Shown here: positions 1 to 64,000 of the stretch, piece after piece
Layout: every line of letters starts with the position of its first letter
Position numbering within the stretch: position 1 is the stretch's first letter
From: Diadema setosum
Taxonomy: Eukaryota; Echinodermata; Echinoidea; Diadematoida; Diadematidae
Reading direction: 5' to 3'
Assembly: GCF_964275005.1 (NCBI RefSeq)
Contig: NC_092700.1
Span: 17,827,649 to 17,891,648 of the forward strand
Length of the DNA: 64,000 nucleotides
Position numbers and translations under genes: made by a program
The notes under the pieces: generated by a model
Database searches by the model: none
Seen by the model: the letters and a program-made list of their open reading frames with translations, nothing else
Told to the model about the DNA's origin: nothing

Positions 1-679
1 GGCACAACTAGTTAAGAGTAGAGTGCATTAATAAGTAGCATACAAATCAATAATAAAAGATCTAGCACTGTGTTTGCACACATGAGTTCTTTGGGGCTCT
101 CTTTTTCGTATTAGAATAATTATTCCTTATTAATCTACTGTATACATCGCTGAGTAATTTATCTAATGATACCCTGGGAGCGCATGTATCTCAAATTGCC
201 ACACTATGATTTTTACTCGACGAGACTTTCAATTTTTATTGTTTTCTAAGCGAGGGACCAATTCAGTTCTTAGTGTGCTATTATAACAGGTATATCTAAA
301 ACGTTGACTATCATTCATGTGGTGATTCAACCTATGAACGGGTCGGGTTGGCAATAAATAGAAAGCCTTGTTCTAATTTGTCTCAGGGTCGTTTGGAAAA
401 TATCGATATAATGCAGAGATATGAATAATGATATCATAAGCTCATTTTGTATAATGTAAGCATTAAGAGGTGTGATTTATTTTAAATATTCACAAACCAT
501 GTCAATTAGTCACGGATAGTAGATCTTCATGTCGCCAATAAGTGAATCTCGTAGACCATGCACTTTGTCTCTGAATTATCTCGCAAAATCTCGGGTGCTG
601 AGAAGGACATGCGCAAAAACCTGTGCGTACGATAAATTTCTGATTTGAGCTCATTAACAGCAACGTTGCGGTCTGACTG
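1..679. other. AT-rich non-coding DNA, probably intron of the AIG1-like gene
   Basis: No exon, RNA gene or clear repeat was found here. It lies downstream (minus-strand sense) of exon 3 of the AIG1/ADTRP-like gene, whose remaining exons are not in the window, so it should be part of that gene's third intron. Confidence 0.4.
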
Positions 680-841
680 CCTAATACACATACATGCCAA
701 GTTTCATTAGGATACCTCAACAGGTTTTGATAGTTACCTTGTCCACAAAATTCATTACGGACGGACGGAAGGACGGACGGACGGACGGACGGACAACCCG
801 AAAACATAATGCCTCCGGCACCACTTCGTGGCGGAGGCATA
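680..841 (-). mobile_element. 5'-terminal fragment of a Helentron-like (HINE) element
   Basis: Read on the minus strand, this matches the first 150 or so bases of the longer element at 42,952-44,258. It has the TATGCCTCCGCC terminus, the hairpin around CACGAAGTGGTG, a GTCC microsatellite (GGAC on the plus strand, about 758-794), then the conserved stretch ending near 'AAACTTGGCA'. The 3' hairpin end is not present to the left, so the copy is truncated or diverged. Confidence 0.55.
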
Positions 842-1624
842 AAAATGGGGCCCTAAGTGAAATATCCGATATGATAGTTGGTCTACACAAAGAGAAAATG
901 ACTTGAATGCTCAAATAATGCTGAAAGGGTTACTTTGAGCAGACATGAAAAGAAATAATTATCAGATGGGCTGCTACTGTAGAATAAAAGCTACCACTGT
1001 ATAAACTTGGCTATTTGGATTTGGCATTTGAACATTGGTTGATGGCCCTCAGAATCAAAACAGCAGATATCTGACTGTTCAATGTGCAAAGATGCATCTG
1101 AATTGATGAGAGCTTTAGGGTACTTTAGGGTACTGTATCATAATTTGTGACTTGTGCAGTGTGTAAAACTTGCTGGCATTTTCCATAATATCGTTTCCTG
1201 GATATTAACAAGGCATGATTGATCCTGCAGGCTCTTCTCTTGTATGACAGGCCATTTTAACTTGCCCACATCCAAAAATACCTTTACTAATCTACTGCGC
1301 TTATTTCTATCTAACTCGTTGCTATGTAAAATCAGAAAACAAAACAAAACAAAACAAATCAAATCAACAACAACCAGTCACTGACATTAAAGGCATAATT
1401 CACCACTTGCAGACGAAACAAAAACCCAGCTTTAGTGCTTCAAAATAGTTCTAAAATGTGAGTTTACATAGCAATAAAAACAACCAAATGTAAAAATTTG
1501 AATCAGTATGATTAATGTTAAGTATTGTTAAATATACAAAATGTGAACAATAGTTATAATAAGAATGTTTTTAGACTAAACCGTCCACAGTTATGGTTTA
1601 TTGAGAAAAATAGTTATGTCTCGG
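842..1624. other. Intronic DNA without recognised features
   Basis: No exon or clear transposon was recognised. A short AAAAC-type repeat lies near 1,338-1,362. The stretch is downstream of exon 3 of the minus-strand AIG1-like gene and probably intronic. Confidence 0.35.
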
Positions 1625-1665
1625 AAAGCCTAAGATATAAGGAGTCTCCTTATATCTTAGGCTTT
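1625..1665. repeat. Perfect 41-nt palindrome
   Basis: The two 20-nt arms, AAAGCCTAAGATATAAGGAG and its exact reverse complement, are separated by one T. It can form a hairpin or cruciform and is not the end of any transposon recognised here. It is probably the product of a local template switch. Confidence 0.85.
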
Positions 1666-1809
1666 ATTGCAAAATTTTTACATGGTAGGATGTTTTGTGA
1701 TACAGGCGACCTACAGTACACATATGCATCAAATGTGATATCTCGAACAGTTTTTAAATCACAACTCCCATTGGTAAACAGTACCTTTAAAAGAACAAAA
1801 GAGTCTTAC

Positions 1810-4800
1810 CAAAACATGGTTGAGCCACATAGGAAAATATTCATCCAGCTCCTTGGGAAAGACTAGCTGCCTGTCGATGGACCATAGTGACCAGAACATG
1901 CTGACAACCACCTGATGAAAATCCAAGAGGTTGTGAAGATTGCAACAATACAGTAATAAATGTCCACATCAACAACCAAGCATGACGACCTACAGAAAAT
2001 ACAGATCTATGAAGTGTGCAGGGTAAACTACTTTCAATTTGATAGGGTGCAATCATTGAACACCAATGCCCTTACTTGAGTAACAGAACAAACTAACCTA
2101 AAAAGATTTTGTGTATGATGGAAGAGGGTCTGTCAAAGATATGTGATATCAGAATTTAACCCTAATCAGGCTGGGGGGGGGGGGGGGGGGGGCGGAATCC
2201 GCCCCCCCTCGACGTTTCGCGCAATATCTTCGCAAAACGATAAGCTCCCACCGCGATGTTTCATGACTTTTTTCTTTCAAGTATCGCGCAACTTTTGAGA
2301 CCCAAATTGTTGCGCCCGCGCGTACCGTTTTGACGCGACGCCCGTTCGAAAAAAATTTGTCAACCCCAAAATTGCTCCAAAACGTGATTTTGTGTACAAA
2401 TCCAATGCAAATTGTGTTTTTTCAATTAATTCACATAAAAATTCATATCTTCACTTAGAATGGCCGAAATTAATTTATTTTAGCATAATAATGCTTTGAA
2501 AAATGTCTGTGTCAAATTTTGGCCAAAAATCAAACAAAAACAAAAGGTCAAAAAACAATGAAATACATAAGAAATTCAAAAAACAATAAAATACATAAGA
2601 AATTAATTTCGATACAGATTTTTTTTTATCCTAAGTCTCAGGAGAATGATACAAGAAACATTTTTAAAAAGAAATTAGCTTAATTGGAGCATAAATAAGT
2701 GATTTAGATCCCAAAACTGATTTTATGCATAAATTACAATAATTAATTAATATAAAATATAAGAAAAAATTTTCGGAGAAAGCAACCATACATTTTGATA
2801 GAATACGTCGCGGGCGTCGCGTGTGCCGATTTTCGGCGCGATCGCGCGTTCCATAGGCGAGATCTGAAGGGGGGGCGGAATCCGCCCCCCCCCCCAGATA
2901 TAGCATAGCCAAAAAAGCCCAGCCTGATTAGGGTTAATACAATTTTAAGGAAGTATTGACATCATTTTGCAAAAATTATATCCATCAGTTTGTTACCAAC
3001 AATCCACTGTAAGTGTCTTTTGTGATGTCATGAAGGGAATATGCAGTTATGACTTTATGATTACAGTAACTCCAGTCCAACTCTCGCTGTTCATGCTGAT
3101 GTGCATATGAAGTGTTTGTAAAGCGTGCATGTATTGGTTTTTACACTGACCATGGCCTGCCGGGCCAGGAAGTGGCTAGATCCTGAGCTGTATCTCCTAC
3201 ACACAGGAATCCACACACCAACACCATTGTGATATCACCTAATCAAGGAGCACTACAAACTGATGTCATTCAAACAAACAGACACACACATGCATACGAC
3301 GTATACACAAAACCCAAGCAAGCAACCCCCCCCCCAAAAAAAAAAAAAATACTTATAGGAAACCAAAACCCAAAGAGAAATATGAATTGAGTGAAAGCAG
3401 CAACATTAGTAGAACACATCAGTGAAAGTTTGAGGAAAATCAGACAATCAATGCAAAAGTCATGCATTTTTAAAGTTTTGGTGTTGGAACCACTGGATGA
3501 GGAGACTACTAGAGGTTATGATGTCATGTGCAAACAACAATATAAAGAAAATATAAAGGGAATTCCACAAAAATTCACTTTTGTAGCATAATCAAAGAGC
3601 ACTTGACTAACCGCTTTCAGAAAACATCAATGTCAGTATCAAGTTGGTGGAAGGTGTAATTTTTATGACAAATGAATTTTTGTGGAATTCCCTTCATATT
3701 TTCTTTATATTGTTGTCCACACATACGACATAATCCCTAGTAGTCTCCTCCTCCAACGGTTCCAACACCAAAATGTTTAAAAAATTCATATCTTTTGCAT
3801 CGACTGTTCAATTTTCCTCAAGCTTTCACTGATGTACATTCTACTAATGTTGCTGCTTTCACTCAATCCACATTTTTTTCTCTTTGGGTTTTGGTTTCCT
3901 TTAAAAGCCTGACATGTTTAATAGCACTTGCTAGTTGAGAATATTTGATGAAATGTATTGTGCTGTACACAGTGAGACGTTTGAATGCAATCACATGACT
4001 TCTGATCCTGTTGTGCCTAGATTTAGTTCTATCTCAGAAATCCACTCTAAAATTTTATCAATTTCATAGAGAAAAAAAAATCTCTGCAGAACAGTGTAAA
4101 AAATTATCAAAATTGGATAAGAAATAAGGAAGTTATGACATTCTGAAGTTTCAAAATCTTTCCGATTTCACTTCTTGACCAGTTGTCATGAATACTCAAA
4201 TCAATGTGATGATATCATGCTCTCACAATTTCTCATTCACTTCTATACAAAAATGACAAAAATCTCATATTTCAGCTGTATAGATATAAACTTGCCTAGA
4301 AACAACACAAAATTAAAAAGAACCAATGTTACCAGGTACTCAGAGATATTTTGGTATGGGGATATGCTTTTACCTGTATTGGCTAAAAATAACTTTTTCT
4401 GAATTTCATATATAACATACATGAAAACTTGTGAGGGTATGACATCAACTCTCTCATTTCAATATTATATTCATAATGATTGGTCAAGAAATGTATTTTG
4501 CAAAAATGTGAAATTTCAAACTATTGTGTCTTCTTTATATCTTACCCAATTTTTGTCATTTTTAGAACACTCTGTACGGATTTTTTTCTTCAGGGTTCAT
4601 ACTCTCTCTCATGAATTGAATTCCATGACTTTCCATGACCTTTTTAGCCAGAATTCCATGACCTTTCCATGACTTTTATACAATTTTTTTAATGTTTTTT
4701 TTTTTTAACATATTAGACTGAAAATTAGATCTCGAATCAAAGCAAAGCAAAGGGGGTACCTACACATCTCACACAAACAACAGACAAACTTAAACTTTTA

Positions 4801-7127
4801 TAATTTTTGCAATTCCATGACTTTCCATGACCTTTTGATGAAAATATCAGTTTTTCATGACTTTCAAGGCCTGGAAAAAGACTAATAGCCAAATTCCATG
4901 ACTTTCCAGGTTTTCCATGACCCGTATGAACCCTGTTCTTTCTATCTTCTGGAGGTTTTTTTATTTTTATTTTTTGGGTGGATTTCCTCTTTTCCTCTAT
5001 GAGACTTTTGTTCTGTGTGAAAGGACACATAAACTCCAAAGTGAATTGGGATAATGGGATGTAAAACAGCATAAACCAGCAAAAGTGACTTCTTTCAAAA
5101 TAAGCTCTATGTGGTCTCATGACCATCATAGTAGAACTTTCGCTTATTGTACATTGACTCTTGAACCCCCCCCCCCCCCCCCCCACCCTTGTCCCATCAT
5201 ACACAAAATCTTTTTAGGCTTAATATTAACTTCTAGAAATAACCTTGGTAATGTTCCAGCAGGAAAATGTGCATCAAGTATAGTATCTCAAGCTATGACT
5301 GCAATTTCATCTTGCTGTTCTATCAAAAGTTTCGTAGTTCAGCTGATAATATGATGTACACTATTCCCAGAGACTTACCAATGCTATGGGAAAGGCCACA
5401 GCACACAGAAACCAATCTCTGATGGCGATGAGGTATTTTGTCACAGAGCTCTTATTGTCACGGGTCACAAGATCCACTACATCCGTGAAGAAGGAAAAGA
5501 AGAAGTAGAACATCTGGAAGAACTGTGGGAAGACAAAAATAACATGGCATGAGGAAAATAATCTTCCATCATCAGAAATTCAAACACAGTGGCCCGAATT
5601 CACGAAGGTGGTACAAATAAAACCATGGTTTAAACCATGGACAAAAACCACGGAGCGCCAAGTGTCGCGTGGAATATTTCGTTACGAATTCAGTCATTTC
5701 GTCGATGAAATGATTATTTTGTAACGAAATGACATTTTGTATAACTAAATGAACATTTCGTCCACGAAATGATACTTTCGTTAACGAAACGGTAATTTTG
5801 TCGACGAAATGACCAATTTCGTAACGAAATATTCCACGCGACACTTGGCGCTCCATGGTTTTTGTCCATGGTTTAAACCATGGTTTCATTTGTACCACCT
5901 TCGTGAATTCGGGCCAGTGTCTGTAGGACTGTACATGTACAGTACTGGTTGAGGTGGGGATTCATGTTTTGAACATTCCTAAGTGAGATAATGAGAAACC
6001 TCTTATGAAATATGAAAAAGCATGTAATTTCAAGAAGGATTCAACGTTTATTTGATGAAAATTGGTTTTCAAATGGCTGAGGAGGATATCCAAAAAAAAA
6101 AGTGATAATAATAAAAGGCGACAGGCCACGCCTTTTATTAGGATCTCTTTGTTTCACATTGTTTTTGGATATCTCAGCCATTTCAAAACCGTTTTTCATC
6201 AAATAAACTTTTGATACCCCATAGAATTGCATGCTCTTTGACATCTCATAGAGTGGTTTCTGAATATCTCGCAAAACGTTAAAAGCTAAATCCTCACCTC
6301 AACCAGAACTGTACATACCCTTTAAAGCTTTTAACAATACAGAAATTACCGTGTATCTTTCACACTAACCGCAGCAGCGACCCCATACGGACAAATACGT
6401 ACGGAGGTTTACTGTGTTACAGCGCCCCGCGACGGGGTTACTTTCACACATGTATATGTTACTAAACATTTGCTGCACAAACAATTATTTGTGGTAGAGT
6501 AACTAAGGGATCGTAACATTAAAAACTTATGACAAATGCACGTAAGGACAAACCGCAAGTATTGCTCTATTTACACTATACAGTTCCAATCTAACAAAGC
6601 TTTCCTACATGCATTTTTCATTTCATATTTCACTTAAATTTAATAACCTTACACCATACACTGTAGCTAGGGGTAAATCTACCGTACATAGAATCCGCAT
6701 ATAGTAGACCTACATCATATGTAGATTTTACCCAGCCCGCCCTCAGCCTCAGGCCCTATCTTAATTTACTCTAGACAACCTCTAATTCTCTACTACTAGA
6801 TAATGGCATCAACAAACGATATAGGCCTACAAATTTACTTTGTTTTGAGAGTTTCTAGCATAAGTCAACTCATCACCCAACGCAAAAATCAATAATATGG
6901 GACCGTTTTGTTGCCTTTCACGCGTGGCTATCAACGACCTCATCATCACTTACCAGGCACCACATCGTCAAGAATTTCGCGTCGCCTCCAAACTGTCTCT
7001 CTTCTGGACGCATATCAGAGGAATTCAGAGGTGGATACACATACAGGCAATAGTAATAATATGAACAGCCATAATACAGGGAAATAATGGCGTGATACGC
7101 TTTACCGATACCGCTTGCGCTTGCCAT
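1810..7127 (-). CDS. AIG1/ADTRP-like membrane threonine hydrolase, first three exons (3' end outside window)
   Basis: Three minus-strand exons join in phase 0: exon 1 7127-6954 (58 codons), exon 2 5522-5379 (48) and exon 3 1911-1810 (34). Donors are GTAAGT, GTAAGT and GTAAGA; the acceptors end CCCACAG and TTCATCAG. The 140 joined residues follow the androgen-induced gene 1 family: a first membrane span near residues 10-31, FGGDAKFLTMWCL (51-58 begins span 2), FFTDVVDL, LIAIRDWFLCAVAFPIAL, then VFPKELDEYFPMWLNHVL. Family members are multi-pass membrane hydrolases of fatty-acid esters of hydroxy fatty acids. The catalytic Thr of human AIG1 (Thr43 in KFLT) aligns with Thr54. The catalytic His would be the first residue of exon 4, beyond the window edge. 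The ATG has a good context (A at -3, G at +4). Complete proteins of the family have about 230-240 residues, so roughly 60% is visible. AIG1 versus ADTRP cannot be decided here. Confidence 0.88.
2160..2933. mobile_element. piggyBac-like TTAA-target MITE (intron 2 of the AIG1-like gene)
   Basis: It is flanked by TTAA on both sides (2156-2159 and 2934-2937). The terminal inverted repeat CCCTAATCAGGCTGGG ends as CCCAGCCTGATTAGGG. CCC termini at a duplicated TTAA are the hallmark of piggyBac-type elements. Just inside each end lies a G-run, then CGGAATCCG, then a C-run; the left G-run is about 22 nt. There is no transposase frame, so it is non-autonomous. Confidence 0.85.
3357..3900. mobile_element. 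Palindromic TTAA-family MITE (AGGGAACGCAAACCC family), old copy
   Basis: The arms are long inverted repeats starting AGGAAACCAAAACCCAAAGAG on the left and mirrored on the right. The internal sequence (AGCAGCAACATTAGTAGAAC) is shared with 16,260-16,788 and about 35,130-35,690. TTAA follows the right end; the left target copy is eroded next to a C10A14 tract at 3,326-3,349. No protein is encoded. Confidence 0.75.
4080..4590. mobile_element. Diverged inverted-repeat element, unclassified
   Basis: The left part around 'AAAATTGGATAAGAAATAA' is roughly reverse-complementary to the right part around 4,530-4,575. Similarity is partial and no target duplication was recognised. It may be an old MITE. 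Confidence 0.3.
4591..4935. mobile_element. hAT-like MITE with CAGGGTTCATAC termini
   Basis: The ends CAGGGTTCATAC and GTATGAACCCTG are inverted repeats, and the interior carries repeated 'AATTCCATGACTTTCCATGA' in both orientations. A CAGGG terminus is typical of hAT elements. The 8-bp flanks (TTTTTCTT, TTCTTTCT) match only partly. About 345 bp, non-coding. Confidence 0.7.
5166..5184 (+). repeat. Poly-C tract of 19 nt
   Basis: A run of 19 C in intron 2 of the AIG1-like gene, one of many long C or G runs in the window. Confidence 0.9.
5591..5915. mobile_element. Near-perfect palindromic MITE, intron 1 of the AIG1-like gene
   Basis: The ends GGCCCGAATTCACGAAGG and its mirror form inverted arms of about 100 bp that also contain CCATGGTTTAAACCATGG. 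The 3-bp flank AGT is repeated on both sides (5588-5590 and 5916-5918), which would suit a Harbinger-type insertion. The centre consists of repeated CGAAATGA and TCATTTCG words, so the middle is a small foldback array too. No protein is encoded. Confidence 0.75.
5925..6321. mobile_element. TTAA MITE, family 1 (AGGGACTGTACAG termini)
   Basis: The arms are inverted repeats containing CTGGTTGAGGTGGGGATT and 'GGATATCTCAGCCATTTC'. The right end CCCT is followed by TTAA (6322-6325). Other copies lie at 13,672, 23,631, 34,937, 57,978 and 60,801. The left end is slightly altered and stands ten bases from the neighbouring palindromic MITE. Confidence 0.8.
6322..6953. other. Intron 1 (5' part) of the AIG1-like gene, no other feature
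   Basis: AT-rich sequence between a MITE and the exon 1 donor. No exon or classified repeat was seen. Confidence 0.4.
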
Positions 7128-7299
7128 GATTTTGCCGAGGTCACTAGCTCGCATACAGCGTAAATGGCGGCGGATTTTGCTGTGTGTGGTGCAAAGAGAT
7201 TTTCCCCAGTCTCTTTGGTGTGGTGTGATGTTGAGCTTTGATGTGTACTGAGTACAGTATGCACGCAGCATGCAAATTGCGCAATCATACGGATGACCC

Positions 7300-7338
7300 G
7301 GGTAATACCCAAAGAGGGTAACCTCTTTGGTATTACCC
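7300..7338. promoter_or_regulatory. Hairpin upstream of the AIG1-like exon 1
   Basis: GGGTAATACCCAAAGAGG and its near-exact reverse complement are separated by four bases, about 170-210 bp upstream of the proposed ATG at 7127. It lies in the promoter or 5' UTR. Any regulatory role is inference. Confidence 0.35.
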
Positions 7339-7834
7339 AAAAAGATGCTCTTTTATTACCCATGCCCTACACCACGACCTCTGCTTATAGTATCACGTCG
7401 TTTGCCCATCCTGAGAGCTAAAAAATGCCGTCATAATATGCCCATAGCTGATAGACCCATAGGCATTATCATCCACCCCGCTTAGACTGGCAATCCAAAC
7501 CAACGACGACATTTAATAATTTTGTAATATTTGGTATTTATTATCTTATGGATCAAAAATTTATCCTCTAGTGATTGGTCTTGTTGGTTGAAATAGCTTC
7601 AGGTGATTATAGAATATTTTCAGCTATGTCAGAATGTTGGTATTATGTTTGACACTCCATAAAGTACTATTTGCAAAATGACGTCACTTCTATCATGACA
7701 TTTTGCAATGTATTTGCAAAACTAGAGATCCCAGCAGTGCCAGCACTACTTCTGAGAGCGCAGACCTCCGCCAGGCACCTATGATTTCCACCAATGGATC
7801 TTTAATTGTTCTTCCTTTCTTTACTGAGTGTATA
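7339..7834. other. Intergenic or intronic DNA without recognised features
   Basis: No exon or repeat was recognised. If 14,585-14,815 is an alternative first exon, this is intron. Confidence 0.35.
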
Positions 7835-8827
7835 CACTCAGCAAAAATAAAGTAAACACTTTTTCAAGTTCATATTTCTCATAGAAAATTTGGCTAAATT
7901 TTATTATTAATGTTTTATATACCATGTTAAAGGTAATTTAATTGGCTATCAACCTGGTAGTTCAATAAAAAGGTGACTTTACACATACACATTCGTGTTT
8001 TTTTTCTTCCAAAGCACAAAAGTAAAAATTGCAAAAATGGGCAAGTTGTCATTCATATGCGTATGTGCTCTTCCATGTTACAATGACAACAGAGACAATA
8101 AAAAAAAAAAATAAGTTTCAAAAATCATCCTATGATCTCTATAATAATTTTGTAGCCCGCAAAAATGAAAAAAGGCGAAAATTAATGGAGAAAATCAAGA
8201 ATCTTCTGTCAAATCCAAATTCAAATGGCATGAAAGAGGCAATATTAACAAAAATTGTGGAAATTTCACGTTATTTCAAATCAAGAACTTTGAAAATGAT
8301 ACTTGGTTTTTGAATTTGTCTCATGAATTCTTAAATTCCTAAATCAATAGAATGAAATAAAGAAAGTCTGTCCATTTTATCACCTTTGCGGCTTACTCCC
8401 TGTGTCATCTGAAGTTAGATTTGACTGCAAACTCCTATTTTCCCCTTTAGTTTCCCCACTTTGTTTGTGTTTGAGGATATAAAGAGATACAATGGGACGA
8501 AAACTTATTTTTGCTATTACATTCATGTCTCTCATTGTGTTAAATTTGGTCTTCTGTTATCATTGTTATCCTGAAGGGCATTTGCAAATGAACGACAAAA
8601 TGTCAATTTTTGCAATTTTTACTTTTGTGTCTTGAAGGACAAAAATCAATGTATTCACTCATATATGAAATTTCCCTTTGTATCAACCTACCAGGTTGAT
8701 AGCCAATTGAATAAACTTTAATATGGTATATGACACAATGATTTTTATTACAATCTTCTATGAAAAATATATGCTGGAAAAAGTGTTTACTTTCTTCTTC
8801 TTTTTTTTTTTTTTTTTTTGCTGAGTG
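7835..8827. mobile_element. Tc1/mariner-type MITE, about 1 kb
   Basis: The termini CACTCAGCAAAAATAAAGTA and the mirrored TTTTTGCTGAGTG are each flanked by TA (7833-7834, 8828-8829). The arms extend about 200 bp as inverted repeats, including GGCTATCAACCTGGTAG. The 94-codon frame in the middle shows no DDE transposase motif, so the copy is non-autonomous. The right T-run has grown to about 20 nt. Confidence 0.8.
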
Positions 8828-9099
8828 TAATTTATATATTTTTTCTAAAACATGCGCTTTCCTCGCCAGGATAAAGCGCTTTAATGCCATTTTAGGTTTT
8901 TATCACATATATATCAGTGTTCGAATTCGTCTTTAGACGCTCAAGATCAGCAACTCAGCAATCAAATTTCAACTTGCGCCAATCAATTTGACCCTATATA
9001 CGAGCAACGGTATTCGTCAATAGTCATTTAAAGTCGTCCATGCCTAACATCTCCGTTCCTTCGATCGGTCATTCGAAAAGGGATGGTATAAATAGGGCC
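8828..9099. other. Spacer without recognised features
   Basis: No coding or repeat signal was recognised between the mariner-type MITE and the inverted repeat that follows. Confidence 0.35.
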
Positions 9100-10048
9100 T
9101 ATTAGTCCATGGGCCAAGACCCGAAAAATGGGTTGTTGGTACCATCTGAGGTGGCACAACCTTTTTGGTGTCAGTTTGTTTGTCGGGCATAGATATGCTT
9201 ATCAAGCTATGATAGCATTTCCAAATGAGTAGCTTAGTCATAATAAATGAATTTTTAACCAATTTGGTCTCGTTTTTATATCCCTATACTTCTGAATCGA
9301 AACTAAACCGCTATACAAAGAAGAGCACTGCCTCCTTATGTCCACAGGTGTTCTGTTGTAAACGCGGTGCGCTTAGTCTTTATTCAAGGCAGCGAAGGGA
9401 ATATCCAAAGGGTTATGATGTCCACAGCTGTCACGCGGTGCGCTTAGTCTTTATCTAGACCAATGTACCGTTACCATATTTAAAGTTCCTCATAAAAGGG
9501 ATTATCTATACTGTTTTTATACTACCCTATCAACAAATACATCAGTTTTAAACAAAAATCACTCTGTTCATTTACGATATCATTCATTATAATGTATCGT
9601 AGTGTACCGGTACATTGTTTTTGCATTATCTTATATTGTTGGAGGTAAATAAAGCAACATTGGCGTGGTATCAGCGTTTTCACCGTAGCGTTTTCGCTGG
9701 AAAATGATAAATAATTGAAAGATGCGGTAAAATTCACGAGGAATTGCTTTTGTTGTTGTTGTTGGTTTTTTTTTTTTTAGATAAAAGGATATACACTGTA
9801 TCATACGCTTTGGATATTCCCTTCGCCGTCTAGAATAAAGACTAAGCGCTGTGGACATCATAACCTTTGGATATTCCCTTCGCTGCCTTGAATAAAGACT
9901 AAGCGCACCGCGTTTACAACAGAACACCTGTGAACATACCACAGGGCTGCATTTTACAGCTCTATGGAACATACAGAAGACAGTGCTCTTCTTTGTATAG
10001 CGGTTAGTTTCGATTCAGAAGTATAGGGATATAACAACGAGACCCAAC

Positions 10049-13000
10049 GGCGTAAATCCATACTGAGGAGTGGGGGGGATGGTCACCATCACCACGATTA
10101 CAAGCCCATAACCGGACCGGCGCAACCTTTTTTTTTTTTGGGGGGGGGGGGGGTGGGAGGGGGTGGGGGGGGGGAAGAAGCTTTGTGCCCCCCTCCCCCC
10201 CCCCCCCCCACACACACACTCACTTTACAGGGATCGGATGCCCCACTCTTTTGCATGAAATATAAAGTGGGAGAAAAGTACTGGCAGCAACAACATAAAG
10301 ACTTTTTGTTCTTGTTGCTTTTTTTTTTTTTTTTTTTTTTTGCTTGTCAGACGACTTTCGGCGGAAAATCAGACCTTAAAAGTATGAAAACATTTTTTTT
10401 TTTGGAAATATCTGTGAGAGGGAGCGGAAGGACCGAACGGGGGAAGGGTGTGTATGGGGGGGGGGGGGGGTATCCCTCTCCCACACGAGGAAGATTTTGC
10501 ATTTTCAGACCTGAAATTCAGCGATCTGGTGCTCACTTGTGGTGAAAATTTTGTTTTCTTTTCTTAAAAAAAACAATAAGAAAATGAAATATTCACAATA
10601 TATTATTGAATGACAAAATCGTGGTATTTCAGCCCTTGCTGTGCGACATCACTGTGAAGGCCTACTAAATAATGGGACCTATCATCGGCGTATAAATAGA
10701 CAGGATTTGATCTTAGGAGGAGCGGTTATGTGAGGGAACGAATCAAGCGAGGGGGGAGGGTATGGTAGGGGGTTTCCCCCTCCTACGGTGAAATCTCTTT
10801 GCGTTGAAAATTTTGACATTTTTCAGTCCAAAAAAAACTGCCGTTTGTAGCTATATTCTTCGCTTTGGAAATTAAGGGGGGGGCACACCAGGCGCAACTG
10901 CTGTCAATCACTGGCAGCAACATCAGGAGAATGGCATAGCGATTAAATGCGAGCGAGCGGAGCGAGCGAGCATGAAAATTTTAACATTTTACAGTCTAAA
11001 AACTGCCGTTTGTAGCTGTACTTTTTCGCTTTGGAAATTAAGGGGGCCGCATCAGGCGCAACTGCTGGCAATTACTGGCAGCAACATCGGGAGAATGGCA
11101 TAGCAGTTAAATGCGAGCGAGCGGGGCGAGCGAGCTTGAAAATTTTGACATTTTACAGTCCAAAGACTGCCGTTTGTGGATGTATTTTTTCGCTTTGGAA
11201 ATTATGGGGGCACACCGGGCGCAACTGCCAGCAATGGGGCAGCAACATCAGAATGGCATAACGATTAAATGCGAGCGAGCGAAGCGAGTGAGCCTGAAAA
11301 TTTTGATATTTTACAGTCCCACATGTCCTCTGTGGCTGTACTAGTATTTTTTCGCTTTGGAAATTAAGGGGGGGGGGGGCGCACCGGACGAAAACTGCTG
11401 GCAATTACTGGCAGCAACATCAGGAGAATGGCATAATGATTAAAAGCGAGCGAGCGAAGCGAATGAGCTTGAAAATTTTGACATTTTCCAGTCCCAAAAA
11501 CTGTCGTTTGTGGCTGTATTTTTTCGCTTTGGAAATTAAGGGGGCGCACCGGGCAAAAACTGTTGGCACTTACTGGCAGCAACATCAGGAGAATGGCATA
11601 ATGATTAATGGGAGCGAGCTAAGCGAGCGAGCTTCAAAATTTTGACATGCAGTCCAAAAACTGCCGTTTGTAGCTATATTTTTCGCGTTGGAAATTAAGG
11701 GGGTACACCGGGCGAAAACTGCGGGCAATTACTGGCAGCAACATCAGGAGAATGGAATGATAATTAAATGCGAGCGAGCTTCAAAAATTTGACATTTTAC
11801 AGTCCCCAAACTGCCGTTTGTAGCTATATTTTTCGCTTTGGAAATTAAGGGGGCGCACCGGGCGAAAACTGCTGGCAATTACTGGCAGCAACATCAGGAG
11901 AATGGAATAATAATTAAATGCGAGCGAGCGAAGCGAGCGAGCTTCAAAATTTTGACATTTTACAGTCCCCAAACTGCCGTTTGTAGCTATATTTTTCGCT
12001 TTATTTGGAAATTAAGGGGGCGCACCTGCTCACAATCACTGGCAGCAACATCAGGAGAATGGCATAGCGATTAAATGCGAGCGAGCGGAGCGAGCGAGCT
12101 TGAAAATTTTGACATTATTTTTACAGTCTAAAAACTGCCGTTTGTAGCTATACTTTTTCGCTTTGGAAATTTAGGGGGCATACCGAGTGCAACTGCCGGA
12201 AATTACTGGCAGCAACATCAGGAGAATGGCATAGCGGTTAAATGCGAGCGAGCGGAGCGAGCGAGCTTGAAAATTTTGACATTTTACAGTCCAAAGACTG
12301 CCGTTTGTGGCTGTATTTTTTCGCTTTGGAAATTAAGGGGGCACACCAGGCGCAACTGCCGGCAATTACTGGCAGGAACATCAGGGGAATGGCGTACTGA
12401 TTAAATGCTAGCGAGCGAAGCGAGTGAGCTTGAAAATTTTGACATTTTCCAGTCCTAAAAACTGTCGTTTGTAGCTATATTTTCGCTTTGGAAAATAAGG
12501 GGGGCGCACCGGGTGCACCTGCTGTCAATCACTGGCAGCAACATCAGGAGAATGGCATAGCGGTTAAATGCGAGCGAGCGGAGCGAGCGAGCTTTAAAAT
12601 TTTAAAATTTTACACTCCAAAAACTGCCGTTTGTAGCCATATTTTTCGCTTTTGTTTGTCCCACTTTTATTTTAGAACCACCCCCCCCCCATCGACGCCT
12701 CTATACATATTAGGTTGCTTTTGTTAAGTGACAGATCTGCTGCTCACTCTTTGATAAATTAGGAAATATACGTCTATGTCAAAAGTGTACAAAGTTTATC
12801 CCTTATCCTGTATAGCGGACCTTTTGTATGTTCATGATTGCAATACAACGATCTGATGCATAGTTCTGGCGATATTTGGACAATTTTCCATTAAGAAAGT
12901 TCGAGATTTGTCCTCATCTCGGGAATTGCTTGGGGGATAAATGATTTATCTGTCTAAACACTTCCTTTGGGGCGGGGCAAATGCCCCTTTGCCCCCCCAT

Positions 13001-13519
13001 AGATTCGACGTCCCTGATCTTCCCTTGGTATGCCCATAGATGTATCCTGACTGAGTCATCAGTGACTGTCGTTTCTCAGGAATGATTCAGGAAATGGAGG
13101 GGATTCAGTTATGGCGATAAAGTTGTTGTTATTGTTTGTTTGTATGTTTTCATACATATTTTGCAGATGGTCCCCAGTTACTCGCGTCGTAGCATGTTTA
13201 CATGTAGACCTATAATATTTGACGTTGTCAACGCCTGAGCCATACCTTACAGTGTATGTCGATGTTACTTTCTTCGCGAGCGAGCGCTTGAGAAAATTAT
13301 ACATTCCTACAAGATAGAATACTGTTCAGCTCTGTTACCTGTCTGAAGGCCGGCGTACAAACGACATGCAATATGCCAAAATTGATACAATCACATTTCT
13401 GCTTCCTCCATTTTTTCCCCTCAAAATTCAGGGGGGGGGGGGATGATTGTACAGGCCATCCCCCCCTCCTCCATTTCAGGGGGGGATATATCCCCCCCAT
13501 CCCCCCCGGGATTTACGCC
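10049..13519. mobile_element. Inserted element with GGCGTAAATCC inverted ends carrying a tandem array
   Basis: The ends GGCGTAAATCC and GGATTTACGCC bound a 3.47-kb block that interrupts the right arm of the inverted repeat. The intact left arm shows the approximate empty site (GAGACC followed by AAATTGG in reverse). Contents are G- and C-runs, two T/G homopolymer blocks and the 163-bp array. No transposase was seen. Class unknown. Confidence 0.6.
10795..12660 (+). repeat. Tandem array, about 11 units of about 163 bp
   Basis: The anchor CGCTTTGGAAATTAAG or a close variant recurs near 10,862, 11,027, 11,190, 11,353, 11,525, 11,687, 11,834, 11,997, 12,168, 12,333 and 12,485. Each unit also carries AACATCAGGAGAATGG, a GCGAGCGAGCGAAGCGAGCG block and ATTTTGACATTTTACAGTCC. 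The several 60-80 codon frames here are by-products of the array. The period is not a multiple of three, so no single frame runs through. Confidence 0.9.
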
Positions 13520-13671
13520 CATGCACATTGGTTAAAAATTCATTTACTATGACTAAGCTACTCATTTGGAAATGCTATCATGGCTTGATAAGCATATCTA
13601 TGCCCGACAAACAAAATGACACCAAAAAGGTTTTGCCACCTCAGATGGTACCAATATCTGGCCTGGCCCAT

Positions 13672-13950
13672 GGACTATATTGTTTTGGTTGAGATTGGGC
13701 TTCAAGTTTCCAACTTTTTATGAGACAGTGAGAAACCTCTTATGAAATATGAAAGAGCATAATAATTCTAAGAGGAATTCAAAGCTTATTTGACGAAAAT
13801 TTGATTTCAAATGGCCGAGATATCCCAAACAAAGTGATCCTAATAAAAAGTGGGACTAACATTGTATTAGGATCAATCTATTTGTTTTATTTGTGTTCGG
13901 ATATCTCTGCCATTTCAAGACCGATTTTCATAAATGCCTATATTTTGGCA
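13672..13950. mobile_element. TTAA MITE family 1, 3'-truncated copy
   Basis: It contains the family words TTTGGTTGAGATTGGG, GAGAAACCTCTTATGAAATA and the mirrored GGATATCTCTGCCATTTC. The right terminus is missing after about 13,950. Confidence 0.65.
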
Positions 13951-14268
13951 TCTCTTGAATCTATCGGCAGAGTGTGGAGAGATTTTCTGTAACAAGTGTT
14001 TCCGTCATACGAATAAAAAGTTCATAGACAGTAATGATACAGCAGAACCCTGTGCGTGAACATTGGTAACACTGAGTAGAGAAGCAAATACCTGGCCGGT
14101 AAGTAAGATCGTGTTATTATGTCCAAATCCACCCTAGTCTGGTAGTATAATAGCCATAAGCTCGCTGCCCATTGCACTTCACATCCCGCATAATCATAAG
14201 CCTCTCGTTTGTGGGAGTGTCTTTCTCCAAGATCCCATACATTATATTGGGCCTAATCTCTGGTAGAT

Positions 14269-14494
14269 ATCTGTTGACTTTTTACATTAAGCAGTGTTAA
14301 GAGGGCTTAATACATCAGGAAGGGGATAAACATATATGTATTTTCCCTCTGGTAAGCTTTTATGCTCTTCAGTGTAAAGATTGATCTCTATATCTGTTGA
14401 CTTTTTACATTAAGCAGTGTTAAGAGGGCTTCATTCAAGAAGAGGATAAACATATTTTCCCTCTGGTAAGCTTTTATGCTGTTCAGTGTAAAGA
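14269..14494 (+). repeat. Direct tandem duplication, period about 123 bp
   Basis: ATCTGTTGACTTTTTACATT through GCTTTTATGCTCTTCAGTGT appears twice, starting at 14,269 and 14,392, with small internal indels. Confidence 0.85.
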
Positions 14495-14584
14495 TTGAGC
14501 TTATCTATTTCACATGAGCTATTTTTTTTTTTTTTTTTAGATTATAAAGACCAGCAGCCTTATCTCAGGTATATTGTCGCTTAC

Positions 14585-14815
14585 CGAACACCACGATGTC
14601 AAATAGCAAGCTTTGTACGTCACACCACCGAACCAGGGAAGCAGACGGATCATTTGGGGCTGCACCAATCCCACTCGGATGAGCAGTGGCGCCACATGAA
14701 GGTAATCGTAGCTCAGCGTACAGGTGTAGTAGCAGAGGATTGCCGCGTGCCACGGGATGCAGAAAGGGGTGCGAACGTCTTCCCCGGGGCCACCACCACC
14801 AGGGAGAACACCCAT
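14585..14815 (-). CDS. AIG1/ADTRP-like first exon, second copy (alternative first exon or separate paralogue)
   Basis: A 77-codon open exon starts at ATG 14815 (context AAAATGG, A at -3 and G at +4) and ends in phase 0 at donor GTAAGC (14,584 leftwards). Codon third positions are GC-rich, unlike the surroundings. The product aligns with exon 1 of the AIG1-like gene at 6,954-7,127: WHAAILCYYTCTLSYDYLHV resembles YHAIISLYYGCSYYYYCLYV, and FGG...YLTSWCS resembles FGG...FLTMWCL. The Thr equivalent to the catalytic Thr43 of human AIG1 is kept (Thr73). No following exon 2 or 3 was found between 7,128 and 14,584, so it could splice to exon 2 at 5,522 or be the remnant of a lost paralogue. Confidence 0.6.
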
Positions 14816-15218
14816 TTTCAAAACAAACGACAAGAGACGTTCAGAGGCCCAGATCTCCAGATCTTGGGATCTTCGAGAGAAAATCAAACAGAAATCACGC
14901 CACACATGATAGAAAACTATTATGTTTCAAAATAAAGCATTCAATCAGAATCTCGGCTTCCATATAAGGAGAACACATCCGTAGATGTCTCGGGAACCAA
15001 AGAAGGGAGAGGGAACGGGGCGTGACGGGGGATGGTTGCAGATCTCGCAGCACCAAACACACGCACTCCTTGTCTGGCTATAGAGAATGTTAGTATTGAA
15101 GTAGGAGTTCACCATCATAACTGTTGTTATCATTATTGTTTTTTTTTTCCTGCTTAGGTCTATCTAAATCACTTATAAAGAACAATTCCAAAAGAGTTCA
15201 CTGTATCCAAGCATGTGT

Positions 15219-15220
<2 letters not shown>

Positions 15221-15261
<41 letters not shown>

Positions 15262-15280
15262 ACACACACACACACACACA
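15221..15280 (+). repeat. (CA)n microsatellite
   Basis: About 60 bp of CA dinucleotides with one interruption (CAGACA). Confidence 0.95.
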
Positions 15281-15509
15281 ATATTTCAACTGATATTCAA
15301 ATCCTCACTTTTTCCGTGCTGGTTCGGATTCTGGTGTACAGGCTCAGTTATACTGGATCGAGATGTGTGATATACCTCCCTGCTCAGACATAAGGTTCTG
15401 GTATACTTCTGACTTAAAGATACTTCCCTCTAATGATTTGGAGTCAGGGTTTGAACTTGTTATTCATGAGTCTTGTGAAAACGCGTGAAAGTTAAAGGAT
15501 CATTCTGTT

Positions 15510-15625
15510 TTATCAATATCTCATTATTTTTATCATTACTATCATCAGTGTTATCAATATTATTATTGTTATTATCAGTATTATTACATCAATTTTATCA
15601 TTATCATTATAATTATTTGTCGCTA
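15510..15625 (+). repeat. ATT/ATC-rich low-complexity tract
   Basis: Cryptic trinucleotide repeats such as ATTATT, TATCAT and TATCAGT run without a fixed unit. Confidence 0.75.
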
Positions 15626-16255
15626 TATTAAACAGATTGAACATGGGGCAATGCAGAGTTGGACTTGAATACACTTGGAAACATTGTACGGTTCATCACA
15701 ATGTCTGTTTATCCGTGCACTTATCAGTATGTCCACAAGAAATCGCTGCCATATTGCCTTGGTTTCACTGTTCAGTTGCCCGAATCTGTACTGATAATCC
15801 TTTTTATCTACATTTCTTTTTTAAACAATGACATGATTTTCGTTTGTTTACACTGCACTACAGTGCAATTCAATTCACGAAGCCAAAACACTACTGAAAC
15901 CTCCTTTTTAATGATTGTGAATGCATGCAGTGAAAAAAAAGTGTTGATTCCTTTGATTCGATGATAGAGGAAAGGTGAAGATTCACGCCCATGCTGCTGT
16001 TGATGTTTTTTCTCTTCTTATATGATAAAATACAGGACATAATGTATTATACAGAACAGACAATTCAGCAGAACAGAAACACATATAAACAGAAATGAGG
16101 TATAGATAATAGGCCTATATGGACAATACTTACATAATGAACATAACTCTTTGATTCAGAGATCTTATGTTTTTTAATACCTTCCTCAGCATAAATGTAC
16201 TGGTATATCTCTATGAATACTTCATTCGTTCGTGCATTCAGTACTTTATTCAACA
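15626..16255. other. No recognised gene or repeat
   Basis: Open frames of up to about 100 codons occur here but show no recognised domain, splice context or coding bias. Confidence 0.3.
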
Positions 16256-16259
16256 TTAA

Positions 16260-16788
16260 AGGGAACGCAAACCCAAAGAGCAATGTGGATTGAGTGAAAG
16301 AGCAACATCAGTAGAACACATCAGTGAAAGTTTGAGAAAAATCGGACAATCGATGCAAAAGTTATGAGTTTTAAAGTTTTGGTGTTGAAACCACTGGATG
16401 AGGAGACTACTAGAGGTTATGACGTATGAGTGGACAACAATAAAGAAATTATAAAGGAAATTCCACAAAAAAAAAAAATCATTTTTTCATGAAAATTACA
16501 AATTCCACCAACTTGATGCTGACATAATGTTAAGGGTAGTAATTATTCCCTCTGCTTTCTGAAAGCGTTAGTCAAGTGCTCTTTACTAATGCTAGAAAAG
16601 TGAATTTTTTTGAATTTTCTTTATATTTTCTTTGTATTGTTGTCCACTCATACGTCATAACCTCTAGTAGTCTCCTCATCCAGCGGTTCCAACACCAAAA
16701 CTTTAAAGATTCATAACTTTCACTGATGTGTTCTACTAATGTTGCTGCTTTCACTCCATCCACACTGCTCTTTGGGTTTGCGTTCCCT
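16260..16788. mobile_element. TTAA MITE family 2, best-preserved copy
   Basis: It is precisely flanked by TTAA (16256-16259 and 16789-16792). The ends AGGGAACGCAAACCCAAAGA and the mirror form long inverted arms, so the element is almost fully palindromic. It is the reference copy for 3,357-3,900 and about 35,130-35,690. Non-coding. Confidence 0.88.
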
Positions 16789-16792
16789 TTAA

Positions 16793-19135
16793 TTTCCTCC
16801 CAAATATTATTGATTCCGAAACAAACGGCACTTTCATTGTGATCTTAACAATTATGTAATACAGTTTCAAGTGATTAAAAAACGTTTTCTCAAAAAACCT
16901 CTTCCACCTTGCCAGTGATAACAGGTACCACCTGCAAATTTCCAACAAATACTGCAATATCACTAGTACCAAGTCATTGTCTTTCACATAAATTTCATTA
17001 CACAATCATAAGGACATTAAACCTGACATCTGAAAATCGTATAGTTATATAGAAAAGAACCGCATTTCAGTATCACAAAGTCATTGGAGACGAGCATAAT
17101 GAACATAAACTGAACATGGTTGAGAAATACATTTCCTAATATAATCACTGAGTTATATGGTTAAATATCAATTCTATGAGTAAAGATGAGCAACGCGCAA
17201 TTTTGTAGATAATTGAAATAACTGCTCGGACGTAATGTTTTTATATATGACTGTATACTTATACTGGTTAGCAATATATTCTGCGCAGGGTACAGCAAAA
17301 TGTTTTCATATACTATCTATCTCCACCTAAGGGGGATGGAGGCTTTGATGTCAATGATATGGTCATCCCAATTTGTCCAGGTGAAAAAAAAAATGATTTA
17401 TCATTTCTAAAATACTGATGTCGTGAGTGTCAATTTCCTTTTTATACGCTTTCGCCATGACGGTTAGATACTTAAATGCCCTTTTCCCCCCTCAACAAAT
17501 TTGAAAGATCATAATGGATGGAAACACAAACCATATATGTTTGTTAGTGTGTAAGTTGTTTGGCACCCCTTCCGGCCTCGAAACCTGCTGGGATAGTTGT
17601 GTGACCACTGCCGCAGATAAGAATCGGGTTAGTATACTCAGCACAAACATCGTATAGTTACACCAACATCATAACGGGAGCGACAGCATGGGATCTTCAT
17701 AAAGTCATGAGCAGACACTGCGTCTGTTTATTTTGTTAGCTTGTTTAGATATGACAAGTTATTGTATTGTAATTGGCCACTTTGAAAGATAATTAAACCA
17801 TTTCTTCATATCATTGCATGGACGCGGAGGGGGGGACGCAGCCCCACGCCACTGGCTCACGCAGAAAACGATTTGGGAAAACATGACTTCCCGAAATGGG
17901 GGGGGGGGGGGGGGGCGAGGGGAGGGGATGGAGCATTGACCCTTACGGACCACCGCAACCTACCACGAGCACTACCCTCCCCCCCCCCCCCCGCCCTTGT
18001 CCCTTCCGGAGCTCCCCATCCCTGATTTACAAAAACAGGGGAAAAAAGAAAAGAAAAAAGCTTTCTGCGGCCCCTGGATGGTCACAATTTGGACTTCTAT
18101 AATTTGTACTTCATTATCATCATCAGCACCAGCATCAGCATCAGCATCATCATTATCAAAATGAACTGCAGTAATACCATGTTATCTAAAATCAGCTAAA
18201 TCGTAACATTGCAAGGTATTGACTATATACTGACGTGGACTGTACGGAGAATAGTAGCTATAATATACGTTAAAAAGGTGGTGATACAGGTGTAACACGT
18301 ATACCGACAGTGAATAACACTTTAATACAAGGGAATGTGGCACGTATATATAGAATTACCTTACCATTTAATGATGGTAAATCAATTCAAGATGAAACTG
18401 CAATTAAACGATGTCAGAAATTAATGCCCTCGATCCACAACACCCCCAGCTGCCATATCACTCAATGTTCTCACATAATAACGATATCAACCCAGGAAGT
18501 GCTGTGAAGAGTGTAGGCGAGAGGGGAGAGCGTGGCTCAGCAGCGAAACTGACATACCTACTAACACTCGTAAAATCTCTCCTAATCCAAATTCGACAGA
18601 CGCTTAGAATAGTGACAAGGCAAGCGACTTATATAAGTTGCCCTTATTTGAATGCAGTGGATCTTTCTCCGCGATCTGAAAAACAAAGAAACACACAATT
18701 ATACACACAAACAAACACTGTCTGGGTTTCGATGAATAGACTATATCCATGCACAAAAGACAAAGCAAAATTACATCACACCCCAGTGCCTTAATATGAT
18801 TTTCCGTACACGTGATAGGGATTATTCCACCAAGCATGCATGACTTCAGCATGCCGTAAAACGCCTTTGATACTCACGGTTCTTAGCAGACGAGCAACAT
18901 TAATCCGCCACTTCGAATCCTCCCTGAAGGAAAGTACCTGTGCTTGTGTACCAAAGCGCTACTGTCATTTTCCTACGTTTTGTGTGTGTGTGTGCGTGCG
19001 TACAGGAGAGGAAGAGAGCGAGAGGGGGTGGGGCGTTTAAAGAGGCCAGGTATATTCACAACACCCGTCACAATAACACAAAGAGCTAGCGTATAGTTTC
19101 AGGGCAGATTCATTATAAATACAGTCATTTAGACC
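16793..19135. other. Gene-poor stretch with G/C runs and a CAT/CAG-rich tract
   Basis: A G-run lies near 17,898-17,915 and a C-run near 17,979-17,992. Interrupted TCATCAGCA-type repeats lie at about 18,117-18,160. A possible small minus-strand exon near 18,880-18,925 was considered and not accepted. No other gene was recognised. Confidence 0.4.
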
Positions 19136-19408
19136 ATGACACAGGTCACACCGTATATCATCTTCGTAATACTACTACGATGTCTATACGGTGTTGTATG
19201 CGCAGTAGCATATAGGTCAATTATTATGATAATCAGACGTTGCAAAATCAACAGTAAGCAATGGCGTACAATTCATAGTAGTTCTTGCGTGAAATTCAAC
19301 TTCCTTGATGATACAGATATTCACATTGTGTGGCAGGTCAGTCACTCTGAGTATACCGACATATTATTATTATTAAAAGATGGAAAATATAACCGCCTGA
19401 AAGAATAG
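19136..19408 (+). CDS. Unrecognised 90-codon open frame with N-terminal hydrophobic segment
   Basis: The frame starts ATGACACAG and has a hydrophobic stretch at residues 6-28 (signal peptide or membrane anchor). It is followed by a segment with a Cys about residue 51, WQV near 66 and LLLLKDG near 77-83, loosely recalling half of an immunoglobulin V-type fold. There is no splice evidence, no second Cys and no neighbouring exon. It may be a first exon, a small secreted protein, or chance. Confidence 0.2.
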   Translation: MTQVTPYIIFVILLRCLYGVVCAVAYRSIIMIIRRCKINSKQWRTIHSSSCVKFNFLDDTDIHIVWQVSHSEYTDILLLLKDGKYNRLKE

Positions 19409-19575
19409 CTTCTTTCAGAAATGAGTCGATCTGCTGAACTGTTTAACATTGATTTCTATACCGGTGAAAACTGTAAGAGTAATCGTCTGAGGTAACGGTT
19501 TCCGCCGCGATAAATTCTATACATCATTGCCTGAATAGATTATTGCATCGCTATGCACTTGCTTTCGGCCGTATC

Positions 19576-19772
19576 AGGGCAATTATCCCCCGAGGGCAAT
19601 TACCTCCCGGCTAAATAGTGGTTAGTGGTAAGCTTAGAGTAAAGATTAAGGTTAAGGTTAGGCTTAGGGCTAGGAGTTTGGGTTAGGGTTAGGATTAGGT
19701 TCAGGATTAGGATTTATAGGATTAGGGTCAGGGGAAGGGTCCGGGGTATATTGCCCAGGGGGAAATTGCCCT
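19576..19772. mobile_element. Short inverted-repeat element with degenerate TTAGGG core
   Basis: The ends AGGGCAATTATCCCCC and GGGGGAAATTGCCCT are inverted. The core (19,640-19,735) is a degenerate run of TTAGGG/TTAGGATT. A 9-bp direct repeat GCTTTCGGC stands outside both ends (19,561-19,569 and 19,779-19,787), offset by six or seven bases. No coding capacity. Confidence 0.6.
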
Positions 19773-20390
19773 AGACCCGCTTTCGGCGCACTGTACTAGG
19801 GTTCTATAGCTCCGAATTACCACCTCCCCCTCCCTCAACAATGTGATCGACAATAACAATGCCAACACGACTGATATAAACCATGGAAATACTTAAATTG
19901 AACAGGTTTAGCCCGCAGCCTCCACCGCCCCCATTGTACTGGCGGTTAGACCTGCAGAGGGGTGAGACATATAGTTCAATCGATCACCACGGAATTCTGC
20001 ATAGTCAGCAGAATTTCCATCTATTATGTATATTAGAGAAAGGGGGAAGGGAGAGAGAGATGAAGTATATTCGCTCGTATAGGTATAAATAAAGCAATCA
20101 GCATTAGTTTGTATCTAACGATAAAATGCATATTCTTCCAATCTACTCAAAAGAGGTATGATTGAAATCATTCCACAGAATTGACTAACAGCGTAGAGGT
20201 TTGTTCAAAATTAAATGTAACAGCTGAAAGAATCACAATGACGTAACGTTTTCGTCTAGTCATTCTTTAAAAAGTGTTTCAAAACAAAGGTAATTATCTA
20301 AGCCGAGAGGTTTCGTAGATTTCCTACGTGAGACTCTCTTTTACAGGTTCTGCTGTCCTCCATCATGATATGTAAGCTTAATCGCTTACG

Positions 20391-20625
20391 ATGGCGGTCT
20401 CCTGCATTCAATTATCTCTGTTATTTACTGAAAAATACTGTATATTTTATTTAATGTTTCTGTGTATGCATACTGCTCAATGCAATCACTTATGTGTATC
20501 TGTTTATGTACTGTTATCGATTGATTTCACAGCACTTGCTATTCTTTGTCTTTGTGCTTTTGAAATTTGTATTCAGTTTGTATCTGATTGAGTGCGGAAC
20601 TAAATCAAATCAAATCAAATCAAAA
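20391..20625 (+). mobile_element. LINE 3'-end fragment with (AAATC)n tail
   Basis: A T-rich 3'-UTR-like sequence ends in four AAATC repeats (20,603-20,623). The CR1/L2-like LINE at 56,572-57,513 ends with the same kind of tail, so this is probably the 3' end of a related element. The limits are approximate. Confidence 0.45.
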
Positions 20626-20910
20626 TATAAAACGTCAATCCCCCCCCCCTGATGAAGAGAAGTCGTGGTATTCATTATGATTATGAGCAACTAGATTTCC
20701 TTTTCTCCCTCTGTACAAAATGACTGCAGTCATGTGATCAAATGTAGCAGCCAAGCACAAGAAACTGATGAGCACGTCAGTGCACAGGTATACACAATGT
20801 AAGGGGCAGTAATACCCACCTTGACAATCTTTTATTTGCATTCATTTTTTCCCCTTCATTTCAAACAGAAACATACAGGAATAGAATGCACACATTTACA
20901 TGACACCGTG

Positions 20911-22987
20911 GCACCCTAAGGAAGTTGCGTTGAAGACCTTTTTGTTGTTGTTGCTTGTTAGCTGATGAAACCCGAAAGTGGCATCAGAAGTCTCAAGTGC
21001 CCCCCCCCCCCCCACCCCCACTATTGAAAACGTGGCGCTGGCCATGGTATAAGTATGGAAGTGTTGGAGCAAACGCTTGGTGCTAAAAGAATATGAAGCT
21101 TTGATGTTCCGTTTCTTTCACAAGCATTGATAAAGAATTAATCGGCAAAATTTTACGATTATTGAAACCCGTCGTCTTTGTGAGAAAGGTGGGCATTATC
21201 ATCAATCAGGTGGTTATACTTGGTATATGTCCGTATATTTCTTGCGACAATTCGTGCGTCGTAAAAATAACCATGGTAACGCTTGTATTATCTTGATCCA
21301 TTAACGGCGGATAGATGTATTTCGCCAAAAAAAAAAAAATGATTAGAATACAAAGATTATGAACTGAAAATATTGCGTGGGAACGTAGTTGTTTTTTATT
21401 GTTAATATTATTCGGAAGACAGGAAAGATATCAAATTTCTATTTGTCGCTGTATCGCTCATGCAAAATCCCTTCTTTGTCTAGTTCACTTGTAAAACATA
21501 AAGCTGAATGTAACAAAAAGATGCCTTATAATCGTGTTCTTCTTCCTAATAAAGACTAATATACAGATTACTCACGGCATTAACCACACACTCGGCTCTC
21601 TGCTGCTGTCTTGAAAGGGAGCCTATATAGAGGGCGCTTGATTTTATTTGTTTTAATTATCACTGATCAGATCCAACGCCTAAAACGATTCTTGGTGAGG
21701 CATGTGCTCAAAATGAGATCGAATATCAAAAAGTCAAAATAGAGTCGAAAGATTTGGTGTTAATATCCAGGTTGACCTTTTTTTTTTCTTAAAAAAAAAA
21801 AAAAAAAAAAAAAAAACTCAGTCCAGAGTTCAGAATTTGATATGGGGGTAGGGAGGGGGTTTACCCCAACTCTGCTTAGAAATGCTGCCGTTTCCATGGT
21901 ATCACACTTAAAATGTCCATTTAATTTTTTTTTTTTTTTTCACGTGTAAACCTAACGAATTGAGTCACCAAATTGCACTCCATTTTGTCAGAGGAATTCA
22001 CCTTAATCAACCACAGCTTAGATTTACCGAGCTGCTGTTGCTGTAGTTTTTCATGTTTTTTTCTTATTGTTATTTTGGTACGACATATTAAAGGAATTGG
22101 GGATGATCCATTTTGTTTACAGGTGCGAAGCATACCACCAGCGTCTGCCGAGTGGAAACATGCTTTTTTGCTTTGTGTGGGTGTGAACGTAAGTTGGTTA
22201 TTCTTTATTTCATGGATATTTTTTTATTATTATTTTTTTTTACTCATATTCATTCATTCATGTACTTTAGTATTTATTTTTGGTCTGTGAAAAAGAGGTG
22301 CGTTATGTGTATTTCCATGGAGGCTTCTATAGGCACTTCTACAGAGGAATCTTCTCTTTTCTCTCTCTCTCTCTCTCTCTAAGAAAAGCAGGCTAGACAG
22401 AAGAAGAAAAAAAAAAGCAGAGAAGAAGATATCGCGTGGTCCGGGAGGACTGAAAGGGAGGTAATATCATACATTTTGAACAAAGATTGATTTCTTAAGA
22501 AAAGTGCATGCCTTACCTAAATAAAGGTGCACAACTGTATGCAGCCAGGAAACTCGATCCACAAACCTTCTTGATCGGTAGTCGGTGGTCTTATCCACTG
22601 GACCTCAAGAGTCTATTGTATAATCATTAGTGATCACTGACTGCTCAAAGGTCACATAGAAAGCGTACACAATAACCAGATCAGTCAAACAATATCTACA
22701 AAACGAGTTATTTCGACTTCGATTTATCTCTCCGTGATTGCCATGTTCGCCAGGTATGTGCAACAATGGATTGGGTCTCTTTGCTACCTTTCCATACACA
22801 ATTACGGCGTGGGAGTAAATATTGATTCACAAACCTTATTGATGTTTGGAAGTGCTGGAACGGTAAACTCTATTCCTTCCCCTTTTTTTTGGGGGGGGGG
22901 GATGGGTGCATCCATTGGCATTCATTTCCCTCTGTTATATTGTACATGGCGAAATGAGGAAGTGAAGTTAGAAAAATTATACCAGAG
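20911..22987. other. Unit-1-specific DNA without recognised gene
   Basis: Contains a C-run at 21,001-21,013, a long A-run near 21,791-21,816 and a CT microsatellite near 22,358-22,380. The T8G11 block at 22,883-22,901 lies here. No gene recognised. Confidence 0.4.
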
Positions 22988-23083
22988 ATGGAACCAAAAG
23001 ACATGTCTATACCAGGGAGTGGCGAACGACTGGGGGACAATACTTTGCCACCACGAAATCGTCGCGGACGCGTGTACTTCGAG
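22988..23083 (+). CDS. Possible 32-codon first coding exon, product unknown
   Basis: ATG at 22,988 opens a frame with no stop up to a strong donor (GAG|GTAAGT) at 23,083/23,084, in phase 0. The residues are polar, with PPRNRRGRVYFE at the end, and the GC content is higher than the surroundings. Joining it to the GPCR-A1 acceptor at 27,031 would meet a stop at once, so it does not belong to that receptor. No homology recognised. Confidence 0.22.
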
Positions 23084-23630
23084 GTAAGTCGCCAGATTTC
23101 TAATCTATCTTGATATAATTTGGATGACCATGTTCAGTTAATCTATAGAATACTAGGCAGGTAATATTTATTGTAATAGTTAATAGATATTGTGTTTTAC
23201 AAGAATGTGCTTTTCTAGTTTTTCAGAAGTATAGTTTAGACTTACAGTTACCAATAGTTACAAATATGTGAAATCACTGTTTACTCCGGAGTCAAAGAAT
23301 GGAGTGAACATAGTAATATCATTACCAATGGTTACAAATTTGTGAAATCACTGTTTATTCCGGAGTCAAAGAATGAAGTGAACATAGTATTATCATTGTT
23401 ACATCATCATTTTTATCTAAAAAATACAACTATCGAGTTTATCAAACGAAATCAGGCCCAAGATTAACGTACTGGTAATATGTTTGTGAGCCGTAAAAGT
23501 ATTTACCTGCTTTTCCACCCCACCCTTCTTTATAAAATGCTTGCAAGCTCAAGATGGTTGAGATCGAACAGAAATAGAAAGATGTGCTGTTATAATGTAC
23601 CCTTCATCTTTATCACTGTTATCCTTTTAA

Positions 23631-24015
23631 AGGGTGTGTACAGTTCTGGTCGAGGTGAGGATTTAGCTTTTAACGTCTTGCGAGATATTCAGAAACCACT
23701 CTATGATATGTCAAAGGGCATGCAATTCTAGGGGTGTCAATTATTTATTTGTTGAAAATCGGTTTTGAAATGGCTGAGATATCCAAAAAAACAATATGAA
23801 ACAAAGAGATCATAATAAAAGGCGTGGCCTGTAGCCTTTTTATCATTATCACTTTTTTGGATATCTCAGCCATTTGAAAACCAATTTTTATCAAATAACG
23901 TTGAATCCTTCTTAAAATTACATGCTCTTTCATAAGTCATAAGAGGTTTCTCATTATCTCACTTAGGAATGTTTAAAACATGAATCCCCACCTCAACCAG
24001 CACTGTACAGTCCCT
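23631..24015. mobile_element. TTAA MITE family 1 with empty site in the other unit
   Basis: Flanked by TTAA (23627-23630, 24016-24019). Ends AGGGTGTGTACAG and CTGTACAGTCCCT are imperfect inverted repeats. The corresponding place in unit 2 (about 44,394-44,405) reads TTTTTAAGGTGGCG with a single TTAA, which is the empty site. The element therefore inserted here after the duplication, or was lost precisely from unit 2. Confidence 0.92.
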
Positions 24016-24822
24016 TTAAGGTGGCGTCATTCCCAAAACATCGTAATCGTCTCTTTCCAAATATCAGAATAAGATCATTCCAACCATTGACGCTTTCAGT
24101 GTCACATTTAATTTCCCGTCTATAGGTATACAGTCTGTCCCCCCCCCAAAAAAAAAAAAAAAAAATTACAACGGGACCCTCCGCAATGATATCTTTAAAA
24201 ATAGAGATTCAATCCACATACAAATTCAGGGTATGAAACTGTAACTCATTGCCCACATCTTACAGAAAACCCCATTCGATTTGCTGCAGTAGTCAAAGAG
24301 AAATGAGGAATTTTGTAGAGGATGTCGAAGAATCTCTTCCCTCCAAGTTCTGTCTATTGTATTCACACACAAAAGCATCAAAGTGCTAAACTTGGAAGAA
24401 TCAGACTCATGACATGCTTTACAACTTTTCATATTTCTCTGTGACCGCTTAACCAAATTGAATGGGGGTTTTCTGCTAAATAGAGCTAAGACGTTATATT
24501 TTAAGACCCTGAAGTAGCATTTAGACAGTTTTATCATATTGGGTGTTATCAATGCGAAAATTTGACTGTATTTTTTGGGACATACTCTAGTGTGAGAAAT
24601 TAGTGCACATTTGATTCATTGACACAAAAAGGGTTAAACAGGGGCATATCATAACAGCTATATCACAAGAAGTGGCAGAAAAAACTCGAATCAGTCAAAC
24701 CTGAGAAACAAGAGCTTATAATTTTGGATCGATTAAAGCCTATTTAAAACAAGCAAGGCGGAAAAAAGTCTTTGAATGTGTGTCCTACACAGAAATAGGC
24801 TGCTAATATGCTTCACTTCTTT
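24016..24822. other. Duplicated flank of GPCR-A1, no gene
   Basis: Non-coding DNA shared in part with unit 2 (44,400-44,480 and 45,575-45,810). Contains the C9A18 block at 24,139-24,165. Confidence 0.5.
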
Positions 24823-25175
24823 GTTTGTTTGTTTGTTTGTTTGTTAATTTCCATCTGCGAAGATGGCTGGATAGCCCATATTCAGCTACGTTAAGCTGGT
24901 CTTCCATGGGGTCCAGTTGGATGTGAGGTGGGACCACTTCACCGGGTTAGACACCCTGCTCTTTGCGATGAATGAATGAAGCGGGATCTTTTACGTGCAT
25001 GAGTTATTACTCTCTCATACACGGGACCTCCATTTTATGTCCTATCCGAGGGACAGAGTGTTTTGCCTCTTGCTAGAGGGGACGGTATGTTTACACACAA
25101 CATTGCTCAGTCCAGACTCGGGTTCGAACCCGGGCCGCGTGATCGTTAGGCAGACGCGCTACCGACTGAGCCAAC
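24823..25175 (-). mobile_element. tRNA-derived SINE
   Basis: Read on the minus strand, a tRNA-like head holds an A box TGGCTCAGTCGG (25,162-25,173) and a B box GGTTCGAACCC (25,121-25,131). A body of about 280 bp follows, including CGTAAAAGATCCCGCTTCA, and then a (CAAA)n tail at 24,823-24,843. RNA polymerase III would transcribe leftwards. Unit 2 lacks it (45,798-45,815 reads through). It is not a functional tRNA gene because the body continues without a tRNA 3' end. Confidence 0.88.
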
Positions 25176-25607
25176 TCATCAAAAGTATAATGCACCCTGA
25201 TTACTTATGTTGACATTTCTTTCCTGTCATTAACATTAAGCATATGCAAGTATGCTTTTCTGATTATGTAGAAATGGAGAAAAGTTATTGAACTTGAACT
25301 TTAGGCTTAACATAAATGGTGATGTGGAGAAAAATCTGTCAACAGTTGTCATAATGTCGCCGTAAGTCTGAACCCAGGTGATCAAAAATAGTTTCCCTTA
25401 CGTAGCAACGTCTGAAAATATAATGTAACATATGCACATTTTCCGTTACTGCTTCTATATACTGAAGCTACTGAAAATCGTAAGAAGTCGAACATTTTCT
25501 TGCACAAATCCTACCTCAAGTCTGAATGCATTATTTAGCATTCCCCATACCGAACAATGCCAAATTTGACAATAATTCATTATCAAAGCGCACCAGATTC
25601 CAGCTCC

Positions 25608-25803
25608 TTTTTTTTTTTGTAAAGTAACTTTCATTGTTCTGTAAACTGTTTAATGACGTGTTTTAAGTTGATATATATGTAATTTTCTTCTTTTGTATTG
25701 TGTATTCTTACACATGTATAATCTGTCTTTTCTCATTTCTAAAAGCGCTTAGAGACTTGAATGTAATTTGCGCTCTATAAAAATGGTTTATTATTATTAT
25801 TTT
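25608..25803 (+). mobile_element. Retroposon 3'-end fragment with (ATT)n tail
   Basis: The 3' part, AAAGCGCTTAGAGACTTGAA and TGCGCTCTATAAAAATGG, resembles the common 3' end of L2/CR1-type LINEs and their SINE partners. It ends in four ATT repeats. Unit 2 has the uninterrupted site near 46,222-46,235 (CTCCTTTTCCACC). Confidence 0.65.
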
Positions 25804-26702
25804 CTACACACTTGCCCCCTATTTGTAGAGCTTGGAATCTTGTAATCATAGTATACACCGATTTAATTGATCTGGCATGGTTGTAATTGTGCTACAAATT
25901 GTAAAATTTGATTTATTGATCCCGTTGCTCGTGGAAACCAGAGAGCCTGTCTAGGAGTGCCTATAATGAGGCAAAACTATAATGCATACTGACTGGACTC
26001 CAAGCCTTGAAATACATTTAGTAGAAGCAGATGCATAAATGGATAAGAGGTCTTCAGAGAAAATATTCTCATTAAAATGCACTAATAGCTTTGTCTGATT
26101 TGCTTATTAAAAAGTGGCTCTCAAGAGAAATAAGATAACAGTTCATATTTCATGCATTTATACTTTCAGAATCCTGAAATAGTCGAAAACGTTAGAACTG
26201 GTATACGCTTTATTTCCCTCCTTGCATCGGTAATTAAAGAAATCGAAATGTATGATGCATCATGATATTTGGAACTCATTAAAGACTAGGGATTGCTTTC
26301 AGGAAGTTGAGATGACGATGTATCTCTTTTACATTATTTGCGAATAGGCAAGTACAAATATGGGTAGCCAGTTTACTTTTGTGCGTGCATTTTTTTTTTA
26401 TTCTCGCTTAGCCTGTATTATTTTGTTTGACTTGCTTCGTGAATATTGACCCATTACGCCCTCCCTTAATACAGTCACCTTTTGACTTTGGCAGGCCATA
26501 AAACCAACCCGGATCTTTGTCGCGTTATTTACCAGCGATTTCTTGATGATATTTATTCATGATTACGAAATATCGAACGTAGGGTACTCACGGTTAGATA
26601 CGTTCACTTCTGAGGAATATGTATATGTAGGCTGTCATTCATCAAAATTAATATCTAAAGCAAATCTACATATGACGAATTGTCCATCATGCATTACACC
26701 AG

Positions 26703-26850
26703 GGAGGAGGGGGGGGGGCATTTCATCAAGCACTTTGTCCGACAAAGTTGTCAGACAAATTTAATCTCAGCCAATCAGATGCAAGGATTTTATTAGCTTG
26801 TAACGGTTCGTCAGAAAAATATTCGATCAAAACGCTTCATGAAATGCCCT
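26703..26850. mobile_element. Short MITE with GGGCATTTCATCAAGC ends, unit 1 only
   Basis: Inverted ends GGGCATTTCATCAAGC and GCTTCATGAAATGCCC flank about 110 bp. CAG occurs on both sides (26,700-26,702 and 26,851-26,853), and unit 2 reads ACACCAGTTCGTATTC at this point (about 47,455-47,470), a single CAG. Confidence 0.75.
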
Positions 26851-27073
26851 CAGTTCGTATTCTGTCACCTTTCATCATACAATGTCATATCAGTTGCATA
26901 ATAGGCTCACATAACTAAATAATTATGTGTAATGCCAACACCCTGAGTATGGCATAGTAGAAATTTGGTTTGATCTTGTAATGATGTTCTTTGCCGCGAT
27001 GTGTTGAGTGTTGTTGTTTCATCTTTGCAGATTCTAAATCACTAAAGCCGGCGCCTGGGAACATCATCTCCCG

Positions 27074-28417
27074 ATGGAGTCGGAGGGCATTTCAGTTCCA
27101 ACAAGCACGTTGCCGATGCAAACGGGCCCCCAGTTGTTCGAGTTCAACGACTACACCCAGCGAATAATCATTGCGGTCGTTGTTGGTGTGGTATTCCTTC
27201 TCGGCACCTCGGGCAACGGTCTCGTCATCCTCGCCGTTCTGCTCTCCAAAAAGTTGCAATCGTCGACCAACTGGTTCGTCGTCAACCTCGCTTGCGCAGA
27301 CCTGTTCACATGCCTCTGCTTGCCTTTCAACATAGTGGCCTTGCTGAGCCGCGACGGATGGCCACTTCCCGACTGGATCTGCGCCGCAGCTTCGGCCGTG
27401 ACTCTTACGTGCCTCGGTGCTAGCGTTATGACCCTGGCGCTAATTGCCTACAATCGATGGTATCTTCTCACGCAACCACCGGCAAAGTTCCAGAAACTGT
27501 ACACAAAGGGCAAGATAATGGTGATGGTGATCGCTGCATGGATGTACCCCTTTCTGCTTGTGATAGTGCCGCATTTTGCGGGACTCGGAAAGCTGGGTTA
27601 CTCCAATGAGTACAAAACATGCACGCAGGATACATCCTTGCCTACATCAGAGTTCTACAGCCTGCTAGCCGGTGTTATGGCCATCATACCCGTATTCCTC
27701 GCCGTGGTGATCATCTACGTAAGAATCTACCGCTTCGTCACAAAGCAGATGAAACACATGTCTACGTTGAGGGAGACTGGTCCCGCGAGTTCGGGGACGC
27801 GGTCTGCTATTGCTGTGGAAATGAATTCCTCAGAAGTTACTTCAGATGCTGCAAGCACGACGACAACTAAAGCGCCCTCAAGTAAAAGTCTCGCCACTCT
27901 GAATAGCGATCTCGACTCCTCTCAACTCAGCCTCCCTCCACCACTCGGTGAAACTCTGAGCGAGGCAGATGTGGAACCGAAGCCAGATGATACCAACGCT
28001 CCTGATCAAAGCTCAAGGAGAAGTACAGAAGGCAATTCCAACCCTTCAAATTCCGCAGCAGCAGATCCGACGCCGCCACCCAAACAGGATAAGCGATCAT
28101 CAGTAGGAAATCCGAAGGCGTCTACTAGCAAACCAGCAGCCTCTAAACTAGAACGTCACCATGTCCGTGTAACCAAGAGACTTGCAGTAGTTGTGGTTGC
28201 CTTCTTCATCTGCCTGTTGCCTTTCGGCGTTAGCGTCGCTGTTCCGCCGAGCGATCCAGGAATCCCCTGGACAGGTCTGCTCGTTTCTCTTAACAGCTGC
28301 ATTAACCCAATGATATACGCAAGGACCATGCCCGATTTTCGAAAAGTGATGGGGTGCATCGTTCGCTGCTCCTGTACGAGTATTCCTCAACCTGTAAGCT
28401 GCATAAGACGGCATTAG
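27074..28417 (+). CDS. Class A GPCR, receptor A1 (447 aa)
   Basis: Seven-transmembrane rhodopsin-family receptor at the plasma membrane. Visible landmarks: TM1 about 31-56 with GN (47-48), TM2 with Asp76 in NLACADL, Cys103 at the top of TM3, NRW (127-129) instead of DRY, ECL2 Cys183, TM5 about 196-218, a Ser/Thr-rich third intracellular loop of about 140 residues (222-365), TM6 with CLLPF in place of CWxP, and NPMIY (411-415) in TM7. The tail has several Cys residues that could be palmitoylated. The coding exon follows an acceptor (CATCTTTGCAG, ends 27,030), so at least one upstream non-coding exon exists. The ATG is chosen because A2 has the same start context. B1 is a related receptor 3.1 kb downstream. 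It most resembles melatonin/GPR84/moody-type receptors; ligand unknown. Confidence 0.93.
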   Translation: MESEGISVPTSTLPMQTGPQLFEFNDYTQRIIIAVVVGVVFLLGTSGNGLVILAVLLSKKLQSSTNWFVVNLACADLFTCLCLPFNIVALLSRDGWPLPDWICAAASAVTLTCLGASVMTLALIAYNRWYLLTQPPAKFQKLYTKGKIMVMVIAAWMYPFLLVIVPHFAGLGKLGYSNEYKTCTQDTSLPTSEFYSLLAGVMAIIPVFLAVVIIYVRIYRFVTKQMKHMSTLRETGPASSGTRSAIAVEMNSSEVTSDAASTTTTKAPSSKSLATLNSDLDSSQLSLPPPLGETLSEADVEPKPDDTNAPDQSSRRSTEGNSNPSNSAAADPTPPPKQDKRSSVGNPKASTSKPAASKLERHHVRVTKRLAVVVVAFFICLLPFGVSVAVPPSDPGIPWTGLLVSLNSCINPMIYARTMPDFRKVMGCIVRCSCTSIPQPVSCIRRH

Positions 28418-28799
28418 CATCGAACTTAAGTGATAGAAACGTTCACTGTTCACCAAAGAGTGCAAGAAGACGTCTGATATTTCTGACATTTTTTCGAGTC
28501 TTCTCTTTCATTGATAACTCTACCCTTACATAATACTTGTCACACTCATATCGATTCAGAAGATAACTGATTTTATGCTAGAGTATTACATCAAGGTAAT
28601 ATCAACAGAAATGTAGAATATTCCTATATTACTTTACCAATACATCTTTGGTGCATGCAGTTTGTTTAATGTTATGTACGTGGTATTTACATGTACACAT
28701 GTATGATAAGATCAGAGAATCTGGAACATGGTAAACGTTTTATCATCAAACATCGTGCTTATTAAACATATATTACAGGCTGTAGTATACGTTTAAACC

Positions 28800-28805
28800 A
28801 ATAAA
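28800..28805 (+). promoter_or_regulatory. Candidate polyadenylation signal of GPCR-A1
   Basis: AATAAA about 385 bp past the stop codon. It is conserved at the corresponding place after A2 (49,788-49,793) within matching TTTAAACCAATAAAG. Confidence 0.5.
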
Positions 28806-29260
28806 GTGTCAGTCCATAAAGTGGGATTTATGTATTCACTTTGTCAGAAAGTTTCAACCGGAAAGGAATTTCTCTCAATTGTAAATACAAAACCGACCAA
28901 TTGCGTGAGTCCGTTATGAAGGCTTTTTTTTTTATGATAACAGAGTGACAGAACAGTACTATATATCTCTATAGGTGTCAAGACTGGATGTTTTTCACTC
29001 CCTTTTAATTCAGCTGTAGGAAAAGTGAATGATTCATGTTGCGATATATTCCTAGCACATATACATTAAATGCTGTGCCGTATATCTTTTATACGGCACT
29101 GATTAAACGTACAGGGACATAAGTAAACGCGCACAAGCACGCCCGCATTAGCATACACGAATGCAAATACGTACACATTATCATCATCACAGACAAGGAC
29201 GGACAACTATGGTAACCTTTCTCATATAGCAAAATATTTATTTAGAAATATTAGCTAGCA
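28806..29260. other. Intergenic DNA between GPCR-A1 and the foldback element
   Basis: Largely shared with unit 2 (49,794-50,116). No gene recognised. Confidence 0.45.
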
Positions 29261-29565
29261 AGTCCACGGGTGGCCGTCACGAGACCGAAGCCCACGAGTC
29301 ATACAGCCCGTGAGTTCGTCACTAAGCAAATAAGGTCCATGAGTTCGACAGTAGGTAAAAACATCTCATGAGTTCGACATCACAACACTGGGACTTGCGT
29401 CGGTCTCGTGGACCTTGTTTGCCTAGTGTCGAACTCATGGGCTGTAGGACTCGTGGGCTGTATGCATCGTGGGTTGTATGACTGATGAGCTGTATGACTT
29501 GTGAGCTGTATGACTCATGAGCTGTATGACTCGTGGGTGTCGGTCTCGTGACGTCTCGTGGAATG
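29261..29565. repeat. Foldback element with 16-bp minisatellite arms (unit 1 copy)
   Basis: Outer inverted ends include CGTCACGAGACCGA and the mirrored form. The arms are made of a 16-bp word, GAGTCATACAGCCCAC, on the left and its complement GACTCGTGGGCTGTAT on the right. Here the left arm has about two units and the right about six. The copy in unit 2 (50,117-50,415) shows the opposite imbalance. Confidence 0.75.
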
Positions 29566-31489
29566 ACCCCCTTAGAGTACCGATATGATTGAACTTTTTA
29601 TTTTGTGTATGAGTTATGCAGAGTACATTAAAGAATATCAAATCATAAGTGAATGTCACGCGACTTGTCGACATGAATCACCTATGTCCATGTTTGGCTT
29701 TGTTTGGTGTGTTTGTTTGCATGTTATCCGGAGCCTTTTTGGCCAATATGACCCGAATAGAATGAAAGCTGCTTGGCCTTCGTTAATGAGGAAACTTCAG
29801 AGGGAATTTCGCAAGAAAAAAAGATGCTGTGACACAGCGTGATTTCCCGTGATTTCCTCTCTTACGCACTTTTTCGTCGAGTTCACTGTGACCACGGTGA
29901 CGTAAACAGCTGGGATAGTCAGGGGATTTTTTTTTTCAAACTTCCTTGTCTGTCTGATGAGAATAGCTCATAAAAGAATCTTTCCAACTCGAGGAGAACA
30001 TTTGAAACTTCGATGGACCCTACTGACAACTAGCAGGTAGCCTGACATTTGGTGATCTATAAGGTAGGTTAGAATTTAAAATGTTACCTCATGGCGAGTT
30101 CATTTCTGTCATCGTACGACGTGGATGAGCATGACGAGTGATCAGTAAAGTAAACCTGCACACTTTCCTGGCTCAGATAATATATCTCTCTAAGCTGTCA
30201 GGGATAGACTCTTCCATCTATTATTATCGTCGACTTTGGGTTAACTTACAGCTTATTTCAATCCGTCGGATAATGACACGTCAACTGACTATGTTCTTTC
30301 TCACTATTTCTTTCCGTATATCAAAATCGTCAGAATCGTAAATGATCCTTAGGACGGGACCATGTTCTGCATAACTATGTTATTTAGTGTTATATATCGT
30401 GATAATGATACATCCACTGTTAAAACACCCACCTTTGAGCTAGATATTGGTGCAAATCAGAAAATGACATGTAGAACATCTATATGCATCATGTTTGTAA
30501 ATTACATACACGTATGTCGGTCTGTAGAGTAGTTTGATCGTCTGTCCCATGAGATAAGCTAAAATGTGTTGCATACTTTCCGGTTAAGATTTAGGAGAGT
30601 TGAACAATTGCGCAGGAAAAGCTTTTCCGGTAAAGGGTTTCTACAAGTATTGAAGTCAAGCATGACACGTTACTCATTCAGGATATTTGGATTTTATTGG
30701 ATTTATGTGAAGGTAATACCGCACTGCTGTAACGAGGAATATTCTGTCATGCCGTTAGAGCTAAAGGGACACTGTGTTTGACACACGCTGGAAGATTTGA
30801 AAAGTAACTGTTGCCATATCCTGTTACGTCTTGGTCTGCCATTTCCGTTTTGGTCTGCAAACGTATAATCACCGCATAATGGCACGTAACATGTCTCATT
30901 ATTGTTTGCTTCACATAGGTATATTCCAACACAATATTACGGCGGGTATATGCTCACGGTGCAATTATTGCTAAAGACATGCAAGACACGGAACAACGCG
31001 GCAAACACGGAATTCTAACAGTAGACCAATTACCTCTCTGTTTTGAATGCTGGTGCTGCAAAGTTTCACTTTTTTTGTTTCATGGAGTAGGGGGGGGGGG
31101 TAGTTTGAAATCATTTTTAATACTACATGTATTGCTGGACACAATCATATTAGTAAATATTTATCAAACTTTATATCACGCAATGGGTAATTGCAGAAGA
31201 TTCCTTCGTGTGCAAATCGCAACAATTATTCCATTCAGTAGGCTTATAGCTTACAACAATATTATGACTCTCAACCTCATTGGCAACACTTTGTAACGCA
31301 AATAAGATAGTGCTTCACCCTTTGAAACATTTCAGTCCAGGTCAGTTTAGTTTGATTTTATTTTTGCATTTTTCTACGGAAATTATGACACGTGTATCTG
31401 ACAACAACAAGAACAACAACAACAAAATATTACATTAAACTTCAATAATCATTTTCCGTCCTAACACTGATTTGTGTCAATTTTCCCAG
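29566..31489. other. Upstream region of GPCR-B1, no recognised exon
   Basis: Shared with 50,416-52,990 of unit 2, apart from insertions there. Holds the 14-bp palindrome GGAAAAGCTTTTCC (30,615-30,628). The non-coding first exon and promoter of GPCR-B1 should lie in or before it, but were not located. Confidence 0.45.
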
Positions 31490-31520
31490 CTTCGCAAACA
31501 TAGAACAATCAGAAGGAAAG

Positions 31521-32792
31521 ATGGCGGCAAACGAAACCGAAGACAGCAACGGGCTCTTCGTCTTTGATGACTACAACCAACGAATCGTCATGGCTGTCTG
31601 CATGATTGCCGTCGCCGTTACGGGCACCGTCGGCAACAGCCTCGTCATCCTCGCCGTCGCGCTCTCGAGGAAACTCCAGTCGGCGACGAACTGTTTCGTG
31701 GTCAACTTGGCCTTCGCTGACCTCATCGCGTGCCTCTCTCTCCCGTTCGGCACCGTTGCCCTTCTCAGCAAGGGCGGATGGCCACTCCCCGGATGGATAT
31801 GCGCGGTCACTGCTGCCATAGGCTTCATCTGCTTGGGCGCGAGCGTCATGACCCTGGCACTTATAGCCTACAACAGGTGGTATCTCCTCACAAAGCTTAA
31901 AAGCGACTTCCAGAGAGTCTATTCAAAGAGGAATATCATCCTCATGGTCATCATGGCTTGGGTGTATCCCTTCATCCTGGTAGTCGTGCCACACTTTGCT
32001 GGTCTAGGAAAGCTTGGCTACTCCAAGGAGTACAAAACGTGCACTCAAGATACTTCTCTTCCCACCTCCGAACTCTACAGCCTCTTTGCGGGGGTGTTTG
32101 CTATCATACCCGTGTTCACAGCCATCGTCATCATTTACATTCGCATATTCAGATTCGTTACTCAGCAGAGCAAGAAGATGTCCGCAGTGATGACGGCAAC
32201 ACCGGCATGCTCTAGCAGACCTGTCCATGTGACAATCGAGACGAGCTCGTCAAGCGGAACTCCACTCACAGAAGGTACATCGACAGGTGACTCGAGTACA
32301 GAATGCAAGTCACACTCCGATCAAGCGGAGGCTGACACAGGTATCCAACACCATCAAGTTACAACGTGGTCAACGACTGAGGGCGCTTCAAATGAGTCAA
32401 AGACATCAGTCAATAATATAAGTGGTACAGGAATAACAACATCCCAGAGAATTCCTGAATCAAAAGGAGGTAAAACCAACACCAAGCAACAAAGGTCAGT
32501 GACAAAGTCTCCTAGACAACTAAATAGGTATCACGTGACAGTCACCAAAAGATTGTCTGTCGTAGTTCTGGCGTTCTTCGTCTGTCTCCTACCCTTCGGC
32601 ATCAGTGTCTGTATCCCTCCGAGTGATCCCGGCATCCCTTGGACCGGGCTCCTGTTGACAGTCAATAGCTGCGTGAATCCCCTCATCTACGCACGAACCA
32701 TGCCTGTGTTCAGGGACGTTATGGCCTGCCTCCTCCGCTGTCGGTTCAGGCAGATTCCGGAGCCAGTCGGGTTCATCAGACGTAGGATTTAA
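31521..32792 (+). CDS. Class A GPCR, receptor B1 (423 aa)
   Basis: Paralogue of A1 with the same architecture: an N-glycosylation site NET at residue 4, GN (38-39) in TM1, Asp67 in TM2, Cys94 at TM3, NRW (118-120), a Ser/Thr-rich third intracellular loop, CLLPF (355-359) in TM6 and NPLIY (386-390) in TM7. Between A and B receptors several outside-facing stretches are nearly identical, for example GWPLP and WIC before TM3, CTQDTSLPTSE in ECL2, and PPSDPGIPWTGLL at ECL3, while the intracellular loop differs. This suggests related ligands (inference). A splice acceptor (TTTTCCCAG, ends 31,489) precedes the coding exon by 31 bp, and the ATG context is AAGATGG. B2 in unit 2 differs at roughly two dozen residues. 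Ligand unknown. Confidence 0.93.
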   Translation: MAANETEDSNGLFVFDDYNQRIVMAVCMIAVAVTGTVGNSLVILAVALSRKLQSATNCFVVNLAFADLIACLSLPFGTVALLSKGGWPLPGWICAVTAAIGFICLGASVMTLALIAYNRWYLLTKLKSDFQRVYSKRNIILMVIMAWVYPFILVVVPHFAGLGKLGYSKEYKTCTQDTSLPTSELYSLFAGVFAIIPVFTAIVIIYIRIFRFVTQQSKKMSAVMTATPACSSRPVHVTIETSSSSGTPLTEGTSTGDSSTECKSHSDQAEADTGIQHHQVTTWSTTEGASNESKTSVNNISGTGITTSQRIPESKGGKTNTKQQRSVTKSPRQLNRYHVTVTKRLSVVVLAFFVCLLPFGISVCIPPSDPGIPWTGLLLTVNSCVNPLIYARTMPVFRDVMACLLRCRFRQIPEPVGFIRRRI

Positions 32793-34225
32793 GGGTCGGC
32801 TTTCGTTTGAGTTTGATTTATTTTCATATCTCTCAAAGATGATGACTTTAACAAAAGATGAAATTGTCTAATCTCTCAAACTGTCAAAAGTAATACTCAA
32901 TACAAGTGTCGTAAAATGGTCATATTATGTAGATATTGTAGATGTATAAAAAGAGCAGAGAAGAACATGAAGGAAACCTACGAAAAGCTGAAGTTTATAG
33001 GACTTGCATGTTCAAGAAAATATAAGCTCCTATCATCAACACCTGGAGATCGGGATTGATAAAAGATTGACCAAACGAATATCTCTATCATTGCAAACAT
33101 CCACATGGATTCATACACACTCACACACACACACACACACACACTTGGGTAATTTCAATATTTTGGCAAAACCATGAGGTAGAGCAGATAGCTATCTTTT
33201 CGGCTTTGTATTATAATCGGCTCATTTTTGTGACAAGCATTGTCTTCGTTGGGGCAAAACAGAATAGTGGACTGGAATGCGCATTTTCATGGTATAATAG
33301 CATACACACATCATGATATTATAAACGCATGTGTGTGTGTATATACTGCTATATGCAGTTCATTGAGAGGGAACTTAATTGTCTTTCTGTTTGCGTGGGA
33401 TCGCTATGTCTTTGTTTTAGTTTTTACTTCTCTCATGTGTGTAAGTAGGAGGATCCGCATGGAAATAGATGTAAAGATCCAGAGAATGCGATATAATGTA
33501 TTTAGCTATTCTTTCAACAGCGTTGATTTTGTTCATAAATTTACCGTTTGTATCTATACGGTTGGTTAGAAAACGGCTTCAGAACCGTATTCGCGGTACA
33601 CAGATTATAGTATGAATAATATAATGAAAAACGATGTCTGTTAATATTCGACTGCCTTCGTGGAGCTTCACCAATTAAATGTTCGCAAGAACGCGATGAA
33701 CCATTTTGTTTTTGAGGGGCGGGGTAAAATATACAGGTAATATAAGGTATGGGAGGTAGCGATCATCAAAAGGAATATATCTGTTTTGTTGCAAGATAAT
33801 TGGAAGGTATACATTTGTTATATATCTGCGAACTTCTCTATTTTTCGCTGTGAGTGCCAGCTGATTTCAAAGTTTGTTCGAATTGCTTATGAAGTATGAC
33901 CATATGGCATTCTTTGTGAAACTTTCATGTTTCCCACTGTGTTGCTCGCACGGTTGTTACGTCAGATTTACAATGTGATCAAATATTGCGCCTGCTTGGA
34001 GTGCGAATTCGTTTCTGCAGTGTGAGCGTCAAATTAAGATATTTCACGCCATTTTCTCACTTTATCTCTTTATAGAGAAATACGGTTCGTGAACTCGACG
34101 ATTGAATATTACCTATATGGTACTTGTGAGTTGGATATTTGATCATGTGTATGTACTTATGGTACTTATGAATAAACACCAACAGACAGGTTTACATATA
34201 TAGGCCTACATATACCACACACACA

Positions 34226-34227
<2 letters not shown>
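32793..34227. other. 3' flank of GPCR-B1
   Basis: Probably includes the 3' UTR. A (CA)n microsatellite lies near 33,119-33,143. Closely matched in unit 2 (54,294-55,610). No clear AATAAA close to the stop; a conserved GAATAAAC occurs near 34,169. Confidence 0.5.

Positions 34228-34276
<49 letters not shown>
34228..34276 (+). repeat. (TA)n microsatellite
   Basis: About 48 bp of TA. At the matching position in unit 2 a Penelope-like repeat sits inside the TA tract. Confidence 0.95.
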
Positions 34277-34280
<4 letters not shown>

Positions 34281-34936
34281 ATGTAAGAGTATAAACATAT
34301 ATAATTATATATGTATATTAAGGACTCTAAACAGATGAAGGGGGAAAGCCTTCTCAATTTTTAGATTTTTGATATTATCTGAAAGAGGATTTTTTTTTTC
34401 TTTAATATAATTCTAAAATTTGGGATCGTAAAACGAATGGAAAATTATCTTGTTGCATTTTTATACTGGTATTCTGGAACTCTTTGATTCGGTCTGACGC
34501 ATGAGGCTTTCTCAGATTTACGGATTCGGAAGTCCAGAAACCCTTCAAACACTTATCACTTTTTACCCTCATGGATTTTGAAAGAATAATGCTATTGCTT
34601 CGAAAGTTAGTATCGGTCACGAATATAATGTAGACCTATGTAATGATGTGAAAACTTTCAGTTTAGTGTGATAATCCTTTCATAGTGGTTGCCAGGGAGC
34701 TTTATCCTGTTCTTTGTTTCATTCATTGCATAAAGCACCGCAGGATGATACGCACTTGACTAGACCCTAAACTTCAAGGACTCTCTTTTTCCAGAGCGTG
34801 TACTTATTTGCCATTAATTGCATGGGCTTCGAAAGTCCCTTTGTATTAAAGTATATTTATGTCATTTTAGGGTCTGGTCCTCCAGAATCCGCCCTTACCT
34901 GAAAATCCACGTCAGGTGACATTTTGGTGGTTTTAA

Positions 34937-35090
34937 AGGAATCGTATGAGTTGAGACCTAACTTGAGGTTTGTAACATTTTTTGGTGACATTATGAGAGA
35001 TCTTTTATGAAAATTAATATTGAAGACCTCAACACTTATTTGATGAAAATTGGTTTTGAAATGGCTGAATTATCCAAATACACTACACTA
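34937..35090. mobile_element. TTAA MITE family 1 fragment shared by both units
   Basis: TTAA precedes AGGAATCGTATGAGTTGAG. Words TGAAAATTGGTTTTGAAATG and GGCTGAATTATCC belong to the family. The matching copy at 57,978-58,225 is longer, so the insertion predates the duplication. Confidence 0.65.
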
Positions 35091-35129
35091 CACTACTCTG
35101 TGTGAACGGACAAGTTCATCTTCATATAA

Positions 35130-35690
35130 GACATGTGGATTGAGTGAATGCAGCAATATTACTGGAACACATCAGTGAGGGTTTGAGGAAAATTGGACAA
35201 CACGTTCAAAAGTTATGAATTTTTGAAGTTTCTGCTCAATCACGGCTGGATGAGAAGACTACTACACTTCGTGATGTCACATGTGTACATTACAACGATA
35301 TAAAGAAAACATAAAGAAAATTCAACATTTTCTTTTTTTCACTTTTCTCGCATAATGAAAAAACGCTTGACTTCCCTCTTTTAGAAGGCAGGCGGAATAA
35401 TTATTACCCGTAACATACGTCAGCGACAAGTCGAGGAATTTTTTTTTTAAATAAAATTTTGTGAAATACTGAGTACTCTTAATATTTTCCTTATATCGTT
35501 ATACGCATGTGACATCATACAAGTAGTAGTCTTCTCATCCAGCAGTTACTGCGCAGATACTTTAAAGATTCATAACTTTTGAATGGATTGTCCGATTTTC
35601 CCCAAGCTTCACTGATGTGTTCTGATTGTTGCATTCGCTCAATCCACATGTAGGGCCTATATGAAGGTGAAATTGTTCTTTAAATCTCCG
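35130..35690. mobile_element. TTAA MITE family 2, diverged copy
   Basis: Inverted arms start near TTCATCTTCATATAAG and contain ACATGTGGATTGAGTGAATG and its mirror. The inner sequence matches 16,260-16,788. Unit 2 has unrelated sequence here. Confidence 0.65.
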
Positions 35691-35738
35691 AGTTTGATTA
35701 TAATGTGAGTAACTTAGTAATTCATTTCCAACCACCAG

Positions 35739-35864
35739 ACTGGTTCTGATGTGTACAAAGGCGCGAAGATCAAATTTGCAATATACGCTCGGTGGACGAG
35801 GAAGTATAAGTATGGATACTGCTCCGAAACCCGCGGGCATGACTTGTTTGCGTCGACGGCTTGA
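35739..35864 (+). CDS. Possible terminal exon, unknown product (unit 1 copy)
   Basis: After an acceptor (CAACCACCAG) a 42-codon frame ends at TGA. The same frame, acceptor position and stop exist in unit 2 (59,234-59,362), differing by one whole codon and several substitutions of which about four are silent. Shared residues include GAKIKFA or SAKIKFA, WTRKYK, GYCSETRGHDLF. GC content is raised. No family recognised and no upstream exon found, so coding status is uncertain. Confidence 0.28.
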   Translation, partial: TGSDVYKGAKIKFAIYARWTRKYKYGYCSETRGHDLFASTA

Positions 35865-36150
35865 ATTTAATTGGTCGAGACCAAACAAAAAACCTAGATA
35901 TCTATAATTCATGACTCAGAGCTAAGTCAAACACCGATAAGGCCCTCTTACTTAGTTTCAACATTTATTTTTTTCAAAGCTTTTGCTAACTTAACCTTTT
36001 TTTCCATTAGGCCCTATTTATAAACATGAGCATGGCCTACTTTTTCTATAGATCGACTGTGTAGGCCTAGGCTAGACAGTTTAATACCGCTTTATTTAAA
36101 TGATGGGCCTATTTACACAATACAACAAATATGAGCAAAGCGGTCTTAAA

Positions 36151-37298
36151 GTGGGTCTGCACTGGAATGAAACATGTCTAGTGCCATCACAAGGCTCAGT
36201 TTTCTCTGTGGTGCCCAGCACTACTCCCATAATGCCGAGCGGCGTGCAGCAATTAATTAACCCGTTCCATACTGAATTCTGATATCCCCATAGACTTAAC
36301 ACACAGACCACCAGGTTCCCGTATAGGGGATGGCTAAGCAGCGCAGCGGCTCGCTTCAATCCCGCATTATCTTGAGCAGTGTATTTAGTATACTGTACCC
36401 AAGGAGGTATGGTACCATTATACGGTGTACGTTGTCACTTATCACTTCGCGATCTATTCGGTGCTTTCAAACACTGTCTTCAACACTCGTTTATTCTGAT
36501 AGTTGTGTCGAACTTCAATCTGCGATTATGTCGCGGATACGACTTGGTAAATGCTGGATCCAGTGGGAGGAGATGCGAGCTGTTTATCGGCAAGAAATGA
36601 ACAAGATAAACGTTGCCCTTCACGGCCCATCAAGCCATTCAACACAGGATGACTTTGCTGGGTACAAATTCAGAATCGGCAATATGCACCTGCCTACTGG
36701 CCTAACTAAGTCCTATGTGGTCTGATCCTTCTGGAGATGTGTGTTCGGCAATAGATAAAGAGTAATAAAACTGAATCTCCTATCTCGGTATAAAAATACC
36801 TAAAACGTTGTTCCTGGTGCGACGCTTTCATAAGTTATTCAACAGAAAACATTTTCTGTGTAAACCTTCAATTTCGCTGGATATAATTTCCATGGTCCCA
36901 AGGACTCCTTCATAATGAGTTTCTATACAAGCATCTCACTTGCTTTTTTCGGACATTTTCTATATTATTTGGTAGCCTTTGCTTCGCAAATTTCAAGATG
37001 TTTGTTTTTAACAGGGAGATGGAATCCACCTCTCTGGTTTTATGTATATTGCAGATTGGATTTCGATGCTTCATGAAGTAATTTATCATCATTATTACTG
37101 TATCATTATTATTATTATTGTCACTACTATACTACTACTCCTTCTGCTAATACTATTACTTGTACTACACATACTACTATTCTTCTTCTTCTTCCTATTA
37201 TTATCACCATTACCATCCTCATTGTTACTATTATCATTAGCATCATTATTATATGGACCTACTATCTTCAACCACCTACTATCGACAATCTTCAGCAT
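36151..37298. other. Start of inter-unit spacer, no recognised gene
   Basis: A 131-codon frame at 36,330-36,725 has no recognisable domain. 37,086-37,260 is an ATT/ACT/TTC-rich cryptic repeat. Confidence 0.4.
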
Positions 37299-39627
37299 GG
37301 GCGTCACCAGGGGGGTGCGTTGGTTGCGGACGCACCCCCCTTCAGACAAAAAAACAAAACAAAAAAAAAACAAAAAAAAAACACCACTTCAGTCTGCGAG
37401 CGACCTCAATGCCGGACGCTAAATAATTATTCTAGTTTTTTAAATAATTTTCTTCCACTTTTTTTTTTTAATTTTACTCGGGGACAACAAAATCTTGGGC
37501 AAAAACAATTCTCATCCTGGGCTCTGTCAGCACTGATTTTGTACATATTCTACAGTGTTTACTATTTATCGACCGTCTGTACTGTACATCCGTACGGTAC
37601 GGAGCACGTACACGTTTGCATGTACGTGCGCTTCTTAAAAGTGTGTAGGGTCTATGTAGAGCACGTTACTTCTGACCAATCCATATTGATAATGCGAGCC
37701 CAAGCGCGAGCCTTAAAAAAGAAGATTGAAGGGGCAAGTATATAATTTTGCCCATCCCCCTATAATTTCCGAGAAAAAAAAAAGTTTACCCCCATAAAAA
37801 CATTGGAAGGGCAAACATATTATAATTTTGCCCCCCATAATAAATATTTAGTGAGATGGGAAGATTTTCTTGCTTTTTGATAGAATAAAAAAGTTGCCTC
37901 CATAAAATGTTCGAGGGGCAAGTGCACCATATCTGCCCCACTCCACATAAATATAATTCCCGAGATGAAAAGATTTTCTTGCTTTTTTAGTAGAAATCTG
38001 TCCAATTATTTCACCCACAGTGTGCACCAGATGGCAGGTTGCTGAATTTCAATTCTAAAAAAGCAAAGTCTCTCTCATGTGGGAGAGGGCTACCTCTTTT
38101 CACACCTTCCCCCGTTCGGTCTATTTTCCATGGACTTAATACACCTATAGATTGACAGATTTACAAAGGTTTCATCGAAAATGTGCACCAAATCTGTCAC
38201 TTTACTTCATAAAAAAATGCAAAAGTTCCGTCGTGGGGGAGGGGATATTATCTCCTTTCAATTACCAATTAACCCTTTCCCAATGGCGTAGCAAAGGGGG
38301 GGGGGGGAGGGCGATGGGGCAGTCGCCCCCCCCCCCGATTTTTACCGGTTATTTGGAAGGCGGAAAAAATATAATCGAATATGGGAGAGGTATCTTACCA
38401 CCCTCCCATTTTCTTTTCCCTTCTATAGACTTAGACACTATGTCATGGGGAATTACAATTTCCAGATTTTCCACAAAAAGTGTGCTTCAGATCGCTTTAT
38501 TTCAATTCTAAAAACTCAAAAGCTCCGTCGAGCGGGAGGGAGTATCCCCCTCCCACATCCCCCCCCCCCCCATTAGCTCTACCTCACTATACTTTGTACA
38601 TACACAGAGATGATGCACACTCGGAATAAGATCCATTAACATTTCATCGAAAAAAAAACTATTTGTTTAGATTATACAAAATCATCTTCGTTTGGGAGGA
38701 GAAATGTCCCTTATGTACACCCTCGTGTGCATGTTTTTTTTTTTTTCCTGTTTGATTGCTTAACAGACAGCGTTCATAATATTCAGTGTAAGAATTAATA
38801 CAAGAAGTTTATCTAAATTACACCATTTTATATAAGCAAATTGTTTAATAATGATTTAAATCAAAATGTACTGCTACCTTAGTGGGACTGTTCAAGGAGA
38901 TAAAACAAGCAAAAGCATGCATCAAATTGCACCATTTACAACATCAAAATGCAATTTCAGTTCTCACCGTGCTAGGGGGACGACCCCCTCCCACACCCTC
39001 CCCCTCGCTCGCTCCGCTTGCTCGGGCTCGGTCGCGTTCATGACATCAGTGTAAGAATTAATACAAGAAGTGTATTTAAATGATATCATTTACAGGCACA
39101 TTGTTCAATAACAATTTACATCAAAATGTACTGCTACCTTAAACAAGTGGGGCTGTTTTAAGTCGATAAAACACGCAAAAACCTGCATCACACTGCACCA
39201 TTTACAACATCAAAATGAAAAAAAGTTCTCACCGTGGGAGGGAGGAACCACCTCCCACACCCTCCCCCCTTGCCCCCCCCCCCCCCCCCCTCCCTCCGCC
39301 CGCTCTTGCTTGGTCGCGTTAATGATATTCAGTGTAAATATTAAAACAGGAAGTTTATTTGGAAAATACTATTTTATAGGCAAATTGTACAATAATAATC
39401 GACATCAAAATATACTGCTATACCGGGTGTCCCAAAAAAAAAAGCGGAACGGTGAATTTTCAGTACCTTGCCTTCTAAAAGTGATATATTTTTGACATTA
39501 TTAGAAATAGTATCTTCCGCAGAAGACCATGATACCAAAATCATTAAATTTGGTTCAGTACTTTTTATTTTACGCCAATTTCTGTAAATGCAGTCATTTT
39601 CAATTTGTTGCGACTTATGAGATATTA

Positions 39628-39951
39628 GGGAGCTTCAGATTTTGACGCGCGGACGTTTGAGCCGACGCTTGCGCTGGACGTTCTCCTCTCCCTGCGTCGT
39701 GTGGAAAAGTAGCTTTAGATTACGCTGGGACGCAACGTATAAAAAACAAAATCGCGCCCCCATAATATGATCAGTGCATGAAGAAGCTCTCTACGTTGCA
39801 AACTGTGCGGACGTGAAAATAGCCCAGTACCCGTAGTGAAAAACTCAGGCGACGCAAGCTAGAAATAGATTGACTTTACGCGCGCTACTGCGCACGCTCA
39901 GAACATGTTTTTTTCCTTTGAACGTCCGCGCGTCTAAAATCTAAAGCTCCC
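39628..39951. mobile_element. Nested MITE, GGGAGCTTTAGATTTT family (long copy)
   Basis: Ends GGGAGCTTCAGATTTTGACG and the mirror; GACGCGCGGACGTTTGA lies just inside. The matching place in the opposite arm of the host MITE reads ATGAGATAATTTGAGTGC without it. Confidence 0.8.
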
Positions 39952-40016
39952 TAATATATTTGGGTGCGACGCGCGTTCCATACGGTGAATTGTGTAAGCT
40001 CGTTGATCCATTATTT

Positions 40017-40167
40017 GGGAGCTTTAGATTTTAGACGCGCGGACGTTCAAAGGGAAAAAAAACATGGTCTGAGCGTGCGCAGTAACTTGACGTGCCCTAC
40101 TGCGCACGCTCAGACCATGTTTTTTTTTTCCCTTTGAACGTCCGCGCGTCTAAAATCTAAAGCTCCC
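40017..40167. mobile_element. Nested MITE, GGGAGCTTTAGATTTT family (short palindromic copy)
   Basis: A 151-bp almost perfect hairpin with the same ends as the copy at 39,628 and a very short centre. It looks like a deletion derivative. The empty site in the opposite arm reads GATCCATGTCAAC. Confidence 0.85.
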
Positions 40168-40261
40168 TAATGTCAACAAAAGATAACGCTTTCATATTGG
40201 GAGCGCGCGCACACACACACACACAGACACACACACACAAGGTTTTTTTCCTAGCCGCGTT

Positions 40262-40495
40262 TTTTTTTTTTTTAAGAGGGCACAGATTGGGGCATGGCGC
40301 TTGTTAAACCTATGGGAAAAACTTTGGGTTAGAGTTTTTGGTTAGGGTTAGGGTTAGGGTATGGGTTGGGGTTAGGGTTAGGGTTAGGGTTAGGATTTGA
40401 TGGTTAAGGTTAGGATTAGGATTAGGGTTAGGTTTAGGGATAGGGTCCCCAATAGATTTTTAGGGTTCCCAATCTGCGCCGTCTTAAAAAACACG
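40262..40495. mobile_element. Nested inverted-repeat element with TTAGGG core
   Basis: Ends TTAAGAGGGCACAGATTGGG and the imperfect mirror CCCAATCTGCGCCGTCTTAA. The core (about 40,325-40,445) is GGTTAGGG repeated many times with variants. Confidence 0.6.
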
Positions 40496-41687
40496 CTTCC
40501 TGGCCCGTGCCCAATGTGAAAGCTGTATCTTTTGTTGACATGGATCACCGAGCTTACACAATATTCACCGTATGGATCGCGTGTCGCACTCAAATTATCT
40601 CATAAGTCGCAAAAATCCGGCGAAATTTGGCAATGACTGCATTTTCAGAAATTGGCGTAGAATAAAAAGTACTGAACCAAATTTGATGCTTTTGGTATCA
40701 TAGTCTTCTGCGGAAGATGCTCTTTCTAATGATGTCAAAAGATATATATAACTTTTAGACCGCAAGGTACTGAAAATCCACCGTTCCGCTTTTTTTTTTT
40801 TTTTGGACACCCGGTATAGATACCTTAAACAAGTGGGACTGTTTCAAGTCGATAAACAAGCAAAGACATATGCATCAAATTGCACCATTTACAACATCAA
40901 TATGAAAAAACTGGGAGGGGGACACCCCCTCCCACACCCTCCCCCTTGCTAACTCCGCTCGCTCTTGCTTGGTCGTGTTCATGATATTCATTGTAAATAT
41001 TAAAACAGGAAGTTTATTTGGATGTTACTATTTTATAGGCAAATTGTTCAATAATAATCGACATCAATATATACTGCTACCTTAAACAAGTGGGACGCTG
41101 TTTCAAGTCGATAAAACAAGCAAAAACATGCATCAAATTTCACCATTTACAACATCAAAATGCAAAAAGTTCTCACGGTGGGAGGGGTCGCTTCGCTCCC
41201 TCGCATACTAACAGCCCCCCCCCCCAAAAAAAAATAAATAGATAAAAATGAAATCCTAGCCACGCCGGTGCCCTTTCCCCGCTTGGTTTCCCTTAAAAAA
41301 AAACCTAAAGTCTGGGCTGGGGATTGAGAGCTTCCTGAATTCCAAATGTCTGTCAAAAAAATCCCGATACATTTAGTGTCAAAACGCACCCCCTTGAAAA
41401 GAAGCTGGTGACGCCCCTGAGAAGCTTTACCCTTCTGGACGCATTGGGATTGTAATCCTGTCCCAAGGCAGAACCATCAAATGCAGAACTTCCTTCCGCA
41501 ATTCTGTGATTATCGTGAGATAATCTTACACATTTGAGCATTTTTGCTAGACTCACGAACGAGCAAACCGTCGGTTCGTGCGCTATTTTTCTAGCCCATT
41601 ATGGAAGGCCGAAAATCACACTAATATATATTGCGCGCGCGCATACTGACACACAATCACCGCCACATTTGATGCGCTAATACTAGT

Positions 41688-42490
41688 TATAAAATGGGTT
41701 CAAGAATGTAGCCAATAGGAAGCGCTGAAACGAGTGACGTGTGCTTTGGTTACTCAGTCCCATTGCACTGCGTGTTAAATCCTATTGCCGATCGTCTGTG
41801 CGCGCGGCGGCTCCTTTGAATTGCATGCATACGCGCTGTCAATCATGTAAACAACTTCTAATTCGGGCTGCCGGCGCGGCCGCCGGCCTTTCTTCCCTTG
41901 TGCATAACATGTGTGGCGTACGTATAATACGTACAGTACAGTAGACCAAGCGTTGTGGGACCGGACGCGTACATGGAGTCACTTTGAAGGGTAAATCCAA
42001 CGATTTAGCAGGTTAATTCTCACGCCGTTTTCAAAGTATGTTGTCTAGTAGGCCTATATGAGGAGTCTATATCAAGTCTTTAAGGTAAAGGGTGCATATT
42101 CTATGTAAAATAAGTAAGTTTTCATGCGGGAACTTAAGTGTCCGGAAACCCAATCCCCCGTTAGACGTCAATACTGTGTGTGCGGGATTTCCGAGTGCGA
42201 CGTGCGTAAATGTTTGGGACGAACATCTTCGGACGTCTTGACCCACAAAGGTACGTGTAAAACGCTGAAAAATGCTGTTAGTTTTCGAATTTTCGACCCA
42301 TTTTATAAAACAAATGATGCACAGGATTATTTCGTGGCGTTAGTGGAGGCGTAGCTCACTCTCGGGTATTTACAATGTAGTGCACCATGCACTCGGCTTC
42401 GCCTCGCGCATGTTTCACAATTGTAAATACCCTCGAGTGCACTATACGCCTACACTAACGCACTCTATCCTGTGCATCATTTGTATACCT
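41688..42490. mobile_element. Element with TTATAAAATGGG start and terminal foldback (copy 1)
   Basis: Shares with 44,606-45,257 the start TTATAAAATGGGTTCAAGAA, the middle GTAAACAACTTCTA and GGCGTACGTA, GTGCGGGATTTCCGAGTGCG, and a foldback end (about 42,312-42,486). There, AAATGATGCACAGGAT and CACTCTCGGGTATT are mirrored around GCACTCGGC. No protein recognised; class unknown. Confidence 0.65.
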
Positions 42491-42951
42491 ACGTATGAGA
42501 AGCCGAAATTGCAAAAACAATTCAGCGCGAACAGCACATTAGTCAAGCACAAGATGAGCACGTCAGTGGATTTATGTATATGGGGCAGTAATACCCACCT
42601 TGACAAACCTTTATTTGCATTCATTTATTTTTTTCATTTCCAACAGAATCATACAGGAATAGAATGCACACATTAACATGACACCGTATACAATAAACGA
42701 TATCTACACTCTTGCAAGACATTTTAAGTAAGCAGGGCCGCCGGAACCGGGGATGGGGGGGGGGGGGGGCTTGGCCACTCCCTACTTTTTTTTTCACCAT
42801 ACTACATAAGGTGTCACCCACTTTGGGACCCCCAATTTCTTTTCTTTTTTAACCCCGGAAGTGCGTAAGTGGCACTAGAAAGGCTTTGATTTCCGCTGAC
42901 TTTTTTGTTTGGTTTATTTTGTTGTTGTTGTTGGTGGTGGTTTTGTTTTGT

Positions 42952-44258
42952 TATGCCTCCGCCACGAAGTGGTGCCGGAGGCATTATGTTTTCGGGTTGT
43001 CCGTCCGTCCGTCCGTCCGTCCGTCCTTCCGTCCGTCCATAATGAATTTTGTGGACAAGGTAACTATCAAAACCTGTTGAGGTATCCTAATGAAACTTGG
43101 CAAGTATGTGTATTGGGGGATGAAGTTGTGCCTATCAACTTTTGGGTGCACATGCTCAAGGTCAAAGGTCAAAAGGTCAAGGTCAAATACATAAAATTTC
43201 ACTATTTCCACCATATCTATTGAATGCCTGAAGATATTTTCTTGAAACTTAGTGTATACATGTATTACCCAATTAAGATTCTCTGGTGAAAGTTTGCGTC
43301 ATGAGGTCAAAGGTCAAAGGTCAAAAGGTCAGGGTCAAATACATGAAATTTCACTATTTTCGCCATATCTATTGAATGCCTGAAGATATTTTCTTGAAAC
43401 TTAGTGTATACATGTATTACCCAATTAAGATTCTCTGGTGAAAGTTTGGGTCATGAGGTCAAAGGTCAAAGGTCAAAAGGTCAAGTAAAAATATCAAAAC
43501 TTCTTTTTTTTTCTCCGTGCCTTGGAAAATTGTTCAAGGTATCTTCATGGAACATAGTATATACATGTACTGACTGGAAGTGATTATCTAGAGAATGTAG
43601 GGTTCATGGGGTCAAAGGTCAGGGGTCAAAGGTCAAGTGCAACACTTCAACATTTTACTATTTCCCTCATATTTATGCAATGCCAGCAGGGTTATTATTT
43701 TTGTACACTTGGTGTATGCATGTGTAAACTAATAGAAATTCTCTGGAAAGTTTTTTTTTTTCTTCTTTTTTTGCCTCAAAGGTCAAAAGGTCAAAGATCA
43801 AGTGAAAGTGCTGAACTAACTTTTTCCTCCATATCTCGAAGTGGCTCAAGTTATCTTGAAACTTAGTACATATTATGCATGTTCTACCTGAAAGTGATTA
43901 TCTTATGAATTTTAGGGTCAAGGGCCAGATGAAAATGGTAACAATTTACTATTCAATTCAGAAATTGCACTTTTTCTCCACACCTGTACCTTGAAAATTA
44001 CTCAATGCCTAAATGTATGAATGGGTCAAAGTCAAGTTAAAGTCCTTAAATCCCTAGATACATGCTCTCCTATTCATCCAATTAAACCTAGGTCAAGGAA
44101 GGTGAACATTCAACACATTTGTGACAAACTTGTCATTTCAATATTTTGCCAATTTTGTGAAAATGTAATCACACATTGTCCACATGTACTATCTAGACCT
44201 ATTGGGAAAATCATGCATTATGGCGGAGGCATACCAGTCGCCAAAGCGACATTTCTAG
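42952..44258 (+). mobile_element. Helentron-like non-autonomous element (HINE) with AGGTCA-rich minisatellite
   Basis: The 5' end TATGCCTCCGCC is mirrored by GGCGGAGGCATA at 44,222-44,233, close to but not at the 3' end. A hairpin GTCGCCAAAGCGAC (44,238-44,251) follows and the copy stops at CTAG (44,255-44,258) between T residues. Asymmetric inverted repeats plus a terminal hairpin are Helentron/HINE features. Inside are a GTCC microsatellite and repeats of about 145 bp with clusters of AGGTCA. No Rep/helicase frame. Confidence 0.75.
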
Positions 44259-44605
44259 TTTTGTTTTGTTTTTTACTTTTCCACCACACCTTTCTTTATA
44301 AAAATGCTTGCGCGCTCAAGATGGTTGAGATCGAACAGAAATAAGAACGATGTGCTGTTATAATGCAGCCTCCATCTTTATCACTGTTGTCTTTTTAAGG
44401 TGGCGTCATTCGCAAAACATCGTAATCGTCTCTTTCCAAATATCAGAATAAGATCATTCCAACCGTGTGTCACTGTCTATAGGCACACAGTAAGAAATAC
44501 GGGTTCAAATTTGAACCCCCAAATTGTCGCTATACAACCACCCAATAGGGTGCAACTTTGCACCCCAACAAGCAATTTGCACCCTTAGAGGTGCAATAAG
44601 CTGGA

Positions 44606-45257
44606 TTATAAAATGGGTTCAAGAATGTAGCCAATTGGAAGCGCTGAAATGAGTCACGTGTGCGTGCATGAATTCCTTAGAAAATGCACGGCCTGACCAG
44701 GGAGGTGGAAGAGTCTCTTCCACCTCCCTGGCCTGACGTACGTCACAATGTTTACACTAGCAGTGCGCACTCAATCAGTTGTTACAAGTGCGTCACGCGC
44801 TACTATACGCGCTGTCAATCCTGTAAACAACTTCTAGTTCGGGCCGCGGGTTGCCACAACAGCCGGCGGCCTTTCTTGTGCATAACACGTGGCGTACGTA
44901 TACTCTACGTACAGTACTTATGTGCGGGATTTCCGAGTGCGACGTGCGTAAATGCTTGGGACGAACATCTTCGGACATCTTGACTTTTGAGCGAGTGCTA
45001 CAATATGTAGCTGACTGGTATTGACCCACAAAGGTACGTGAATAACGCTGTTAGTTTTCGACCCATTTTATAAAACAAATGATGCACAGGATTATTTCGT
45101 GGCGTTAGTGAAGGTGCGCCGCACTCTCGAGTATTGACAACGGTTGCAAACATGCACTCGGCTGCGCCTCGTGCATGTCGCACCATTGTCAATACTCTCG
45201 AGCGCGCCGCACCTTCACTAACACACTCTGAGATATCCTGTGCATCATTTGTATATT
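44606..45257. mobile_element. Element with TTATAAAATGGG start and terminal foldback (copy 2, nested)
   Basis: Matches copy 1 at 41,688-42,490 and lies inside the CACAGTAAGAAA element. Its foldback (45,078-45,252) pairs AAATGATGCACAGGAT with ATCCTGTGCATCATTT. Confidence 0.65.
44697..44731. repeat. Perfect 35-nt palindrome
   Basis: Arms CCAGGGAGGTGGAAGAG and exact reverse complement around one T, with GGCCTGAC at both sides. Same design as 1,625-1,665. Confidence 0.85.
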
Positions 45258-45574
45258 TTTAACCTAAAGGGGTGCGAATTTGCACCCTCAGTTTCATGCT
45301 AATCGAGGGTGCAAACATGCGCCATAGACATTAATACACCGTGAATTGAAAATTTGGACCACGAGTACCAAGGTTTTACTCCTAAGATCAAACTTACATG
45401 CTTTCTGATGCATATGTGTGCATCTGTGTAGGTACGAATATAAATATCAAGATATTCAATTTTCTACTTGCATAATAAAAGGTGCAAATGTGCACCCCAG
45501 GGTGCTGCTATCGGGACAAATAGGGTGCAAATTAGAACCTTCATTTTTTTTTTTTTTTTTTTTAGTGTGTGTAG

Positions 45575-47552
45575 TGTGTGAAATTAGTGCACATTTGACT
45601 TATTGGCACTGAAAGGGTTAAACAGGGGCATAACATTACAGCTATTTAACAAAGAGTGGCAGACAAAACTCGAATCAATCAAAACTGAGAAAGAAACGCT
45701 TATAATTTTGGATCGATTGAAGCCTATTTAAAACAAGCAAGACGGAAAAAAGTCTTTGAATGTGTGTCAGGCACAGAAATAGGCGCTAAAATGCTTCACT
45801 TCTTTAATCCTTATCAAAAGTATATAATGCACCCTGATTACTTATGCTGACATCTCTTTCCCTTTATTAACATTATGCATATATACCAGTATGCTGTACT
45901 GATTATGTAGAAATGGAGAAAAGTTATTGAACTTGAACTTTACGTTCCATATAAAATGATGCGGAGGAAACGCATCAACAGTTATCGTAATGTCGCCGTA
46001 GGATTGAACCCAAGTGATCAAAAATAGTTTCCCTTACGCTGCAAGGTCTGAAAATATATGTAACATAAGCACAGTCTCCCTTACTGCTAATATATACTGA
46101 AGCTACTGAAAATCGTCAGAAGTCGAACATTTTCTTGCACACATCCTATATACCTCAAGACTGAATGCAATATTACAATGCCGAATTTGACGACAATTAA
46201 CAAAGCGCACCAAAGATTCCAGCTCCTTTTCCACCTACTTGTCTGCTATTTGCAGAGCTTGGAATCTTGTAATCAAAGCAGTCCACCGAATCAGTTGATC
46301 TGGCATGGTTGTAAATTGTACTACAAATTGTAAAATTTCAGTTGTTGATTTTGTTGTTCGTGGAAACCAGAGAGACTGTGTAGGAGTGCCTATAATGAGG
46401 CAAAACTAATGCGTATGCCTACTGACTGGACTACAAGCACTGAAATACATCTAGTCGAAGCAGATCCATAACGGATATGAGGCCTTCAGAGAGAGAAAAA
46501 AAATCTTATCAAAATGCATCGAAAGCTTTGTCTGGTTTTCCTCTTAACCCCCATGAAACAACAACAACAACAACAACAATGGCTTATAAAAGAAATATGA
46601 CAACACTCGATATTTCATTCTTCTGACGTATGTATTATCTCGTATTCATAATGACCGGATTCGTGACTATGAAAAGTTCTGCCTATTTATACCAGGTTAT
46701 GAGGACAGTGTCATAGTTTATATAAGGTTACCACTGATTTGAGTAATAAAGATATACAGGCACATAGGATCAAAATTGACATGCAGATATTCATTTGGAG
46801 TTTTGAAAGTCATCGAATGCATTTGGGGATCTCATGTCTACTCAAGGAATAGAATGATCAGTCTGGTTAAGCTAGTTTGATTCTCTTTTGGTGTAAATTT
46901 TTTCGTACTTATTATGGACTAGATTTGTAACTGTGTAAGGTTGTACCTGTCGTGCCAGAAACTGGTAAAGCGCTTTATTTCCCACCCTTCATTTGTTATT
47001 AAAGAAATCGAAATGTGTGATACATCATGATATTCTGGATTCATTGAAGACTAGGGATTCCCTTGAGGAAGTTGAGATGACCATGTACCTCTTTTACATT
47101 ATTTGCAAATAGACGCGTGCAAATATGGGTAGCCATGCAGTACTACTTTTGTGCGAGCATTTTTTTTTTATTCTTGCTCAGCCTGTATTTGTTACTTGCT
47201 TTGTGAATATTGACCCATTACGCCCTCCCTCAATACACTCACCTTTTGACTCTGGCAGGCCATAAAACCAACCCGGCTCTTTCTCTCACTATTTACAAGC
47301 GATTTGTTAGTGATAGTTATTCATAATTACGAAATGTCGAATATATGATAGGGTATCACGGTGCGATACGTTCAGTTATTAGGAATATATATGTGCTGTC
47401 ATTCATCAGATATCTTAAGCAAATCTATCCATGACGAATTGTCCATCATGCATTACACCAGTTCGTATTCACTCAAGTTTCATCACACAGTCAATGGCAG
47501 TGTCAAAACAGTTGGATAATATAAAAGTCATATGTGTAATGCCAATTTCTAT
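45575..47552. other. Upstream flank of GPCR-A2, no recognised gene
   Basis: Matches 24,590-26,950 of unit 1 except for insertions. About 46,640-46,950 is unit-2-specific and unclassified. Confidence 0.45.
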
Positions 47553-47965
47553 TAAATTTCAATGCAATTCAAATTATTCTATTTCCATACAAAGTAATAC
47601 AAGGTAATATACATAACGCTTTCTTGAATAAGGAATTTCAAATCACATAAATTTCAATAGTATATAATGCAATCATAGTAATTTTGTCTTTATATTTCGA
47701 TAAATGAACTAAGTAAGTGATTAAAATCATATTGTACATTATTTTGTATAACTGTATATGGAAAAACAGAAACCCACAAGAAAATCAAAGCTTGTAAATT
47801 CTGTGAATTACTAGTTGAAGATAAGGGCATCTCAAGATCAGCCAAGGACTCCATGTATGAAAATCTTAACATCATGACGTCAGAGAAAGGAAAGAGAAGA
47901 ATGATTATAACAAGGACAAGGACGAAAACAATGACATACAGCATATGTCAAGGAAATACAGCATA
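47553..47965 (-). mobile_element. 5'-truncated LINE 3' end (minus strand), unit 2 only
   Basis: On the minus strand it ends GAATTGCATTGAAATTTAAT, a tail of degenerate ATTGA repeats, after an AT-rich untranslated-like stretch. Unit 1 continues directly from GTGTAATGCCAA to the acceptor region. Limits approximate. Confidence 0.4.
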
Positions 47966-48082
47966 TTAGACACTCGTATTTGATATGGTATTTGTAATGA
48001 TGTCCTTTTCCACGATGTGTTGAGTGCTATTGTATCATCTCAGTTTGCAGATAAAGCCGGCGCCTGGGAACATCATCTCCCG

Positions 48083-49377
48083 ATGGGGTCAGAGGGAATT
48101 TCAGTTGCAACAAGCACGTTGTCGATGCCAACGGGCCCCCAGTTGTTCGAGTTCAACAACTACACCCAGCGAATCATCATCGCGGTCGTTGTTGGTGTGG
48201 TATTCCTTCTCGGCACCTCGGGCAACGGTCTCGTCATCCTCGCCGTCCTGCTCTCGCAGACCTGTTCACATGCCTCTGCTTGCCTTTCAACATAGTGGCC
48301 TTGCTGAGCCGCGACGGATGGCCACTTCCCGACTGGATATGCGCCGCAGCTTCGGCCGTGACTCTTACGTGCCTCGGCGCTAGCGTTATGACCCTGGCGT
48401 TAATTGCCTACAATCGATGGTATCTTCACACGCAACCAGCGGCAAAGTTCCAGAAACTGTACACAAAGGGCAAGATACTTGTTATGGTGATCGCTGCATG
48501 GATGTACCCCTTTCTGCTCGTCATAGTGCCGCATTTTGCTGGGCTCGGAAAGCTTGGTTACTCCAATGATTATAAAACATGCACGCAGGATACATCCTTG
48601 CCTACGTCAGAGTTCTACAGCCTGCTAGCAGGTGTTATGGCCATCATACCCGTATTCCTGGCCGTGGTGATCATCTACGTAAGAATCTACCGCTTCGTCA
48701 CAAAGCAAATGAAACACATGTCTACGTTGAGGGAGACTGGTCCCGCGAGTTCGGGGACGCGGTCCGTTATTGCTGTGGAAATGAATTCCTCAGAAGTTAC
48801 TTCAGACGATGCAAGTACGACGACGACAACCAAAACGCCCTCAAGTAAAAGTCTCGCCATATTGAATAGCGATCTCGACTCTTCTCAACTCAGCCTTCCT
48901 CCACCACCAGATGAAACTCTGAGCGAGGCAGCTGTGGAACCGAGGCCAGATGATACCAACGCTCCTGATCAAAGCTCAAGGAGAAGTACTGAAGGGAATT
49001 CTAACCCTTCAAACTCCGAAGCAGCAGAGCAGACGCCGCCACCCAAACAGGATAAGCGATCGTCAGTAGGAAATCCGAAGGCGTCAAGCAAACCAGCATC
49101 CTCTAAACTAGATCGTCACCATGTCCGTGTAACCAAGAGACTTGCAGTCGTTGTAGTTGCCTTCTTCATCTGCCTATTGCCTTTCGGGGTTAGCGTCGCT
49201 GTTCCGCCGAGCGACCCAGGAATTCCCTGGACAGGTCTGCTTGTTTCGTTTAACAGCTGCATCAACCCCATGATATACGCAAGGACCATGCCCAATTTTC
49301 GAAAAGTGATGGGGTACATCGTTCGCTGCTCCTGTAGGAATATTCCTCAACCTGTAAGCTGCATAAGACGGCATTAG
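48083..49377 (+). pseudogene. Class A GPCR receptor A2, disrupted copy of A1
   Basis: Same start context, upstream acceptor (ends 48,050) and C-terminus as A1. After CTCGCCGTCCTGCTCTC, 49 bp corresponding to 27,247-27,295 of A1 are missing. This removes about 16 residues of intracellular loop 1 and the start of TM2 (KKLQSSTNWFVVNLACA region) and shifts the frame, so the first frame stops soon after (48,295). The rest, from CLPFNIVALL to the end, is otherwise open and close to A1, with NRW, CLLPF and NPMIY kept. The break is therefore recent or an assembly error. As written no seven-helix receptor can be made. A later ATG (48,280) could only give a receptor lacking TM1 and most of TM2. Confidence 0.85.
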
Positions 49378-49787
49378 AATCGAACTTTAGTGTTAGACAC
49401 GTTAGAAACGTTCGCTGTTCATGAAAGAGTGCAAGACGTCGTCTGCGATATGATTATTTCTGACATTTTTTAGAGTCTTCTCGTGCGACTTTGATAAATC
49501 TAGAAATGCCTATCGTACGCTTACATAATACTTGTCACACTCACATCGATTCAGAAGAGAACTTATTTGATGCTAGAGTATTACATCAAGGTGATATCAA
49601 CAAAAACGTATAAATATTGCTTTACAATACATCTTTGGTGCATGCAGTTTGTTTTGGTGTTATGTACGTGGTATTTACATGTACGTATGTATAATAAGAT
49701 CAGAGAATCTGGAACATGGTAAACATTTTACCATCATACATCGTGTATATTTCAAATATATGACAGGCTGTAGTTTACATTTAAACC

Positions 49788-49793
49788 AATAAA
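49788..49793 (+). promoter_or_regulatory. Candidate polyadenylation signal after GPCR-A2
   Basis: AATAAA in the same sequence context as 28,800-28,805. Confidence 0.45.
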
Positions 49794-50116
49794 GCCTCAG
49801 TTTTTAAAGTGATATCAATGCATTTACGTCGTCAGAAAGCTTCTACCTGAAATAAATTTCTCTCAGTTGTAAATAGAAAACCAACCAATTGCACGAGACC
49901 ATTATGAGGGCTTTTTATGATTAAGTTCACTAATAACAGAACAGTACTTTCTAGGTGTCTAGACTGGATGTTTTTCACTCCCTTTTAATTCTGCTGTAGG
50001 AAAAGTGAATGATTCATGTTGTGACATATTCCTAACATATATACATTAAATGCAGTGCCGTATATCTTTTATACGGCTCTAATCATAAGCATGCACGAAT
50101 ACAAATACGTACACCA

Positions 50117-50415
50117 AGTCCACGGGTGCACGTCATGAGACCGACGCCCACGAGCCATACAGCCCAAGAGTCATACAGCCCATGAGTCATGCAGCCCACG
50201 AGTCATACAGCCCATGAGTTCGTCACTAAGCAAATAAGGCCCATGAGTTCGACATTACAACACGGGACTTAATGTGTCGGTCTCGTGGACCTTGTTTGCT
50301 TAATGTGGAACTCATGGGCCGTAGGACTCGTGGACTGTACACCTCGTGGGTTGTATGACTCCTAGGCTGTCGACTCTAGGATATCGGTCTCGTGACGTCT
50401 CGTGGAATAACCCTC
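50117..50415. repeat. Foldback element with 16-bp minisatellite arms (unit 2 copy)
   Basis: Left arm has about five GAGTCATACAGCCCAT-type units, right arm about three degraded ones, the reverse of unit 1. Confidence 0.75.
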
Positions 50416-50605
50416 TTAGATTACCGATATGATTGAACTTTTTCTTTTGTATATGAGTACTGTTATGCAGAGTATATTAAAGAATATCAAATTATAAGTG
50501 AATGTCACCTGACTTGCTTACAATATATACATGAATCACCTATGTCCATGTTTGGCCTTGTTTGGTCTGTTTGTTTGCATGTTATCCAGGGCCTTTATGA
50601 CTCGA

Positions 50606-50690
50606 ATATCCTTTTGTAAAATGTCAAATGTTTAATGAATTGGTTAAATAAACTTGAAACTTGAAACCTGAAACTTGACCGTTGTTAATG
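50606..50690 (+). mobile_element. Short retroposon tail with (CTTGAAA)n
   Basis: AATAAACTTGAAACTTGAAA and further repeats stand where unit 1 has none (about 29,740-29,780). Probably a heavily truncated LINE 3' end. Confidence 0.4.
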
Positions 50691-51572
50691 AGGAAACTTT
50701 AGAGGGAATATCGCAAGAAATACGATGCTGTGGCACAGATTGGCTTCCCGTTAGGACCTCTGCGCATGGACCGTATAAATGACGCTCTCTTAATTCCTAC
50801 ACTTATCCGTCGAGTTCATTGTCACGTAAACAGCAGGGATAGCCAGGGGATTTATTTTTTCAAACTTCCTTGTTTGTCTGATGAGAAAGCTCATAAAAGA
50901 ATCTTTCCAACTCGAGTGATAACATATGAAAATTCGATGGACCTTACTGACAACTGCCAGTTAGCCTGACATTTGGTGATCTATAAGGTAGGTTAGGATT
51001 CATAATGTTACCTAGTTCATATCGAGTTCATATCTGTCTTCGTACAACGTGGATAAGCATGAACAGTGATCAGTGAAGTAGACCTGTACACTTTCTTGGC
51101 TTCGATACTATCTCTTAAAGTCTGTAGAAAATTATTAGGGATAGACTCCTCCATCTATTATTATTGTAGACTTTGGGTTAACGTACATCTTCTTTCAATC
51201 CATTGGATAATGAAACGTAAAATGGCTATGTTCTTTCCTGGTATTTGCTTTCACACAGGAAAGTTAATCAAAATAGTCAGAATCACTAATTATTCCTGCG
51301 ACAGAATAATGTTCTGAGTCTGTTATTTAGTGTTTTATATCATGGTGATGAATTACATCCACCGTTTAAGCATTGAGCTATAAAATGTTGAAAATCAGAA
51401 AATGACATGTAGAACATCTCTATGTACCATGTTCGTAAATTACATACAGGTATGTATGTCTGTCTGTAGACTACTTTGATCGTCTCTCCCGTGAGATAAG
51501 CTAAAATGTGTTGCATACTTTCCCGTCAAGATTTAGGAGAGCTGAACTATTGCGCAGGAAGAGCTCTTCCGC

Positions 51573-51629
51573 CTTGACTTCAATACTTGTAGAAATTCCT
51601 AAGGGATTTCTACAAGTATTGAAGTCAAG
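51573..51629. repeat. De novo inverted duplication upstream of GPCR-B2
   Basis: CTTGACTTCAATACTTGTAG is followed after a short loop by its reverse complement. Unit 1 (30,640-30,660) has only the right-hand copy, so the left arm arose in unit 2. Confidence 0.85.
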
Positions 51630-52373
51630 CGTGACACATTACTCAATCAGGATATTTTGGATTTTACTGGATTTGTGTGAAGGTAATACAGCACTGCTGT
51701 AGCGAGGAATATTCTGTCATGCCGTTAGAGCTAAAGGGACGTTGTGTTTGACACGCGCTGGCAGATTTGAAAAGTGACTGTTGCCATATCCTGCTCTACG
51801 TCTTTATCTACCAGTTCCGTTTGGGTCTGAATAATCACCACATAGTGGCACGTAACATGTCTCATGTGTGCTTTACATAGGCATATTCCGACACAATTGT
51901 CATGGCGGATTGTGCTAACGACACAGAGTTGCTAAATACATTAAAGGCATATGGAAGAACACGGCAAACACGGAATTCTAACAGTAGACCAATTACCCTT
52001 TCTGTTTTGAATGAATGCTGGCGCTGCAAAAGTTTCACTTTTATTGTTTCATGGAGTGGAGGGGTCGTAAATTGAAATCATTTTTGAATACTATTGCTGG
52101 ACCCAATCATATTAGTCAATATTGATCAAATCTTATATCGCGCAATGGGTAATTGCAGGAGATTACTTGTTGTGCAAATCGTAACAATAATTATTCCAAT
52201 CAGTAGGCAGCGGTAGGCCTATATCTTACAGCAATGCATAGTTCTCAACCCAGTTGGCAACAATTTGTTGCTCTAATAATTTATAGTGCTACGCCCTTTG
52301 GAAATATTTCAATTCAGTTCGATTTAGTTTGATTTTATTTCTGCATTCTTCTACAGATATCATACATGAAAAT

Positions 52374-52903
52374 GATAAATTGTTGCCAACTGGGTTGCCC
52401 AATGAAATTCGTAACGCATCAACTTTAAGATCTTTTCAAATGTCATTATCTGATTATCTATAGATAGAGCATTAAAAGGACTCAATGGAGTACCACATGT
52501 AGCAGCCATTTCTTTCTTCTTCTTTTTTTTTGGGGGGGGGGGGAGGGGGAGGGGGTATATGAGTCTTGCCTTTTCTTTTCTAAGTTTGTTCTCCTCCTCT
52601 TATTTTCTTTTTCTTGCTCTGCTTTACTCTGCCTATCTCTGATTATTGTTGACTCTCACTGTACCAGTTCGATTATGATTCTCATTATTTTTTTCTTATG
52701 TTTTGTATATACAGTGTATTATTCTTGTATTGTATTGTAAATTCGGGACCCTGTAGAAGAACAGACATATTTTGAAAATATGACTGAACAGGCAATCCCC
52801 CGTTTCTTCTGTACATATTATGCAATGCATATGCAACTTGTAATGTGTGTATTTTTTATATGAAGATGGAAATAAAAATAAACAACAACAAACAAACAAA
52901 CAC
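52374..52903 (+). mobile_element. 5'-truncated CR1/L2-like LINE, unit 2 only
   Basis: The start reads LPTGLPNEIRNASTLRSF up to a stop at about 52,463, the usual C-terminus of CR1/L2-type reverse transcriptase proteins. A 3' UTR follows with a T9G12 block and a CAAA-type tail. Unit 1 lacks it between CTACGG and CACGTGTATC (31,376-31,399). Confidence 0.7.
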
Positions 52904-53021
52904 GTGTATCTGACGACAACAACAAAAATATTTCATTTAATTTTTATAATCATTTTCCGTCCTAACTCTGATTTGTGTTAATTTTCCCAGCTTCGCAAAT
53001 ATAGAACGGTCAGAAAGAAAG

Positions 53022-54293
53022 ATGGCGGCAAATGAAACCGAAGGTAGCAACGGGCTCTTCGTCTTTGATGACTACAACCAACGAATCGTCATGGCTGTCT
53101 GCATGCTTGCCGTCGCCGTTACCGGCACCGTGGGCAACAGCCTCGTCATCCTCGCCGTCGCATTCTCAAGGAAACTCCAGTCGGCGACGAACTGTTTCGT
53201 GCTCAACCTGGCCTTCGCTGATCTCATCACGTGCCTCTTTCTCCCGTTCGGCATCGTGGCCCTTCTCAGCAAGGGTGGATGGCCACTCCCCGGATGGATA
53301 TGCGCGGTTGCTGCTGCGATGGGCCTCATCTGCTTGGGCGCGAGCGTCATGACCCTGGCACTTATAGCGTACAACAGGTGGTATCTTCTCACAAAGCTTA
53401 AAAGCGACTTCCAGAGAGTCTATACCAAGAGGAATATCATCCTTATGATCATCATGGCCTGGCTGTATCCCTTCATCCTGGTAGTCGTGCCACACTTTGC
53501 TGGTCTGGGAAAGCTTGGCTACTCCAAGGAGTACAAGATGTGCACTCAAGATACTTCTCTTCCCACCTCCGAACTCTACAGCCTCTTTGCGGGGGCGTTT
53601 GCTATCATACCCGTGTTCACAGCCATCGTCATCATCTACATTCGCATATTCAGATTCGTTACTCAGCAGAGCAAGAAGATGTCCGCAGTGATGACGGCAA
53701 CACCGGCATGCTCTAGCAGACCTGTCCATGTGACAATCGAGACGAGCTCGTCAAGCGGAACTCCACTCACAGAGGTTACGTCGACAGGTGACTCGAGTAC
53801 AGAAAGCAAGTCACACTCCGATCAAGCGGAGGCTGACACAGATATCCAACACCATCAAGTTACAACGTGCTCAACGACTGAGGGCGCTTCAAATGAGTCA
53901 AAGACATCAGTCAATGATATAAGTGGTACAGGAAGAACAACATCCCAGAGAATTCCTGAATCAAAAGGAGGTAAAACCAACACCAAGCAACAAAGGTCAG
54001 TGACAAAGTCTCCTAGACAACTAAATAGGTATCACGTGACAGTCACCAAGAGGTTGTCTGTCATAGTTCTGGCGTTCTTCGTCTGTATCCTACCCTTCGG
54101 CATCAGTGTCTGTATCCCTCCGAGTGATCCCGGCATCCCTTGGACCGGGCTCCTGTTGACAGTCAACAGCTGCGTGAATCCCCTCATCTACGCACGAACC
54201 ATGCCCGTGTTCAGGGACGTTATGGCCTGCCTCCTCCGCTGTCGGTTCAGGCAGATTCCGGAGCCAGTCGGGTTCATAAGACGTAGGATTTAA
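53022..54293 (+). CDS. Class A GPCR, receptor B2 (423 aa)
   Basis: Full-length duplicate of B1 with the same length, start (AAGATGG), upstream acceptor (TTTTCCCAG, ends 52,990) and stop. By eye roughly two dozen of 423 residues differ, several of them in TM1-TM3 (for example AVTAAIGF versus AVAAAMGL), and a few in the Ser/Thr-rich intracellular loop. NET glycosylation site at residue 4, NRW, CILPF in TM6 instead of CLLPF, and NPLIY in TM7 are present. ECL2 and ECL3 are unchanged. The frame is intact throughout, so the receptor is presumably functional. A LINE has inserted upstream, between unit-shared flank and the acceptor. Ligand unknown. Confidence 0.93.
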   Translation: MAANETEGSNGLFVFDDYNQRIVMAVCMLAVAVTGTVGNSLVILAVAFSRKLQSATNCFVLNLAFADLITCLFLPFGIVALLSKGGWPLPGWICAVAAAMGLICLGASVMTLALIAYNRWYLLTKLKSDFQRVYTKRNIILMIIMAWLYPFILVVVPHFAGLGKLGYSKEYKMCTQDTSLPTSELYSLFAGAFAIIPVFTAIVIIYIRIFRFVTQQSKKMSAVMTATPACSSRPVHVTIETSSSSGTPLTEVTSTGDSSTESKSHSDQAEADTDIQHHQVTTCSTTEGASNESKTSVNDISGTGRTTSQRIPESKGGKTNTKQQRSVTKSPRQLNRYHVTVTKRLSVIVLAFFVCILPFGISVCIPPSDPGIPWTGLLLTVNSCVNPLIYARTMPVFRDVMACLLRCRFRQIPEPVGFIRRRI

Positions 54294-55643
54294 GGGTCGG
54301 CTTAAGTTTGAGTTTGATTTATTTTCATATTTCTCAAAGATGATTACTTTAACAAAAGACGAAATTGTCGAATCTCTCAAACTGTCAAAGTAATACTCAA
54401 TACAAGTGTCGTAAAATGGTCATATTATGTAGATATTGTAGATGTATAAAAAAGAGAAGAACATGAAGGAAACCCTACGAAAAGCTGAAGTTTATAGGAC
54501 TTGCATGTTCGAGAAAATAAAAGCTCCTATCATCAACACCTGGAAATCAGGATTGAGAAAAGATTGACCAAACGAATATCTCTACATTATATATTCATTG
54601 CAAACATCCACATGGATTCATACACACTCACACACACACACACACACACTTGGGTAATTTCAACATTTTGGCAGAACCATGAGGTAGAGCAGATAGCTAT
54701 CTTTTCGGCTTTGTATTATAATCTGCTCATTTTTGTGACAAGCATTGTCTTCTTTGGGGCAAAACAGAATAGTGGACTGGGATGTGCATTTTCATGGTAT
54801 AATCACATACACACATCATGATATTATAAACGCATGTGTGTGTGTATATACTGCTATATGCAGTTCATTGAGAGGGAACTTAATTGTCTTTCTGTTTGCG
54901 TGGGATCGCTATGTCTTTGTTTTAGTTTTTACTTCTCTCATGTGTGTAAGTAGGAGGATCCGCTTGGAAACAGATGTAAAGATCAAGAGATTGCAACATC
55001 ATGTATCTAGCTGTTCTTTTAACAGCATTTATTTTGTTCACACATGTTTTGTTTGTTACGGTTTGTTAGAGAACGGCTCAGGGGCCGTATTCGCTGATAC
55101 ACAGATTAGGACGAACTGACACACTCCATGTATGTTAATACCTTCGTGGAGCTTTATGAAGTCACTGTCACTGGGAAGGCGATGAGCAAGTTATCATAAA
55201 ATATACGCGAAATAGAATGTAGCGGAAGCAGTTACCAGCATACACAATATATCTGTTTGGTTTTTCTGCAAATTTCCCTATTTTTTGCTGTGAGTTCTGA
55301 TTTCAAGGTTTGTTGGAAGTTAGATGACCACATGGAGAATCATTGTAAATCGTTTATGATTTTTACTGTGTCGCTGGAACAGTTGTCACCTCAGCTTTAT
55401 AATGTGATCAAATATTGCCCTGCTTGCAGTGCAAATTCGTTTTCTGTAGTGTGAGCGTCAAATTAAAATATTTCACGCCATTTTCTCACTTTATGGAGAA
55501 ATACGGTTGGGGAACTCGACGATTAAGTATTACCTATATATGCGTTGGATATTTGATAACGTGTATGTACTTACAGTACTTATGAATAAACACAAGCAGA
55601 CAGGTTTACATATACCACATACACACGCATCTCTCTCTCTCTC

Positions 55644-55648
<5 letters not shown>
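54294..55648. other. 3' flank of GPCR-B2
   Basis: Matches 32,793-34,227, including the (CA)n tract near 54,623-54,649. Long frames here are shared with unit 1 but show no domain. Confidence 0.5.
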
Positions 55649-55692
<44 letters not shown>

Positions 55693-55696
55693 TATA

Positions 55697-56279
55697 TAGA
55701 CGATGAAGACAAACAAGTTGACATAATGCATTAGAATCCAACTTCATTTATTTGTAAACCAAATTTTCGACCCTTGCACGGATCTTCCTCAGGGTAACAG
55801 TGATATTTGTATTTGAAGCTCAGCACAGAAATATAATAATAATAACAAAGAAACGCGCCTGGTTGTTAGCTTAGAGTTTGAGCTAGCAACCAACACGCAC
55901 GGTTGTTAGCTCAAAATTTGCGCTATCTTCATGAGTGCAAAATCCTTAAACTCAATTATGACGTAACAATGTATCATAAAATGCATAAGAAGTAAGACAT
56001 AGACATTTTCAAATCAAACTGATCGTTTACCAGCCGCGCAAAATACATACCAACACGCACGGTTGTTAGCTCATAATTTGCGCTATCTTCATGAGTGCAA
56101 AATCATTATATTTCTGTGCTGAGCTTCAAATACAAATATCACTGTTACCCTGAGGAAGATCCGTGCAAGGGTCGAAAATTTGGTTTACAAATAAATGAAG
56201 TTGGATTCTAATGCATTATGTCAACTTGTTTGTCTTCATCGTCTTCATGCTCTTATTCCAACACGCGGATAATAATACC

Positions 56280-56283
<4 letters not shown>
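55697..56283. mobile_element. Penelope-like terminal repeats in inverted arrangement inside a TA tract
   Basis: Arms of about 145 bp (55,697-55,844 and 56,107-56,247) are inverted. Each contains CCTGAGGAAGATCCGTGCAA and CAAATAAATGAAGTTGG-type sequence. Between them CACGCACGGTTGTTAGCTCA occurs twice directly. TA repeats flank both sides (55,649-55,690 and 56,284-56,350). No reverse transcriptase is left. The assignment rests on general resemblance to Penelope-like terminal repeats. Confidence 0.45.
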
Positions 56284-56333
<50 letters not shown>

Positions 56334-56571
56334 TATATATATATACATATATACATATATATATACAATTATACATGTATATATAAATCATGTAAGAGTA
56401 TCAGCATATAATGTGTATATTGTGGACTGTAAACAGATAAAGGGGAAAAGCCTTCTCAATTTTTAGTTTTTGATATTTCTGAAAGAGGATTTTTTTCTTC
56501 AATATGATTCTAAAATTTGGGATCGTAAAACTAATGAAAAATATCTTGTTGCATTTTTTTTCTAGAACTCT

Positions 56572-57513
56572 GTATTGTATGGGCAACTTCAAAAAGCCAC
56601 ATTGATAGTATATTAATTTTGCAAAAGAAAGCTATACGTATATACACCAACTCAGGTTATCGAGACCATTCAGATCCTTTACTCGCAGAATTAAGAACAC
56701 TTAAGGTAAATGACATTAATTTTTTGCAAAACTCACTTTTTATGTTTCGCTTACATAATGGTCAGTTGCTATCTTCTTTTTACTCACTATTTAAATTAAA
56801 CAAGGAAATACATTCTTATCCAACAAGACAATCTGATAAGTTTCACTTGTATAATCCCAAAACAGTGATGGCTCTGAAATCTGTCAGACACACCGGACCC
56901 GATGTTTGGACTTCTCTTCCTTCTGAAATTCGAAGTTTAAAGTCCATGTATTCTTTAAGGAAGGCTGTAAAAACAATGTTGTTATCTAATTATCAGTAAT
57001 TCCATTGTCATTGTTAATGTATTATACACGAAATTCTTTCGTAGAAATATCGACGCAATTAATCTATTATGTAATAATGATTATGTAACCGATCATGACC
57101 TGTATCAACTGTCCACCTGTACCTCGGTGAGGAAATATTTTGTCATGCCTTGCTAATCAATGATACAGGTGACTTTACTTTGTACAAACCTTTGGTGAAA
57201 GCAGACAAACCTCTCCTTTCCCTTTCTCCTTTCAACTATCCTATCTCTATGCAAGTCATCCCTCCCTCCTATTCTCCTTCCGATGTATATTATAATATTA
57301 TGTTATGCTACGGGGCTGCACGCAAATCAAGCTACGCTTATGCTGTAGCCCCTCTGTATTATTCATTGTTGTATGTTTTGTTGTACTTTTGCTGCACGTT
57401 GTACACAGGCAATGAACAAGAAAATACTTATATATATTGTTATATTTATGTTTGTACATGAATGTGTATAATCAATGTACAATGATGATACAGAAACCAA
57501 TAAATCAAATCAA
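56572..57513 (+). mobile_element. 5'-truncated CR1/L2-like LINE with TSD
   Basis: AACTCT is duplicated at 56,566-56,571 and 57,514-57,519; unit 1 has a single GGAACTCTTTGATTCGG (34,474-34,490). The 5' end opens directly into reverse-transcriptase C-terminal sequence (LQKKAIRIY, FLQNSLFMFRLHNG, GPDVWTSLPSEIRSLKS) with stop at 56,999. A 3' UTR and AAATCAAATCAAA tail follow. Confidence 0.88.
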
Positions 57514-57977
57514 AACTCTTTGATTCGGTCCGACGTATATAGGCTTTCTCAGATTTACGGATTCGGAAGACCAGAAACCCTTCAAACACTTATCACTTTC
57601 AACCCTTATATCTTTTGAAAGGATGACGCCATTACTTCGTAAGTTAGTATCGGTCATGCATAAAATAATATAGGCCTACGTAATGATGTGCAAACCTTCA
57701 GTTTAGTTTGTTAATCCCTTCATAGTGGTTGCCATGGAGCTTTATCCTGTTCTTTGTTTCATTCATTGCATAAGGCACCGCAGGATGACAGGCACTTGAC
57801 TAGACCCTAAACTTCAAAGCCTTTTTTTTTCCCAGAGCGTGTACTTATTTTCCATTAATTACATGGGCTTCGAAAGTTCCTTTGCATTAAAGTATATGTC
57901 ATTTTAAATTCTAGCCTCTGCTCTATCAGAAATCGCCCTTACCTGAAAATCCACGCCCGGTGACATTTTGGTGGTTT

Positions 57978-58225
57978 TAAATTTTGGTTGAGACCTAACT
58001 TGAGGTTTTCTTTTATGAAATATGGAAGAACATGTAATTCCAAGAGAAATTAAACATTTATTCGATGACAATTGATTTTGAAATGGCTGAGATATCCAAA
58101 ACAGAGCGATCCTAGTAAAAGGTGGACCAACCTTATATCACGATCACTTTGTTTTGCTGTGTTTTGGATGTCTCAGCCATTCCAAAGCTGATTTTCATCA
58201 AATAAGATTTGAATTCCTCTAAGAC
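57978..58225. mobile_element. TTAA MITE family 1, shared ancestral copy (unit 2)
   Basis: Contains TTTTGGTTGAGACCTAACTT, TTGAAATGGCTGAGATATCC and the mirrored half. It corresponds to 34,937-35,090, showing that the MITE was already present before the duplication. The right terminus is missing. Confidence 0.65.
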
Positions 58226-58564
58226 ATACAGCTACAGCAACACGTACAGATACGTCCCCGATGCAAGATTTGTTGCCTATACATGTATATAATAATACGA
58301 TGGGCGTGTGTGTGCATGTTTTCAGTGCATTCGAAATTGCGCTGTAACCTCTTTACCCTTTTGAATAAGGACAAGAGATAGAGATACCAAATATCTAAAC
58401 GGTGAAGTCTGTCTTTCTCTATTTGACAAACCCATGAGCTCCACTTTACAGGTAGCCTACATTTCACGATACAACGAAAACAAGCCTGGACAATGATGAC
58501 ATCACTGCTCTGTGTTAAATCTCCGAGTTTGATTATGATATGAGTACTAAGTAACTGAGTGTTC

Positions 58565-59206
58565 TCTATCAGCAACTATCTCCTGGCACAAGTCAGTGAA
58601 TTCACATATTTAGGATAAAATGTTTATGAAGATGGGAAGAATGGTGGAGAAATTCGGAGAAGAATTTGAATGGATAAAACTAAGTTTACCCAAATGAGTA
58701 AAGTGTTAACAGCAAGGAAGATATCTACTGCAACCAAGCTCAGACTAGTAAAATGTTACGTGCATTCAACTCTCTTTTACTGTTGTGAAACATGGACATT
58801 GCACGTGGATGATAAGGCTGACTGCATTTGAGATGTGGATATTCAAACGCCTGGGCCGCATATCATGGTCAGACAGGAAAACAAATCAGTATGTTCTAGA
58901 TCATCATTCTGAATGTCACAAAAACCTTGATGAAAGATATTAAATCAAGAAAACTCAAATATTTTGGCCATGTTAAAAGACATCAGAACATCCCCCCCCC
59001 CCCAAAAAAAAAAGTGTATACTGGAAGGGATTATAGAAGGCAGGAGATGCAGAGGACGCCAGCGCAGTTTGTGGTGTAACAACATAAAGGAGTGGACAGG
59101 AAAGAGTGTGGCCGCATGTAGTAAGGCGGCCATGAACAGAACAGAATGGAGGTCCATAGTCGCCAACCTTCGGACTGACGACGGCACTTTGAAGAAGAAG
59201 AAGAAG
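58565..59206 (+). mobile_element. 5'-truncated LINE with 12-bp TSD and (GAA)n tail
   Basis: AACTGAGTGTTC is duplicated at 58,553-58,564 and 59,207-59,218. The sequence encodes, in broken frames, the end of a LINE reverse transcriptase: KLRLVKCYVHSTLLYCCETW, then FGHVKRHQ, then GIIEGRRCRGRQRSLW and WTGKSVAACSKAA. A C12A10 block (58,992-59,013) has expanded within it. Unit 1 is uninterrupted (35,710-35,730). RTE- or jockey-like; clade not decided. Confidence 0.88.
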
Positions 59207-59233
59207 AACTGAGTGTTCATTTCCGGCCATTAG

Positions 59234-59362
59234 ACTGGTTCCGATGTCTACACAAGTGCGAAGATCAAATTTGCAATGGAATACGCCCTGTGGACGAGGA
59301 AGTATAAGTGTGGATACTGCTCCGAAACTCGCGGGCATGACTTGTTTGTGTCGACGGCTTGA
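59234..59362 (+). CDS. Possible terminal exon, unknown product (unit 2 copy)
   Basis: A 43-codon frame after an acceptor (CCGGCCATTAG), equivalent to 35,739-35,864 plus one codon. Both end at the same TGA. The LINE at 58,565-59,206 lies 15-30 bp upstream, inside the presumed intron end. Function unknown. Confidence 0.28.
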   Translation, partial: TGSDVYTSAKIKFAMEYALWTRKYKCGYCSETRGHDLFVSTA

Positions 59363-59640
59363 ATTTAATTGGTCGAGACCAAACAAAAAGCCTAGATATC
59401 TTTGATTTATGACTCAGAGCTAAGTTAAACGTCGATAAGGCCCGCTTACTTAGTTTCAACATTTATTTTTCAAAGCTTTTGCTAACTTGACCTTTTTTTC
59501 CATTAGGATCTAAACATGAACATGGCCTACCTTTTCTAGATGGACTGTGTAGGCCTTCCATCGGACAGTTTGATACCGCTTGATCTAGATGGTACATAAT
59601 AAAACAAATATGAGCAAAGCGGTCTTAAGTGTGGAAAAAC

Positions 59641-60800
59641 TTGCAGATTTCATATTCTTCATAATTATTCATGATCAGATGCAACCAGTTTTTGTCAATT
59701 CCCTCACAGGTATTCCTTTGAAAAATGTAAATGACAGCATAAGCCGGTCGGAAATATGAAATTAATTCAAATGTAAAAACAAGCAACGGCGTTTTCAATC
59801 ACACTATAGATTAAGAACTCGGCATTTATTAAAATTTCCAGGTCTCTGCTTGCCTTTAGAGACGCAGCATTTTATGTGGCTGGGCCTTGGCTGTTACAAA
59901 TTACAAATGTTTTGAACATCGCATTATACGTAAACATCTAATTAGACATTGAAGAAGGGATGACAAACGGCCTGTCTTGGAAGGGCAGCCAAATATTGTA
60001 ACAGGATGTGGCTATATTGAGCAGTGATTATGCAGAGACATCGAGCGTACCTTTTGGCACATTCTTTGGGGGGGGGGGGTTCTCATTTTTTTCTTTTTCA
60101 TTATTGATTCGGGGAAAGAAAACTTAAATCTGACAACAATCACTGTAGAACGACAGGCGGATGACATGGAGGGCAAAACAAAACAAAACATGCCCTTGAA
60201 CACGTGTTGAATCGAAAAGGACAGGAAGCTAGATTACTCTATTATTTGCAATCGGAAAGTGATAAACCATGGCAAGTTCCTGACTTTAATCGGCATGCTT
60301 TTTGCAGCTGTTGAAGGTAGAAGATTCTAAAGTGTCAAATTTTCCATCTTATAGTACATGGACGGTACACTCTTGATTGTAGGCCTACTATTACCTATGG
60401 AAAAGAATTTGTTCCTTTTTTTGTTGTTTTAGTTTCAGATATTTGGATACAAACACAATAGTCCACGAAACATTGTTTTCGTTTCAGACAAGATGGATTA
60501 TCCAGAACTTGTAATAACTCATTTCGTAATCCTGTGCGCTTATCCATCAAACTCCATGTCCAAGAAACCACATGCCTGTGGTGGGTGCTGTATCTTTTTC
60601 TTTTATCAAGATTCGTGTTTTTCATTCTTGGAACCTTATGATGCGGAATTAAAATAGATAAGTATTTTCCATTTCAGCATTATTCTGGGAAAACACTCGT
60701 GTTCATAGGTTGCAGAATAACCAAAAGACTCTAAATCGCAAAATCTATAATTGATCCTGAAGTTGGCAATAGGGCCTACATTTTAAGAGACCAACGATAA
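59641..60800. other. Region after the duplication, no recognised gene
   Basis: AT-rich DNA with a G-run near 60,067-60,078. No exon, RNA gene or classified repeat recognised. Confidence 0.4.
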
Positions 60801-61213
60801 AGGGATTGTATAGTTTTGGTTGAGATAGGGGATTCAGATTTTAACCTTTTTTTTTGCAAGATGATTAGAAACCACTTATGAAATATTAAAAAGCGTACAC
60901 GTCTACAAGAGGAGTTCAAAGTTTTTCTGATGAACATCAGTTTTAATATGGATGAGTCATCTCAAAGCAAAGTAGAATAAAGGGATCTTAATAAAAGGTG
61001 GGTCCTACCTTTTATCAGGACCTCTTTTTTTTTGGGGGGGGGGATATCTCAGCCATTTCAAAACCAATTTTCATCAAATAAACTTTGAATCACTCTAAGA
61101 ATTATATGCTTTTTTTTCAAATTTCATGTAAGAGCTTTCCCATTATCTAAAAAATATCATTGGAAAAACGTTGGCAACATTAGGTCCTATCTCAACCGAA
61201 CTGTACCATCCCT
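60801..61213. mobile_element. TTAA MITE family 1 with expanded T9G10 block
   Basis: Ends AGGGATTGTATAG and CTGTACCATCCCT, followed by TTAA (61214-61217); the left flank is ATAA. The word TTTTTGGATATCTCAGCC of sister copies has become T9G10 ATATCTCAGCC here (61,025-61,043). Confidence 0.85.
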
Positions 61214-61217
61214 TTAA

Positions 61218-61872
61218 ATGAATTCAACAAGTTGCAGCAAAATTCATTTGCCATATTAGTGAGAAAGAAGATGATTTATTTGGTAAAATCATTCCATGAC
61301 TTCAAAGTTTGCAACGCAATTTCTTTACGGTTGTATGTTGTTTGCGTCGGAGAATATCGATCTGTTTCATTTTAAATTTCAATTTAAAAATTTCAATATA
61401 TTTTTTTCGTTTTTATTTCCAAAATTTTCAGAAATACACACATGAAAATATAGTTTTCTAAAAAAAATTCAATGTTACAAATGTCCAGTGTTGTAAGGGC
61501 CGTCACAGTGAACACATGTAATGCTTGATGAGATGAAAGCCCATCTCTCATAACCAAACAGCCAAGAAAATGTTCTCTGGGATATACACACAAAAGAAGG
61601 GGAAAAGGTGCAAGTAGGGAGGGGAGGATTCACGAAAGGTCTGGTTTGATTGTACTTCAAAATAACTGTGATAACTGATTAATTTCTGAAGGACGCTCAC
61701 AAGAAGATAGCTGTTACAACATTGTCGGGATAAGGAGACACACACACACACACACAAAAAAAAAAACCCTCCCGGAAGGAACTTAGTGTGGGTATATGTC
61801 ACTGTATGTGTGAGTTTGCATGCGTGTGCGTATTTCGTCAAATATACGTTTGTGTGTAGCCTATATTTGTGG

Positions 61873-61913
<41 letters not shown>

Positions 61914-62802
61914 TGTGTTTATGTTTAAACAAGTGATATCAAGACGAACGGAAGAAACAACATCCCGTGAGTGATATGAGCTCATCTATTTTTGACATTA
62001 GCACGTAGGCCGATATGAAGTTGTAGGACAACAGATGAATGCACGAATCCAAGACGACTTTAGTTGAACATTGATTCACTATCAATAACTGAAAATCACG
62101 GCACCACTTCATACAGTGTAATACTACATACGTAGGTGTTGTGTGTTGTTGTTCGTTTGTTTGTTTGTACTCTTCTTCTCTCTTTTTTTTTTTTGGGGGG
62201 GGGGGTGCCAAGCGATTTGTTTACTTAGAAAATACCAACTATGGGTAAAAGCAATTTGCACACAATAGCAAAACCGAAGCAGATGAAAGCGAAGCGATAC
62301 TTTATAAGATATTGCCTTTTTAGACCCCGCGGAAGTTATTTTTCCCCCAAACAGAGATTTTTCCCCCAAGCTGAGAAAAAAAAAATACTGTCTCAAGGGA
62401 AAATATAGTTATCGTTCAAGGGATTCTCAATTTTACTGTTAAATCACAACGATAGAAAATGCAATATTAATCGTGTATGATCTAGAACAAATCATTTATA
62501 GCCCCGTCGGCATCGAGTTTAATTCTGGAATTACGTTACCTGCACGTGTCGTCTCTGCTCGCAATATAACGATTTCGATCCTCACTGTACTAGTCACGTG
62601 ATTTCATTGTGACCAATCACTGACAAGTGTTTAAACATATTATTTAACATAAATCTTAATGAATAAGCCTACACAATCACGATTACCTATGTATAATATC
62701 AGTCTGACCGTAGGCACACAAACACGCACGAGTTGTTTCCTTGAAAGATAATAGGATATCTTCCTCTTCAACGGCAAAAAAAAAAAAAAAAAAAAAAGTT
62801 AT
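61218..62802. other. Gene-poor stretch with CA/GT microsatellites
   Basis: (CA)n at 61,738-61,756 and (GT)n at about 61,876-61,918, a T12G11 block at 62,183-62,205, and an A-run at 62,776-62,797. No gene recognised. Confidence 0.45.
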
Positions 62803-62877
62803 GAACTATGGTCCGGAAGTGATTTAGGAACTATGGTCCGGAAGTGATTTAGGAACTATGGTCCGGAAGTGATTTAG
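62803..62877 (+). repeat. Three exact 25-bp tandem repeats containing CCGGAAGTGA
   Basis: Units at 62,803-62,827, 62,828-62,852 and 62,853-62,877 are identical. Each carries GTCCGGAAGTGA, which matches the ETS-family consensus core CCGGAAGT. Binding is inference only. Confidence 0.9.
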
Positions 62878-63000
62878 ATTTCTCACATTTTTTCTGTTTC
62901 CGCTGACAGTTCTATTTATTGTCCAATGCAGACATAACTGATACCTCGGTGCAAGTAGATCCTACACATCTAACATCATCTAACCCGAGTTGATGTAGGC

Positions 63001-63315
63001 CTAAAGGCCTCCGCACACCGAACACGGTATACAGCAATAGTTCGGTTTTTGTTTTGTTTTGCTTTTGTTTCGTTTGTTTGTGTTTTTTTTTTTTTGTTGT
63101 TGCTATGGTGCACCAAAAGGAACTTCATTGTATGTCTGGTTCTGTTACAATTTACTTTCCCACCAAATAAATCTTCAACTTGTGATTTTGCTGTTCTTGA
63201 TTTTGACATAGGAGCAAAATTTGGGGTGATTTTGTATTTATACTATAAATATTGATTAAAAAAACCCAGAACCGGACCGTTGCCGTTACCGTGCTTGATA
63301 TGTGAAGGCCTTTAG
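63001..63315. mobile_element. MITE with CTAAAGGCCT ends
   Basis: CTAAAGGCCTCCGCACACCG at the left is mirrored imperfectly by TGTGAAGGCCTTTAG at the right, with CACGGTA and TACCGTG further in. About 315 bp, non-coding; the short frames inside derive from T/G runs. Superfamily undecided. Confidence 0.65.
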
Positions 63316-63582
63316 TCCAATAAACAAACATATTAAGAAAAGATCAAGTAGAAATCACGCATTATGGACAATAATAATGTCGAAGAGAGGATTGTCATTT
63401 TCAAAGTACGCCTATCACCCATGCTTTTGTTTTTCTTCACAGAGCTGAAATAAACTATATCACAAACAGCTTTCAAAGACTGAAAAAATAAATGGCAAAT
63501 CTTTTGACATGCAGTTGGAGGATAAATTAATCATGCTCATTATGTACTGATACATCGTAGTACGAGTTTTGCGTGTAACATG

Positions 63583-63945
63583 TCAGATTCCGTTTCCTTC
63601 AATTGCGCACGGCTCAATGAATGTCGACATCCTGGAATCGTGTTCAGTTGAGTGAATATACGATATTCGCTGTTCGGACGGATTGGACGTCGTTCCGCTC
63701 ATCATCGTCATCGTCGTCGACTTCCTGTCCGAATAGGTGCGTCCTCGAAGCGACGTTGTGCCAACTTTCTTGCCTTGCATCTTGGCCACCCACAGGTCGA
63801 GGACAGTCCTGTTGGCAGTGAATGCAAGGAATATGTAGAGTCCCTGAAGAGAGTTTAGGACAATGAACACGTACCACAGGGCGCCAACGCGAGCATACGC
63901 TGCAACAAAGCCAAAGAGCCACGTGAACCCGAGCAACGTCGAGAT
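63583..63945 (-). CDS. Adhesion-type (class B2) GPCR, C-terminal exon
   Basis: Minus-strand exon after an acceptor (TTCTATTTTCCAG, 63,946 upwards), phase 0, 120 codons then TGA. It begins in TM6 (ISTLLGFTWLFGFVAA) and holds TM7 (WYVFIVLNSLQGLYIFLAF), the typical pattern of adhesion/secretin-like receptors, followed by a cytoplasmic tail of about 75 residues rich in Ser, Thr and Met. All upstream exons (extracellular region, GAIN domain, TM1-TM5) lie beyond the right edge. The adhesion rather than secretin branch is favoured by GFTWLFGF and NSLQGLYIFLAF but is not proven. The receptor is unrelated to the class A pair in the duplication. Confidence 0.88.
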   Translation of the reverse strand: MSTLLGFTWLFGFVAAYARVGALWYVFIVLNSLQGLYIFLAFTANRTVLDLWVAKMQGKKVGTTSLRGRTYSDRKSTTMTMMSGTTSNPSEQRISYIHSTEHDSRMSTFIEPCAIEGNGI

Positions 63946-64000
63946 CTGGAAAATAGAAAAATGGAGCAAAATACGAAATTACAAGAGAAGGAACTTTACA

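Follow-up and report, generated by a model that had tools for sequence, protein, structure and literature searches.

Does a Far-17a/AIG1-type gene of the sea urchin Diadema setosum possess two alternative first exons, each contributing its own catalytic threonine to one common set of downstream exons? The question is raised by a window of 64,000 nucleotides (the whole stretch of DNA analysed, C16:17,827,649-17,891,648) in an assembly of 913 Mb and 102 contigs. On its minus strand lies a Far-17a/AIG1-type gene with an AIG1-type first exon (near), a second candidate of the same type (far), and then shared exons 2-5, the last two of which lie beyond the window edge.

Gene layout and near-form product

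The exons were located as follows:

6,954-7,127, minus strand: near first exon, 58 codons, phase-0 GTAAGT donor, FGG(5)T
14,585-14,815, minus strand: far candidate first exon, 77 codons, phase-0 GTAAGC donor, FGG(8)T
5,379-5,522, minus strand: shared exon 2 with 48 codons, a strong acceptor and phase 0 on either side
1,810-1,911, minus strand: shared exon 3 with 34 codons and phase 0 on either side; the catalytic His codon comes next and opens exon 4
2.8-5.5 kb before window base 1, minus strand: exons 4 and 5, found by reading past the window start

Exon 4 has the catalytic His as its first codon and is joined to exon 5 in phase 2; exon 5 carries the terminal stop. Together, the near exon and the shared exons encode a complete Far-17a/AIG1 protein of 236 residues. 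It matched Pfam PF04750 with 157.9 bits (cut-off 24.5) over profile positions 19-204 of 206, and its Thr (exon 1) and His (exon 4) aligned with T43/H134 of AIG1 and T47/H131 of ADTRP. The human AIG1 and ADTRP sequences used in the alignments and profiles are taken to represent these proteins. Given the complete reading frame, the Pfam match and the aligned Thr and His, the near exon clearly represents the regular first exon of a complete gene of AIG type. No match was obtained in Rfam at gathering scores and no relative in a scan of prokaryotic genomes. Among solved structures, exons 1-3 had no significant relative, the one match being at chance level (E 0.071). As to the residues themselves, T47 and H131 of ADTRP are named in PMC8123165 and the AIG1 mutants T43A and H134A in PMC11139994; PMC8394805 numbers the His differently.

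These results uphold the assignment to the AIG1 family made in an earlier note on this DNA. The exon-1 coordinates and the phase 0 given there were also correct, as both frames translate as claimed and end at GTAAG donors, and the good ATG context reported for both was confirmed (A at -3 and G at +4 in each). The further claim that both exons keep FGG...LT holds for the motif, which is present in both with the Thr as fifth-last codon; its spacing differs, with five residues between GG and Thr in near and eight in far.

One other Far-17a/AIG1 gene was found in the 913-Mb genome and served for comparison:

C16:11.790-11.804 Mb, plus strand examined upstream: paralogue B, five exons

Similarity of the far exon to the near exon

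Candidate first exons were defined as phase-0 frames of the form ATG...GT[AG] on both strands of the window, which yielded 413 frames of 35-130 codons. With near's own frames set aside, far had the highest score of all against near (63; next independent frame 40). The pattern GG(2-9)[LMIV]T(4) directly at the donor was confined to frames of the near site and the far site. A second candidate set was restricted to 50-100 codons and comprised 133 unique donors after exclusion of the seven out of 140 that overlapped near. Here too, far ranked first against near, and it gave the sole alignment ending at both donors. None of 5,000 shuffles reached the near-far score, corresponding to a Gumbel p of 2.9e-5 per comparison and of approx. 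0.004 after multiplication by 133. Both this value and the extension of the alignment to the two donors argue against far being a chance open frame, that is, no exon but a frame in a GC-richer patch that resembles near.

The sequence context points in the same direction. A GTAAG donor occurred in just six of the 140 candidates, namely near, far and four others divided evenly between receptor ORFs and AT repeats, and the frame-1 codon score of far was third of the 93 candidates outside receptor ORFs; both observations speak against a chance frame. The lead of the far frame over its other five frames was eighth among the same 93, and an RNNATGG start was found in 39 of the 140. The distance from Thr to the donor is kept in far, near and paralogue B, and the exon 1/2 boundary and its phase are identical in all three. 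Searched against the genome, the far exon found itself as a single copy and two weak matches, one with internal stops (E 0.9) and one without (E 1.5). Identity between far and near was 0.56/0.54/0.35 at the three codon positions over 48 codons; we gave this pattern no weight, as choosing the alignment on amino acids favours it. From the other signals we infer homology, and far is probably a real, diverged first exon of AIG type.

Weak profile scores of the far exon

Other searches were less favourable to far, and its weak profile scores, described here, fit a chance frame. A phmmer search from near to far gave 9.4 bits (E 0.23) and was outranked by an unrelated segment at 12.3 bits; in the opposite direction, 5.8 bits were obtained (E 3.3) and five other segments ranked higher. 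A profile of near, AIG1 and ADTRP scored far at 2.1 bits. With a first-exon profile of near, paralogue B, AIG1 and ADTRP, far was second of 2,832 segments (9.7 bits, E 0.13); when near was left out of this profile, far fell to 2.3 bits and near itself scored 17.4 bits. The score of far against the N-terminus of human AIG1 is at shuffle level, being reached by 27.6% of 2,000 shuffles, and that against the ADTRP N-terminus was reached by 2.65%.

The far exon alone had no Pfam match. Exons 2 and 3 scored 65.1 on their own, 87.8 with near and 71.1 with far. When 25 control exons were placed before exons 2 and 3 instead, Pfam scores ranged from 60.4 to 72.1 and one of the 25 surpassed far, which is compatible with chance. 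Far thus added 6.0 bits to exons 2 and 3, in a match that starts at profile position 36, and this is the gain that one control exceeded. Furthermore, the window contains many long open frames, among them one on the opposite strand that covers the far site as well. Weighed together with the donor-anchored alignment and the codon score, a chance frame is nevertheless unlikely.

The segment 21,290-21,379 (phmmer 12.3 bits) was considered as a third first exon and rejected; its frame continues without GG...LT, and it was not among the donor-aligned candidates.

The spacing of five residues between GG and Thr is shared by near, paralogue B (with GK in place of GG), AIG1 and ADTRP (with GA). Far departs from it with its eight residues, and its active site could accordingly be either altered or impaired.

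One downstream exon set and paralogue B

Profiles of exons 2 and 3 were built from paralogue B and human AIG1 and ADTRP, with the present gene left out. They found the two shared exons at 47.8 and 48.1 bits; therefore, a set that had diverged like those of B or of the human genes should show. In the window, they located each of these exons once, in agreement with the earlier note, which had seen only one of each. Between the two first exons, the best match to any exon 2-5 profile on the minus strand reached only 7.2 bits. The earlier note named exons 2 and 3 belonging to the copy at 14,585 alone as the finding that would count against a shared gene. Neither tblastn or small profiles in the window nor exon-by-exon searches of the whole genome detected such a set.

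In the genome search, the near protein recovered all five exons of its own gene and four of gene B (exons 2-5), with exon 4 of the latter at E 0.045 only, and nothing else at E < 0.2. A genome-wide Pfam search gave three exon matches, all of them in the near/far gene and gene B. By window profiles and genome search together, one constant exon 2-5 set was found at this locus. It has to be considered that the genome searches work exon by exon and score only the best candidates, and that the near-protein search missed the first exon of B; therefore, a negative result from them says little about first exons and more about exons 2-5. The same properties, and the fact that very diverged exons can escape, leave some room for far opening a separate AIG gene with exons 2-5 that exist but were missed. 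Against it stand the profile scores for exons 2 and 3 next to the 7.2 bits of the interval, and the lack of any third set below E 0.2 in a search that recovered all five exons here and four of B, so that a separate gene is very improbable.

Paralogue B has the five-exon layout and the exon 1/2 boundary of the near/far gene, but only one first exon was found in the 44 kb upstream of it on the plus strand. These 44 kb served as a positive control, in which the top match of near was the first exon of B (72) and the top match of far reached 36. Pairwise scores between the first exons were 63 for far and near, 31 for far and B and 72 for near and B. This pattern fits a local duplicate of the first exon that has diverged fast.

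The stronger divergence of far from B, compared with that of near from B, would also fit an orphan. Such an exon would have belonged to a tandem AIG paralogue that has since been lost, or would be a stray duplicate of exon 1; it would have no exons 2-5 of its own and be disused. That no such set was found in the window or the genome, that the conserved GG-to-Thr spacing is broken in far, and that the interval between the first exons is rich in repeats and holds an insert-like block (see below) all suit an orphan. On the other hand, far occupies the homologous position with its frame, start context and donor intact, and the frame is favoured by codon scores, yet a recently orphaned exon could look alike. 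On balance, an orphan appears rather unlikely.

Interval between the first exons and splicing context

Two nested features were recognised in the interval:

9,136-13,654: insert-like block between the first exons, with inverted arms of 131 nt that are 96% complementary
10,804-12,652: tandem array of a 163-bp unit inside the insert-like block

A separate inverted repeat (5,586-5,920) with 137-nt arms, 91% complementary, is located in the intron that separates the near exon from exon 2. When stretches of 400 bp were scored, 32 of 636 were rich in GC and CpG, and neither first exon lies in any of these 32.

As a rule, a downstream variable first exon has no 3' splice site and is hence skipped by transcripts that start upstream. 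An acceptor-like site is present 52 nt before the ATG of near, and its pyrimidine content (12 of 17) is the same as that of the exon 3 acceptor. Through this site, the near exon might be pulled into far transcripts. Joining of the far donor to it, read by eye, would lead to a stop after 11 codons. With the acceptor-like site and this stop, UGT1-like skipping of the near exon is not assured.

Other features of the window

The remaining part of the window contains a tandem segmental duplication, 24,588-36,153 versus 45,572-59,631, the pieces of which are approx. 80-94% identical. Within it are four intronless receptor ORFs of rhodopsin type, arranged as two pairs (Pfam 7tm_1):

27,038-28,414: receptor ORF, Pfam 7tm_1
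31,449-32,789: receptor ORF, Pfam 7tm_1
48,055-49,374: receptor ORF, Pfam 7tm_1
52,950-54,290: receptor ORF, Pfam 7tm_1

In the second copy of the first receptor, approx. 49 bp of the first copy (27,247-27,295) are missing at 48,255 and the frame is shifted, which marks either a pseudogene or an assembly error. Interstitial telomere-like arrays with TTAGGG and GGTTAG units were observed at 19,646-19,711 and 40,340-40,446. A frame of 131 residues on the minus strand (63,586-63,978) had no Pfam match at E 0.001; presumably, it resembles the last membrane spans and the tail of an adhesion-type receptor.

Discussion

The exon anatomy, the phases, the single downstream set found and the complete near frame are direct observations. 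They are consistent with one AIG-L (Far-17a/AIG1) gene that has two alternative first exons and shared exons 2-5 in the manner of a two-member UGT1 locus. This is the reading we prefer, and we regard it as an evenly balanced call. In such a gene, the far exon, 7.5 kb upstream of near, would be a diverged copy of the first exon. A candidate promoter upstream of it would initiate far transcripts, which would skip the near exon and have their phase-0 far donor spliced to exon 2. We infer this promoter, the transcription and splicing of far, and its function. The far form would comprise 255 residues with a new N-terminus, a new first membrane span and new surroundings of the nucleophile, combined with the same His and core. 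The corresponding conceptual protein of 255 residues scored 139.6 bits against Pfam and retains Thr and His.

If promoter choice swapped the nucleophile segment (first span, loop and Thr) in an integral-membrane lipid hydrolase of this kind, two enzymes with a common His half and different roles in substrate use or signalling might result. This seems unlikely for now; isoforms differing in substrate range, as proposed in the earlier note, could be one consequence of it.

FAHFA hydrolase activity is a hallmark of the Far-17a/AIG1 family. Human AIG1 and ADTRP (PF04750) belong to the same family as the near product over nearly the whole profile, with Thr and His in register. What sets the gene described here apart is a probable additional first exon, which is diverged and in which the GG-to-Thr spacing is altered. 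UniProt lists three ADTRP isoforms (PMC8123165). Alternative first exons as such are an arrangement of a known kind. At UGT1, according to PMC1885805, variable first exons are arranged in tandem before a common set of constant exons and code for the acceptor-substrate side, with a proposed catalytic His. If far is used, the likeness to UGT1, as described there, would lie in tandem homologous first exons that carry the substrate side and a catalytic residue in front of one constant set. The differences from the same account are about a dozen first exons versus two, an unrelated enzyme, and an arrangement that is here read from DNA alone. In the literature searched on AIG1/ADTRP, on alternative first exons and promoters, and on AIG1 in echinoderms, no report of variable first exons in the Far-17a/AIG1 family was found.

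If both exons are used, D. setosum would possess two matched enzymes of AIG type whose sole difference is the N-terminus that bears the nucleophile, and the UGT1-type arrangement would be extended to a lipid hydrolase. Such a pair, if true, would offer a direct route to the residues that set substrate choice in this hydrolase family.
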